Assembly (NCBI GenBank): GCA_022496185.1
Contig: WTXG01000081.1
Location: 62,001-126,000, forward strand
Reading direction: 5' to 3'
From: Multifurca ochricompacta
Taxonomy: Eukaryota; Basidiomycota; Agaricomycetes; Russulales; Russulaceae
Length of the DNA: 64,000 bases
The notes below the pieces were generated by a model. It ran no database searches and was not told the DNA's origin. It saw nothing but the letters and a program-made list of their open reading frames with translations. The position numbers were made by a program, and so were the translations under genes. Positions 1-64,000 of the stretch are shown here, piece by piece (position 1 is the first letter of the stretch; the number at the start of each line of letters is the position of its first letter).

Positions 1-2
1 CG

Positions 3-251
3 TTGATGAAAGAAGGGCGGTGTTTCCGCTGTAAAGGACAAGGACATATGTCCCGAGACTGCCCGAAGAAGGGAGCACGGGTTGCAGCAGCAAACGCTAT
101 ACCGACTGTCCCTATCAACAATAACCCGCCGGCTGTAGACAAGCGGACCAAGGAAGAAAAGGCCCAGGACATATGGGCAAACATGATGAAGGAGAGTGAG
201 GAAGTGCGGGCTATTCTTGTCGAGAAAGCGTTCGCGAAAAAGGATTTTTGA
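3..251 (+). CDS. gag: Gag C-terminal fragment with zinc knuckle (element A)
   Basis: Open from the window edge to a TGA at 249-251. The nucleocapsid-like knuckle is CFRCKGQGHMSRDC (CX2CX4HX4C), which would bind the element's RNA during packaging in cytoplasmic virus-like particles. The 3' part encodes a Lys/Glu-rich tail ending KAFAKKDF. Element B carries the same region in a full-length gag that starts MASSRSQT. The stop follows a run of five T and overlaps the pol frame in the -1 register (see the frameshift finding). No start codon can be given because the gene begins outside the window. Confidence 0.85.
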   Translation: MMKEGRCFRCKGQGHMSRDCPKKGARVAAANAIPTVPINNNPPAVDKRTKEEKAQDIWANMMKESEEVRAILVEKAFAKKDF

Positions 252-3200
252 TAAGCTCTACCCCATCGGCCTGGGCGCGAGCACTCCATGTTACCTCTGT
301 GTATACTAGTCGATTCAAATCATTGAAAATACCAGTACATTTCGAAACTACACAGAGGACGGCCGACCGAGACATTTTAGTGGACTCTGGAGCCACGGAT
401 AACTTCATCAGCCCACGAATGGTTAAAACCTTAGGACTTGGGATGCAGGCACTTCCCACAGAAAAGAATATCTGGAATATTGACGGGACAGCCAATCGCG
501 CTGGGAAAATCACACACTATACCGACCTGAATGTCCAAGTTGGAGAACAAACGAAAGTTATCCGTTTCCTAATTACCAACTTAGGAGACGAAGACCTTAT
601 CTTGGGATATCCATGGCTTGCTGCATTCGAACCTAAAATCAATTGGACAGACGCGACCATGGACAAAGAATTCTACCCCACTATCATCACGTCAATTGGG
701 TATGATTATGCAGTCAGACATAGAGAAGTAAAAACCACGGATACAAGCGAGGAGGACCTAGGTCGCTGTTATGCAACCAAGGCATCAGAACTAGCCCAAA
801 AGGCAGTACAAGGACAGACAGAAAGGACTTACAGCGACGTAGTACCGCATGTTATCATCGGCATTGGAAGGTATTCTCTGAAGAGGAATCACAGCGGTTC
901 CCACCCTCCAGACCATGGGATCATGCCATAGATCTACTCCCCAACACGCCGGCAGCGATAGATTGCAAAATCTACCCTCTGTCCCAGTCGGAACAAGTAG
1001 CGTTAACGGAGTTCCTCGAAGAGCATTTGGCAAAAGGATATATTCGCCCATCCAAGTCACAGTACGCCTCACCCTTCTTCTTCATCAAAAAGAAGGACGG
1101 CAAGCTACGACCGGTCCAGGACTATCGACGAATCAATGCTTACACTGTGAAAAACGCCTACCCTCTGCCACTTATCTCTGAACTCATTGATACCATGAGG
1201 GACAAGTCCCTCTTCTCCAAGATGGACGTACGGTGGGGCTACAACAACGTCAGGATTAAAGAAGGCGACCAGTGCAAGGCCGCTTTCAAGACAAATCAAG
1301 GGTTGTTCGAACCGAACGTCATGTTCTTTGGTCTCACGAATTCACCGGCAACATTCCAATCCATGATGAATCACATCTTCCGCGACCTTATTCTCACCGG
1401 CGAAGTGGTGGTTTACATGGATGACATTCTAGTAGCCACCCCAGATGACTTAGATCATCATCGAGAGCGTGTACACCAGGTACTGGACATACTACGAGAA
1501 CACGACCTATATCTTAAACCAGCCAAGTGCTCCTTCGAGCAACGAAGCGTCGAATACCTGGGAGTCATTTTGAAAGAAGGACAAGTGCGCATGGACCCCG
1601 TTAAAGTACAAGGGATCCGGGAGTGGCCCGTGCCGACCTGCATCAAGGACGTCCGGTCATTCATCGGATTCTGTAACTTCTATCGGCGCTTCGTCAAGGG
1701 ATTTTCAGGCATTGCACGACCTTTGAACGATCTGTTAAAGAAGGATATGCCATGGCAGTGGGACACAGTACAGCAGCAGGCCTTCGAACAAATTAGGGAT
1801 CTCATCGGCTCAGAACCAGTACTCATCCAACCAGATCTGAGCCGTCCCTTTGAGCTAGAAGTAGATGCCTCTCACTTCGCCAATGGAGCAGTGCTGTACC
1901 AGAAAGATACCACGCAAATACTTCACCCAGTGGCCTATTATTCCGAAACTTTCTCACCAGCTGAACGAAACTATGACATCTGGGATAGAGAACTCCTAGC
2001 CATAGTCAAGGCATTACGACACTGGCGACCTTACCTGGCAGGAACTCCTCATAAAACCATCATCCACACCGATCATTCCAACCTACTATATTGGAAAGAA
2101 CCCCATAAAATCAGTCGGCGCGTGGCACGAGAAGTCCTGGAGCTAGAGGAATATAATTTCACGTTAAAACACATTGCTGGAAGCCAGAACGCCAGAGCGG
2201 ATGCGCTGTCGCGCAGGTCAGATATGCACACGGGCGAAGATGACAACAGCAACATCACCGTTCTACCAGAGGAAGTCTTTGCGAAGACTGCCGTCGTCAG
2301 TCTTCACGACATGGACCTATGGGCACAAGTGTCCCAAAACATGAACCAAGAGCTATGCCGCTCATGGGCTGAGGCACACAATCTGAAAGAAGTGAATGGC
2401 CTTTGGTGGAAAGACGGGGATCGACTCGTTGTCACCGGTGGCGACAACATTAAGAGGGGGGTGATCCATTTTCACCATGACCTCCCCTCTGCTGGTCATC
2501 CCGGCATTACCAACACCTATGCCCTGGCCAAAAGAGACTATTGGTGGCCCAACATGAAAAAGGACGTCGAGAGCTACGTACAGGGATGTGCAGCATGTCA
2601 AGCGAATAAAGTCAACACACACCCGAAAGTCCCACCAGTATACCCCATCACTCCTATCTCGTCAACCCCCTTCCAGACTATCGCTATGGACTTCATAGTC
2701 AAACTACCCAAATCACAGGGTTTCGACACTATCCTCACAATTACCGATCACGACTGTTCCAAGGCGGCCTTGTTTATTCCCTGCAATGAAGCTATTACGG
2801 CCGAAGGAGTGGCGAAGCTCTATTTGAACCATGTATACCGCCACTATGGACTCCCCAGAAAGATTATATCCGACCGAGACACGCGATTCACCTCGGCCTT
2901 CGCTAAAGCTCTGTGCAAAACATTAGACATTACACAGAACATCTCCACGGCTTACCATCCGCAGACGGACGGACAATCCGAGCGAACAAACCAATGGTTG
3001 GAACAGTACCTGCGGTTCTGGTGCAACGCCCGACAGAATGACTGGGCAGAATGGTTATCAACTGCGGAGTTTGCCCACAACTCATGGCCCAACGGGACAA
3101 CGAAAACCACCCCATTTTCCCTTATCATGGGCTGGACTCCACGTACCACATGGGCCGATAAACCCATTAATGTCCCCTCAGTAACCCAGCGGATAAGCCA

Positions 3201-3729
3201 ATGGAAGCAGTTACAGCAATCCGCCAATGAAAACCTGGTAAAGGCACAGCAACTTATGGCAACAGGGCCGAGTACATTCACACCTTATCAGACCAATGAC
3301 TGGGTATGGCTGGAGGGACGAAACATTCACACCTCACACCCCTCAGCCAAACTAGCGCCCCGACGCCACGGACCCTTCCAGATCACACGGAAGCTGTCAG
3401 ATGTGTCTTACGAGCTGCAATTGCCGCCGAAATGGAAGATTCATCCTATCTTCCATGCCAAACTTCTAACCCCGTATAAGGAAACCTCCATGCATGGAAG
3501 GAACTTCCCAAGACCCCCACCTGACCTTATCGACGGAGAAGAGGAGTGGGAAGTAGAACGTGTTCTAGATTCGAAGCGACAAGGCCGAGGGCGCAAACTA
3601 TATTACCTGATCAAGTGGAAAGGATTCCCAGCCTCTGACAACTCGTGGGAGCCAGCCGGGAATATCTTTGCCCCGGACCTTATCTCGGAGTTCCACGCCC
3701 AACACCCAGAAGCGCCCAAGAACAGTTAA
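248..3729 (+). pseudogene. pol: Pol polyprotein of element A (one frameshift)
   Basis: Pol supplies the protease, reverse transcriptase, RNase H and integrase needed for copy-and-paste transposition. Visible motifs: aspartic protease VDSGATDNF; RT active site YMDD near 1415-1426; RNase H region with DASHFANGA and TDHSNLLYW; integrase zinc-binding HHCC ending CAACQANK; the D-D-E triad in MDFIVKL, ISDRDTRF and the QSERTNQW helix; and a C-terminal chromodomain with WEVERVLD and YLIKWKGFP. Compared with intact copy B, one T is missing near 845-852 (TTT to TT), which shifts the frame between protease and RT. The RT-to-chromodomain part is otherwise open to TAA at 3727-3729. The frame opens in the -1 register at the gag stop with no usable ATG. 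Confidence 0.92.
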
Positions 3730-3806
3730 AAGGAGACAACCCAGAACCCCGTCTAGTTCCCCAGTACATGCTCTCCCAGCAACGTTCTAACACCACCCAG
3801 TCTATT

Positions 3807-5006
3807 ATGTCTTTTGTCGCTGCCAACGCCGCCGTCGATGCCTTCACGGCCACCACCGTAGTTGTCGAGAACTTCCCATCCGCTCATCCCTCTACACGCC
3901 CTTCCTCCCCCATCGATTATGACGCCGCCGAGGCCCGAGTCAAAAACCAATCCCCCAACCCCAACGACGACTTCGACCACTGTGAGGAACCCCACCCAAA
4001 TGACCTCTTGGGGATGGAATCGGACGACGAAGCCCCAGAATTTCCATTCTTCGCCAATAACCCGAACTCATCCATGTATTACCCCCTCGAGATCACCATG
4101 GCCGATGGAACGGTCGCCATAGCTAAGTACATCTTCTATACCAATGGAGGGATGGATGTGGCTGGGTGCATGAAGAAGAACGGACCAGTCTATGGGGCCC
4201 CGGTCTACTTGGAAGAAAGATACACGGGGCGTCTCCATCACACCATGAGTGACGAGCAGCTCGGACACCTAGCTGCCGAAGACTCCCGAGCCTTCGCGAT
4301 CGACGAAGTCCTGAGCGACATGCGTCTTCCGCGTCTCAAAGCTGAGGTAATGAGACTGCGGAAGAACCTGACGTTGCGCACGACGCTTAACAAGCAGTAC
4401 AAAGAACATGCGAAGATGATGACACGGCTGACAAGCGGGATGTTCCAGGTGGAACAGGAATTGGTGGAGATTAGGAAGAGGTTGGAAAAGGGGGATGCGT
4501 ATCAGACCATCGCCGAAAGGTACGCTGACACGTATGCACGACCCCTCCCCCCACGATCTTTGGGAGCCGCTCCCACACTGCTGCCGAACCGGTTCGAGAT
4601 GCCGCGAATGCACGAGAACCCCCGAGGAGAGACATGTTGGCGGTGCGACAGCAAATATCACATTAGTTGGAACTGCCCCCTCAACCGCAAGTGGTGTCGT
4701 CATTGTCGCAGCAATCTGCATTGGAGTAGGTTCTGTATTTTCCGTCGCGTCGGCGTCGCTCCGACCATCATCAACCCCTCCGGATGGTGCGGCAAGTGTC
4801 TTCGCCACAACGCGGGACATCGCGAGCTGGACTGCCCTGTCCACGACCTCTGTTACTCGTGTGGACAGCGCGGCCCTTACGGGTTCCTCCGCGCTCACCG
4901 ATGTCCCCAGGACTCAGACAAAGAAAACTACTCCCTGGATGATCGTAATGTAGCCGACGACTATCTAGACCTGGTACAGGATGATGACGGTACGAGTCGT
5001 TTCTAG
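3807..5006 (+). CDS. Post-pol third frame: acidic coiled-coil protein with four zinc knuckles (element A)
   Basis: No standard Ty3/gypsy gene belongs here. The frame opens 77 nt after the pol stop at an ATG conserved as MSFVAANAA in B and similarly in C (MSSSFVAAS). An upstream in-frame ATG at 3768 exists in A and B but not in C. Layout of about 400 residues: Pro/Ser/acidic N-terminus; a conserved block containing IFYTNGGMDVAGC; a predicted coiled coil (LKAEVMRLRKNL onward); and a Cys/His-rich C-terminus with CX2CX4HX4C twice (CWRC..., CRHC...), CX2CX6HX4C (CGKC...) and a looser fourth Cys/His cluster. Binding to nucleic acid is likely from the knuckles; the actual role is unknown. How it is translated (reinitiation, readthrough, spliced or subgenomic RNA) is not visible. 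Confidence 0.8.
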   Translation: MSFVAANAAVDAFTATTVVVENFPSAHPSTRPSSPIDYDAAEARVKNQSPNPNDDFDHCEEPHPNDLLGMESDDEAPEFPFFANNPNSSMYYPLEITMADGTVAIAKYIFYTNGGMDVAGCMKKNGPVYGAPVYLEERYTGRLHHTMSDEQLGHLAAEDSRAFAIDEVLSDMRLPRLKAEVMRLRKNLTLRTTLNKQYKEHAKMMTRLTSGMFQVEQELVEIRKRLEKGDAYQTIAERYADTYARPLPPRSLGAAPTLLPNRFEMPRMHENPRGETCWRCDSKYHISWNCPLNRKWCRHCRSNLHWSRFCIFRRVGVAPTIINPSGWCGKCLRHNAGHRELDCPVHDLCYSCGQRGPYGFLRAHRCPQDSDKENYSLDDRNVADDYLDLVQDDDGTSRF

Positions 5007-5023
5007 CCGGGTCTGCTAGAACC

Positions 5024-5037
5024 AGAAGAGGGGGTGA
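5024..5037 (+). promoter_or_regulatory. Polypurine tract of element A
   Basis: AGAAGAGGGGGTGA lies immediately before the 3' LTR (TGTTACG at 5038). It is identical in place and sequence in C (58756-58769) and, on the minus strand, in B. Such tracts prime plus-strand DNA synthesis. Confidence 0.75.
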
Positions 5038-5630
5038 TGTTACGACCCCTGCCTAGCAACCCAGTTTTCTTTACTCTCCCCAACGACGACCCTTCTCTTC
5101 CACCTACTCTCCACTTCTTGATTACGTCCCCTTCCTGGGACCCATCACGTGCGCTGCTCCCTTCCCCGTGACCGCCTTTGACCTTGTTGATGTTACTGTA
5201 CTTATGTTTGGCTTTCTTATCTCTTATCTCTTATCCCTTATCTCTATGACCGGACACTTACTTAATTCCCTATCAGAAGCCAGGCTTTACGCCCTCCGCC
5301 TTCGTATATTTGGGCCCACATGACTCCGTCTTATCTTATCATTAGACGCTCACCCAATTACGTATATAAGTCCACTGTAGCTACCTTGTAGACCTCAGAC
5401 TCGACTTATTGAATACATCGGTGCTTGTCTTCTGGACTTCCCTTTGAACGCTCTGACTCGATCGTCTCAAGTACTTCTGGTACTCCCCGCTCAACATTGT
5501 CATAGAGTACAGCCTCTTTGACTTTGGCTCCTCCCGTCTTTACTCCAAGGGACCCCATTGGCCCCTTATCTGATACACGAACGAACGCTGTCACACAAGT
5601 CGTGTGGAACGTCCCGCACCGGACGTAACA
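5038..5630 (+). repeat. 3' LTR of element A (593 bp)
   Basis: Begins TGTTACGACC and ends GGACGTAACA, the same termini as the LTRs of B, C and D. It contains a TATA box (TATATAA, 5363-5369) and, 34 bp downstream, AGACTCGACTT (5397-5407), the presumed start of the R region that is complementary to the family's primer-binding site. The upstream part carries several TTATC (GATAA) motifs at 5215-5243. Confidence 0.92.
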
Positions 5631-5978
5631 TAATACCAGTGCTTCTTCGCTATGTTCTTCTATGTACTCCTCTGGTTCGGAGTCCGTGACAATGGCCGGA
5701 GGGTTTTCTCTCCACGGGCCTAGTCCAAATTCAGGTGGGGCAGGTCTGGTTGTAACCCAAGAGTTTCGACTGTCCGAGTATCGGATACAATACCAAACTC
5801 TTTTCTCTTCATTGTATTCTACCGGTTGGTATCTTCCGTCGTGATAGACGTAGTATCCAAACTCGGATTCAAAGTCTTTCCAGGCGGCAGAGCCAAGTAC
5901 TTGCTGCGAAAGATTATTCTCATCTCTGCGTTCGATGAGTTCTTCCTGGAAGAGGGTCTGACTGCGGCTGGAAGCCAC
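5631..5978 (-). pseudogene. gag: Gag N-terminal fragment of element D
   Basis: Starts MASSRSQTLFQEEL at 5978 and reads 116 codons before being interrupted by the LTR of element A. It shares the family's N-terminal gag domain, including FGYYVYHDGRYQPVEY and EFGLGPWRENPP. This part of gag lacks the capsid core and zinc knuckle, so the fragment cannot function alone. The start is supported by identical Met positions in B (53303) and C (45015). Confidence 0.85.
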
Positions 5979-5984
5979 TGTGAG

Positions 5985-5997
5985 AGACTCGACTTGA
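5985..5997 (-). promoter_or_regulatory. Self-primer binding site of element D
   Basis: On the minus strand, TC then AAGTCGAGTCT follows the LTR end. The 11-mer is the exact complement of AGACTCGACTT inside D's own LTR (plus coordinates 6220-6230). See the self-priming finding. Confidence 0.7.
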
Positions 5998-6576
5998 TGT
6001 TACGTCCGGTGCAAGATGTTCTGCACGACTTGTGCGACAGCTTCGTACATTTGTTCAGATAAGAGATCAATAAGACCTCTTGGAGTGTGAGTGGATGAGT
6101 CAAAGTCAATGGGGCTGTTCCCGAGTGACAATGTTGAGCGGAAAGTGCCAAAAGCACTGAGACGATCGAGCCAGAGGTTTCAAGGGGAAGTCCAGAAGAC
6201 AAACACCAATGTATTCAATAAGTCGAGTCTGAGGTCTACAATGTAGTTACAGCGAGCTTATATACGTAATCGAGTGGGCGTCTATAGATAAGATAACAGA
6301 GTCAGGTGGGCCCAAATATATGAAAGCGGAGGGCGTAAAGCCTGGCTTCTGATAGGGAATTAAGTAAGTGTCCAGTCGTAAAGATAAGGGATAAGAGATA
6401 AGAGCCCAAACACGAGTACAGTAACGTAAACATAGACAAAGGCAGTCACAGGGAAGGGAGCAGGGCACGTGAGGGATCCCACGATGGAGACGTGATCTGA
6501 TAGTGTAAAGTAGGCGGCAAGGAGGGGTTGTTGTTAGGTAGGAGAAAGAAAGTCGGAAGAGACGGGGTTTGTAACA
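5998..6576 (-). repeat. 5' LTR of element D (579 bp)
   Basis: Minus-strand termini are TGTTACAAAC and CGTAACA; it aligns by eye with the LTRs of A, B and C. The R-like start AGACTCGACTT reads at 6230-6220 on the minus strand, and a GATAA-rich stretch is present near 6380-6405. Its partner LTR is off-window, so no target duplication can be verified. Confidence 0.88.
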
Positions 6577-7270
6577 TCCTTGCACGCTCACCAGGTGAGT
6601 TATACTTCCCTGCATTACTTCACAATCTTCATTCCAATTAGCCCGCAGGTATCCACAATCACTGGAAGAGCTTTCAAATGTAGTGAACGAACCAAATCTT
6701 CCCTACCTCACTCAATTATTTCTTTTGGATCAGCTCCACCTCAATGATACAAGCCTCCCTCCTATTACCAGCAAGATCTCTGTCTTTCATTCTGCTGTGG
6801 CAACTTTCTTTGCACCAAGTGACCCAAGTGGTATCTATGGTATGCAACGTGAGTGTGTCCACTCGACACCATCATGGCAAGGAAAAGGACCCAGATGTGA
6901 TTGTGCCTTCGTTGTTGAAGATGAGGCAAAGCCTGGCATGCAAGGGCTCAATATTGTGCATGTTCAGCTCATGTTCTCATTCAAGTACAACAATATCGAA
7001 TATCCATGCTCTTTGGTGGACTGGTTTACAAGGGTCTCAATAGATAATACTACTGGTATGTGGGTAGTACAGCTTGACATAGAAGGGGGCAGACAACACA
7101 AGGCTGTTGTGCATCTGGATGCATTCTTACGAGCAGCGCATCTTATCCCAGTTTATGATAGTAATCCATTACCATTACACAGGCTCACAGACTCATACTC
7201 TCTAGACACATTCAAATTGTTCTATGTCAATAAGTACATTGATCATCATGCACATGAGATTGCATTTTAA
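6577..7270 (+). pseudogene. 3' fragment of a DNA-transposon protein (Plavaka/CACTA-like), cut by element D
   Basis: The open frame starts directly at the end of LTR D. One 54-bp intron (GTGAGT at 6595 to CAG at 6648) joins the frame to RYPQSLEELSNVVNEPNLPY and runs to a TAA at 7268-7270. The C-terminus FYVNKYIDHHAHEIAF and the preceding HLDAFLRAAHLIPVY are, from memory, typical of the C-terminal tail of large Plavaka-type (CACTA superfamily) transposases of agaric fungi. No catalytic residues are in this fragment. The family name is inferred; that it is the 3' end of a larger gene disrupted by D follows from the frame opening exactly at the LTR edge. Confidence 0.5.
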
Positions 7271-8023
7271 TCAGTACTGTAGCTTTCCATATACTGTATG
7301 TTGAACCAGAATACTGGTGCAGAGATATCGGGATAGTGGTCCGACATAATTGTGATCACACTTAGATAGCACAATGTGATGAGATCAAAAACGCGTTCAC
7401 AATTAATTAGATATACATTTAAGATCGGGCATGTGATCAAGTCACATCATTAACGAGATAACACGCTCGTTTAATTTAGCCGAAATAGTACATATAAAGC
7501 CACTGTATAGCTGCTATAATAAAAGCAGTTGCTATTGCTCTATTGAATGCATCTAAGTCTATCTACAGGGTGAGATAGATAGTAATAGTATAGCATCTAA
7601 GTCCAAGCCTGTACCAAGCCTGTTCCACACCATATATAGTGTGAGAGACTATAAAGCGAATGGCTCGGTCTTTGCCAGTGTGCACCGCCACTGTGATGGC
7701 ACCGTGCCTGGTAGAAGACTATATAAGTGACTAGTACCTATAAAGCAAATAGCTGCAGTGAAAGAATCAGTAAATACTATAGCTACAAGTGAGAGCAGTA
7801 CTAACCTCGGTCTTTGTGGTAGAAAACTGAGGTTGTAAACTATGCAGTAGTCTACCTTATTAGAATACGCGTATTGGAAAGTGTATGCATATGATAGTCA
7901 GTCCGGCCCGGCATCTCCGGTGTCGATTCATGCTGCATGCGTGCTGCTATTCCCACATATAGTAAATACAATCTGGCACCCTAGCCATTCTAGTCATTCT
8001 AGTCTATCTAGTCGCGCTAGCAA
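7271..8023. other. AT-rich intergenic spacer with repeat remnants
   Basis: No coding frame is supported. It contains an imperfect inverted repeat at 7299-7346, short duplicated phrases such as AAGCCTGTACC/AAGCCTGTTCC (7605-7625) and two CTCGGTCTTTG copies (about 7665 and 7807). Several TATAAAG/TATATAAG strings occur at 7490-7745. It probably holds remains of old transposons plus the promoter of the gene at 8024. Confidence 0.5.
7299..7346. repeat. Imperfect inverted repeat shared with 42840-42940
   Basis: TGTTGAACCAGAATACTGG at the left and, inverted, TGTCGGACCACTATCCCGA at the right. Near-identical phrases (GGGATAGCGGTTCGACA and TGTTGAACCAAGATACCGG) recur at about 42857-42873 and 42903-42921, but in the opposite order and separated by 29 bp. 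They may be terminal repeats of a small non-autonomous transposon. Confidence 0.45.
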
Positions 8024-9743
8024 ATGTCATTTTCCATCAGTGATGAGGACCTTCATCCACTGGTCGAGTATTACTGGCATCTAGGGTTTTCGGATCAGAG
8101 CATTGTCAAACATGTTCTGGATCACTTTGATAAATCTCAGTATGGCTTTAGGTATGTGTGAATCTGCAATTCTGTTCAAACATGTTAGTGATACTGTTTG
8201 TTTCAAAGTATAAGGTCCTTGCGGCGAGTCTGCGAGAAACTTGGGTTGAAGGGAACTCGACAAAAACAGGCTAGTTTCGAAACAATCGCCCCTTTTGTAC
8301 AAGAAATTTGAGAATGATTTCCAACAATGGGTGCCCGGCAGATGGTTACTACATTATGTCAGGACTATAGCCTGAAGGTGCCCGAGTATGTGATGTTCAT
8401 TGTCCACTTGGTGATCTGTATTTCTGACATAAAATGCAGAGCAACTGTTGCCAAGTTTCTGAAACAGACAGAACCAGAGGCTGTTGAATGTCGGAAAGCA
8501 CAAAGGTTTCAACGAAAGCGGTTTTGGTCAGCTGGTGTCATGGATATACTGACAATTGATCAACATGATAAGTGGAAAAGGTTTGGCTTATGGCTGCACA
8601 TTGGCCTTGATCCGTATCCTGGCCGTATTGCATGGTTGAAGGTCTGGTGGTGCAATCGCAATTCCCGACTGATTGTGAGTTATTATCTTGAAGCCGGGCA
8701 CAAAGTCGGAGGTATGTTGGTGGTCATGGTGTCTGCTCAATATCCTCCACTGACATCCCTTTATAACCAGGTATACCCCTTGTCATGCAGAGTGACCGTG
8801 GAACAGAAAACAATGGTGTTGCGAACTGCCATACTGTCACGCGCCACCAGTTGGATCCCTCCTTGGTCAGTACATTACAACATCGCTGGTGTGTTGAGAA
8901 GTCAAACATCAAGCCTGAAATTGCCTGGTCCTTGTTGCGACGCCAATTCACACCTGGCTTTGAAGATCATCTTGATTTTGGATATAATAATGGGCTATAT
9001 AATCCTGATGACCCGCTTGAGAAGTAAGGTCATTAGTTATGGCTTCTTGTAGTGAATCCTAATCATATCATTATATGCAGACTTGTTTTCCGGTGGCTTG
9101 CGATCCCATGGCTTCAAGCCGAGCTTGATTCATGGACGCAGCGGTTCAACTCCAGCCCTCGACGGGCTGACAAGCACAAACTTTTGCCACAAGGCATTCC
9201 CAACATAATTCATGCGAAGCCACATCTGTATGGATCACAAGATTTTAAGGTATGACATGATTGACTCCCTCCACTATGCCAACATGAACTGAGAGTGTTG
9301 TTGAGGTCGTTGTGTGTCCTGATCTCTTCGATGAGATGGAGCAAGAATGGGTACGACCGCATGATTCTGTTTTTCAACTTGTTCCGCCAACTTTCGCCCA
9401 GCAAATAATGACATTCTATCATGCCATGGGTGAACCTGCAGTGTCATCCCTCACATTTTGGACAATATATCAAGACCTCCTTGCATGTTTTCATGCCTTA
9501 CTGGATGATCCCCAACTTGCCAAGGTTCTTCACATGGCAGATGAAGGTGCTGATGAGGAAGTCCCCATTTTAACTGGTTTGCATGAATTGCGGCATGGAG
9601 ACAACATCATAGGTGAGAATGGGTATGTGTACTATGGAGGATTAGTGGATCCTCCATTGAGCGATGATGGAGGTCACAATGGCGAGGGTGTTGATGTTGA
9701 AAATGTGGTAGATCTTCGAGAATATGCTGATTTTAGTGACTGA
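8024..9743 (+). pseudogene. Integrase-core (rve-like DDE) domain protein, two in-frame TGA
   Basis: Six exons fit one frame: 8024-8151, 8209-8385, 8440-8711, 8771-9023, 9081-9249 and 9306-9743, with introns of 54-59 bp and GT-AG ends. Spliced product is about 478 residues. The start MSFSISDEDLHPLVEYYW is followed by a helix-turn-helix-like segment, then an integrase fold with DILTIDQHDKWKRFGL, QSDRGTEN and NIKPEIAWS supplying the likely D, D and E. The C-terminal part is PGFEDHLDFGYNNG onward. Homologues are abundant in agaric genomes as intron-bearing integrase core proteins. Two stops (TGA 8309-8311 and 8315-8317) sit where the family has Arg-x-Arg, so both read as CGA to TGA. The gene is likely inactive; whether it was a transposase or a domesticated host gene is unresolved. 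Confidence 0.75.
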
Positions 9744-9910
9744 GTGTTTTCTATTGCAATGACAATGAAATTTGTTACGTCCTGGTGGAGAACAGTACAC
9801 ATAATGCAGCTAAACTATACTAACTGTGATGGCTACTAAGTGCGAAAACTGCTGGGCAGCGCCTACCATCAAATTTTTCTCCATTCTCTACCACATCTGA
9901 TTTGACACCA

Positions 9911-12491
9911 ATGGACAAGGGTTATTCTGCTGATTTCACAAACATTGACAAGGAGAAAGCTGTCATCTGTGATAGAGAAGGTTGCCCAACCAAGACGTTC
10001 CCTCCCGGAACAGACACATTCTATCTTCATAGCAATGATCCCAGCCAAGGAGGTCGTAGAGTCTGTCAGGGCTGCTACCAATACTATAAACAGAAGGAGA
10101 CCACAAGGCGCAGAGGTACATACTTCTGAATCTTGCTTCATGGCACATTGCAATGGTATTGATGAATATCTTGTAGAAATTGAAGTGGACCAGAGTGTGG
10201 CATCAGCACAACTGAACGTAGAACGTCGTCAAGCAGTTCATCAACAGATAGCAAAGGCACAATGTGGACGTTAGTGCAATGTTTTACTGACTTTGACTCA
10301 TGCAAGAGAAACTCACATCTATCCTCCAGAATATACCAATGTTGTTCAGCCAGTTGGCTTTGCATACTCAAATCCGATTGCGCAATGCAGTTCACTCCCG
10401 ACATTCCAGGCTGGTCATCTGGTCCAGTCCACCAATGGGCCTGTTCGCATGGCAACTGCAATTCCTACCATTCAACTTCCAGGGAAAAGGCCTCAGGCTT
10501 CTCCCTTCACCGCATCTGCAGGGGTAGTGCTGGGAGGCAGTTCTGGTTATACCAATAATCACTTGTCTTATCAGATGACTCGTCAAACCCTTGCAAATAA
10601 TGCATATGCACTTCATGGTGGTCATGTGGTAATTGTCGAGGTTCGGGCTGTTCATATGCCAGTTGAAAAGACAAAGGCGCAGCTGATTGGAGTAAGTCAG
10701 ACACTTAAAAACGTGGGTCTCATGGGACTGACATAGATACCTTGTTTCAAGGATGTTCTCCAAGCAGTCGATAACGTTCCTGTTCATATTGGTGCTGTTG
10801 AGCTCAAGAGCCTCCTCTATGAATGTCTTTTACCTGTGTGGAATGCCTACATCAAGACGGAAGGGTTCCCACTAGAAATCAATGACATTATTATGAGGAT
10901 GAAGGAATGGGTTGAAATTAAACCCTTGAACCCAGATCAGGATGTGATCGCGCGCCAGTTTTTCAAATCTGGAAAGGGTGGATTGACATTCAAGGCAGGC
11001 CGCTGCATCATTCTCTTCCACATCCCAAATGCAATTTACAACCAATATCTTGATTATGCTGAAATGAAGGAGATGGAGAGATTGCAAGAGGCATGAAACA
11101 CTCACTGATGTCTACATGACTGATCAACTGATGTTTCTCCCCACAAAATAGGCGGGACAGCATGATCTGCAAGTCAGGACGAAGCAGGTGCACACCAGCA
11201 TCCATTCAGGATCGAGGACTGCAGCATCATCTTCCCATGCAAATATAGCCTCCACCTCTACACCTGCTTCGCCACCTCCCAAGCGCGCACGCAAAAACAC
11301 CCAGCTTGAAGTATCACCAACAATCACTCGCCAGTTGGGGAATGCGCTCAGATCTCAGAAACCACTGACAATAAGGGCAGCCCGCTGCCTATGTGAGGAT
11401 TGCGTGTTGTGATAAATTACATTCAAAGCAAGGACCTAATTGTAAAAATTCACAGTTGAAACAAAGTCAATCAATGTTACCACCTACCATGTCGTGCATC
11501 AGACACTGGAAGAGTTATTGCAGCCACATCAGGAGGATATCGATTACAAATGGTACTTGGGGCCAGCTCATGAGACGTCATTGCACTTGGAGTTTTTGCC
11601 GCTGAATCAGAAAAAGGGTGGTTTTAAGCTTGCTACATTTGGAACTGCAAGCCAGGATCTTTTTGGAGCTGGATTCGAGGTCTGTGCCAAACAGACATTC
11701 TATCAAAAGACCGCTACAATCGACTGCACCAGCCAAGGTCCACGCAAAATCACCCAGAACATCCCCCATGATGGCGTTACCCAAGTCCGCAATCTCACAA
11801 TGGAGATAGCTTGTCTTGTCTGGGCTCGTGTACTCCTCAACCTAGTGTACAAGTTCATTGACAAGAGTATCACGTCACATGGAGTGCCACCATTTCAGAT
11901 TCCTCGCATGCGCTTTGTTGAAGCTTCACTAGCTATTGAGTGTGTCACAAGTGAATTTGATGGGGCCAGGGCATTCCTGTTGGAGGAAGTGATTGGTGGG
12001 GATGAAGGCCACTTCAGGAAGTATCTGAACAATGTGTCGGCTGCTCCAGTCTCGTTTACCAATGAAGATGACGAGGAGCAAGCAGAGTTTCTCACCTTCT
12101 CACAGCATGTTCAGTACTTCAAAACAAAAAAAATGGCATTCGTTGCTGATTATCAAGGTGAGTCTAATCTTCGAGAATGGCTCCCTTCATATATCTCTGT
12201 GTTGCTTTTACTACTAGGTGGAAACTCGATCCTAAGTGACCCTCAAATCGTAACTGACAGGTGAGCCCTATCAATGCTTACATATCATTTATATTGACCA
12301 AATTGTCAATACTGTAATATAGTGAATTGGGGTACATTTTTGCTGAAGGAAACGTGCCCAGCAGTCATCAATCTTTCGAGACCCACCATCGATGCAACCG
12401 CTTCTGCAAATTCTTTCAAGTACCGACTGACTACGACATTTGGGAATCAAAAGGGTCCTTGATTCATTCCATTGACTCCCTGGCCCTCTAA
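9911..12491 (+). CDS. Alpha-type (atypical) protein kinase domain protein
   Basis: Eight exons give one frame of about 724 residues: 9911-10115, 10177-10269, 10309-10691, 10752-11090, 11152-11392, 11456-12157, 12218-12260 and 12323-12491. The N-terminus has a Cys pair module (CDREGC...CQGC). The C-terminal third is an alpha-kinase domain (MHCK/EF2K family): FEVCAKQTF with the likely ATP-binding Lys near residue 500, IPRMRFVEASLAIE, FLLEEVIGG, AFVADYQGG, SDPQIVTD, a Gly-rich FAEGN, and HHRCNRFCKFF supplying the His/Cys zinc site. It would phosphorylate Ser/Thr; substrates are unknown. The second intron (39 bp) is very short and could be drawn differently. The fourth (11091-11151) begins GC instead of GT. 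Confidence 0.78.
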
Positions 12492-14265
12492 TGGTGGCCC
12501 AGGCTATTCTTGCCAAACAATTACTGTGCATTGCTCCTATTCCTACTTACTCTTTTGGCATTTTAATCATTAGCTGTTCCATTCCTTTTTTCTTCCTAAC
12601 AAACACACTCATTTCATCTTACCAACTACTCTAAGTACTATTCATTTAGTTTTTTTAATCCGGTTTTCTTAATATAGCCTTGGACATGGCCTACTCTCCT
12701 TTTCATCTGCACAACTTTATTCTACGGCCTTAATGACCATAATTGTTGTCTTTGTTTTCTGACTGCGATGAAAAATATTCCAAAGTAAAAAGAGGAGTTT
12801 TCGAGGTCCTTGATTGCCTTTCACACTCAGCTGCTTACAAATCGCGGCACAAACCGAGAAAACGAGCTGGCCGGTCCCTGTTGCCATACCCCCCCCTCCC
12901 CCCTCCATATGTACGGACATTAAGGAAGTTATTCTTCCTGTGTCATTGTCTTTCTATTTTATTTTATTTTATTTTATTTTATTTTATTTTATTTTATTTT
13001 ATTTTATTTTATTTTATTTTATTTATTTTATTTTATTTTATTTTATTTTATTTTATTTTATTTTATTTATTTTATTTTATTTTATTTTATTTTATTTTAT
13101 TTTATTTTATTTTATTTTATTTTATTTTATTTTATTTTATTTTATTTTATTTTATTTTATTTTATTTTATTTTATTTTTGTTGTTAATTGCTTCCCGGCG
13201 CTTGAGTATATATATTTTCTTTTAGCCATCTTCAAGTTTTTCGCGACGGGTGAAGTAGACCGCCCGTGTAGTGTAATGTAGTACAATACTCTCAGGGGAC
13301 CGGCGCGTTGTGTGTGTGTGTGTTGGGGCAACAAAGTCTCAGTCTCAGTCTCAGTCTCAGACTCAGTCTATCTCCCCCAACAACCGCTTATCAAACAAGT
13401 TGGTTTTTACAATGAGTGTGTTGTAAGTAAGTGAGTAAGTAAGAAGTACCAGAATCAGAAGTCCATTCGTATCTCCGTGCACCACCCATCCACCCTCTCT
13501 TCTACTTTTTGATTTGATTTAACTTAATTTGATCACACACTCCCCTATAGTTGTGGGGTCATCTCGATCAGAGAAGTTATATATATATATTATGACCAGT
13601 GTCACGGATGATGAGAACGAAGATTGCGCGGAGGGTTGGAAATGATGGGACGAGCAAGGGTACGTAGGGTTTGATTTCGATGGGGGAGGATGCTTGACCT
13701 TCAGCTTATATATTCACACTCAGGGGGTTTAGTTTTTTTGATTTATTCATTTTGTAATTCTTTTTTTTTTTAAGCAACCCTAAACATTATATATACTAAT
13801 GGGGATCAATTTTAGTAGTACAGATATGCAACATAACTAGCCCGACGTGCTTGGTGATGAGTACTATGAGAGAGAGAGGACAATGATAAAAGGGTTAAAA
13901 AAAAGACGATCGTTAGAGCGAACGAAAATTAGCAAAAAAGGAAGAAAATAAAAGGAAAAACAAACACACCGCCTTACGGAAACGATGCAGTAAAGGACAA
14001 ATTTGTTGATATACAATGCAATCCGCAAGAAAAAAGAGAAGAGAAGATTAAAAGAAAAGAAAAGATAGAGAGAGGGAGAGAGAGACTTGCGTGCGATGAG
14101 AGAGCGTTGATTAAAGGAGGCATGCAATGCACAATTCACGACGACCGACCGACAAATAACAAAGCCAAAAAAAAAAAAGGGAAAGAAAAAAAAAAGAAAC
14201 TCGAAAGGCATTCGATCGATCCCAAAGTCGACCCGGCCTTCAGCCTCCACTCAACTCCCCACTCA
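12492..14265. other. Non-coding interval rich in simple sequence
   Basis: It holds the (TTTTA)n array, a GTGTGTGTGT run near 13310, a CAGTCT hexamer repeat at 13337-13365 and A-rich and GA-rich stretches at 13870-14210. No protein family is recognisable on either strand. The right end is presumably the 3' UTR of the minus-strand gene that stops at 14266. Confidence 0.6.
12955..13179. repeat. (TTTTA)n pentanucleotide microsatellite, about 225 bp
   Basis: About 45 near-perfect copies of TTTTA, with rare 4-nt units (TTTA) at roughly 13021 and 13066. Long frames of Phe-Ile-Leu-Phe-Tyr across it are artefacts of the repeat. Confidence 0.97.
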
Positions 14266-17200
14266 CTACCAACCTGCATAATGAAAGTCGTCCGCCCAGG
14301 TACGGTTCCGCGCCAGAGCGCGTCGTCTCCGTTCAGCAATACTATCTTCGGCGGCAGCTGCCCCACCGACGAGAGCTTCCCCTACACTTTGTCGATGTTG
14401 TTGCAATTGCTGCTGCTGCTGTTGTTGTTGTTGTTGTTGTTGTAGGGGGTGGGGGTGGGGTTGGTGGCGCAATGGACCAGCCTGCGTAATACCATTATTA
14501 CCATTACCATTACCATTCGCAACTGTCGGCAGTCCCCGCAGACCGCCACCGCCACCGCCACCAAGTACGTTGCGCCTGCCGGCATTGCCAAGCAAGTTGG
14601 TCTTGCTCACCTGCCGCTCCCAAAGTAGGTTTCGCCGGAGGCTCTCGCTAAGCTCTGTCGCAAGCATCTGCCGCCTCGTCGTACGCGGAGTCATTGGCGG
14701 TGCCGGAGCAGGTAAATTCCAGGGGTGGTTGAGTGGTATCGGCGCTGTCGCCACAGTTGGGAGTATCGGCCGCACCATAGCTGGTGCCTGAGACTGGCCC
14801 TGATTGTCAGACGCACGCCGGCGGGATGGGTTGGCAAGTGCAGCTAGCCGCTGTTGTGCTAGACTACGCGATACCTGAATCGTATCATCCGGGTCTTCAG
14901 GGCTGTCACTCTCGTCTTCCAATTCCTCCCCTTGTGGACGTCCTTTCGGCCGATAGCCACCGTGATTGTGATTAGTCGGCGTGGCGCTTGCGATAGGCGC
15001 TTGCGCCGTGACTGGAGCGGCCTGCGGAAGTGCAACGGAAGACTTGCCCGATGTCAACGCAGACGATATGCCTGGACGTGTCACGTCATGCATCGATGCA
15101 ACACGGTATGGAGGTCCAGGGCGAAACATATTCGGATCCGGGTTGAGAAGTTGGGATAGAAGACCGGATTGCGTGCGACCCAAATTCGAATACGACCGCT
15201 TGGGCTGTTTCACGAACAGTTCGCGCTGGCGCTGAGCCTCAAGAGCAGCTTCGCGTAGCCTGATCTCTTCCTTTGTTGGAGGGCGCTTGCCTGTTGCGCC
15301 TGCACTTGCTGCATCAGCAGCCCCCTCACTGACATCCTCGGATGCCCAAGAGCCCTCTTCGTCCTCATCGGTATCGGTCGTCTCGTACTCGGAAGATGAA
15401 CTATTTGATACCACGAGCCCACGTCTCGGTGGTAAGGCAGAAGTCGTCGTAGTATGAGCGTGAGAGATTTTTGGCGCACCAGCACCAGCACCAGCACCAG
15501 CACCAGCGGCGGCGGCGGCAGCTGTGACTGTGGCAACAGCAGCAGCAGCAGCAACAACAACAACAGCGCCGTTCATCTGATGATTTGGGGCTTTCGACGG
15601 TGGTTGTGGTTCAACAGGAGACCGTGGTGGTCGTGAAGGTCCAGCAACTTTGGTAGTTGTTTTATCCTGGTTGGCATGGAATGCTGAACGAACCTTAGAA
15701 GGCTCTTTCCGTGCTACCTGCGCAACGTGTCGACCCGAGTTAAGCCGTGTCATTGTAGGACGGGTCGGTGCGTTCTTGGAGCGGCGGCCGCGGCCAATTG
15801 GGTGGGAGGATGCCGAAGCAGTACTGACGCGCGTCTGATTGGACGTGACACTACTTGGTTGTAACTCGCCCGTTTCGGATGGCGACTTACCCGTGCTTAT
15901 GGAACCATTCGAGCCACGGTCTTGGCCATCACGCTCGGGAGAAGGCGACTGATCCTGTGGTAAGAAGAACCGTCGATCTGTTGGCCTAAGTGTCTCATCC
16001 ACGGCGCGCGGGGCTTGAGACTGAGACTGAGGCAGAGGCTGTGGTTGGGGTTGGGGTTGGGATTGGGGCTGGGGCTGGGGCTGAGACTCGGTTTGAGTAT
16101 GAAGATGCGACTGGGGTTGAGGTTGTGGTTGTAGCTGAAGTTGGGATTGTTGAGGGGTAATTGTAACAGCCACGGGCACGGGGACGAACAGTTGGGGCAG
16201 ACGGGCAGGTATTGGAATAGCTGCTACGGGGTTGAAAGGAGTTGTGGCGTCCGGGGGATTATGCCGGGCCACAGCCGCGGATAGCCGAGGGGGAGGCGCG
16301 AGATGTTGACCGGCAGATGGAATGGGAGCAGGCGGAACAGTCGGAACCGGGGTAGCCGGAGGGGTAGGATGCGGTGTCGGGTTGACGACGACAACCCGTG
16401 GGAAGATACTTAATGAAGGGGGTGGGGTGGAAGGCGGTTGGAGGAACATGCTCGGGACAGGTGAGACAAGGATCGCGCCGGGATCCGCCGTGACGATGAC
16501 AGGATCGGGTTTAAGGAGAGTAGGTGGCGTTGGGAGTTTAGTGGAAGCGAGGTCAAACTTGGCTGGGATCATATCGCAAATGATCTTGCCCACAGAAGGA
16601 TTCGGTTTTGAGCGGAAATTCCGCTGTCGCCCAGCAGGCAGTGAGATAGTCGTGGAAGAAAACGATGTGCGAAATTCTGTAACGCCATTAAGGTAAACGG
16701 CAGATTCGGCGTTACAGGATAGTGGGGATGCGGGGCGTGATCCTAGATGCGGGGAAAAAAACCCGAAAAAGAAAAAAAAAAAGCGATACACATGTAGCGT
16801 CAACGGGGATGATGACGATAGAGAAAAAGGAACAGGTCAAGTTATAAACTTACCTGAGCGTTCGCTACCCTTTTCTGATACGGGAGTTAGAGGACACTGG
16901 GTCGAGTTTAGGTATGATGAATGAGGGGGAGAATGAAGAGGGATAGCAAAAGTGGTAGTGCTGTGCGCGGATAATTCGCGATACCAGAGTCTCCACGAGA
17001 TATTCTCGAGACGTCGACCGTCTTGAAGGGACTCTTTACATTTTGTAAAGACTTGATTTTGAAGGCACACAAAGTCAGAATACTTTTTTTTAAAAAAAAG
17101 AAAAAAAAAAAGAAAAGAAAAGAGAAAGAGTGATAGAAGTGAAGGATTGAGTTGAAAGCGATGGAAAGGAGAAAAGGTAAAAATGAAGGATGGAGGAAGG

Positions 17201-17360
17201 AGGTGTGGGTAAGGGGGGTAAGGGGGGGGGGGAGAGGGGGAAAGAGCAGCAGCGAGAGAGACACACTTGTCCAAAGACCTGAAAGGGCATCATCACCGTC
17301 GAGATCTTTGAGAGCATCTGAGGCTAAAGATAGGACAGGAGATGGTAAACTTGAAACCAT
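14266..17360 (-). CDS. DUF1752 (AreA GATA-like) / DUF3295-type regulator
   Basis: Three exons splice cleanly: 17360-17267, 17051-16854 and 16742-14266 (922 residues). The first two encode LWTIFTKCKESLQDGRRLE followed by NISWRLWYREL, the DUF1752 motif found at the N-terminus of fungal nitrogen regulators and related proteins. The long third exon is Pro/Gln/Ser-rich, with a Gln/Pro repeat (about 16030-16150), a Gln run (14410-14445), an acidic patch, KEEIRLREAALEAQRQRE, MLATELSESLRRNLLWERQ (a DUF3295/Mks1-like signature) and the C-terminal TWADDFHYAGW. The likely role is a nuclear or cytoplasmic regulator of nutrient signalling, but no DNA-binding GATA finger is present. Intron 1 (215 bp) is long and lies in a pyrimidine-rich stretch. 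Confidence 0.82.
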
Positions 17361-19132
17361 GACATAGAGAGAGAAAAGGTGAAATGAAATGCAAAGTTGT
17401 CAAGTGGAGAGAGAGAGAGAAAGAGAAAGAGAGAGAGAGGATGCGTTCGAGTGTTGTGGTCAAAGTGTGAAGTGAAGGAATCAAGTTGAGGTCAGGTCAG
17501 GTCAGCTGTCAGTCAAACAACCTTTTTCTTCATTTTTTTTTTTCACTTTCACCACTTTCCACTTTTCACTTTTTTATTTAATTTATTTTCATTCTATTTT
17601 TTTTCATTGGTCGCATGTTTATTATTAGCCTTGACCTTGACCTTGACCTTGAGACTTGAGACTTGAGAACTTGACCTTGACCGGGTCCACCTGACGAGAC
17701 AACAAATATTATGACGGGAACGGGAACGGACCGATCACCGGTTATGTCTGCTGGTGTCTGGTGTCTGGTGTCTGGTGTCCTTTCGCTCTCACCTCTTCAT
17801 CTCACCAACCCCCGCACGTCTTGTTCGCCTACCCACCTGATCTACATATCGCATCGTGGCCCATGGCACAATTATATTTATATATTTCTTGTTCGAAATC
17901 ATAATCATCCATCTATCAGTTTCCAATCCTTTTTTAACCTTGTCTCTTGTCTCTCTCTCTCTCTCTTGTCTTCTCTTGTTTTTTTTTATTCACGTGCATC
18001 TGTTTTAATTAAATATTTTTTCCCAACAACCCCCACAGCATAACCCCCTTCCCATCACCCCGCACCCCCTCCTCAAGCGCGCGTGTTATTTTATCGTTTC
18101 CCGTGTCACCCCTTTTCCCATTTAACCCGCTTATCGCTTACCGCTTACCTCCTCCCCCCCCAATGTGTATGTATATGTGTATGTGTAGTATATATAAACA
18201 ACCCATATTATGTAATCATAAATCATCACACGCGCGACACGTGACGCTCCCTCATGTCAATCAATCGACCGGCCCGATGATGAATGATCAAAAACACACA
18301 CACACACAATCACACACACACACCTTTCCCCTTCCCACCTCCTTGGCTCTTGGCTTCAGTTCTTTTTTATTTTATTTTAAAAAAAAGAACGACACAAGCA
18401 AGCTTTTAATTTTTTCTTTGCGCGCGATGAGACCGCACTTACTTTGCCTTCCAACTGAAAAATACAAATACGTTTCTCTCTTGTTGAATGAATGAAGTTG
18501 AACTCGGCCTCTCGGAGAAACCCGCGCCACGTACTAATAATACTGATTTCCATCCTTTCCCCGGTCTCACTTGCCGCGCGCCCCGCGGCAAATCTACTAA
18601 ACCAGGCAAGCGCTACGACCTCCCCGCAATATTTGTCGTAATCGCGCTCCTTAAGCGGTACCGCGGTGTCCCCCACATATGGTTAGACGACGGTCCTATC
18701 CGACTAGACTACACAACCCACGAGAGAGTGAGAGAAAAAAAAAATCATCCTTCTTCTCCTAATGTATTATGCACGATTTGCCAACGATTCTAAGATACAT
18801 GGGCTTACAGCAGGGAAATAAGATAAACCTCTCGCAACGACCGAGAAACTATTTTATCTGTCTTCTCACAGTGCGCGCGCTCAACGCGAGCACTGTAGTA
18901 GCAGCAGCACGCTCTATATCGGGTATCGTATCTCTGCGAGCGATCGGGTCGATCCTGTGAAAGCGATTACTCCGGTTCGAGGCCAAAGGGAATACTAAAT
19001 GCGTGACACCCCCCCCCCTCCCTCAACAACAATACAACACAGCACATCGCAGCACAAGCGGGATCAAGAATTCTCTTGCCCTGTCCTGTCCTGTTCTGTC
19101 CTGTCTGTTTGTCTGTCAATAACCGTCAATCT
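17361..19132. other. Upstream region with short tandem repeats
   Basis: No coding frame is supported. It contains GA runs (17405-17440), GGTCA repeats (17490-17505), TTGACC repeats (17631-17655), GTGTCTG repeats (17753-17778), a CT run (17951-17970), CA runs (18294-18325) and CCTGT repeats (19080-19110). It probably holds the promoter of the DUF1752 gene (left) and the 3' flank of the Sfp1-like gene (right). Confidence 0.5.
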
Positions 19133-20217
19133 CTAAGCGTCACTCGACGCGAGCTGACATGTCCCTTTGTCAAGGTGATACTTTAGCCCGTTTGGGTTTA
19201 GATATGACTGTAACGAGCCGATGTCAGTACGAATGAAACGACTTGCCCAATAAATGTACCATGCCAACCTTCAGACAGCCAGGTTTCTAACGCAACAACC
19301 CGAAAAAAAAGAAAAAAAAAAACCAGCACATCCGTAAATAGGGTGAAAATGAGAGGAGCGGGAAATGGGTTCGTACCGGGCAACGATACAATTTTTCACG
19401 TTTCCGCGGCGCTGTAATCATTTCGTGTGATTGGAATCGACCACGAGGACCACGTCGTTCAACACGTTTCGGTCCACAAGCAGGCTCACGTGGTGTCGTT
19501 AACAATGAAGGGGGAAGAGCAATCAGTTCTTTTGTAGTCGAACGGAAGATAAGTTCAGGCGTAGGTGCACGGGCTAGGATATCTCGGGGACTGGGGGGGC
19601 CTGCCATACTTGACGGAGAAGTGGCCGATTCCGACTCGCTATCTAGCATTGGTGGACAGGGACTTGGCGTGCGTGGACATGAACCTTCTGGAAGTATGCG
19701 CGGTTGAGGGAAACTGAGGACCATGTGGGCAACGTCATAGAGCGCGTCTGTGGAGGGGTAGTAAGACGGTTCTTCAGGGAGGACGGGGACCGACTCGACG
19801 TGTGTAGCTTCGAAATGAGCGAGTAGTTCATGAAGGTCTGGGATGTTGAGCCCGCAACATGTAAAGTTGGAACACTAACACGTAATAATCAGAATCGGTT
19901 AAACACCGAAACCAAATAAGAAGGAGGAGTGGGGAGAGGGAAGAGGAGGGGAGGGAGATATTGTGGATTGTGCGTGTGACGATGAAAGGGAAAATAGAAT
20001 AAAAATGCTCACAATTTCACGCTCGAATGTTGGGTAGAGGATCGAGTCAAATGCATCAAGAGGATCCGGTGAGTCGAGGGGAGATGGTGTTGACCATAAG
20101 CAGGGGTCCACTGCCAGACTGGAGAACGCCAAACTGCCAAAATTGAATGTGAGTGAGTAGGATACAGAAAGAGAGGAGGGACCCAGGGAAAGGTGTGTAC
20201 TCGAATGAATCTGCCAT
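19133..20217 (-). CDS. Sfp1-like C2H2 zinc-finger transcription factor
   Basis: Five exons: 20217-20201, 20133-20013, 19874-19377, 19286-19269 and 19207-19133 (242 residues); all phases agree. An N-terminal finger-like CSNFTCCGLNIPDLHELLAHF starts near residue 47. A Ser/Pro-rich middle follows, then a C-terminal finger CPKPGCLKSYLNPNGLKYHL ending in KGTC, typical of basidiomycete Sfp1-type factors. In yeast Sfp1 controls ribosome biogenesis genes in the nucleus; the function here is inferred by similarity. The C-terminal finger is split over three exons, one of only 18 nt. The starting ATG lies in a 17-nt exon, so an upstream alternative start is possible. Confidence 0.78.
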
Positions 20218-23200
20218 TGATTGTGGAACCTGTAGTTTGTCGCGTGCGTGGGACTTGACTGGTCCGAGGGGGATCAAGGTGAAGGTAGAAGAAATGTCGG
20301 GGTAAGTCGGGGCGGAGCGGGGCGGGGGAAAAAGGAAGAAAAAAAGAAAAAGGTTGTAGTGAAGGTGATTAGAGAGGGTGATATACTTGACACACTCACA
20401 CTCACACTCGAACGAAAAGGAAAATAAAATAAAATGAAATAAAAGAGCGACCACTCGGCGAACTAGGCCAGAAGCGCTCGGTCGCACGCGATTTCCGCGT
20501 TGTGCTTCAAAAGAAGCGCGCCAAGGCATTAATGGATCATCGTTTGACAGGAACGGAACTAACTCAAATTGATAGTCAGTAGTTCTATTCCCTTTTTTAG
20601 AAACGGACTTGCAAAACTTCTCCACCCGCATCACGTGACAACTCACTCTTCGAACCCCCTTTCAAGTCAACCTTGGATAGTTGGATAGATTTGGATGTGA
20701 TGTGGATGGGAAGTTACTTGATTTCGCGGTTCAAAACAACTCCACATTCATACCCGAAGTGTGTATGCATATCCGTAGCATTATTACATCATCTCATCTC
20801 ATCTCATCTCTCTCCTTCTCCTTCGTTTCAGTTTCAGTTTGAATGAAACATAAACCCACTTCACAACCCACAACCCACAACCCACTCTCTCCGACTCGGT
20901 ATCGGTATCGGTATCGGCATCGGCATCTTGGTTACACAGCGAATGGGGGAGGGCCATCAAGTCGGAGTCAATTTACTCGTCGCCTCGCCACTCTTGTCCA
21001 CGTAACAATTCGAGTCCCCTCCCACCCCGACGTTGACGCAGTAGACCAAAATGCCGACATTCATACAGGGAAGTCATATACATTAGGCACCTTCCCTGAA
21101 ACCCCCTCTTTCTCCCTCCCCTCCCCCCCCTCACCTTCCCCTTCCCCATCCCTTCTTACCACGCACGGGACACAGAAACCGCATGTCTGCGACTGAATCG
21201 AGATTTATATGTACATAGGCTGTACGTAACCATTCATTTTTCTATTTAGTTACCGTAAGCGTAAAGCAACGACAGATGGTCATTGCGAGTTAATACCATC
21301 CCATGACAACCGCGTCGATGACAACTGTCAGCTGAGGGGAAGGGTATCACAGAACATGCCCACACACATGCACACGCAAACGCACACGCACACTGGAACC
21401 ATTCCCAGGACTATCCATCATCAGCTCTGCTCGGAAAATGAATACCCGAGGTATCTCATTAACATGGTCGATGACCGTGTGCAAGGGGGCAAAGACGCGA
21501 AAGAACCCTAGGTACTACGTACTGAATAAAAAGCAGTGCCCCCTGTTGTTATAGTGGTAGTGGTACTCGAACTGACCCGAAACTACCGCAGTCGTACCTA
21601 ATGTGATGGGTGTGCGGATTTTACGGGAAGTAGTACCAATCAAAGGGTGGTCGGTGGCGTTCTCGTCATCCATTTACTACCCTGAACATGACTTCCCCCT
21701 CCCTCCTCTTCCCCTCCTCCCCTCCCCTACTTCTCCCCTCCTTGCAGAGCGCACTCAAAATTCGTTTTGATTTTTTAAACAAACGACAACGCTCTCCCTC
21801 GCCTGGGTTTTTGCTTACTTTGACGGTAAACAGTTGAAGATAAAGGGCAATACCATTCCTTTTCGGGCGAGCGTCGACGACGGTTCTCTCGGTTCTCGGA
21901 GGAGAAATACGTTAAAGAAGTGTGGCATGGCGGCGGACTCGTGAAACGCCGTTGGCCGTCAAATTAAAGATAAAATAAAATAGACACTACTCGTCAACGT
22001 CAATGCAACAAGTAAGGCGCATCCATCATATCAATAGCCAAAAGCAAAAGCCACACTTTGGCGAATTAGAATACATATATACATAAATGAAGAATGAAAT
22101 TGAAAAATTGAAACTGGGGTGGTCGTCGTCGAAGTGACACAAATCATCGAAGTCGAAAATGAATAATAACAAGTGGCCTCTAGCCGCCTCTCTTCTACCT
22201 CCCTATCTGCATATACATATATGGTCTGCTAAAAATGACGGGAAACTCTGTTCCATTCTTCCTTCAAAACTAACTTTAACAACAAAACACCTTACGGATG
22301 AATTATCTTTCCTTTCCTTTCCTTGCCTGTTCAAAATCACTCATCATGAAAGGGAGGGAGCGAGGGAGCGAGAGAAATAACGTAAATACTCTCGCGAATA
22401 GAATTGTTGCGTTAGATGTCGTTCTTTCTCTCTTCTCTAGTGCAGCTGTTGTTGCCGTCTCAACAGAAATGTGAGAAATGTCTATTACATGCAAGCATGT
22501 AAAGCCAACCCAACCGTTCTCCGCTCGCCAGGGAGAGAGGGGTGACGCATGTACATACATATCCATATGTCAATATCAAATCCAACCCACATTTTTTTCG
22601 TTCGTTTTGTTTTGTCGCGTGGTCAAATTAATACTTTTAAGGACAAAAAAAAAACAAAACCCCGAACGGCGTTTTGGACAGACCAGACAGAGACAGAGAT
22701 AGAGACATGTAAAAGCGATGTGCCACTTCGTTTAGGGTTTAGCAGCCAAGAAAATTAAAAGAAAAGGAGACTAAGGGGACCTTGGAAGAGAGGGTGAGAG
22801 GGCTGGCCTAATTCGGCTCGCTCGCTATTAGCGAGCGGGTCTACCGCCAACCAGGGAGGGACGGATCGGTGCAAGGCGCTGTTTCACGCGACGCGACTAA
22901 ATGTATGCAAGCAGCCACTGACTCACCCACCCACACCCAACACTTCTCTCTCTCTCAGCTTTCAGCAGCCTTGCCTGTCAGAAAATCAATTTTTGCAGAT
23001 TGTCTGCCTTTTTGTGAGTGAGCGTATGCAAAAAGGCGAGTTTTGGTTCGTTTGGGAGTTTGTTTTGCTTTGTTTAATTAGTCACACACACACACACACG
23101 CACACGCGCACACCCATTCATTCTCTAGGATGGTTTACCAACCACAAGATGTGTCACCCGTCTTTCCACCTTTCTTATACACACGATACGGGGCGTGCCT

Positions 23201-26200
23201 TCCCGCCCCCTCCTCCTTACCGCGCCTCGCGCCGTAATCTATCTATCTACTGATGATGAAACTTGGATTCTATTTTAAATTTTATCATTTATTTTACTAG
23301 TATGTTTTTATAATATTATAAGTGATTGATGAGATGAGTTGGACACAGGGTCCGATCGGAGAAAGAAAGAAGGTGAGCGAGCCGCTGGCCCTGATCGACA
23401 AAGAAGCCTAGCCTCCCTACCTCCCTCCTAAGAAAAAGCGGGAAGGGGGTTGGGGGGGAGGGGGGGAGGGAGGCACATCACGTCATGTACATGTACAGCA
23501 CAGGCCACGAGCAGAAGTTGCAGATCGGCATACGCTGTATTTTGAGCGGGTAAGACGGGGCGGACTATTATTATGTACGTATGCATGCATGCACGCAAGC
23601 ACGATAACGGTCAATTGTTCGGGAGTTTGTGATGATAATGATGATGATGACAACGACGAAACCTCCGATCTTGCGGAGGAGTGAGGGAGGGGGAGATGTC
23701 ACAAACGACAAATGACGAGCCCCCTAAAAACGAGAGACGAGAGTTCTCTTTCACCCCTTTTGTCTCAAACACATCTTATCTTATCATTACCGGGAAGTGC
23801 CCAGTCCCGCTTTTACCCATACGCCTGTTTGCCTTGCCTGCTCTCAACAGGAATGAATGGGGGGGTTTTTTTTTTTTTTTCAAAACTATTACTGCTACTA
23901 TTTACCTATCAGAAAGCAGCTGAAACGCACGCATGAGGCGAACCACTCACCAACGCGGGATAAAAGGTGGGGTGGGGGGAAGGGGGTTTAGTGAGGAGAA
24001 ACGTGTACATGGGTTGTCGTGTGTCCCTGAGTCCCAGGCAAGGCTGATTCTGGCCTCTGGCTCTGTCTCCGGCTATGGCTATGGCTCCATGACCGTGACC
24101 AGAAAGTCCGATATCCGAAGCCTTTCATTTTACAAGAAGAGAGGGAGATAGGGAGATTATTCATACAACATGTGGACCTCAGCCCTCGAACCGTTCCAAG
24201 TGAAACTTTCTATCGGTACTATACAAGGACAAATGTGACGTACCCGGCGGAGGTGAGGAAAAAAAAAGAAAAGAAAAGAAAAGATAAAAGATAAAACGTT
24301 ACTAACCTTAACCCGACCCGCGTAGAGCTGAAGGGGGGGGGGAAACCAAAAGGAGGGATCACCACCCACCACCCACCCACCGCCAACCTTGCAGGGTGCA
24401 CGGTTTAACAACCCCAACCCCACACACTGCGGGTACTTTACAATACAATTAGAATTAATTCAATTCAATTCAATTCAGTTTCAGTTTTACGGGAGCTTAA
24501 TACCAACCAGCCTATCAAATTCCAGGATTGACCCAGGTAATCATCACAACGATGCCAAGAAGATATTATATATATATATATATGAATGAATGACACGGTC
24601 GGCGGTCACTGCTGCTGGAAGCCAGCGTGATTAAAATTAATATTATAACATTAATAATAACCGTGGGGCGGCGGTGGAGGCGCATCCGCATTGCCATCGC
24701 CACGGTCTGAACTGGATGGAATCAAAATTCATCTCATGGAGGACTCTCGACCCCCAAGCTGGCAGATAGTAAATAATGATGATGACTTGGCAAGCATGGA
24801 GGTCATTTTTACGCCTACCTAGTAAATGAAATGAAAATGAAAAGGATGAGCGCGCTGCTAAGTGGGTGGTGGGTGTTTAACGGGAAAAAAACAAAACAAA
24901 AGGAAACAAGAAACCTTGCGAGTGAGCGGCATTAATCCATAAGATCTTTTCGGCCCCCACACAAAAAGACAAAGCGATACATATCGAACCCTTGGGGCGG
25001 GCGATACGGTGAGGTCGGAGTGTGCAGAAAAGGAGGCCTTTGTTTTTTATTTAAATATTTTATGGGACGAACAGTTGCCTCCTCTCTCCCTCACTCCCTG
25101 TCGATGAGCGAGCGCCACCTGAACACTTGACGGGACCATCGACTCGGGTTGAATGAGCCTGAGACTCATCGATCATCATGGATGATGGTTATGATGATCC
25201 CCTGTAGTATTTCCCACCCACACATGTGCCATCACAAGGTAGCAAACAAACAAAAAGGGCAGCACTTTTTCGCTTTGACAAAACAAGTGACCCCCTCCCT
25301 CATCGATCTTCTTCTGTAGCTGATTTGGTATAGCTACATCTACTGATGTATGATACCATGGCAACGACAAGTAGAGAGGGTGTAGGTTAGTTGTTTGGAG
25401 TTGGAGTTCCTTCGAGTTTGTCGCGCAATTAAAGTTATAGATGCCCCCAGCCATGGGAGTAAGTCTCGCATGCATGTTGTATCTAATATATACTTCTTTT
25501 TGGCAGAAGAAAGGGAACTCCAGGGCTATCGATCAACTTTTCCCGTAAATCTCGTGGCTCGGGCCTTTCAAGGAATTCGGAGCGAGTGAGGTTTACTGGT
25601 TTTGCAGGTTTGCTGCAGGGTCAACAAAGTTCTCACGTTCCCCTTTTGACCAGCTGACCCTTAGCTGGCTAACCGGATTTAGGTTGGCTGACTGGCTGGC
25701 TGTGTTCATCCACTCATCTATTGATGTACAACTGACAATAAAGTAATTTAAAGTGGAGACAGAGCGCGAGATTCAGGACGACTTGTGTAAATGTGGGGTT
25801 TGGAATCTTGAACGAATGGCTTTGGGTAGCACTATTTGACATGACATGACACATGACACATGACATATAGACATGAACGCCGATCTGTCCCCTCGAATTA
25901 GATAAGAGATGATGCCGAAACGTGTGAGCGTTTTAAGCTGAATCTGAGAAAATAAAAAAATAATATTGGGTTACGGCCCGTGATCCATGTAAATGTAAAG
26001 AATGTAGAATGTGATGTGATGCACCTTCATAAGTGGGTCGTCTATATAGCCGCTGCACTCATATACACAAGCGCCGACCCGTCAGAAAGTTGCCGCGAGG
26101 ACTGTTTACCAGGGTCAGGGTGAGAAGTTGACGTGATTCTCTTGGGGGCAGGGGGGCAGGGGGGGCGTTCGGTCGTTCAAACTTGTAATTGTCGAGCCTT

Positions 26201-26425
26201 GGCCCCAGAACTGCGCGCTTATAGCACTTTGAATTCACGAACGTGAGTGAGCGTTCGTGCGCAAAAGACTTGACGCACACACACTGTTGAAAGTACTTCA
26301 TCAATCGAGCAATGAAAGTGAACCTAGCGCATAACTTACCTCTCTGAAGGAGGAAAAAAGAGAAACATGACAAGAAAAAAAAAAACAACTGATCTACTCT
26401 TCGACCACTTCATCATCATCGTCAT
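20218..26425. other. Long non-coding interval (about 6.2 kb)
   Basis: Only short frames dominated by simple sequence occur, with no recognisable domain on either strand. Visible items: CATCT repeats (20790-20810), CGGTATCGGTAT repeats (20900-20925), a perfect 8-bp-arm palindrome at 22819-22837, CA repeats (23081-23110), TATATA at 24563-24582, ATGATG runs (23633-23650), and several A or G homopolymers. It may be a large regulatory region of the Sfp1-like gene, or it may hold untranslated RNA genes that cannot be recognised here. Confidence 0.5.
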
Positions 26426-28466
26426 TTATCCACCATCTTCCTTGCCGGGTTCATCTTCCTCTTTCTTCCCTCTCTCCTCCTCCTCCTCATCTTCTTCCTC
26501 TTCTTCCTCAAGTGCAGCTTCGGCTTCCGCCTGTAGCTGCGCCGCAGAAGCGGCGCTAGCAATGGCTTGTTCGAGCATATGAATCTGCTCAGGCGAAAGA
26601 CCATACAACGACGACGACATTGGGCCTATCGCCGGCACGGAAGGAGCCAAATTCGGATTCGGAGTCATCGCACGGTAAGGGTTGGCAGCAGCGGCAGCAG
26701 CAGCCGTAGGAAGCAGCGCCTGAGCCCGTGCTAACACACTAGCAAGCGTAGCTTGACTGCCCATAGCGGCATCCACCATGTCTATGCCTATGTCCGCGGA
26801 GGAAGAGAAAGCAGTTGGCGCAGCTGTACCTATATCCGTAACCGTACCCGTGCCGCTGGCCAACGCGCGGGAGACGCACGTCTGCAACACTGGATGTAAT
26901 CGCGCCACTGCCGCGTGTGCGGCCTCGAGTACTGGAGCGGGCAGTTCGCCGTCTTCAATGAGGATATCGACACCCGTAGCACTTTCACCTGTCACAACAT
27001 CCCCAGAAGTAGCACCAGTACCAGAGCCACCAGAACCAGCATGGCCATGTCCATGCCATAACCGCGTGCGACGTATCCCATCTTCATTTTCCGACGATCC
27101 CAAGACCCCCCGCGCGGTACGTCAATTTCGGCCACGTCAGCCGTCGCGCAAGAGCTCTGACGAGACGCGGCCGTATTCCGATGTCTCGTGAGCGCGTCGC
27201 GACGCGAGAAGGCCTTGGCGCATCCCGTGCATTGCCATGCTTTAGCGTCATGCAGACGCTCATGACGTTTCAGATCGTGATTCCTCGCAAAGGCGGCCGG
27301 GCAGCGCGTGCAACGGAAGGGCCGTTCGGCGGAGTGGACGCGCGCGTGCGCGCGAAGACTGTATAGACGGGCGAATGTCTTGTGACAGTTTGGATACGTG
27401 CATGGGTACACGGACGTCCCCGGTAGACCACCACCACCACTACCGATGGGGATACCGGAGAGTACACCGAGAGCTTGGATGAGACCACCGAGTTCTTGTA
27501 GCGCGTTGCGAGCGGGACCGGTGGCGGTCATTGAAAATAGGAAGACTTGGTGCAGTGGAAACTGGATGGAGGCGATCAGTGGGGGTAGTGGTGGGCCTGA
27601 GGGCGGTGCTGCTGGTCCAGTGAGAGCGGAGATGATCGTGCGGCTGGCAGATTCCAGTTGCGTGTGCAATGAATAAGGCATGTTAGGCGGTAATGGTGGG
27701 GGTGGTGGTGGAACGGTGGCGGTTACGGGAAGGGAAAAGCGGCGTTTGGCGGGTGGAGGAGCGTCTTCAGGATTAGCATCTTCGTGTTCACCATCACCAC
27801 CACTACCACCACCATCATCATCATCACGATCGCCACCACGTCGGCGCTTTCCGAGTTTCTCGAGTCGAATGGAGGATTCTTCGGAATGACGAAGAGAAGA
27901 GAACAGCACGTCCGAACGTGCGAGGGACACCAACAAATGACTGAGTGGCTTGGCGACTTCCTTCGGGATGGCGTTAGACGAAACAGCGTCATTGAGTGCG
28001 TCGAGAACGGAGATGCCAGAGAAGCCGGGGATGAGGGTAGTGGAGAGTTTCGAACGTGCGAGAGGATCATTCGCGACCTCTTTGAGGATGATACGCATGG
28101 TCTTGAGGGCCTGGTGTACTCTCCTATCGTGAACGGAGAGGAGTCCTCCTTCTCCTACTCCTTCTCCATGGCCAGTACTAATAGCAGCAGTAGTAGAACC
28201 AGACGCAGAGTTGGTGGTCAGCTTGGTAGGAGTAGTTGTAGTAGTTGTAGCTACTGCTGCTGCTGCTGCTGCTGCCGCCTCTGCTGCGCCTTGCTTATCT
28301 CCGCCCACAACTGGTCGTTCAACCGACGTGCAATCTCCTCGGCTTCAGCATCCGCATCATCTTCGTCATTTTCCTCGTCATCTTCGTCCTCAACATCAAC
28401 ATCAACATCAACATCAATCTCATCACCTTTGTGGGGTTGTTCGCGGTGTTCGTCATCAATCGTCAT
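26426..28466 (-). CDS. Three-finger C2H2 zinc-finger protein
   Basis: Exon 1 28466-28255 (acidic, Asp-Val repeats, EEIARRLNDQLWAEISKAQQ then Gln run) joins across a 77-bp intron with a CTGAC branch site to exon 2 starting 28177. The body has a conserved helical block (HDRRVHQALKTMRIILKEVA) and a Pro-rich segment. Three fingers follow: CTYPNCHKTFARLYSLRAH, CTRCPAAFARNHDLKRH and CTGCAKAFSRRDALTRHR. The C-terminal part (VDILIEDGELPAPVLEAAHA, PNPNLAPSVPAIGPMSSSLY) is in another frame, so an intron lies between about 27150 and 26990. Its borders are not certain (a GT near 27149 to GTGACAG near 26994 would fit). It ends in a Glu-rich tail with TAA at 26428. It is a likely nuclear DNA-binding regulator of unknown targets. 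Confidence 0.72.
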
Positions 28467-28778
28467 ATGGTTCGTGACTGAATTCGCAGACCGCAGAGGA
28501 GGATGAGTGGTCTGGCGTGTCAGAGCAGAGGATGACAAAGAACCAACGGACGTCTCGGCCCGCCTGTCCGCCTGCTGCTTAAGTGTAAGTAGTAGTTATA
28601 CATTCCTAGGGTGTTGGTGGTGTATGTTAATGTTTAGATAGATGTATGTTGTTGTAAAATGTAAAACACCCTTCTTCAGATTTCCTCGCTCCTCTAGTCC
28701 TGCTATTCGTAAACAAACACACCACCAACCGGATGGATAAGGGTTAAGTAGTAAAGTAGTAGTAGCGCAGAGGCCAAT
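28467..28778. other. Short spacer between C2H2 gene and PSD gene
   Basis: It contains the 5' leader of the C2H2 gene and the 3' flank of the decarboxylase gene. A Leu-Ser-Ser-Ser-Ala-Leu frame runs in from 28538 without an ATG before 28466. TTAGTAG-type repeats occur at 28590-28770. Nothing else is seen. Confidence 0.5.
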
Positions 28779-31700
28779 TCATGCGGAACTGCTAGCACTG
28801 ACCACACCGGGTCCAGCTGAAGCAGCGTTGTAGCCGTTGGCCAGTGGCGCGGGTGACCCCGGTCGTCGTCCAATGCCCGTGCCTACACGCACAAGCGTCT
28901 CGAGCGATGCGCGTCCATTGATCAACAGATCTTCATCCCACTCGACGGTATTCTTCTCGAATAAACACACAATCGTCGAACCACCTGCCCATAAGTAAAA
29001 ACACAACCGGTCACGGGGGTTGCGAGTGTAAGTGGATGTGTCGGACGCACCAAACGCAAAGTACCCAAACTCCTGTCCTCGCTTGACGACGTCACCCTCC
29101 GATACTGTCGTCTTGATGCTGCCGACCATCATCGCGCCAATGCAAACCGCCATCACGCGCCCAAACTGTGGACTGTTGATTGGCACGATCTTGCGTACGT
29201 TCTCGCCGTACACGTCCAACGTCGTCCGGATGGCTTGTGGCTGAGCATCATACAAGGTATAATTAATAATTCAGGCACCGCTCGACCCCCCTTTTTTCTA
29301 ATACTCACGTTGACAGTGTAGTATTCGCCTGCGATATAAGTCATAGGTCCAATCGTACCATCCACAGGAGAGTGGAAGCGATGATAATCCTGTGGCGCGA
29401 GGCGGAAGATGACAAGCGCTCCACCCGCGTACCGTTCCGCCTGGTCCTTATATACATCGCCCAATAGCCGCGCAACGGTGAACTCGCGTCCCTTGATCCA
29501 CAGTCGCGTCGCTTCGTTGATCGTCTCGAACGCCATCAACCGGCAATCTGCCCCACTCACGAGTCGATTTGGGTCATCGGGCATCTCGACAGGTCGCGCA
29601 TCGGGTTTTAGCTTCCTGAAAATTCAACAAAAAAAAAGAGCCGGTGGTCAGGATCCTTGTATTGACGCAATCGAAATATATATATATATATGCGGGTTTG
29701 AAGGGACACAACGCACCGGTAAAAGAATTGGTTGAACGTTTCTATAGGGAGAGTTGTGTCCCAATTGTTTATTTGTTTTGGGTGAATTAAATGCATGTCA
29801 GGGATAAATGACACAGGACGCACTGAAAGAGGGTAGAGGATCCAATATGTCATCAACGTTGAGATTATGGAATTGGATGAACCCAGGGATTTCCCGCGCC
29901 GACTCTGGAGAATCGTATTTGATGCCCTGTTTGATCGAGAGGGACTTGAGAAGCCCCCGTGCTATAAGAAAAGTAGTTTCGAGAGATTTATTTGAGAGAG
30001 GGCCACTTGAGGTGCTTGTAAATGCTCGCACCTCGCGCACCCTCTAACCTTGAGCGGGCACCCTACGCCGGCAAAAGACACAAGTCTCAATAAAATCCGA
30101 TTGACAATCAAGCTGGACTGAAAAGCGCTAACTCGCCTTGTACAGCAAGCGAATTCCGAGCCGCACGTACACCTGCATTTTTTCCTCCTCTAGCTGACCC
30201 GTCATCCGATTCTGAACAATAATATTCGCCGAATTCTAAAAAGCCCAAAAATTAAGAAAGAAATAGGAAAACACGCCACGCCACGCACCGCGCCGATCTT
30301 ATAATTCCCCGCGGATACCTTGGACAACACGTTCGTGTACCACTTGCGCTGCGCCTGAACCGCGGTCACGAAATTGCCGACCATGACACGGTCGACGCGC
30401 GCCCAATCCTGACTCGCGCATACCGCCAAGTGTGTCACGATGTCGCGCTCCGCCTTGGAGTTCAACCGGGGCCGGTGGCACAGCGGACAATTCTTAATGT
30501 TGATCACGCGCTCGAACGCTTCGTCTCCGCTGCCACCACTCGTGCCCGAACCGGATCCCTGATTCTCTGTATCCGACACGAGCGAAGACGAGGTCGACGG
30601 TTGGCGAAAGGCTCGCAACTGTTGCTGCTGACCTGGTGCGAACGTGACGTTGATGTTGATGTTGGTGTAGGAATTGGTAGACTCGTCCCCTCTACCATTA
30701 CCCAATTGCACGTGATCAGTCACACGGGTCTGTATCGGCTCCGTTGAGTGCGCGGACTGCGACGCGAGGTGGCGATAGGAATACAGCGGAGGGTCGCCGA
30801 TGTTAAAAATGGGGCCGGAGAAGCTGAGAGAGTCGAGGCGTAATGGCGGCGTCTGTGTACCGGGAATGTGTAAATTTGGGGTCTGAGGCGTGCTGTCATT
30901 ACCCGTTACTAATTCGCGCGCGTCGTTGTCCGGCGTGTATATGCGCTTCTTCTCCGAAGTGGGTCTGCATATCTCCGTTTCCAGACATTGAATCGCCTCG
31001 GGGAACGTGAGCTCGCCCGTCTGTGGATTCTTTCCCCATCGCGTGAAGAACGAGTCGATAGTCTCTGTGGAAAGCGTCGAGCCGAGCGAGTCGAGCATCG
31101 ATGTGAGCTCGATGTGTGAAAGCGTGCGCGTGTCGTTCGCATCATACTGCTTGAGTAATTGAGACCACAAGCGCTGCCGAAGCGCATCATAAGGCTGGTA
31201 CTTTGCTCTGAGCGGTGTCAGTACCCAAGCAGGTAGTCCGTACACCGTACAGCATCACAGCACTCACCGAAATGTGATTGTTGGAGCATGCTTCGACTCC
31301 CACGGCATCTCCTTGACCGTAGCCAGAGGGAGCTTGAACTCCTGAAAGGGGCGTGTGCCGTCTTCCTCTTCAGGATATAGACCAGTGTCGGGGTCCTTCT
31401 TCGGGACGTCGGCGGCGAGCTGAGCAATCTCGATCGCAGCATCACCAACGTGATCGTTAGAAGACAATTTATCCCAGTCGAGCACTGTCAGCTGACGCGG
31501 TACGAGCGTTCGTAGTTGCGCACGTGGAAGAGCAACTTTTCATCCCACACCGGGTTTAGCGAATGCCGGATGACGCGCGTACGGAACACCTTCTTGCCGA
31601 ACGAGACGACCACGAAAGGATCCATATCCCACCCCGTGCGCGTCACTTTTTAATGACCCGATCAGCGCCAATGCAGCGATGGAGGGTGCAAAAGACTGCA

Positions 31701-33066
31701 ACTCACTGTTTCGCAATCGTGGGAGATCCGTCGCGCTAAGGATTTCGAGCATGACAATGCCCACGATATCATTGTCTGCGTCGAGCTCGAAAGTATCATC
31801 ACCCTTCTGTCCGTTCCATGGACCAGGAATTCTCTTCTTTTTCCCTCCACTCGTGGTCGTGACGCTCGATCGACCTGAACTCGACTGGGGTTGCGCGTTC
31901 AACGCTGTGTCGGAAGTAGTACTAGTAGGCGGTGCTGAGCGCCGTATAAGAAGCCTGGGAATTGATGGGATGAAGCACCTTCCAGGCTGTACGGGGGACA
32001 AAGACGCGACTGTAGGTGACGGCGTTGGAGTTAAATCCGGCGAGGCCGAGCGAGGCCCTGGTACAAAGACGTTGCCGCCCTCTGGGGTAGCAGTCTTAGG
32101 CCCCGCCTCATCATCCTCGTCCGAAGCTGAGCCCTCCTGGCCGTCCGCCTCGTCTGAGCTGAGCCCGTCATCCTCATACTCTGGTCCAGTTTGGTGAGAG
32201 CGTATTGTACCGATGCCTTGTGTCTGTGGTACGTACCATAAGTGACATAACGACCGAGGGGCAATGGATACGTACAGGGGGTGACGAAACGAGGCTCGGG
32301 CGAGAACGCCTGATGAGCGCTTTGTAAGTCCCCCGAAAGTCGGGTGGATCCGTGGAATTGGGTGGGTGGACAAGCCGACTTTGATGTGCATGGTACCGGT
32401 TGCAGTAGTCGTTGCGCGTGACGATATGAGATTGATGGAGAAGGGCTAATGAAGGCATGATCTGTTTCATTGCTTGTATAATTGTCGGGGTGGTCGAGAG
32501 CGACACACCTGATTATAGGGATCATCGAAAGCAAAGGCATCCGCCTTGAACCATTCTTCTAATGGCAACGCATGCTCACCCATGTACTCCTTCCTGAGCA
32601 TATCCTTATCCCAGACGACAAACTCGAGCACGCCAAACTTATCCGCGAGAGACATGTAAATTGGAAAATCGAAGGTGGCATCCTTTGCAGCATATACGGG
32701 ACTGAGAGTGCGCCTGCAGACCGGTGTCTGAAATCGCGTGCTAAGAACGGACACGGTCACAAAGCTGGAGAGAGAAACAGAGGGGTTGGTGGGGGTAGTC
32801 AATGATGGCGACGGGAAAAGAGAGAGGATGTTAGTAAGGCAACCCGGGAATCGCGGGACGTACGGATCACTGAAGCCATTTCGGTCTTTAGCTACTAAGT
32901 TTTGGCAGGACAGGATCTGAACGCGGAGGAAGACGACGGGGGTTTCACCAGGACTGGGCAAAAAAGCGTTTCTGCCGCTACCGCGACCCGCAGATACGCG
33001 AATGGGAAGTCGCGCTGCTGAGCGGAGAGCACGACCGATCCTGAGGCCTTTCTTTGATGTAACCAT
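28779..33066 (-). CDS. psd2: Phosphatidylserine decarboxylase, Psd2 type with two C2 domains and EF-hand
   Basis: The enzyme converts phosphatidylserine to phosphatidylethanolamine on Golgi/endosomal membranes. Visible in order: N-terminal C2 ([20 protein letters not shown], exon 33066-32864, spliced to [18 protein letters not shown] at 32764); an acidic linker; second C2 ([20 protein letters not shown] then [14 protein letters not shown]); an EF-hand-like segment ([19 protein letters not shown]); a Cys/His motif ([16 protein letters not shown]); and the catalytic part ([31 protein letters not shown]). The self-cleavage motif is GGST, formed across an intron near 29009; its Ser becomes the pyruvoyl group. 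Confirmed introns include 32765-32863 and 31208-31267. An apparent one-base deletion lies in C2-2 at about 31492, and the junction near 30135 is unclear. Confidence 0.85.
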
Positions 33067-35680
33067 TGGCTAATTTTAGTGGTAGTTCTATTTTCTTTGC
33101 CAGTATTTATGATGCTCGGTGATGGTGGTTGTGTTGTGAAATGAGTTTTGGGGGGTCAAGGAAGGAGGTGATGGGTGAACCCTCCTATTCTTGTCGGACT
33201 TGGCGAGAGTGTGCTCGCTCTGGTAAACTACTCACACTCACACTTCACTTCACACACCCTTTACCCTCCCCTCTATCCCTTCGTTCATCATTATATATAT
33301 AAATGTCTATATTTATTATATTCATCAATAAAGTTTGCCCTTTCTTGGCATCGCCTCCTGATCAGTGAACCGCTGTTAACTACCAATTACGGTGTGAAGT
33401 CAACCGGTGTTACCTTGTCTACGCCTCCGCCACGGCCCAACTCGGAATCGGAAAACTACTCATCTTACCCATCAATCACGCCACAACTGATTCGACCCCC
33501 CGACTCACTAGTTTTCTCATTATATTATATTATTCTCTACTCGAACTGGAGGGCGTACGGCATCTAATAAGCGCGTCCTCCTCTTGATAATCTCCCATCT
33601 TATACTCATCATGACGTCATCAGCCTTCCCTGCTAACGCCGCCAATCCTAATCCTAACGCACGCACTCATTAGTCATGCCCACGCTGCACAGCACGCAAG
33701 CTAAGCTTCATGTGGCCGCCCAACGAGGAGCACAGTCACCACGCGCATTGTTTCCAGCTTCCGGGCTCAGTAGTTCGGCAACAGACCTGTGCGTCTGTCA
33801 ATTTATTTATACCCTGATCGGACTAACCTGGACGCCTTTTGGATTTCGGTTCTTACCGAAATCTGCATGGATTAGACCCTGCTGCTGATGTTAGAGTAGA
33901 GAAGCTACACCCCCATCCACACAATGGATTGTTACTTGGATCTGCGACGTTGAACCAACGTTCGCCAGTTATGACTCGGTGTTTTCTGGCCAGAGAATTG
34001 TGTAGCTCCTGTGGACTTCCCTACTATATAAGTCTCGACGTCCCGATTAGTGGGCAAAAGTCTTGTAATCCAACGATATGGTCCGTATTGTCTCCTTATA
34101 AGGTCTCTTCTCGGCGCTCAAATATTCCTAGGAGATTTCTCCAGATCCCTCAATGGCTCACTGCGACATCTTTCGTGAACAGCCTCGCCTTTGTACCCAG
34201 CTTTTGGGTATGCCCTATGGGATCCAAGTCCGCTTCATTCGCGGAGGCAAATTCTACAGCCTCTCCTTCCCGCATGTGATCCGTCTCATGAGGCGATCGG
34301 TGTTCCAGAACATCATGAACCACTTGCTCCTACTCTGGAAAAAACAAATCAACAATGGTAGGCTGTGCTCCACTGATTTTTTGTTCAGCAAGAGTCGTCA
34401 AGTATGATGTATTAGACTATCAGGCCACAAAGTAATCGCTTACACGGCCCAAATTTCTTGTTACTAACATTTCATTCAAAAGAAGTCCGGGGAGCCCCAC
34501 GTGAGTCTCGTTTTCTCGGTTTGTTGCCCAAGAAAGGAAGTCGCAATAATGACCATTCCAGTTTGGGGTGTAGTGGGAGGACACTATTGCACGAGCCGAT
34601 TTGATGATTTTGGCAAGTGAATGGTCAAGCATATTGACCGCTGATTCGAGGTCTGGTTCAAGGAATCGAACAGATGGAGCATTATATTCTGGTTGCTGGA
34701 TGCCACCACGCCGGTAACCAGTCATTTGACCCGTGCATGATATTTGCGCACCCGTCTAACTCGCGAAGAAAGCAACATTCACCCAAGTTACCCAAGTCCT
34801 GGGACCAATTGACTATTCTCGAGGCGAAGCGTAAGAGGGGCGTCGTTGAATCTGGGCCCTGATGGGTAGGTGTATTTTACGCCGTTTGTGAGACCAACGG
34901 ATCCTGATGTATGACCCTAGAACTTACCTGAGAACCAGTGCCTACTTATTTGAGGCTTCCATGTCGTTGCCAGCACCTTCAGGAAGTTGCCGGAACCTAG
35001 AGCGGCCCCATGGCCCACTCAACTTCCAGGTGGCCACGGGGCTGAGCCAAACAAGGAACTCGGATCGACACCCTCTACAAATAAACTATATTACCGAAGT
35101 GAGTTGTCTACCTGCTGCGCATGTACATCCGGTATTGACATACTGTACAGCGGGAGCCTGATTGTGATGTCCTCGTTCATGATAACAACGTGGTATGGAC
35201 CGGTGGAATACTCGACAGAATTGTGAGTAGACATTAGTGTATCAGTCGTGTTATATTCACATTCGATCCAGGCCACCGAAACCGCTCTGGCTAGGTGCAG
35301 TTATCTTGCCCATAGATCAAAAAAAAATAGAAGCTGGATAAAACAATGGAAGTTCGCCAACTACACATATGAATTTCTTCTGAGGGTTCACGCCGAAGAT
35401 TTGGACCCTCTTTCTGCCACAATCACCATTGTTTGTCTCGGCTGTCATTCTTTGAAACTCAAGACACGAGTTTACGCCACGCTGGGGAAAGTCAGTAGCT
35501 AGAATTCCCCAAACATAGCCACTGGCAGTGTTACATACTGGGGTCTTCGTGGGTGAGCTCAAAACCTTATCCCTGTTAAAGACCGGTACAAACAGCACAC
35601 CCTTAAGACAACACAATATCAGTCACAATCTAGTGGCGATCAGATTCAGTCACCAACTGATGTTCTGTTTTCCAAGCCAA
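33067..35680. other. Interval with no supported gene; degenerate duplicated sequence
   Basis: The left part (33067-33670) is the promoter side of psd2, with pyrimidine-rich and TATATA sequence. The frame 34725-34420 on the minus strand (contains VRFLEPDLESAVNMLDHSLA) looks protein-like but matches no family known to me. Segments near 34300-34380 resemble 39495-39580 (for example GTGTTCCAGA...ATGAACCAC), suggesting two decayed copies of one sequence flanking the first DUF6535 gene. Confidence 0.35.
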
Positions 35681-36002
35681 ATGGCATCAGAACTTTATCC
35701 CTCTGCACAGCCAGCACACAATATTCTACACGATCCACGCCTGGCTGTGTCACAGTCTGAAAGTGGCCATCTTACGCCCGGTGGATCCCCAATCCCAGCA
35801 TCGGGATGCCCCCGAATACTACAAGGACAGGCCTCGTCAAGCCCAAGACCATTTCCGACCCAAAGGTCCCAAGAGTTTCACTATAACTATTCATTGTGAG
35901 TAGTACGATTGACATTATGTAACATTCCCGCATATTTGTAGGATTCTAGATTGCCGTAGACCTATGTTCTTTGACAGGCACATCAACGAACGTAGAGAAT
36001 GA
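35681..36002 (+). CDS. Small hypothetical protein (91 residues, one intron)
   Basis: ATG at 35681 opens a frame (MASELYPSAQPAHNIL...) that splices at GTGAGT (35896) to TAG (35941) and continues in frame through LILDCRRPMFFDRHI to TGA at 36000-36002; total length divides by three. The 46-bp intron is short but has canonical ends. It is Ser/Pro-rich with no recognised domain and no signal or membrane segment. It may be a remnant or chance frame inside a degenerate region. Confidence 0.28.
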
Positions 36003-36722
36003 TGCAGTGATCAACACATACAGTACGCAATCCCATCGTAATGACCTTCCATGACATTGGGAGTGCGCTGAAACAAGGTGTGGAGAAGGCTTGCAAGCAC
36101 TGTCAGGTTTGGCCATGCCGGTGCCTGTGGCTGTGGCTTCGCTTCGTGCTGCCTGGATGCTGCCTTTCGACAGACAGACCTTTCTTAGTGGGAGTCACCG
36201 GGACCTTTGATTTTGCCTTTTATTTCTTTTCAACCTGATCGAGATCTCTCTGTGCTCGTAACATAGCGTACTAGTAGATACTTACTTAGGTTCGCACTAT
36301 CGGTAGGCTAAGTTCGCAATCCAGAAGAGTACAGATCGGGGGTTCCATTCACACGCACGTATGAGCGTAGAACGACATCTGATCTCAATCCCATGCACGG
36401 CTCAGCTGCTCAGTTTATTCGTTAGGATACGCGTAACTATTATGAAATGAGAAAGAAAAGTCCAGAGCAAGACGAGAAAGGACCACCAGTGGGGGTGGGT
36501 AGGGTAGGTGGAATTAAGTCTGTGTGGCGACATAAACTAGAGGCGAAAGAGACGCAGCTCAAACATAGAAGCAGACGTGCGTGGGGCTCTGCAGAAAAAA
36601 GTTAGTGGGTGCGTATGAGAGAGACGGGGCTTGGTAAGCAGTTGCAAATAGAATATAAAAATCAGGTCCACACGCGAGGAAAACTAGGAGAGAGAAGAGG
36701 ATACAAATAACATAAACCTAAC
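36003..36722. other. 3' flank of DUF6535 gene 1, nothing recognised
   Basis: A short plus-strand frame (36041-36238) is rich in Cys/Trp/Leu and resembles nothing. The rest looks like an untranslated 3' region of the minus-strand gene. Confidence 0.4.
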
Positions 36723-38956
36723 TCATGCAGGTGTCCAATGGGCGGGCACAGGTACTCGGCTGCGTACGGGTTGCATTCGCCGCAGGATCATTTCCAACCC
36801 ACGAGCGCGATACCCGCTCTCGCGCGCCTCTCGCTCACCATCATCTACCCTCGCCCAAAGCGCCGCAAATGCGTCCTGCAACTCGCGCGGCGCGCCCGCC
36901 GCGCTGAACTTGTTCACCAATCCTAAGGTGGTATACACCAATTGGTATCTCGGCGATATGCTCGCCGCTCTCATCAACGCAGGCGGCAGGTCCAAAGGGA
37001 GACGTTCTTGCAGGTCGTCGAGCGTGCTCTCGAGGAGGTGGATAAAACTAGCGAGCATCATATTGTCCCCTCGTTGTATCCACCTTTGCACGACGCCCTC
37101 CGGCACATCCAAATGTTGTGCCAGTGAGCTCACACTCCCCCACGGTGGACCCGGCACCGCCGCATAGCCGTGCCGCCATGCCGCGACGAGAACCGCAGAG
37201 ACGCAATGCGCCGCGAGCGCGATGTCCCTATTGGTATCCCTGACCATAGACGTGGCCACTGCCCACGCCTCGGTGGATGCAAAGAGCGGGTCGCTGCTGA
37301 AAAGGGTAGGTTCGAGTATCCCCAAGCGTAGATGCCGCAAGACCGTCCCTGGAAGACAATAGAGTGCCTCCAGACACACGACCCGGCGCTTGAGTTCCTT
37401 CGCGGACGCCGGGGGCACGTTGGGTGCCGTTCCTCGTGGACAGAGGAGGTCAAAGATGCGCGCTTCGAGGGGCGAGTCGAGACCTTCGTGGTGTGTTAGG
37501 TGCTCGAGAGCCACGCCAGGTGGTCGTACAGTGGTGGAGCGGTAGTATCCTGGTATAGCAGCCAAAAACTGCTCTAATTCGTGATCCTCATCGAGCGCGT
37601 CGAGCGTCCAAGCTAGCGCCCGCGCATCCATTTCCGTGGACTGTCCGAGAGCGATTGCCTCACAACTACGAGAGAGACCTTGAGAAATGCGTCTGGAATG
37701 GTCACCCAGCATGAAGATGATGCGTCCATAAACCTTCCAAGCGACCACGCCGGTGTGCTCGTAGATGAACTTGACGATCCGTCGCATCGAGTCAAGGACG
37801 ACTATCAAGACCGCCTGTTGAAACATCCAGAGGGGGTTAGTCAGCGGTGTCTGGTACGGCGAATTTGGGTACATGAGGGGAAGTGCTGTGCACAGGAAAT
37901 ACGCAGAAGCCCCCACTGCGACGGCAGAAAGAAGGGAAAAGGCAACAGTGTGGTTAATGTTGATCAAAAAATCGACCAGGCCAGCGAAGAAGAGGAAGAG
38001 GGAGGCGTGGAGAAGGGCAGGGAGTGCCTCGACTGCACGTGGGAGACCAAAACACTCCACCCCTTCCGCGAAGAAAGTTCGTATGCGTGCCCGTTTGTAA
38101 GGTGCGTACCAACGCTGGGAAACTTGAAGGTATCGCCGAACCCACTGCTGCATGAGCGTCGCTAAAAGGGCACACGTCAAGCTCAAAGCAAGGCTGAGAA
38201 ACCATAGCGAGTTCACGCGGACAGCTGAAGCTGACGGGCGAAAAACCTGCGGGGGAAAACCAGATGGGATCGAGACAGTATTGCCAGTCGAGAGTGCGGC
38301 GAGTTGCTGGGATATCTGTGTGAGTAGGAGGACGGTCGCGTCGCTCGAGCCGGGCTGTAGCTGCTTGTAACTTTCGATGATGAAAGCTGCTACCGTAGCA
38401 GAGAAGAGACCTGTCTGGCATACAAAAAAAAATAAAGTAAAAAGAATTAGTTGCACCAGCTGGAGGAGCTCCAATAAGTGCTGCGACGAACGAAGACGAG
38501 AATCCCCTCCGTATCTCCCTTCCAGCTTTCACTCGACTCCTTATCGAACTTTTCGGCCTGCGAGAGGTACACTGAAAATAACCTATCGGAAGAGTCGCCA
38601 TAGTTCCCTTCTGCAATGTTTGGGTGGACAGAGCCCAGCGGAGAATCCGTCGCCAGTGAAGCAGGAGGCAGTGGAGATGAGGGAGGTAGGGGTGGAGATT
38701 GGGGCTGGTTAGGCTGGAGGACAGGATCGTAGGACGAGTACGTCGGCAAGCGGGAGCTCGGTCCTGGATCACACAACAATTGGTTGTTACCTGCAGCTGC
38801 AGAATCGACTGAGTCCTCCTTGGCAAGTTGAAGAGACGCTGTGGATGTTGTGTGGTTGACATCAACACTGATGGCAAGACAAGGAGGACCAACCTGGGTC
38901 CAAATGGGGTGTATATGTTCCCAACTCAATATCTGGGCTGACTGAACGTGGAACAT
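36723..38956 (-). CDS. DUF6535 multi-pass membrane protein 1
   Basis: Exon 1 ends ...EGILVF at 38492 and joins TGLFSATVAAFIIES at 38414 across a 77-bp intron (GTTCGT...CCAG), keeping the frame to the stop at 36723. The hallmark of DUF6535 is this cytoplasmic lead-in (SWKGDTEGILVF) running into membrane helices. Further helices: VNSLWFLSLALSLTCALLAT, ALLHASLFLFFAGLVDFLI, and AFSLLSAVAVGASAYFLCTA. The C-terminal 350 residues are soluble and helical. The family is greatly expanded in mushroom-forming fungi with no known function. The starting Met (38956, MFHVQSAQ) is the least certain part, and an additional intron in exon 1 is possible. Confidence 0.75.
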
Positions 38957-40472
38957 TTGCGGTCATAATGGGGTAGCAATGGATGGGGGTCGGTGGATGA
39001 AGGTGAAGAATGAGTAAGTTCCTGAACAGCACCGTGGCGTGGGCAGCCCGCACACTTGCTCTTGCATTTTGCATCGGGTTTTTATCACGAAAGAAAGCAG
39101 AACATAGCTATAATCTACATGCTCGCCAACCCAACAGGGGTCAGCCGGTGTATCAAGTATTGGCAAGATGGCCGATTGTGAATGGGAATAGGATTAATTA
39201 TGATGTGCAATCTGACATAGCTATTTGAATGATTAAGAAGGGAGGCAGTGTCCACACTGTTATCAACTACTCCCAAGTAATAACATGGCCTTTGGGCCCT
39301 TTCCATATGGGCCATGAGAGACACCAGTTATTCGCCCGTCTCTTATTCAAACCGTTTCCTTCATTCTTCAAATTTGATTCGTTTACCTTTCTCCCTCTAT
39401 CGCGTGGTAGGAACCGGGAGGCTGTATCGCGTCGTGGAAGTTGGTGAGGTCAGTTTTATAAAGCGAAGTTATATCCACCATCTCGTCGAAATATTTGGTG
39501 TTCCAGAGTATTATGAACCACCCAAGCCCGAGTGCGGAACCACATCAACAACGGTACGCTCAGCCCCAACTGATTTTCGTTCTGCTGGAGTCACAGTGGT
39601 GACATTCCATCAGGCCAAAGGTTCCACAAAACTGTCAATTTTTATGCACATGGATAGCGGCGGGCCTGCTTTTGCATGTATCCAAGACATCTGAATCCGC
39701 AGATTCATTCTAGCTTGCAAGCTGGACAAATGATTTCCCCTCTCATGTTGCAGTCTTGTCTCAGCTGTCCAATTTGGCGACATCAAGACGTCATCGCGGT
39801 CATTGATGAAACTGTAGTACTTCAAGAGGACTTTCAAATTGACATATGCTCCCCTTGACTGGACTGTGTTACTACCCCTATTAATTGCAAAAAGGAAGGC
39901 CCTGTTGTGGCATTCGATATCAAGGGAAACAAATCGATTACAACTGGACATCAAGCAAATTTCCAATCTCTGTCAGCTATGCGTTTCGAAAACCAGCATT
40001 CATGTTAACGAGATGTTCGTGCTCAAGCCAGACGAAGCGATTAAACTATCCCGAGCGGTATTGACCAGCGCACTCATTAAATCAAAGGCGCTTCCAACCT
40101 TGGGACAGTATGGCATCGCCAGTAGCACGTGGCCACAGAACGGACAGCATAGACAGATAGAGTTGATTGGGGCTGGCAACGCTGGAGGGGAGTTGGGCAG
40201 TAAGACAAGCATGTTATGGTCCTACATGGCGATGTGGTAAGCTATTGCGTAGTACTCTGACAATAACGCTGACAATAACGCTGCCAACAGGGAGTTAACC
40301 TATTTCTTTAAGATCTCATATAAATTCAACTACATGAATCTCAAGTATGTTTTTCCCGGAATGATCCACAGTTCCACTGAAGTGAAGGGACGCCACGACC
40401 CCAACTAGGTGCAAAATAAGAGGAAGGGATCAGGAAATTACATGAATATGGGTTGCCAAGACACCTAGGATG
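38957..40472. other. Degenerate interval between the DUF6535 paralogues
   Basis: Frames at 39314-39694 and 39839-40240 (+) look partly protein-like (GTGRLYRVVEVGEVSFIKRS; IHVNEMFVLKPDEAIKLSRA), but I recognise no family and cannot connect them by good splice sites. Part of it resembles 34300-34380. Likely a decayed gene. Confidence 0.3.
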
Positions 40473-42689
40473 TTACGACGATGGGCTCGGGAGACTTGAT
40501 TCCTGTGCTCGATGAGTCAGATACACCTGTATCGTATCTGGAATCGGGCTGGGGACGTCAATGTGGTGATGAGGAACGGTACAGAGAGGGTACGAGTCCA
40601 ACTCCAGGTCATCGTCCAGCGGGAACGGCAAATATACAGAATCGGTGCCTGGGTGCAATGTAAGGTAAGTTCTACGAAGGACGTGGAGGATGCGGGTTGT
40701 ATTCAGTCCCACCATCCGGGACCGGGGTGCGCGTGCCTCCCATACAAGTTCATTCCACATATTGCAAAACTCGTGCTGTAGCTCGGGATCAGTATTTGTA
40801 AGTTCAAGCTTGCAAACCTCAACCAAGACACGGTGCCAAAGTCCTCCGTGTGCAAATTGGTCGCTGTCCTTGAGCCGGGTCTCCTTCAGATGCTGGACCA
40901 GGTGGATCAGGTTATGTAGGCGCACGCTGTCATCGTGCCAGGAGTAGCCCTTCGAGTCGTAGTCCAGATGGTGCTGAAGAATCTTGAGCCACTCTCCGTC
41001 ATAATCGTGTGCGCGATTGATAGCGACCGCCACTATACATCTTGCATAGTCTCTGATCCACGGATCGCCATCATCACTGTAGGATTGTGCAAATTTGATA
41101 AAGTCGATACGTCTAAAGATCTCGGATTCCGTTATTTCAAGAATCTGTCGGAAAGTGGCTTGAAGAAGTAGAGGATCGGCTTCGATCGCCTTCAGACAGG
41201 TCGCGATCCGCTTGTCTTTTTCGGGTTCAGCAAACACATCGGATGACAAGGAATGATTCATGAATATCGCAATAGCAGGGGGGAGTATTTTGCCGTTCAG
41301 TTTTTCTTGGGCTGGCACATCTTTTTCCACTTCGGTTGAACTGTAAAATCCTGGAATGCTAGCCAAAAATTGTTCCATATCTTTATGTCCGTCCAAGGAA
41401 CCGAAAGCCCGCGAAAGGATGGAAGTGTCGAGGAATGAAGAGTGAGCACGAGCCAGGCCCTCCAAGTCTCTCATCACATCCCTAAGCGTCCACTTGTGGT
41501 AAACTCTGGCCAACTCCCGGATACGGAGCCTGGTGCTAAACCTAACAAAACTCAGCTTGATGGAAACATTGTAAAGTAGTTTGAGTGCCAGCCAGGGAAT
41601 GTAGGACACAGAAAACCAGACAAGCGAGGAAAGAGGAGTGTGGCACGGACTGGCTTGATAAAAGATCGGAACCAGGGTTGCGCATAGATAATGCGATGTA
41701 CAAAGTCCAACGCTTGCGAGAATGACCAAAAAGACGGAATGATTGATATTAAAGAGATATATGACGAGGCCAGCGAGGAAAGAGAAGATGGCAAGGTGAA
41801 ACAGTGCAGGCATAAGCGAGACCATCTGCTGAAGCTGCATCCTCTCAACTCCTTGTGCCATCAGTTCACGGATTCGCGCCCGCATGCGTGGGCCGCGAGG
41901 ATCCTGGGTGGTATGAAGGTATTGACGTTCCCACTGTTGCAGCAGCGTTGCAACCAGCGTACAATACAGGCTGATTACTAAACTCAGAGACCAGAGCGCG
42001 CTGACCCACACAGCAGACGTAGCTGGCGAGAATGTGGATGGATCTGGTATCCTGATAGGAAGGGGAATAGAGGAGCCATTCTGCTGGGGCGCAGAGAGTT
42101 GATAGATCTGGGAAAGATAAAAGGCGGAGATGTCCTGCGAGTTCAAATTCAGGGCCTGATACGACCGTCCGAGGAGCGTGGCGACCATAATCGAAAACAA
42201 ACCGGTCTACGGTGATTGGGATTCAAGTCAAAGACTCTGAAAGGCAAGGCTGGCAACTCACAACGATTATTGCGCTGTCGGCGCCGTCTTTCCATCTCTT
42301 GGCCATCTTCTGGTCGTGCATCTTTGCTGCTTCATTGTACATGGAGAAAAATGGATCTGACACATCTGGAAAGCTGGCCTCGGCTTGAGTTGATGTGTTC
42401 CTTGCCCTCGTCGGTTGGGTGAGGACATCATCTTTTCCTAAAAATACGACGTCAAGGAAACCTGTGTGGATAAGGTGGAGGAGAATCGCCTACGTGGAGC
42501 AGCTTCCACATTGTAGGAAAGATCCAATGAGCGGGCGAGGTCCTGGAAGCTGATGGACATAACTCTGGATGGAGGCTCAACCATGATGTCAATGCCTAGT
42601 GACACTGGCGAGTGAGTTGCCTCCATAGGTACAGAAAGGTCATCATCGTGAGGTATGCCTTGGGCTTCAATGTCAATGGCCTGTGACAT
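40473..42689 (-). CDS. DUF6535 multi-pass membrane protein 2
   Basis: Three exons: 42689-42494, 42437-42262 and 42206-40473, with introns of 56 and 55 bp; all phases agree (about 701 residues). It starts MSQAIDIEAQGIPHDDD. Exon 2 carries DPFFSMYNEAAKMHDQKMAK and RWKDGADSAIIV, leading into TGLFSIMVATLLG, the DUF6535 boundary between the cytosolic lead-in and the first helix. Other helices: VSALWSLSLVISLYCTLVAT, ALFHLAIFSFLAGLVIYLF, VFLVILASVGLCTSHYLC. The C-terminal domain shares FLASIPGFYSSTEV with its neighbour (FLAAIPGYYRSTTV), so the two are diverged paralogues in the same orientation, about 1.5 kb apart. Confidence 0.8.
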
Positions 42690-43262
42690 TGGGGAGGGAA
42701 GGATGTGTCGGAAGGGCTGGGTGCACGTGCAGTGAGCTGACCCAACTCTCTCCCACTGTTACGAAACTTTCCTTGTATGCCAGAAGTCGTACTGGATGCA
42801 ATTCGTCCAGCACTTTGACGAATCACGTGATATAAGGTAAACAACAGAGAGGTTCCGGGATAGCGGTTCGACACGTGATGTAGAGTAAACAATGGCAAAT
42901 TCTGTTGAACCAAGATACCGGTACAGAGAGCTCACCCAACTCTCCCCCACTGCTGACATCCCTAAAGTGGTGATATTGTCACATGACTATGATTTGTAAT
43001 AATATATATTTTAAAAAGGAAAGTTATCAACAAAATATCTTTTTTTTTTTTTGGAATTGACTTTATAATGTGTGTCAAGGTTTTGCCTAAGTGCACAGAA
43101 TGAAATATCATTACAAATCAGTTAGGCTAAGATCAGATAAGGATTAGATTTTATTTGTGCTTCAGGGCCTTGCCCAAATCATGCAGCTACTACCAGTACA
43201 TAGTAACTACTGTTGTGAACATGAGTGATGTGTAGGGCTGTGCACTGTACCCATACCCTATG
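42690..43262. other. Upstream spacer with transposon remnants
   Basis: It holds duplicated phrases CACGTGATATAAGGTAAACA and CACGTGATGTAGAGTAAACA and the inverted-repeat words shared with 7299-7346. From about 43000 it becomes AT-rich and nearly free of CpG. No gene is seen. CTATG at 43258-43262 is the left target duplication of the solo LTR. Confidence 0.5.
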
Positions 43263-43839
43263 TGTTATGTCTGGTGCAGGATGTTCCACATGACTTGTGT
43301 GACAGCATTGTATGTGTATTTGGATAAGAAGCCAATAAGACTTCTTGGAGTTAAGTGGGACAAGTCAAAGTCAAAGGGGCTGTTCCCTAAGACAATGTTA
43401 AGTGGGAAAGTGCCAAAAGCACTGAGACAGGTGAGTCAGAGGGTCCAAGGGGAAGTCCAGAAGACAAACACTGATGTATTCAATAAGTCGAGTCTGAGGT
43501 CTACATTGTAGTTACAGCGGACTTATATATGTAATTGAATGGGCATCTATGAGATAAGGAAGTGGAGTCAAGTGGGCCTGAATATATGGAAGCGGAGGGT
43601 GTAAAGCCTGGCTTCTGATAGGGAATTAAGTAAGTGTCTGGTCATATAGATAAGAAGATAAGGAAACAATCATGGACAAAGTATGGTCAACAAGTACAAA
43701 GGCAGTCATGGGGAAGGGAGCAAGGCACGTGATGGATCCCAGGAAGGGGACGTGATCAGGAAGTGTAATGTAGGTGGAAGGGCAGGGTTCATACTGGGAA
43801 GCGTGAAGAAAAGAGGGACACTGGGTGAGGGTTGTAACA
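43263..43839 (-). repeat. Solo LTR (577 bp) of the A/B/C/D family
   Basis: Plus-strand ends TGTTATGTCT and TTGTAACA; it aligns through its length with the minus-oriented LTRs of B and D. No internal retrotransposon sequence is attached on either side. It is flanked by CTATG (43258-43262) and CTATG (43840-43844). It is therefore the product of LTR-LTR recombination. Many CpG positions of the family read TG or CA here. Confidence 0.92.
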
Positions 43840-44406
43840 CTATGGTATGATGGTGCTGTAGTATGGTGCTGTACCCATACCATACCAGCTCAAGTCAATA
43901 ATTGAGACAGATGGTTATGGGTATGGCAAATGCCATCCAAACCCATCAAAAAATGGCCATAGATGGCATTGAATAAATGAGCTTTAATCTTGTAATTAAG
44001 CCACCAAAACTCCCCCAATATAGAATCTTTACCTATTTAGATAGCAGATAAGCATTAGCTAAATATAGTAAGACAAGAGATAAGATAAACTAACTAGTAC
44101 TCAGTTCAGTTTATGTGGTCAAAACTGGAGTGAACACTTACAAAGTAGCAACCTTTTATACTGCTCAGAGGAGCATGACATTAAGTAGAGTAATATAGTT
44201 ATTTAAATGTGACAAGAAAGAAGGAATGTGTTGTGTGTGCAAAGTCTCTGAATCAACTACCTGACATACTTTAGATTATCTTATCATAATCATTAGATCA
44301 GGAGCCCTGACAATCCAGTCACTAGTGGCCCATCTCAACAGCTGGTACACTTCCATTTTTCATGAAGCTACTATTATTATAATTTAATCCAAAGAACAAG
44401 GACAAT
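43840..44406. other. CpG-poor, AT-rich spacer
   Basis: No coding frame. It looks like strongly CpG-depleted old repeat DNA. The phrase GCTGTACCCATACC occurs on both sides of the solo LTR (about 43241-43260 and 43868-43886). ACAAT (44402-44406) is the left target duplication of element C. Confidence 0.5.
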
Positions 44407-44995
44407 TGTTATGACCCCTGCCTAGCAACCCGATTTTCTTCACAATCCCCAGCGATGACCCTACCCGTCCCCCTACTCTACATTTCCTGATCACGTCCCC
44501 TTCCTGGGACCCGTCACATGCTTTACTTCCTTCCCTGTGATTGACTTTGTCTCTGTTTGCCTCGCTTTGTCTATGACTGGCTTCTTTTCCCTTATCTCTT
44601 ATCCCTTATCGTATGACCGGACACTTACTTAGTTCCCTATCAGAAGCTAGGCTTTACGCCCTTCGCTTTCGTATATTTGGGCCCACATGATTCCGTTCTC
44701 TTATCTCATAGACGCCCATCCGATTATGTATATAAGTTCGCTGTAACTACAATGTAGACCCCAGACTCGACTTATTGAATACATCGGTGCTTGTCTTCTG
44801 GACTTCCCCTTGAAACCTCTGATTCGATCGTCTCAGTGCTTTTGGCACTTTCCGCTCAACATTGTCACTTGGGAACAGCCCCGTTGACTTTGACTCATCC
44901 CCTTATACTCCAAGAGGTCTTATTGATCTCTTATCTGAACGAACGAACGAAGCTGTCGCACAAGTCGTGTAGAACGTCTCACACCGGACGTAACA
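44407..44995 (+). repeat. 5' LTR of element C (589 bp)
   Basis: TGTTATGACC...GGACGTAACA. It differs from the 3' LTR (58770-59358) by about eight substitutions and no indel, every one at a CpG position. It includes a TTATC cluster (44590-44610), TATA box, R start and the primer-complementary 11-mer. Confidence 0.95.
44729..44773 (+). promoter_or_regulatory. Core promoter and R-region start of element C
   Basis: TATATAA at 44729-44735 and AGACTCGACTT at 44763-44773. The 34-bp spacing from the TATA box to this 11-mer is the same in A (5363/5397), B (53589/53555, minus) and the 3' LTR of C (59092/59126), so transcription probably begins at or next to the 11-mer. Confidence 0.6.
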
Positions 44996-45008
44996 TCAAG
45001 TCGAGTCT
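44996..45008 (+). promoter_or_regulatory. Self-primer binding site of element C
   Basis: TC followed by AAGTCGAGTCT (44998-45008). The 11-mer is the exact reverse complement of AGACTCGACTT at 44763-44773 in the LTR and stops matching on both sides. It does not look like the complement of a common tRNA 3' end (no TGG directly after the LTR). Confidence 0.75.
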
Positions 45009-45014
45009 CTCACA

Positions 45015-46433
45015 GTGGCTTCCAGCCGCAGCCAGACCCTCTTCCGGGAAGAACTCATCGAACGCAGAGAAGAGAATAATCTTTCACAGCAAGTACTTGG
45101 CTCTGCCGCCTGGAAAGACTTTGAAACCGAGTTTGGATACTACGTCTATCACAACGGACGATACCAACCGGTAGAATATGACGACGAGAAAAGAGTTTGG
45201 TATTGTATCCGATACTCGGACAGTCGAAACTCTTGGGTTACAACCAGACCTGCCCCACCTGAATTTGGACTAGGCCCGTGGAGAGAAAACCCTCCGGCCA
45301 TTGTCACGGACTCCGAACCAGAAGAGTACGTAGAAGAACATAGCGAAGAAGCACTGGTATTAGCGTCGTCTACAGCCCCAGTTGCACCTGAAGTTGTCAC
45401 GTTCAGAGCCCCTGCTTTGACAACTCCCCAGATCTCGATACAATCCACCAACACCGTCACCCCGTTTTACCAGAACATGTCCACCATTGCCGCCCAGCTT
45501 CCAGACCCCGCCCCACCAGCCCCAGTGGCGGCACCACCAAACATCCCTCCCCCGTCTGGATGATTATCAGGAGTGCTTCCCCAAACGTTCACCGGGGACT
45601 GCTCACAAAGCAAAAAATTCATGTTGGAGTTCACTACCTTTAAAAACTTCAACCATGACATCCCACAGATTGTCAATCCATTTCAACGAGCCAATCTGTT
45701 CCTTTCCCTGATTCGGGGGGATGCGGTCGACAACTGGACCATGGAGCAGCTGGAATGGCTGAACGAGCAAGTCGAAAGTGGGCGTCGCACCACTAGTGAA
45801 GGTCTTTGGGAGACCATTGCTGAGCGGTTTAAGGATGCCTTTACGGACGGGCAGGCCAAGCAGAAGGCAGCCCGGGAGTTAAAGTCCCTCAGAATGGAGA
45901 AGGGAGAGCTTGACGCATACGTCGCCAAGTTCAGAAGTCTAGCCAACAGGGCCGGCTATGACACGGACGAAGAGGCAACGTTAGACCTCTTTTCACAGGG
46001 TTTGCCCAACCCCCTAGTCAAAAACATTATTCAGTTTCATCACCCTCATGACTGGGATACTTGGGTTGACGCTGCTCGAAGGCAGCAACAAGACTACCTT
46101 GACTTCCAGACAAGGTTTGGAGTTGACACCAGAAAAGGAAAGACCCGAGACCAGTGGAAGGCAGCATTTGGGGTGAAGCCCACGCCACATGGCCAGAGGG
46201 ATCCAAACGCTATGGATACCTCTGCAGATCGGGCCCGAGCTCGGGCGACACTTACGGAAGACGAGCGGCAGACACTAATGAAAGAAGGGCGCTGCTTCCG
46301 TTGCAGAGCATTGGGACATATGTCCTGGGACTGTCCCAAGAAGGGAGCACGAGTTGCTGTCGCCACGGTGGCCCCAGAACACCCCATTCAGAACAACCCC
46401 CCCACTGTGGACAAGCGGTCAAAAGAAGAAAAG
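45015..46433 (+). pseudogene. gag: Gag of element C, one TGA and interrupted by element B
   Basis: Starts MASSRSQTLFREEL at 45015. It encodes the N-terminal domain, a capsid-like helical part (FKNFNHDIPQIVNPFQRANL, WTMEQLEWLNEQV) and a CX2CX4HX4C knuckle (CFRCRALGHMSWDC). A TGA at 45561-45563 replaces the CGA (Arg) seen in B at the same place. At 46433 element B begins; gag resumes after B at 53902 and stops TAG 53992-53994, in perfect frame once B and one AAAAG are removed. Confidence 0.9.
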
Positions 46434-47006
46434 TGTTACGTCCGGTGTGAGACGTCCTGCACGACTTGTGCGACAGCTTTGTACGTGTATTCAGATAAGA
46501 GGCCAATAGGGCTTCTTGGAGTTTAGATGGATGAGTCAAAGTCAAAGGGGCTGTTCCCTAGTGACAGTGTTAAGTGGGAAGTGCCAAAAGCACTGAGACA
46601 GTCGAGTCAAAGGTTTCAAGGGAAGTCCAAAAGACAAACACCGATGTATTCAATAAGTCGAGTCTGAGGTCTACAGGGTAGCTACAGTGGACTTATATAC
46701 GTAATTCAGTGAGCGTCTACGAGATAAGAACGCGGAGTCAAGTGGGCCCGAATATCCGAAAGCGGAGGGCGTAGAGCCTAGCTTCTGATAGGGTATTAAG
46801 TAAGTGTCCGGTCGTACGATAAGGAGATAAGTGATAACGAAGATAAGAGTAGGTAAACATAAACAAACAAGAAGGTCACGGGGAGGGACGAAGGGCATGT
46901 GACGGATCCCATGATGGAGACGTGATCTGGTAGTGGAGTGTGGGCGGAAGAGAGGGGTCGTCGTTGGGCAAGAAAAAGAATACGGGCAAAGACGGGGTTC
47001 GTAACA
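46434..47006 (-). repeat. 3' LTR of element B (573 bp)
   Basis: Plus-strand TGTTACGTCC at 46434 and TTCGTAACA at 47006. It is adjacent to the minus-strand polypurine tract (plus coordinates 47007-47020, TCACCCCCTCTTCT). It is almost identical to 53323-53896. Confidence 0.95.
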
Positions 47007-47037
47007 TCACCCCCTCTTCTGGTTCTAGCAGACCCGG

Positions 47038-48237
47038 CTAGAAACGACTCGTACCGTCATCATCCTGCACCAGCTCCAGATAATCATCGGCTACATTACA
47101 ATCATCCATCGTGTAATTCTCCTTGTCCGCATCCTGGGGGCACTGGTGAGTACGGAGAAACCCGTAAGGGCCGCGTTGTCCACATAGGCGGCATACGTCG
47201 TGAATGGGACAATCCAACTCCCGATGTCCTGCATTGTGACGCAGGCATTTGCCACACCATCCAGATGGGTTGGTGATCGTCGGCGCGACTCCTACTCGGC
47301 GGAAGATACAGAACCTGCTCCAATGCAGATTGCTGCGACAGTGCCGGCACCACTTGCGATTGAGGGGGCAATTCCAGCTGATGTGGTACTTACTGTCGCA
47401 CCTCCAGCATGTCTCCCCCCGAGGGTTCTCGTGCATGCGCGGCATCTCAAATCGGTTTGGCAACAGCACCAGGGCAGCCCCTAGTGATCGTGGCGGGAGA
47501 GGTCGGGCATAGGTGTCAGCGTACCTCTCAGCAATCGTTTGATATGCGTCCCCCTTCTCCAACCTCTTTCGGATCTCCACTAGCTCCTGCTCAATTTGGA
47601 ACATTCCGTTGGTCAGCTGGGCCATCATCTTGGCATGTTCCTTGTACTGTTGATTGAGTGTATTGCGCAAAGTTAGATTCTTCCGCAGCCTCATTACCTC
47701 GGCTTTGAGGCGCGGAAGTCGCATGTCACTCAGTACCTCATCGATGGCAAAGGCCCGGGGATCTTCGGCAGCTAAGTGCCCCAGCTGTTCATCGGTCATC
47801 GTGTGATGCAGACGGCCTGTATACCTTTCCTCCAGATAGACCGGAGCTCCATAAACTGGGCCGTCCTTTTTCATGCACCCAGCAACATCCATCCCTCCGT
47901 TGGTGTAGAAGATGTATTTGGCGATGGCAATGGTTCCATCGCCCATGGTGATCTCCAGTGGATAGTACGTGGAGGAGTTAGGGTTGTTCAGGAAGAAGGG
48001 AAATTCCGGGACCTCGTCGTCCGACTCCATACCCACCAGGTCGTTTGGGTGCGGCTCCTCACAGTGTTCGAAGTCGTTGTTGGGGTTGGGAGATTGGTTC
48101 TTGACTCGAGCTTCGGCAGCCTCGTAGTCAATAGGTGAAGAGGGACGCGTAGAGGGATGGGCAGAGGGGAAACTCTCGACAACTACGGTGGTAGCGGTGA
48201 AGGCGTCGATGGCAGCGTTGGCAGCGATGAAAGACAT
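47038..48237 (-). CDS. Post-pol third frame: zinc-knuckle protein (element B)
   Basis: Counterpart of the frames at 3807 and 57533. Conserved start MSFIAANAAIDAF at 48237 (a further in-frame ATG at 48276). About 400 residues with acidic N-terminus, IFYTNGGMDVAGC block, coiled coil and Cys/His clusters CWRCDSKYHISWNC, CRHCRSNLHWSRFC, CGKCLRHNAGHRELDC and a fourth CRLCGQRG type. No stop or frameshift, although this element's gag and pol each carry a nonsense codon. The stop at 47038 lies just upstream of the polypurine tract, so it is the last gene of the element. Confidence 0.82.
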   Translation of the reverse strand: MSFIAANAAIDAFTATTVVVESFPSAHPSTRPSSPIDYEAAEARVKNQSPNPNNDFEHCEEPHPNDLVGMESDDEVPEFPFFLNNPNSSTYYPLEITMGDGTIAIAKYIFYTNGGMDVAGCMKKDGPVYGAPVYLEERYTGRLHHTMTDEQLGHLAAEDPRAFAIDEVLSDMRLPRLKAEVMRLRKNLTLRNTLNQQYKEHAKMMAQLTNGMFQIEQELVEIRKRLEKGDAYQTIAERYADTYARPLPPRSLGAALVLLPNRFEMPRMHENPRGETCWRCDSKYHISWNCPLNRKWCRHCRSNLHWSRFCIFRRVGVAPTITNPSGWCGKCLRHNAGHRELDCPIHDVCRLCGQRGPYGFLRTHQCPQDADKENYTMDDCNVADDYLELVQDDDGTSRF

Positions 48238-48315
48238 AATTGATTGTGTAGTGGTAGGACGTTGCTGAGGGAGCATGTACTGGGGAGCTTCAGTTGGGGT
48301 TTGGGGTTGTTCCTT

Positions 48316-51300
48316 TTAATCATCCCTGGGCGCTTCTGGGTGCCGGGTATGGAACTCTGAGATAAGAACCGGGGCGAAGATATTCCCGGCTGGCTCCCAC
48401 GAACTGTCAGAGTCTGGGAATCCTTTCCACTTGACTAGGTAATGCATCTTGCGCCCTCGGCCTTTTCTCATTGAGTCTAGAATGCGCTCCACTTCCCATT
48501 CCGCTTCGCCGTCGATAAGGTCAGGCGGGGGTCTTGGGAAGTTCTCCCCATGAAGGGACGTCTCCTTGTATGGCGTCAGAAGCTTGGCGTGGAAGACAGG
48601 GTGAATCTTCCATTTGGGCGGCAATCGCAGTTCGTATGACACATCTGACAGCTTCCTTGTGACTTGGAAGGGTCCATGGCGTCGAGGCGCTAGTTTAGCG
48701 GTGGGGTGTGACGTGTGAATGTTTCTCCCCTCGAGCCAGACCCAGTCATTGGGTTGATAAGGTGTGAATGTGCTTGGCTGCGCAGCTAGGGCTTGCTGTG
48801 CCTTTGCTAGATTTTCATTGGCTGATTGTCGTAAATCTTCCCATTGGCGCATCCGTTGGGTTACCGAAGGGATGTTGGTGGGCTTATCCGTCCACGTGGT
48901 ACGCGGGGTCCAGCCCATGATAAGGGAGAAGGGGGTAGCCTTTGTCGTTCCGTTGGGCCATGAGTTGTGTGCAAACTCCGCAGTTGACAGCCATTCTGCC
49001 CAGTCATTTTGTCGTTCATTACACCAGAACCGAAGATACTGTTCCAACCATTGGTTCGTCCGTTCAGACTGTCCATCTGTCTGTGGATGGTAGGCCGTGG
49101 AGATGTTCTGTACAATGCCCAGTGTTTTACACAGGGCTCTGGCAAACGTGGATGTAAACCTGGTATCTCTGTCGGATATGATCTTTTTGGGGAGACCATA
49201 ATGTCGGTATACATGATCCAGGTACAGTCTTGCCACTCCTTCTGCTGTGATTGTCTCATTACAGGGTATGAACAGGGCTGCCTTGGAACAATCATGGTCG
49301 GTGATCGTAAGGATGGTATCAAAGCCCAGTGACTCAGGTAGTTTAACAATGAAGTCCATTGCAATGGTTTGGAAAGGGGTTGACGATATGGGGGTAATAG
49401 GTTGTATTGGCGGGACTTTTGGGTGTGTGTTCACTTTGTTTGCTTGACATGCGGCACATCCCTGCACGTAACTTTCAACGTCCTTTTTCATGTTGGGCCA
49501 CCAGTAGTCGCGTTTGGCAAGGGCATAGGTGTTGGCAATGCCTGGGTGGCCAGCAGAGGGAAGGTCGTGGTGAAAATGGATCACCCCCCTCTTAATGTTG
49601 TCGCCACCGGTGACAACGAGTCGATCCCCATCTTTCCACCAAAGGCCGTCTAGTTCCTTCAAATTGTGCGCATCGGCCCATGAGCGGCATAGTTCCTGGT
49701 TCATGTTCTGTGACACTTGTGCCCACAGGTCCATGTCATGGAGACTGACTACGGCGGTCTTCGCAAACGCTTCCTCAGGAAGAACAATAATGTCATTATT
49801 GTCATCCTCTCCGGTATGCATATCCGGTCTTTGTGACAACGCGTCTGCTCTCGCATTCTGACTTCCTGCGATATGTTTTAGGGTGAAATTGTACTCTTCG
49901 AGTTCCAAAACCTCTCACGCTACGCGTCGGCTGATTTTATGAGGTTCCTTCCAATACAACAAGTTGGAATGATCGGTGTAGATGATAGTCTGATGGGGAG
50001 TTCCTGCTAGGTAAGGCCTCCAGTGTCGTAAAGCCTTAACAATGGCTAGGAGCTCTCTATCCCAGATGTCATAATTTCGTTCTGCCGGCGAGAAAGTCTC
50101 AGAGTAATATGCCACTGGGTGGAGTGTTTGCGTGGCATCTCTTTGGTATAGTACTGCTCCATTCGCGAAGCGAGAGGCGTCTACTTCCAGTTCAAAGGGG
50201 CGACTCAGGTCGGGTTGAATGAGTACTGGCTCCGAGCCGACAATGTCTCTGATCTGCTCAAAAGCCTGCTGCTGCGCGGTCCCCCAATGCCATGGTATGT
50301 CCTTCTTTAAAAGATCATTTAATGGTCGTGCAACGCCGGAAAATCCCTTGACAAAACGTCGGTAGAAGTTACAGAATCCAATGAATGATCGGACGTCTTT
50401 GACACAGGTCGGTACAGGCCATTCTCGAATTCCTTGCACTTTGATGGGGTCCATGCGTACTTGTCCTCCCTCTAGAATGACTCCCAGGTATTCGACACTT
50501 CGTTGTTCAAAGGAGCACTTGGCTGGTTTAAGGTATAAGTCGTGTTCCTGTAGGATGTCTAGCACCTGGTGTACTCGTTGTCGGTGATGGTCTAGGTTGT
50601 CTGAGGTGGCTACAAGGATGTCGTCCATATAGACTATGACCTCACCAGTAAGAATAAGGTCGCGGAATATGTGGTTCATCATGGACTGAAACGTTGCCGG
50701 TGAATTTGTAAGGCCGAAGAACATGACATTCGGCTCGAACAACCCTTGATTCGTTTTGAACGCCGCTTTACATTGGTCACCTTCCTTGATCCTGACATTG
50801 TTGTAACCCCATCGCACATCCATTTTGGAAAAGAGGGATTTATCCCTCATGGTGTCGATGAGTTCAGAAATCAGTGGTAGGGGATAGGCATTCTTTACAG
50901 TGTACGCATTGATCTTTCGGTAATCCTGGACAGGTCGCAGTTTGCCATCCTTCTTTTTGATGAAGAAGAAGGGCAAGGCATACTGTGACCTAGATGGGCG
51001 AATGTATCCCTTGGCCAGATGTTCTTCCAGGAATTCCGTAAGTGCAGCTTGCTCAGACTGGGACAGAGGGTAGATTTTACAGTCTATGGCGGCCGGTGTA
51101 TCAGGGAGAAGGTCGATGGTGTGATCCCATGGTCGTTCTGGAGGAAAACGGTGTGACTCTTCCTCGGAGAATACCTTCCAATGCCGCTGGTAAACATCCG
51201 GCACTACCTCGTGATAGGTTTTCTCAGTCTGTCCCTGTACCGCCTTCTGGGCCAACTCCGATGCTTTGGTGACGTAACAGCAGCCGGGGTCTTCTTCTGT

Positions 51301-51795
51301 ACGCACAGCTTTTACTGCTGGATGTCGGATCGCATAATCATACCCTAGCGACGTAATGATTGTTGGGTACGAGTCTTTGTCCATAGTTGCGTCAGCCCAG
51401 TTTATCTTTGGTTCGAATGCTGCAAGCCATGGGTAACCCAAGATAAGGTCCTCATCTCCTAGGTCTGTGATCAGGAAGCGAATGGTCTTTGTCATTTCCC
51501 CAACCTGGACTTGTAGATCCGTGTAGTGGGTGATTTTGCCAGCGCGATTGGCCGTTCCATCAATATTCCAAATATTTTTTTCTTGGGGAAGTTCCAGCCT
51601 TCCCAGGCCCATTGTCTTAATCAGTCGTGGGTGAATGAAGTTGTCTGTGGCTCCAGAGTCCACTAATATATCTCGGTCGGCCATCCTCTGTGTAGTTTCA
51701 AAATGAACTGGTATTTTTAATGACTTGAATCGACTAGCATACACAGAGGTGACATGGAGTGCTCGTGCCCAGGCCGATGGGTTTGAGCCTAACAA
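48316..51795 (-). pseudogene. pol: Pol of element B, single TGA
   Basis: One continuous frame of about 1159 codons with protease (VDSGATDNF), RT (YMDDILVAT), RNase H (DASRFANGAVLY), integrase HHCC and D-D-E, and C-terminal chromodomain (WEVERILDSMRKGRGRK, YLVKWKGFP). A TGA at 49917-49915 within RNase H replaces the Arg of RVAREVLELE in copies A and C (CGA to TGA). The frame opens at 51795 in the -1 register relative to gag, at the TTTTTG run. This copy shows that the PR-to-RT join is a single frame, which identifies the deletions in A and C. Confidence 0.93.
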
Positions 51796-53303
51796 AAATC
51801 CTTCTTCGTAAACGCCTTCTCTACTAAGATGGCGCGTACTTCTTCGCTCTCCTTCATCATACTAGCCCATATATCCTGAGCCTTTTCTTCTTTTGATCGT
51901 TTGTCCACAGTGGGTGGGTTATTATGAACAGGAGCCTCGGCTGTGGTGGTTGCAGCCGCAGCGCGTACTCCCTTCTTTGGACAGTCCCAGGACATATGCC
52001 CTAGTGCTCTACAGCGGAAGCACCGCCCTTCTTTCATCAACGCTTGTCGTTCATCTTCTGTGAGCGCTGCCCAGGCTCGGGCACGATCTGCAGAGGTGTC
52101 CATGGCATTTGGATCTCTCTGGGTGTGCGGGGCAGGTTTCACTCCGAAAGCCGCTTTCCATTGGTCTCGCGTCTTTCCCTTTTTAGTATCAACTCCAAAG
52201 CGCGTTTGGAAGTCGAGGTAGTCTTGTTGCTGTCGTCGGGCGGCGTCGACCCAAGTGTCCCAGTCATGGGGGTGGTGGAACTGGATTATGTTCTTGACCA
52301 GGGGATTGGGCAACCCTTGTGAAAAGAGGTCCAACGTGGCCTCCTCATCTGTGTCATAGCCAGCCCTATTTGCGAGACTCCTGAATTTAGCGACGTATGC
52401 GTCCAATTCTCCTTTTTCCATCCTAAGGGACTTGAGTTCTCAGGCTGCCTTCTGCTTGGCCTGCCCATCCGTGAAGGCCTCCTTAAACCATTCCGCGATG
52501 GTCTCCCACAGACCTTCACTCGTGGTACGACGCCCACTCTCAACTTGTTCGTTCAGCCATTCCAGCTGTTCCATGGTCCAGTCGTCAACCGCATCCCCTC
52601 GAATCAGAGAGAGGAACAAATTGGCCCGTTGAAATGGGTTAACAATTTGTGGGACGTCGTGGTTGAAGTTCTTAAAGGTCGTGAACTCCAGCATGAATTT
52701 CTTGCTTTGTGAGCGGTCCCCAGTGAATGTCTGGGGGAGCACTCCTGATAATCGTCCGGATGGGGGAGGGATATTTGGTGGTGCCGCCACTGGGGCTGGT
52801 GGGGCGGGATCTGGCAGCTGAGCGGCGATGGTAGACATGTGTGGAAGGGATGGGGTGACGGTATCTGTGGATCGTATCGATATCTGGGGGGTTGTCAAAG
52901 CAGGGGCTCTGAACGTGACAACCTTATGTGCAACCGGAGACGTAGTCGCTGCTAATGCCGGTGCTTCCTCTTCGCTGGGTTCTTCTACGTACTCCTCTGG
53001 TTCGGAGTCCGTGACAATGGCTGGAGGGTTTTCTCTCCACGGGCCTAGTCCAAATTCAGGTGGGGCGGGTCCTGTGGTGACCCAAGAGTGTCGACTGTCC
53101 GAGTATCGGATACAATACCAGACTCTCTTTTCGTCGTCATATTCTACCGGTTGGTATCTTCCGTCGTGATAGACGTAGTATCCAAACTCGGATTCAAAAT
53201 CCTTCCAGGTGGCAGAGCCAAGTACTTGCTGTGAAAGATTATTCTCGTCTCTGCGTTCGATGAGTTCTTCCCGGAAGAGGGTCTGACTGCGGCTGGAAGC
53301 CAC
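51789..53303 (-). pseudogene. gag: Gag of element B, single TGA
   Basis: Starts MASSRSQTLFREEL at 53303, as in C and D. It shows capsid-like helices, zinc knuckle CFRCRALGHMSWDC and C-terminus KAFTKKDFC. A TGA at 52442-52440 interrupts AA(R)ELKSLRMEKGEL; C reads Arg (CGG) there, so CGA to TGA is the simplest change. Otherwise open for about 505 codons. It forms virus-like particles in related elements. Confidence 0.92.
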
Positions 53304-53309
53304 TGTGAG

Positions 53310-53322
53310 AGACTCGACTTGA
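53310..53322 (-). promoter_or_regulatory. Self-primer binding site of element B
   Basis: On the minus strand, TC then AAGTCGAGTCT directly after the LTR end (plus coordinates 53320-53310 for the 11-mer). It is exactly complementary to the LTR sequence AGACTCGACTT, which reads on the minus strand from 53555 to 53545. Confidence 0.75.
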
Positions 53323-53896
53323 TGTTACGTCTGGTGTGAGACGTCCTGCACGACTTGTGCGACAGCTTTGTACGTGTATTCAGATAAGAGGCCAATAGGG
53401 CTTCTTGGAGTTTAGATGGATGAGTCAAAGTCAAAGGGGCTGTTCCCTAGTGACAGTGTTAAGCGGGAAGTGCCAAAAGCACTGAGACAGTCGAGTCAAA
53501 GGTTTCAAGGGGAAGTCCAAAAGACAAACACCGATGTATTCAATAAGTCGAGTCTGAGGTCTACAGGGTAGCTACAGTGGACTTATATACGTAATTCAGT
53601 GAGCGTCTACGAGATAAGAACGCAGAGTCAAGTGGGCCCGAATATCCGAAAGCGGAGGGCGTAGAGCCTAGCTTCTGATAGGGTATTAAGTAAGTGTCCA
53701 GTCGTACGATAAGGAGATAAGTGATAACGAAGATAAGAGTAGGTAAACATAAACAAACAAGAAGGTCACGGGGAGGGACGAAGGGCATGTGACGGATCCC
53801 ATGATGGAGACGTGATCTGGTAGTGGAGTGTGGGCGGAAGAGAGGGGTCGTCGTTGGGCAAGAAAAAGAATACGGGCGAAGACGGGGTTCGTAACA
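53323..53896 (-). repeat. 5' LTR of element B (574 bp)
   Basis: TGTTACGTCTGG at 53323, TTCGTAACA ending at 53896; on the minus strand it carries TATATAA (53589-53583) and R start at 53555. Followed by the AAAAG duplication and the remainder of element C gag. Confidence 0.95.
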
Positions 53897-53987
53897 AAAA
53901 GGCTCAGGATATATGGGCCAACATGATGAAGGAAAGTGAAGAAGTGCGCGCCATACTAGTAGAGAAGGCGTTTGCAAAAAAGGATTT

Positions 53988-56900
53988 TTGTTAGGCTCAA
54001 ACCCATCGGCCTGGGCACGAGCACTCCATGTTACCTCTGTGTATGCTAGTCGATTCAAATCGTTAAAAATACCAGTCCATTTTGAAACTACACAGAGGAC
54101 GGCCGATAGAGATATTCTAGTGGACTCCGGAGCCACAGACAATTTTATTCACCCACGACTAATTAAAACGATGGGTCTGGGACGGCTGGCACTTCCCCAG
54201 GAGAAGAACATTTGGAACATTGACGGAACGGCCAACCGCGCTGGAAAAATCACTCATTATACGGATCTGAAGGTCCAGGTCGGAGAGACTATGAAGAACA
54301 TTTGTTTCCTGATTACGGATTTGGGAGACGAAGATCTTATCTTAGGGTATCCGTGGCTCGCCGCGTTCGAGCCCAAGATCAACTGGGCTGACGCGACAAT
54401 GGATAAAGAATCATATCCCACTATCATCACATCAATAGGCTATGACTATGCAGTCAGACATCCAATGATAAAAGCCACGGGCACGGGAGAGGAAGACCCA
54501 GGACGCTGTTACGCTACTAAAGCATCGGAGCTCGCCCAAAAGGCAGTACAGGGGCAGGCAGAGAAAACATACAGCGATATAGTGCCGAGTACCTACCATC
54601 GCATTGGAAGGTGTTTTCCGAGGAAGAATCCCAGCGTTTCCCACCTTCCAGACCATGGGACCACGCCATAGACTTACTCCCTGATACGCCAACCGCAATA
54701 GATTGCAAAATCTATCCGCTGTCCCAGTCTGAGCAGGTGGCATTGACGGAGTTCCTGGAAGAACATTTGGCAAAAGGATATATTCGCCCATCCAAGTCGC
54801 AGTACGCATCACCCTTCTTCTTCATCAAAAAGAAGGATGGCAAGCTGCGACCAGTCCAGGATTATCGGCGAATTAATACATACACCATGAAAAATGCCTA
54901 CCCCCTGCCGCTCATCTCCGAACTTATTGACACCATGAGGGATAAGTCCCTCTTCTCAAAGATGGACGTACGGTGGGGTTATAACAATGTAGGATCAGGG
55001 AAGGTGACCAGTGCAAAGCGGCGTTCAAGACAAATCAAGGATTGTTGAACCCAATGTTATGTTCTTCAGCCTCACGAACTCGCCGGCAACATTCCAGGCC
55101 ATGATGAACCACATCTTCCGTGATCTCATTCTCACAGGAGAAGTAGTGGTCTATATGGACAACATTCTAGTAGCCACCTCCGATGACCTGGACCACCACC
55201 GAAGTCGTGTACATCAGGTGTTGGATATACTGCATGAACATGACCTCTATCTCAAGCCTGCCAAATGCTCTTCGAACAGCGGAGCGTTGAGTACCTAGGG
55301 GTCATCCTGGAGGGAGGACAAGTACGCATGGATCCCATTAAGGTACAGGGAATCCGGGAGTGGCCCGTGCCGACCTGTGTCAAGGACGTCCAATCGTTCA
55401 TTGGATTCTGTAACTTTTACCGACGATTCGTCAAGGGGTTCTCAGGCATCGCACGACCGCTGAATGACCTGCTGAAAAAGGATGTACCATGGCATTGGGA
55501 TGCCGCACAGCAGCAGGCGTTTGAACAGATTAGGGCCCTCGTTGGCTCAGAGCCAGTACTTATCCAACCAGACCTAGGCCGCCCCTTTGAAATGGAAGTG
55601 GACGCCTCGCACTTTGCGAATGGGGCAGTATTATACCAGAGAGACGCCGCACAAGTACTCCACCCAGTGGCGTACTATTCCGAGACTTTCTCCCCGGCTG
55701 AGAGGAATTATGACATCTGGGATAGGGAGCTTCTAGCCATCGTCAAGGCGTTGCGACACTGGCGACCCTATTTGGCAGGCACCCCTCATAAGACCGTCAT
55801 CCACACTGATCATTCCAACCTCCTATACTGGAAGGAACCCCATAAGATCAGCCAGCGTGTAGCACGAGAAGTCTTGGAATTAGAAGAATATAACTTCACG
55901 ATGAAACACATTGCTGGGAGTCAGAATGCTAGAGCGGATGCATTATCGCGCAGACCAGACATGCATACAGGGGAAGACGACAATAACACATCACTGTCCT
56001 CCCAGAAGAAGTATTCGCCAAGACGGCCATCGTCAGTCTCCATGACATGGACCTTTGGGCACAAGTTTCCCAAAATATGAACCAAGACCTGTGTCGTTCA
56101 TGGGCTGACGCTCACAATTTAAAAGAAATCAGCGGCCTTTGGTGGAAAGATGGAGATCGACTCGTTGTCACCGGTGGTGACAACATTAAGAGGGGGGTGA
56201 TCCATTTTCATCACGACCTTCCCTCCGCTGGCCATCCAGGCATTGCCAACACTACGCCCTGGCCAAGAGAGACTATTGGTGGCCCAATATGAAGAAAGAC
56301 ATTGAGAGCTACGTACGAGGATGCGCATCATGTCAAGCAAACAAGGTGAACACGCACCCAAAAGTCCCACCAATGCTTCCCATTACTCCAAGTACATCGA
56401 CTCCTTTCCAGACCATCGCCATGGACTTCATTGTCAAGCTGCCCAAATCACAAGGCTTCGACACTATCCTTACAATCACAGACCATGATTGCTCCAAAGC
56501 GGCCCTCTTCATTCCCTGCAATGAAACTATCACAGCTGAAGGAGTGGCGAAACTATACCTGAACCACGTCTACCGTCACTACGGACTCCCTAAAAAGATC
56601 ATCTCTGACCGGGATACCCGTTTTACATCGGCATTTGCGAGAGCCTTATGTAAGATGCTGGACATCACGCAGAATATCTCGACAGCATACCACCCACAGA
56701 CAGACGGACAGTCTGAGTGGACGAACCAATGGTTGGAACAGTATCTCCAGTTTTGGTGCAACGGTAGACAAGACGATTGGGCAGAATGGCTGTCGACCAC
56801 AGAATTTGCTCACAATTCATGGCCCAATGGCACGACGAAATCCACCCCTTTCTCTCTTATCATGGGCTGGACTCCACGCACCACATGGACAGAGAAGCCT

Positions 56901-57463
56901 ATCAATGTCCCGTCAGTAACTGAACGGCTCGGCCAATGGGAAGAGCTGCGGCAATCAGCCAATGAGAATCTGGTAAAGGCGCAACAGCTTCTGGCAGCAC
57001 AGCCAAGCACATTCACACCTTATCAGACCAATGACTGGGTATGGCTTGAGGGTAGGAATATTCACACGTCACATCCCTCAGCCAAATTAGCGCCCCGACG
57101 TCACGGACCCTTCCAAATCACAAGGAAGCTGTCAGACGTCTCTTACGAATTGCAGTTGCCGCTGAAATGGAAGATCCATCCAGTCTTCCATGCCAAGCTT
57201 CTGACCCCTTACAAGGAAACCTCCATTCACGGAGAGAATTTCCCGAGACCCCCACCTGACCTTATCGACGGCGAAGAGGAATGGGAAGTGGAGCGCTTCT
57301 AGACTCCAAGCGACAAGGCCGAGGGCGCAAGTTGTATTACCTGATCAAGTGGAAAGGTTTCCCAAACTCTGACAACTCGTGGGAACCAGCCGGGGATATC
57401 TCTGCCCCGGACCTGATTGCGGAGTTCCATTTACGACATCCCCAAGCGCCCAAGAACAGTTAA
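53988..57463 (+). pseudogene. pol: Pol of element C with six one-base deletions
   Basis: It contains all pol domains (VDSGATDNFIH; YMDN in place of YMDD at the RT active site; DASHFANGAVLY; integrase HHCC and D-D-E; chromodomain), but in six frame segments. Comparison with A and B places single-base losses near 54600 (CGG to CG), 54992, 55270 (CTCC to CTC), 55990, 56263 and 57296. The RT motif YMDN (Asp to Asn; GAC to AAC, a G to A change) would itself abolish catalysis. The integrase QSER reads QSEW. Stop TAA at 57461-57463. Clearly non-functional unless some deletions are sequencing errors. Confidence 0.9.
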
Positions 57464-57532
57464 AAGAGGGGCCAATTCCAGACTTCCCCCCAGAACAACA
57501 CTTCACCAGCAACGTCCTAACCACACTCTAAC

Positions 57533-58738
57533 ATGTCTTCCTCTTTCGTCGCCGCCTCTGCCGCCATCAATGCCTTCACTGCCACCACTGTGGTCGTGGA
57601 AGCCTTCCCTTCTGCTCACCCCTCCTCTCGTCCCTCCTCCCCTATCGACTATGAGGCTGCGGAGGAACGCGTTAAGAACCAATCACCCAACCCAAATCAT
57701 GACTTTGAACACTGCGAGGAGCCACACCCCAACGATCTGGTGGGTATGGAGATGGACGACGACGTCCCCGAGTTCCCGTTTTTCGCCAACAATCCGAACT
57801 CGTCGATGTACTTCCCGCTCGAGATCACCATGGCGGATGGCACCAAGGAGATAGCTAAGTACATCTTCTATACCAATGGAGGGATGGATGTCGCAGGATG
57901 TATGAAGAAGAATGGTCCCGTTTATGGGGCCCCGGTTTATTTGGAAGAACGCTATACAGGACGACTGCATCACACCATGAGTGATGAGCAACTGGGGCAT
58001 CTAGCTGCTGAAGATTCCCGCGCCTTTGCAATCGACGAAGTACTGAACGACATGCATCTCCCGCGCCTCAAAGCCGAGGTAATGAGGCTGCGGAAGAACC
58101 TGACGCTGTGTACGACTCTCAATAAACAGTACAAAGAGCACGCGAAGATGATGACGAGGTTGACCAGTGGGATGTTCCAGGTTGAGCAGGAGCTGGTAGA
58201 GATTCGAAAGAGGTTGGAAACGGGGGATGCGTACCAGACCATCGCTGAAAGGTACACTGACACATATGCACGACCCCTCCCTCCACGATCGTTGGGGGCT
58301 GCACCAAGGCTGTTGCCCAATCGGTTCGAAATGCCGCGGATGCACGAGAACCCCCGCGGAGAAACATGCTGGCGGTGTGACAGTAAGTACCACATCAGCT
58401 GGAACTGTCCCCTCAACCGCAAGTGGTGTCGCCATTGCCGCAGTAACCTGCATTGGAGCCGGTTCTGTATTTTTCGCCGTGTAGGCGTTCCTCCGACAAT
58501 CATCAATCCATCCGGCTGGTGCGGCAAGTGCCTGCGTCACAACGCGGGGCATCGTGAGTTGGACTGCCCTATCCACGACCTCTGTCACTCGTGTGGACAG
58601 CGCGGCCCCTACGGCTTCCTTCGCGCACATAGGTGTCCCCAGGATGAGGACAAGGAAAACTACACCATGGACGATCGTAATGTAGCTGATGATTACCTGG
58701 ACTTGGTACAGGACGATGATGGTACGAGTCGTTTCTAG
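57533..58738 (+). CDS. Post-pol third frame: zinc-knuckle protein (element C)
   Basis: ATG at 57533 (MSSSFVAASAAINAF), 401 residues, TAG at 58736-58738, 31 nt before the 3' LTR. Residues 178-230 form a probable coiled coil (RLKAEVMRLRKNL...EIRKRLETGD). Cys/His clusters: 279-292 (CX2CX4HX4C), 299-312 (CX2CX4HX4C), 330-345 (CX2CX6HX4C), 351-368 (CX2CX11HXC). The frame is fully open although pol directly upstream has six deletions. No signal peptide or membrane helix, so it is not an envelope protein. Function unknown; RNA or DNA binding is the simplest guess. Confidence 0.82.
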   Translation: MSSSFVAASAAINAFTATTVVVEAFPSAHPSSRPSSPIDYEAAEERVKNQSPNPNHDFEHCEEPHPNDLVGMEMDDDVPEFPFFANNPNSSMYFPLEITMADGTKEIAKYIFYTNGGMDVAGCMKKNGPVYGAPVYLEERYTGRLHHTMSDEQLGHLAAEDSRAFAIDEVLNDMHLPRLKAEVMRLRKNLTLCTTLNKQYKEHAKMMTRLTSGMFQVEQELVEIRKRLETGDAYQTIAERYTDTYARPLPPRSLGAAPRLLPNRFEMPRMHENPRGETCWRCDSKYHISWNCPLNRKWCRHCRSNLHWSRFCIFRRVGVPPTIINPSGWCGKCLRHNAGHRELDCPIHDLCHSCGQRGPYGFLRAHRCPQDEDKENYTMDDRNVADDYLDLVQDDDGTSRF

Positions 58739-58769
58739 CTGGGTCAGCTAGAGCCAGAAGAGGGGGTGA

Positions 58770-59358
58770 TGTTACAACCCCTGCCTAGCAACCCGATTTT
58801 CTTCACGATCCCCAGCGATGACCCTACCCGTCCCCCTACTCTACATTTCCTGATCACGTCCCCTTCCTGGGACCCGTCACATGCTTTACTTCCTTCCCCG
58901 TGATTGACTTTGTCTCTGTTTGCCTCGCTTTGTCTATGACTGGCTTCTTTTCCCTTATCTCTTATCCCTTATCGTATGACCGGACACTTACTTAGTTCCC
59001 TATCAGAAGCTAGGCTTTACGCCCTTCGCTTTCGTATATTTGGGCCCACATGATTCCGTTCTCTTATCTCATAGACGCCCATCCAATTACGTATATAAGT
59101 TCGCTGTAACTACAATGTAGACCCCAGACTCGACTTATTGAATACATCGGTGCTTGTCTTCTGGACTTCCCCTTGAAACCTCTGATTCGATCGTCTCAGT
59201 GCTTTTGGCACTTTCCGCTCAACATTGTCACTCGGGAACAGCCCCATTGACTTTGACTCATCCCCTTATACTCCAAGAGGTCTTATTGATCTCTTATCTG
59301 AACGAACGAACGAAGCTGTCGCACAAGTCGTGTAGAACGTCTCACACCGGACGTAACA
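58770..59358 (+). repeat. 3' LTR of element C (589 bp)
   Basis: TGTTACAACC...GGACGTAACA, followed by the ACAAT duplication at 59359-59363. TATATAA at 59092-59098, R start 59126-59136. It differs from the 5' LTR only at CpG positions; at the fourth CpG-like site the two LTRs carry TG and CA respectively, as expected from deamination of opposite strands. Confidence 0.95.
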
Positions 59359-59930
59359 ACAATGCTCAATTTTCTGTTGACTGTGGTGAGATTGCTGCAT
59401 TAAGGAGGCCCCAAGATGCAATAATGTAACACCTGGTGCAGGCATTCAGCACAATGTGTGACTTTGTCATGTAGCAGAACTATGAAGTCAAATTGTTACA
59501 ACCCCAATCTTTTCCCTGACCCTTCCTTGATGCCATATCCACTCCTGACCTCTGCCTTCTGCACATATGACCCTTGCCTCTACTGCCTGATGCCTGTGGC
59601 TTGTATGCCCAGGACCCCACCCTGATGCCTGTGACATGACACTCTCAGGACCCCTTACCCTTGATACCTGTGTAGAACAATCATGCTGCTGGTTTATACT
59701 GACTGCAGTTAGTAGCAGTGAGGCTAGACAAAAGACAAGTAACTTCAGAGGTAGAAGGAACTCTATAGATACTATCTACTGACCTAGACAAAAGACAAGT
59801 ACTACAAAGAGCATTAGTCTAAAGGAAGTAGAGAGTAGAGTAAAGGACTTACACTTCAGAGGTAGAAGGAACTCTGAAGTGTAAGAGATGAAACAGACAC
59901 CCTTATATACCCATGGGGGCCAGGGGAAAT
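59359..59930. other. CpG-poor relic DNA with LTR fragments
   Basis: 59425-59493 resembles, inverted, the end of the LTR of element E (TGTAACACCTGGTGCAGG...). A second LTR-like start, TGTTACAACCCC, occurs at 59494. The right part contains duplicated words CTAGACAAAAGACAAGTA and CTTCAGAGGTAGAAGGAACT. CpG is almost absent. No coding frame. Confidence 0.5.
59848..59885. repeat. Perfect 13-bp inverted repeat (hairpin)
   Basis: CTTACACTTCAGA (59848-59860) and TCTGAAGTGTAAG (59873-59885) with a 12-nt loop. It lies in old repeat DNA just left of element E; there is no T tail to suggest a terminator. Confidence 0.8.
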
Positions 59931-60524
59931 TGTTATGAACCCCACTACATTGTCTTGTCTCTTTTTCTTTCCACATGATGTGCTGTTTGGCCCTGCTTGT
60001 CCTTTGTTGATCACACTTATGACCCCCTTTGTACATATTTGTTCCTTATCTTTGACCCAGGCTGTGCTTATCTCTGACTCATACTTTACACAAGAACTCT
60101 TACATATTTTCCCACCAGAATCGCAACTATACCAGATTCATCTACATATATTCTCACCTGGCCCACCCTGACTCCGTTCTTTATACAGATAGATTACGAC
60201 TTCATTGATACACCTAGTACAATACTCTGATTCAGACTCCGACTCTGTTACGTATATAAGACCTACGTAGATAGCCCTGTATGGCTCAGACTCGACTTCT
60301 TAATCGACTTGGTGCATTACCTTCTGGGTGATCTCTAGGACCTGACTCCTGAATCGTCTCAGTGCTTCTGGCACTCTTCTGCTCACCAATACCAAGGGAT
60401 TAGCTCCTTTGTATTGACTTCTCATCTGATCTCCATGTACTTGAAAGACAGTGCACACTTGACTTCGTAGTTTTGCTATGTGACTTGTCACACATCATGC
60501 TGAACACCCGCACCAGGCATTACA
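59931..60524 (+). repeat. 5' LTR of element E (594 bp)
   Basis: TGTTATGAACC...CAGGCATTACA. TATATAA at 60253-60259 and AGACTCGACTT at 60288-60298 (35 bp apart). Directly after the LTR comes TT then AAGTTGAGTCT (60527-60537), the self-primer site with one C to T change, so the self-priming layout predates the split of E from A/B/C. Confidence 0.88.
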
Positions 60525-60545
60525 TTAAGTTGAGTCTCCCCCATT

Positions 60546-62132
60546 GTGGCTTCATCTAGTCAAAGCCAGACCTTGCACAACAAAGAACTCATCAACTGCC
60601 AAGACGAGGATAATCTTTCACAACAAGTCCTTGGCTCTGCCATCTGGAAAGACTTTGAAACCGAGTTTGGATACTACATCTATCACAATGATCAGTACCA
60701 GCCAGTTGAATATGATGAACAGAAATGGGTCTGGTACCATATCCATTACTCTAGAAGCCATCGTTCCTGGGTTACCACAGGACCTGCCCCACCAGAGTAC
60801 AGCTTAGGACCTTGGAGAGAGAATCCTCCAGCCATTGTCACAGACTCAGAAAACGAAGAATATATTGAAGAAAGCAGTGAAGACACACAGTTCATAGCCA
60901 CTAGTTTTACGGCTCTGATAGTTGCACCAGAGAGTACCACGTTCAGAACATCTGCTTTGGACTCTCCCCAGATTACATGGCAAACCTCCAATACTCTGAC
61001 CATCACCTACCCAATCATGTCCACCATTGCTGCACAGTTACCTGACCCAGCTCCAGCTGTCCCTGCACTGAACCTCCCTCCCCCATCAGGACGCCTTACA
61101 GGAGTCTTGCTGACCATGTTTATGGGTGATTGTTCTCAGAGCAAAAAGTTCATGCTCAAGTTCAAGACTTTTAAAAACTTCAATCACAATGTCCCACAAA
61201 TAGTGAACCCCTTCCAGCACACCAACCTCTTCCTCTCACTCATCAGAGGGGACTCCATAGATGACTGGACAATGGAGCAGATAGAATGGCTGAATGACAG
61301 AGTTACAGCCGGAACCAGGACCACAGATGAGGATCTGTGGGATATCGTGGTGCAAAGATTCAAAGACGCCTTCACAGATGGGCAGGCCAAACAGAAGGCT
61401 GCCAGAGAATTGAAATCCCTGAAGATGGAAAGAGGGGATTTAGATGGCTATGTAGCCAAATTTTGCAACCTGGCCAAATGAGCAGGGTACGATGTAAATG
61501 AAGAGGTGATGCTCAACCTCTTCTCCCAGGGATTACCTAATCCCTTGGTGAAAAATATCATCCAATTCCATCACCCCGAGTCATGGGGCCAGTGGACAAA
61601 CACTGCCAGAAGACAGCAGCAGGATTATTTGGATTTCCAGACTCACTTTGGCATGGATACCAAGAAGGGCAAAACCCGTGACCAATGGAAAGCGGCATTT
61701 GGGGTAAAACCTACAACCCCACAAGACCCAAATGCCATGGATACCTCTGCAGACTGCACCAAAGCCCGTGCAGCACTCACTGATGACAAAAAGAAAAACC
61801 TCATGAAAGAAGGGTGCTGTTTCCACTGCCGGGCCCAAGGACATATGTCATGATTTTGCCCCAAGAAAACAATCCATGCCGCTGAAGCTACTGTGGCTAC
61901 CACCACCATGATGTCACCTGTGCAGAATCTGCCCACTCCTATCAAAGAAAATCCAGTAACTGCCTTGAAGACAAAAGAACAGAAGGCAGAAGCCATCTGG
62001 GAACATATGATGAATGAAGATGAGGCAGTCCATGCCTTGCTGGTTGACAAGGCCTTTGGCCACAAGGATTTTGATTGGCTTGACCCCATTGGCCTGGGCA
62101 AGAGTGCTTCATGTAACTTCTGTGTACACTAG
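60546..62132 (+). pseudogene. gag: Gag of element E with two TGA
   Basis: Begins MASSSQSQTLHNKEL at 60546. It keeps the family's N-terminal domain (FGYYIYHNDQYQPVEY), capsid-like part (WTMEQIEWLNDRV) and a knuckle CFHCRAQGHMS followed by a stop. Stops at 61479-61481 (between Leu-Ala-Lys and Ala-Gly-Tyr, Arg in B and C) and 61851-61853 (Arg or Trp in the knuckle of the others). Both are in the same frame, with no frameshift up to about 62075. Confidence 0.85.
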
Positions 62133-64000
62133 TCGTTTCAAGTCTTTAAAAATACCAGTACACTTTGAAACCAAACAGAAGATGGCCAACAGATGGATAT
62201 TGATTGACTCTGGAGCAACAGATAACTTCATCAGTCAACGACTTCAGAAAGCATTAGGATTGGGTGTTACAAACTACCCAGCGTACCAAACAGACGGCAA
62301 GACGTGGGGGACACACAAGCAGTGACAGTAGCCGCGCGGGGTCCGCAAGGACATCACCGGCTTAGTCATGATGTCCCACGCCGAAGTCCAGAAGACAGGA
62401 TACGGCATGAGGTACAGAAGCAGATCACGTGACAGTAAGGTTTGATGCCTCGTGTACAGAAGGACCCTGAACCTTAGTTGACGTGGGAAGACGGTGGCGC
62501 TGGTTCTGATGGAAGGTTCCATAGTCACACGTCCAGAACCACAAGCATCTAGATAAGACTGATAAGAACGGATGACTAAGCTAGTACCAGCATGTATATA
62601 TACCCTAGCTAGTCTCGCTCAGATGGTTCCCCATCTTGAGCTCCTGTGACAATCAGTAGCCTTGTGGACCTTTAACTTCCTTCCTTGCGTCTCACCACCC
62701 GGACTCCTCTCTTTGGTGCTTTGTCCTTCTGGGGCCTTGCACACTGATTGGCTTGTGACTGAGCGTAGCGTTGGACTTATTGTCTTCCGCATCGACCCAA
62801 GATCGTCCCGACCTTGTCTCTGTGACCTAGCCGCCCGCACTCAACTGCGTATGCCCCTCTGAGCGTAACATTGGGGACACAGTTACTTCCCCAGGAGAAG
62901 AATATTTGGAACATAGACAGGACGGCCAACAAAGCTGGAAAGATCACACATTGTTGTGATTTGGAAGTACAGGTTGGAGAGTGGACCAAACAGCTCTGAT
63001 TCCTCATCACCAACCTGGGAGACGAAGATATGGTCTTGGGATATCCATGGCTGGCGGCATTTGAGCCAAAAACCAACTGGGCAGAGGCAACCATGGACAA
63101 GGACTTTTATCCAGTCATCATTATGTCCCTGGGGTACGATTACGCTGCATGACACCCTCTCACTCATGCCATTGTTATGGGATCGGCCATCACCTGGAGT
63201 GATGTGGAACCTGTGGATCAGGTATACTGTTATGTCACAAAAGCATCAGAGCTGGCTCAGGCAGAAGTGCAGAAGAACCCAGAAAAGACATTCAATGAAG
63301 TAGTCCCCGTAGAGTATCACTGACATTGGAAGGTCTTCTCAGAGGAGGAATCACAACGTTTCCCTCCCTCTCGACCCTGGGATCATGCCATTGATTTTGT
63401 CCCAAACACCCTGCAGTTGGTTGACTGCAAGATATACCTGTTGTCTCAGCTGGAAAAAGAGGCACTTTCTACCTTCCTAGAGGAACATCTGGCAAAAGGA
63501 TACATACGACCCTCTAACTTGCCCTATGCCTCACCCTTCTTCTTCATTAAAAAGAAGGACGGGAAACTGCAACCAGTACAGGACTACAGATGAATCAACA
63601 AACTTATGGTGAAAAACAACTACCTGCTTCCTCTGATCTCAGAAATCATTGATAAAATGCATGACAAAGCCTTATTTTCAAAGATGGACATCCGCTGGGG
63701 TTATAACAACATCTGTATTTGAGAAGGTGACCAGCCCAAAGCTGCCTTCAAGACCAATCAAGGACTTTTTGAACCCAGTGTCATGTTCTTTGGCTTAACG
63801 AACTCACCTGCAACCTTCCAATCAATGATGAATCATATTTTCCGAAACCTGATCCTCACAGAAGAAGTAGTCATATATATGGACAACATTCTAGTGGCCA
63901 CAAGAAATGACATTGATCATCACCATACCCATGTTCATGAAGTATTGGATATCCTAGCAAAACATGACCTCTACCTGAAACCAGCCAAGTGTTCCTTTGA
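62071..64000 (+). pseudogene. pol: Pol of element E (protease and RT part), five TGA
   Basis: LAWARVLHVTSVYTSRF and IDSGATDNFIS mark the protease; after the inserted solo LTR the frame resumes (NIWNI-like, GDEDMVLGYPWLAAFEP). The RT region shows AKGYIRPSN, FFFIKKKDGK, FSKMDIRWGYNN and YMDNILVA near the window end. Stops at 62997, 63150, 63321, 63591 and 63720 all lie in one frame, at positions where A or B usually have Arg. As in C, the RT active site reads YMDN. The gene runs off the window. Clearly inactive. Confidence 0.88.
62265..62870. repeat. Solo LTR of a different family (606 bp) inside element E
   Basis: TGTTACAAACTACCC...GAGCGTAACA, flanked by TTGGG (62260-62264) and TTGGG (62871-62875). 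Removing it and one TTGGG restores the protease frame of E. Contains a TATATATA box near 62593-62601. Sequence is unlike the A-E LTRs except for the conserved ends. It retains many CpG, so it is younger than E. Orientation cannot be fixed without an internal region; the TATA-like box reads on the plus strand. Confidence 0.9.

Follow-up and report, generated by a model that had tools for sequence, protein, structure and literature searches.

Chromoviruses are usually described with gag and pol only. In the fungus Multifurca ochricompacta, a 64,000-nucleotide stretch of contig WTXG01000081.1 (hereafter the window) holds three copies, A, B and C, of one chromodomain Ty3/gypsy family in which a further open frame lies between pol and the 3′ long terminal repeat (LTR). 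A preliminary description, made from the letters of the window, had proposed that this frame is a conserved third gene, and the locus thus raises the question of whether it is a gene at all and what its product might do for the element. Here we show that the frame, orf3, exists as a conserved gene under purifying selection behind pol, that its product is built with four zinc knuckles, and that it has a separate start in the family of copies A–C (family 1) and is fused in frame to Pol in a sister family (family 2). It is best explained as a genuine third gene needed by its fungal chromovirus lineage.

The elements have the order LTR–gag–PR–RT–RNaseH–IN, with two LTRs and a target duplication, as in a chromovirus. 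Pfam places an aspartyl protease in the 5′ part of pol and RT, RNase H, integrase, SH3_Tf2-1 and a chromodomain in the remainder; the chromodomain (PF00385, E = 3.3e-14) occupies residues 941–991 of a 1,000-residue pol piece, after SH3_Tf2-1. A chromodomain is likewise present at the integrase C terminus of family 2, which starts in the window at about 60.5 kb and has a third protein around 52% identical to that of family 1 (L039). The frame of about 400 residues that the preliminary description placed between pol and the 3′ LTR is confirmed as open in copies A, B and C alike, with lengths of 399–412 residues; for the copy at 47038–48237 the frame stands and the strand is corrected to minus, as the plus strand has stops. 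In copy C, pol is split into several frames and the third frame is intact. Self-matches also reveal an inverted LTR plus gag start (5631–6578) and a solo-like LTR (43263–43839), both of the same family, and a short tandem repeat array (12945–13178) that appears as a ladder.

Table 1. Features of the chromovirus copies in the window (window coordinates). LTR ends of copy C are the ends of BLAST matches and lie a few bases beyond the LTR proper.
Feature	Position	Strand	Basis or remark
Copy A	upstream part beyond window start; ends at 5631 with 3′ LTR	+	
pol of copy A (RT, RNase H, integrase, SH3, chromodomain; open frame)	724..3729	+	Pfam
Third gene of copy A, ATG at 3768 or 3807	3768..5006	+	open frame
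3′ LTR of copy A	5038..5631	+	
Copy C, split by copy B	44407-46433 plus 53897-59362	+	target duplication ACAAT
5′ LTR of copy C	44407..44999	+	98.5% identical to its 3′ LTR
Presumed RNA 5′ end of copy C, AGACTCGACTT	44763..44773	+	reverse complement of 44998-45008
Presumed self-priming site of copy C, AAGTCGAGTCT	44998..45008	+	directly after 5′ LTR
Copy B, whole element nested in copy C	46434..53896	-	target duplication AAAAG (5 bp)
LTRs of copy B	46434-47006 and 53323-53896	-	99.0% identical
Third gene of copy B, ATG at 48276 or 48237	47038..48276	-	open frame
pol stop codon TAA of copy C	57461..57463	+	72 nt before third ATG
Pyrimidine tract plus CAG in copy C spacer	57483..57493	+	splice-acceptor-like
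Third gene of copy C, 401 residues	57533..58738	+	open frame; genomic copies; purifying selection
Predicted long coiled-coil-like helix of copy C, residues 164-245	58022..58267	+	AlphaFold2
Four CCHC-like zinc knuckles of copy C, residues 279-368	58367..58636	+	
3′ LTR of copy C	58770..59362	+	BLAST match
Family-2 relative, gag and pol start	60546..64000	+	third gene beyond window end, at about 66834 in window numbering

The 5′ leaders have regularities of their own. Sixteen were taken and 14 aligned, L072 and L077 being dropped because the expected sequence was absent. In all 14, the start of AGACTCGACTT follows that of TATATAAG by 34 nt in the LTR (44729–44773 in copy C), and in 13 its exact 11-nt reverse complement lies directly behind the 5′ LTR. 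These features were seen in copies B and C, L039 and L071–L082, and we take the arrangement to be Tf1-like self-priming. In gag, a conserved N-terminal region of about 152–155 codons precedes the first shared in-frame ATG. All 14 leaders retain a GTG (45015–45017 in copy C) flanked by A at −3 and G at +4; in 10 of them no ATG occurs from the presumed RNA start up to it, so that gag may start at this GTG.

A search of the whole genome (53.8 Mb in 605 contigs) returned 2,218 first-look candidates for orf3, of which 103 were scored; the family therefore has at least 103 copies, every scored one at least 87% identical, and 79 of the 103 have no internal stop by count from the table. Approached from pol, orf3 was present behind 20 of 20 additional pol ends, split into two frames in several. 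These were hand-picked, as ones not noticed in the third-gene lists, from 150 family-1-like pol ends scored among the 1,753 candidates of a chromodomain search, with 1.1 kb read behind each. Beyond this genome, a first search yielded one homolog and a profile search of public assemblies 160; among the 120 of these that were listed, 30 have at least 420 residues, 15 have 300–419 and 75 are shorter, and two are themselves M. ochricompacta entries. The sources (ncbi, jgi and ena), mostly short contigs, are probably metagenomes, and no homologs were found in viral contigs, prokaryote genomes or plasmids.

Selection was assessed in 45 aligned family-1 copies, 31 of them without a stop. Summed over the 465 pairs of stop-free copies, pN/pS is 0.096 in the gene frame, compared with 2.1 and 2.5 when the remaining forward frames are read and 1.9, 0.19 and 3.4 on the reverse strand; we take the low value of 0.19, in the second reverse frame, to mirror the codon structure of the gene. 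Variable columns, defined by a second allele in at least three copies, number 65, 44 and 347 at codon positions 1, 2 and 3 (401 each). Binned by dS, the ratio falls from 0.22 to 0.03 in orf3 (194 of 465 pairs, the others being saturated or out of range) and from 0.38 to 0.06 in the last 1.5 kb of pol (103 of 136 pairs from the 17 stop-free of 51 copies, with pairs left out on the same grounds). At dS 0.05–0.15 the orf3 value exceeds that of pol (0.22 versus 0.15) and at larger distances it is the lower of the two, so that purifying selection on the two is comparable. In family 2 the ratio is 0.10 for orf3 (12 copies), against 1.3–1.9 in its other forward frames, and 0.16 for the pol end with linker (11 copies); over both, the other forward frames span 1.1–1.9. 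In neither family, then, is the ratio near 1, the outcome that the preliminary description had named as fatal to its proposal; the opposite is observed.

Stops are present in 14 of the 45 aligned copies, one or two in each and 18 in total; all are TGA, and at 11 of these sites the reference copy reads CGA, a pattern resembling C-to-T decay at CpG. Together, the selection and the stop pattern mark the orf3 frame as that of a gene decaying after insertion. Distances between copies in orf3 and in the pol end correlate (Mantel r = 0.57, 43 copies, none of 1,000 permutations as high), which fits joint inheritance of orf3 and pol, not perfectly. In the genome-wide table of orf3 copies, stops are again nearly all TGA, with one TAA. 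The proposal of a conserved third gene in a chromodomain Ty3/gypsy family is thus supported by the genomic copies, the pol ends, the selection and the Pfam assignments.

The four CCHC-like knuckles attributed to the protein are present, with the spacings CX2CX4HX4C, CX2CX4HX4C, CX2CX6HX4C and CX2CX11HXC in order. In a 50-row alignment every one of 33 long members, among them the three window copies, keeps all four; across the 45 family-1 copies, knuckles 1, 2 and 3 occur in all and knuckle 4 was counted in 27, the site being cut by alignment gaps in the other 18. The knuckle region is basic (17 K/R and 7 D/E), and the N terminus and C-terminal tail are acidic. Compared with known proteins, knuckles 1 and 2 of the orf3 profile match the knuckle pair of LIN28A (E = 5.4e-6) and the retroviral nucleocapsid (E = 2e-4 and weaker). 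Only 3 of the 50 single members match Pfam zf-CCHC at E ≤ 0.1, and no Pfam family fits orf3 convincingly. A coiled coil had also been claimed, and AlphaFold2 predicts one long coiled-coil-like helix, with ten-residue pLDDT means of 65–92 over residues 151–250 and a confident part at about 151–245; outside the helix the model is poor (mean pLDDT 54.9 and pTM 0.28 overall), and a structure search of the PDB with it gave nothing usable (best E = 1.9).

How orf3 comes to be expressed appears to differ between the families. In family 1, 71–81 nt separate the pol stop from the orf3 ATG in 43 of 46 copies, and orf3 occurs in all three frames relative to pol (13, 19 and 14 of the 46), so that it has its own start; the same three frames rule out stop-codon readthrough or a fixed frameshift from pol. 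The spacer drifts, with many indels, around one kept motif, [CT]4CAG[AT]A, which each of 45 copies has no more than 60 nt from the pol end. As a control, a 60-nt window was slid along orf3 and the pol end: none of 115 windows in the orf3 coding sequence had the motif in any of 45 copies, and among 74 windows over the pol end the highest count was 4 of 42 copies. The conserved pyrimidine tract plus CAG resembles a 3′ splice site. Inspection by eye revealed no consistently conserved 5′ donor in the 14 aligned leader and gag starts and none in the last 250 nt or so of pol; GTACGT or GTATGT occurs in the gag of many, not all, of the 14. Also disfavoured is the idea that a short intron takes out the pol stop and so joins Pol and orf3 in one frame, as the pol end shows no conserved donor and non-triplet indels in the leader after the CAG also count against it. 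We treat splicing of the family-1 orf3 mRNA as a lead, with coupled reinitiation as the alternative. The leader itself comes in two forms: in copies A and B a further in-frame ATG stands 13 codons ahead of the other (3768 and 48276), 3 nt past the conserved CAG, and adds 13 residues (MLxQQR...) in that subfamily; the other subfamily has a non-coding leader instead, of which the CAGCAACGTCCT block is still largely conserved.

In family 2, the pol end is in frame with orf3 in 10 of 11 copies, and 7 of the 11 junctions have no stop. Two further junctions carry a TGA stop where other copies read CGA, CAA or CAT; of those remaining, L039, still in frame, has a stop and roughly 600 nt inserted, and L070 has a frameshift. 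One more copy contains a natural open frame of 889 residues that joins the Pol end to a complete orf3, in the order integrase zinc domain, integrase core, SH3, chromodomain, short linker and orf3 with its four knuckles. Open frames of more than 420 residues hold 44 of 150 family-2 matches; the third protein, at 396 residues, would not by itself account for that length. No fused Pol–orf3 protein was found in other sequence data, and the fusion is known from one genome. Pol and the third gene lie in one frame at L039, L060–L070 and L083, a natural test case for modular evolution.

What might such a protein do? The preliminary description had suggested a nucleic-acid chaperone or an RNA-binding regulator, and a role of that kind is still our best guess in view of the knuckle matches to LIN28A and nucleocapsid. 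Specifically, we propose, giving the idea roughly an even chance of being right, that the orf3 product is an RNA-binding accessory protein associated with the particle, serving as a second nucleic-acid chaperone or as a packaging factor. We favour this reading because of the Pol fusion in family 2 and because the paired knuckles point to RNA or single-stranded DNA. The protein would dimerize through its predicted helix, bind element RNA with its paired nucleocapsid-like knuckle module, and act inside or on the particle. In family 1 it would be made from its own ATG about 75 nt past the pol stop; in family 2 it would come as the C-terminal portion of the Pol polyprotein, from which the protease may release it, and delivery with Pol would place it in the particle beside integrase. 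Several considerations pull the other way: the structure model is poor outside the helix and matches no solved fold, the fused form was seen in this genome only, and Gag already has a single CCHC knuckle of its own, so that a second chaperone is not obviously needed. Moreover, a CAG conserved ahead of the ATG suggests splicing of the mRNA, which a regulatory protein would fit equally well.

The main rival follows from that hint. On this account orf3 would be a regulator of RNA export like Rev or CERV, translated from a spliced subgenomic mRNA formed at the pyrimidine tract–CAG, which enters the nucleus, binds unspliced genomic RNA and promotes its export. We regard this as a serious but doubtful possibility. 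The near absence of the acceptor-like motif from control windows, set against its presence in every aligned family-1 copy, argues for it, and the RNA-binding knuckles and putative dimer helix are compatible with it; a precedent exists in CERV of the Cer1 element of Caenorhabditis elegans, an accessory protein made from spliced mRNA and, according to the available text, needed for export of unspliced genomic RNA (PMC10309623). Against it stand the lack, by eye, of a consistently conserved donor in either of the regions inspected, and the family-2 arrangement, in which Pol-fused orf3 would come solely from RNA that has already been exported.

The two origins offered by the preliminary description fare less well. 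A host zinc-knuckle gene, captured and acting on the host (for example, on silencing or host RNA) and not on element RNA, we consider unlikely: orf3 has no detectable relation to gag outside one knuckle, which points to a source elsewhere, and no Pfam family is convincing for it, yet no host relative was met among the loci examined, all of which are element copies. A diverged gag duplicate is very improbable, and the comparison of profiles spoke against it. The terminal Gag knuckle is spaced as orf3 knuckles 1 and 2 are, but with knuckles included it is just the knuckle that aligns (E = 0.008–0.017, probability below 5%, against a shallow gag profile of four sequences), and a knuckle-less orf3 profile reaches E = 0.37 over 17 columns against the same four-sequence profile.

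That the protein is an envelope-like or membrane fusion protein, as its position after pol could suggest, is more improbable still. Copy C alone has a borderline hydrophobic stretch, residues 4–22, with a Kyte–Doolittle mean of 1.6; this is the highest value among the 33 long members, and the stretch is not conserved, homologs having DEYESVGERGAYRNAVLA in its place. No conserved hydrophobic helix was found in the 33 long members, window copies among them, in agreement with the earlier statement that the protein has no membrane helix, and four knuckles stand where an ectodomain would be. Least probable of all, to the point of being negligible, is an unselected leftover frame: the stops in 14 aligned copies would allow it, and it is refuted by the pN/pS of 0.096 and the excess of third-position (347) over second-position (44) variation, with the uniformly TGA stops, 11 of the 18 at reference CGA codons, also against it.

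Returning to an RNA-handling role, we can sketch, tentatively and with more doubt than for the particle-associated protein itself, a broader picture in which this fungal lineage evolved a dedicated RNA-handling accessory protein outside Gag, with a spliced subgenomic mRNA as its source in one family and a place at the C terminus of Pol in the other. If so, orf3 would have no precedent known to us among fungal LTR elements as a Rev-like or second-nucleocapsid-like factor. Whatever its role, conservation of orf3 is roughly as strict as that of the copying enzymes; the family has at least 103 copies, homologs exist elsewhere, and proteins in public assemblies that have had no name until now would gain one. 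Its two arrangements, separate and Pol-fused, allow a comparison of how an accessory RNA-binding protein enters the life cycle of a retroelement.

We rate the elements as chromoviruses with an accessory gene, and the four-knuckle third gene appears to be undescribed: the literature searched, which covered few subscription journals, yielded no description of one in a fungal chromovirus. Novikova et al. 2010 (PMC2864245), on fungal chromodomain Gypsy elements, show an ‘additional ORF of unknown function’ in drawings of fungal LTR elements, and the elements here are likewise of chromodomain type; the available text assigns that frame, which may or may not correspond to orf3, no function and mentions no knuckles, selection or fusion. 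Extra genes of other kinds have been described in insect, nematode, plant and rotifer LTR elements, as far as the accessible portions of those reports extend. Those closest in position, from what is given in the parts available, are the ORF3s of bdelloid rotifers (PMC5408684) and the TRP28 ORFs of plant Retand (PMC11963269), which like orf3 are non-envelope genes after pol. Unlike orf3, the former encode enzymes or membrane proteins and the latter are antisense and possibly DNA-binding, and neither description, in those parts, includes a four-knuckle protein or a Pol fusion. The brtn gene of Boty elements in Botrytis, known to us by title, is another non-envelope extra gene of an LTR element.

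CERV resembles orf3 more closely in kind. Also a non-envelope accessory protein of an LTR element, it has, in the text available, a potential leucine zipper, a possible C4 zinc finger and conserved splice acceptors (PMC10309623); it differs in having exons in common with gag and a multi-exon mRNA, whereas orf3 lies in its own frame after pol, carries four CCHC knuckles and is only putatively spliced. At the level of the protein module, the nearest likeness is to retroviral nucleocapsid and LIN28A, which have paired CX2CX4HX4C knuckles with a short linker, as orf3 does; orf3 departs from both in carrying four knuckles, two of them oddly spaced, outside Gag and after a predicted long helix.
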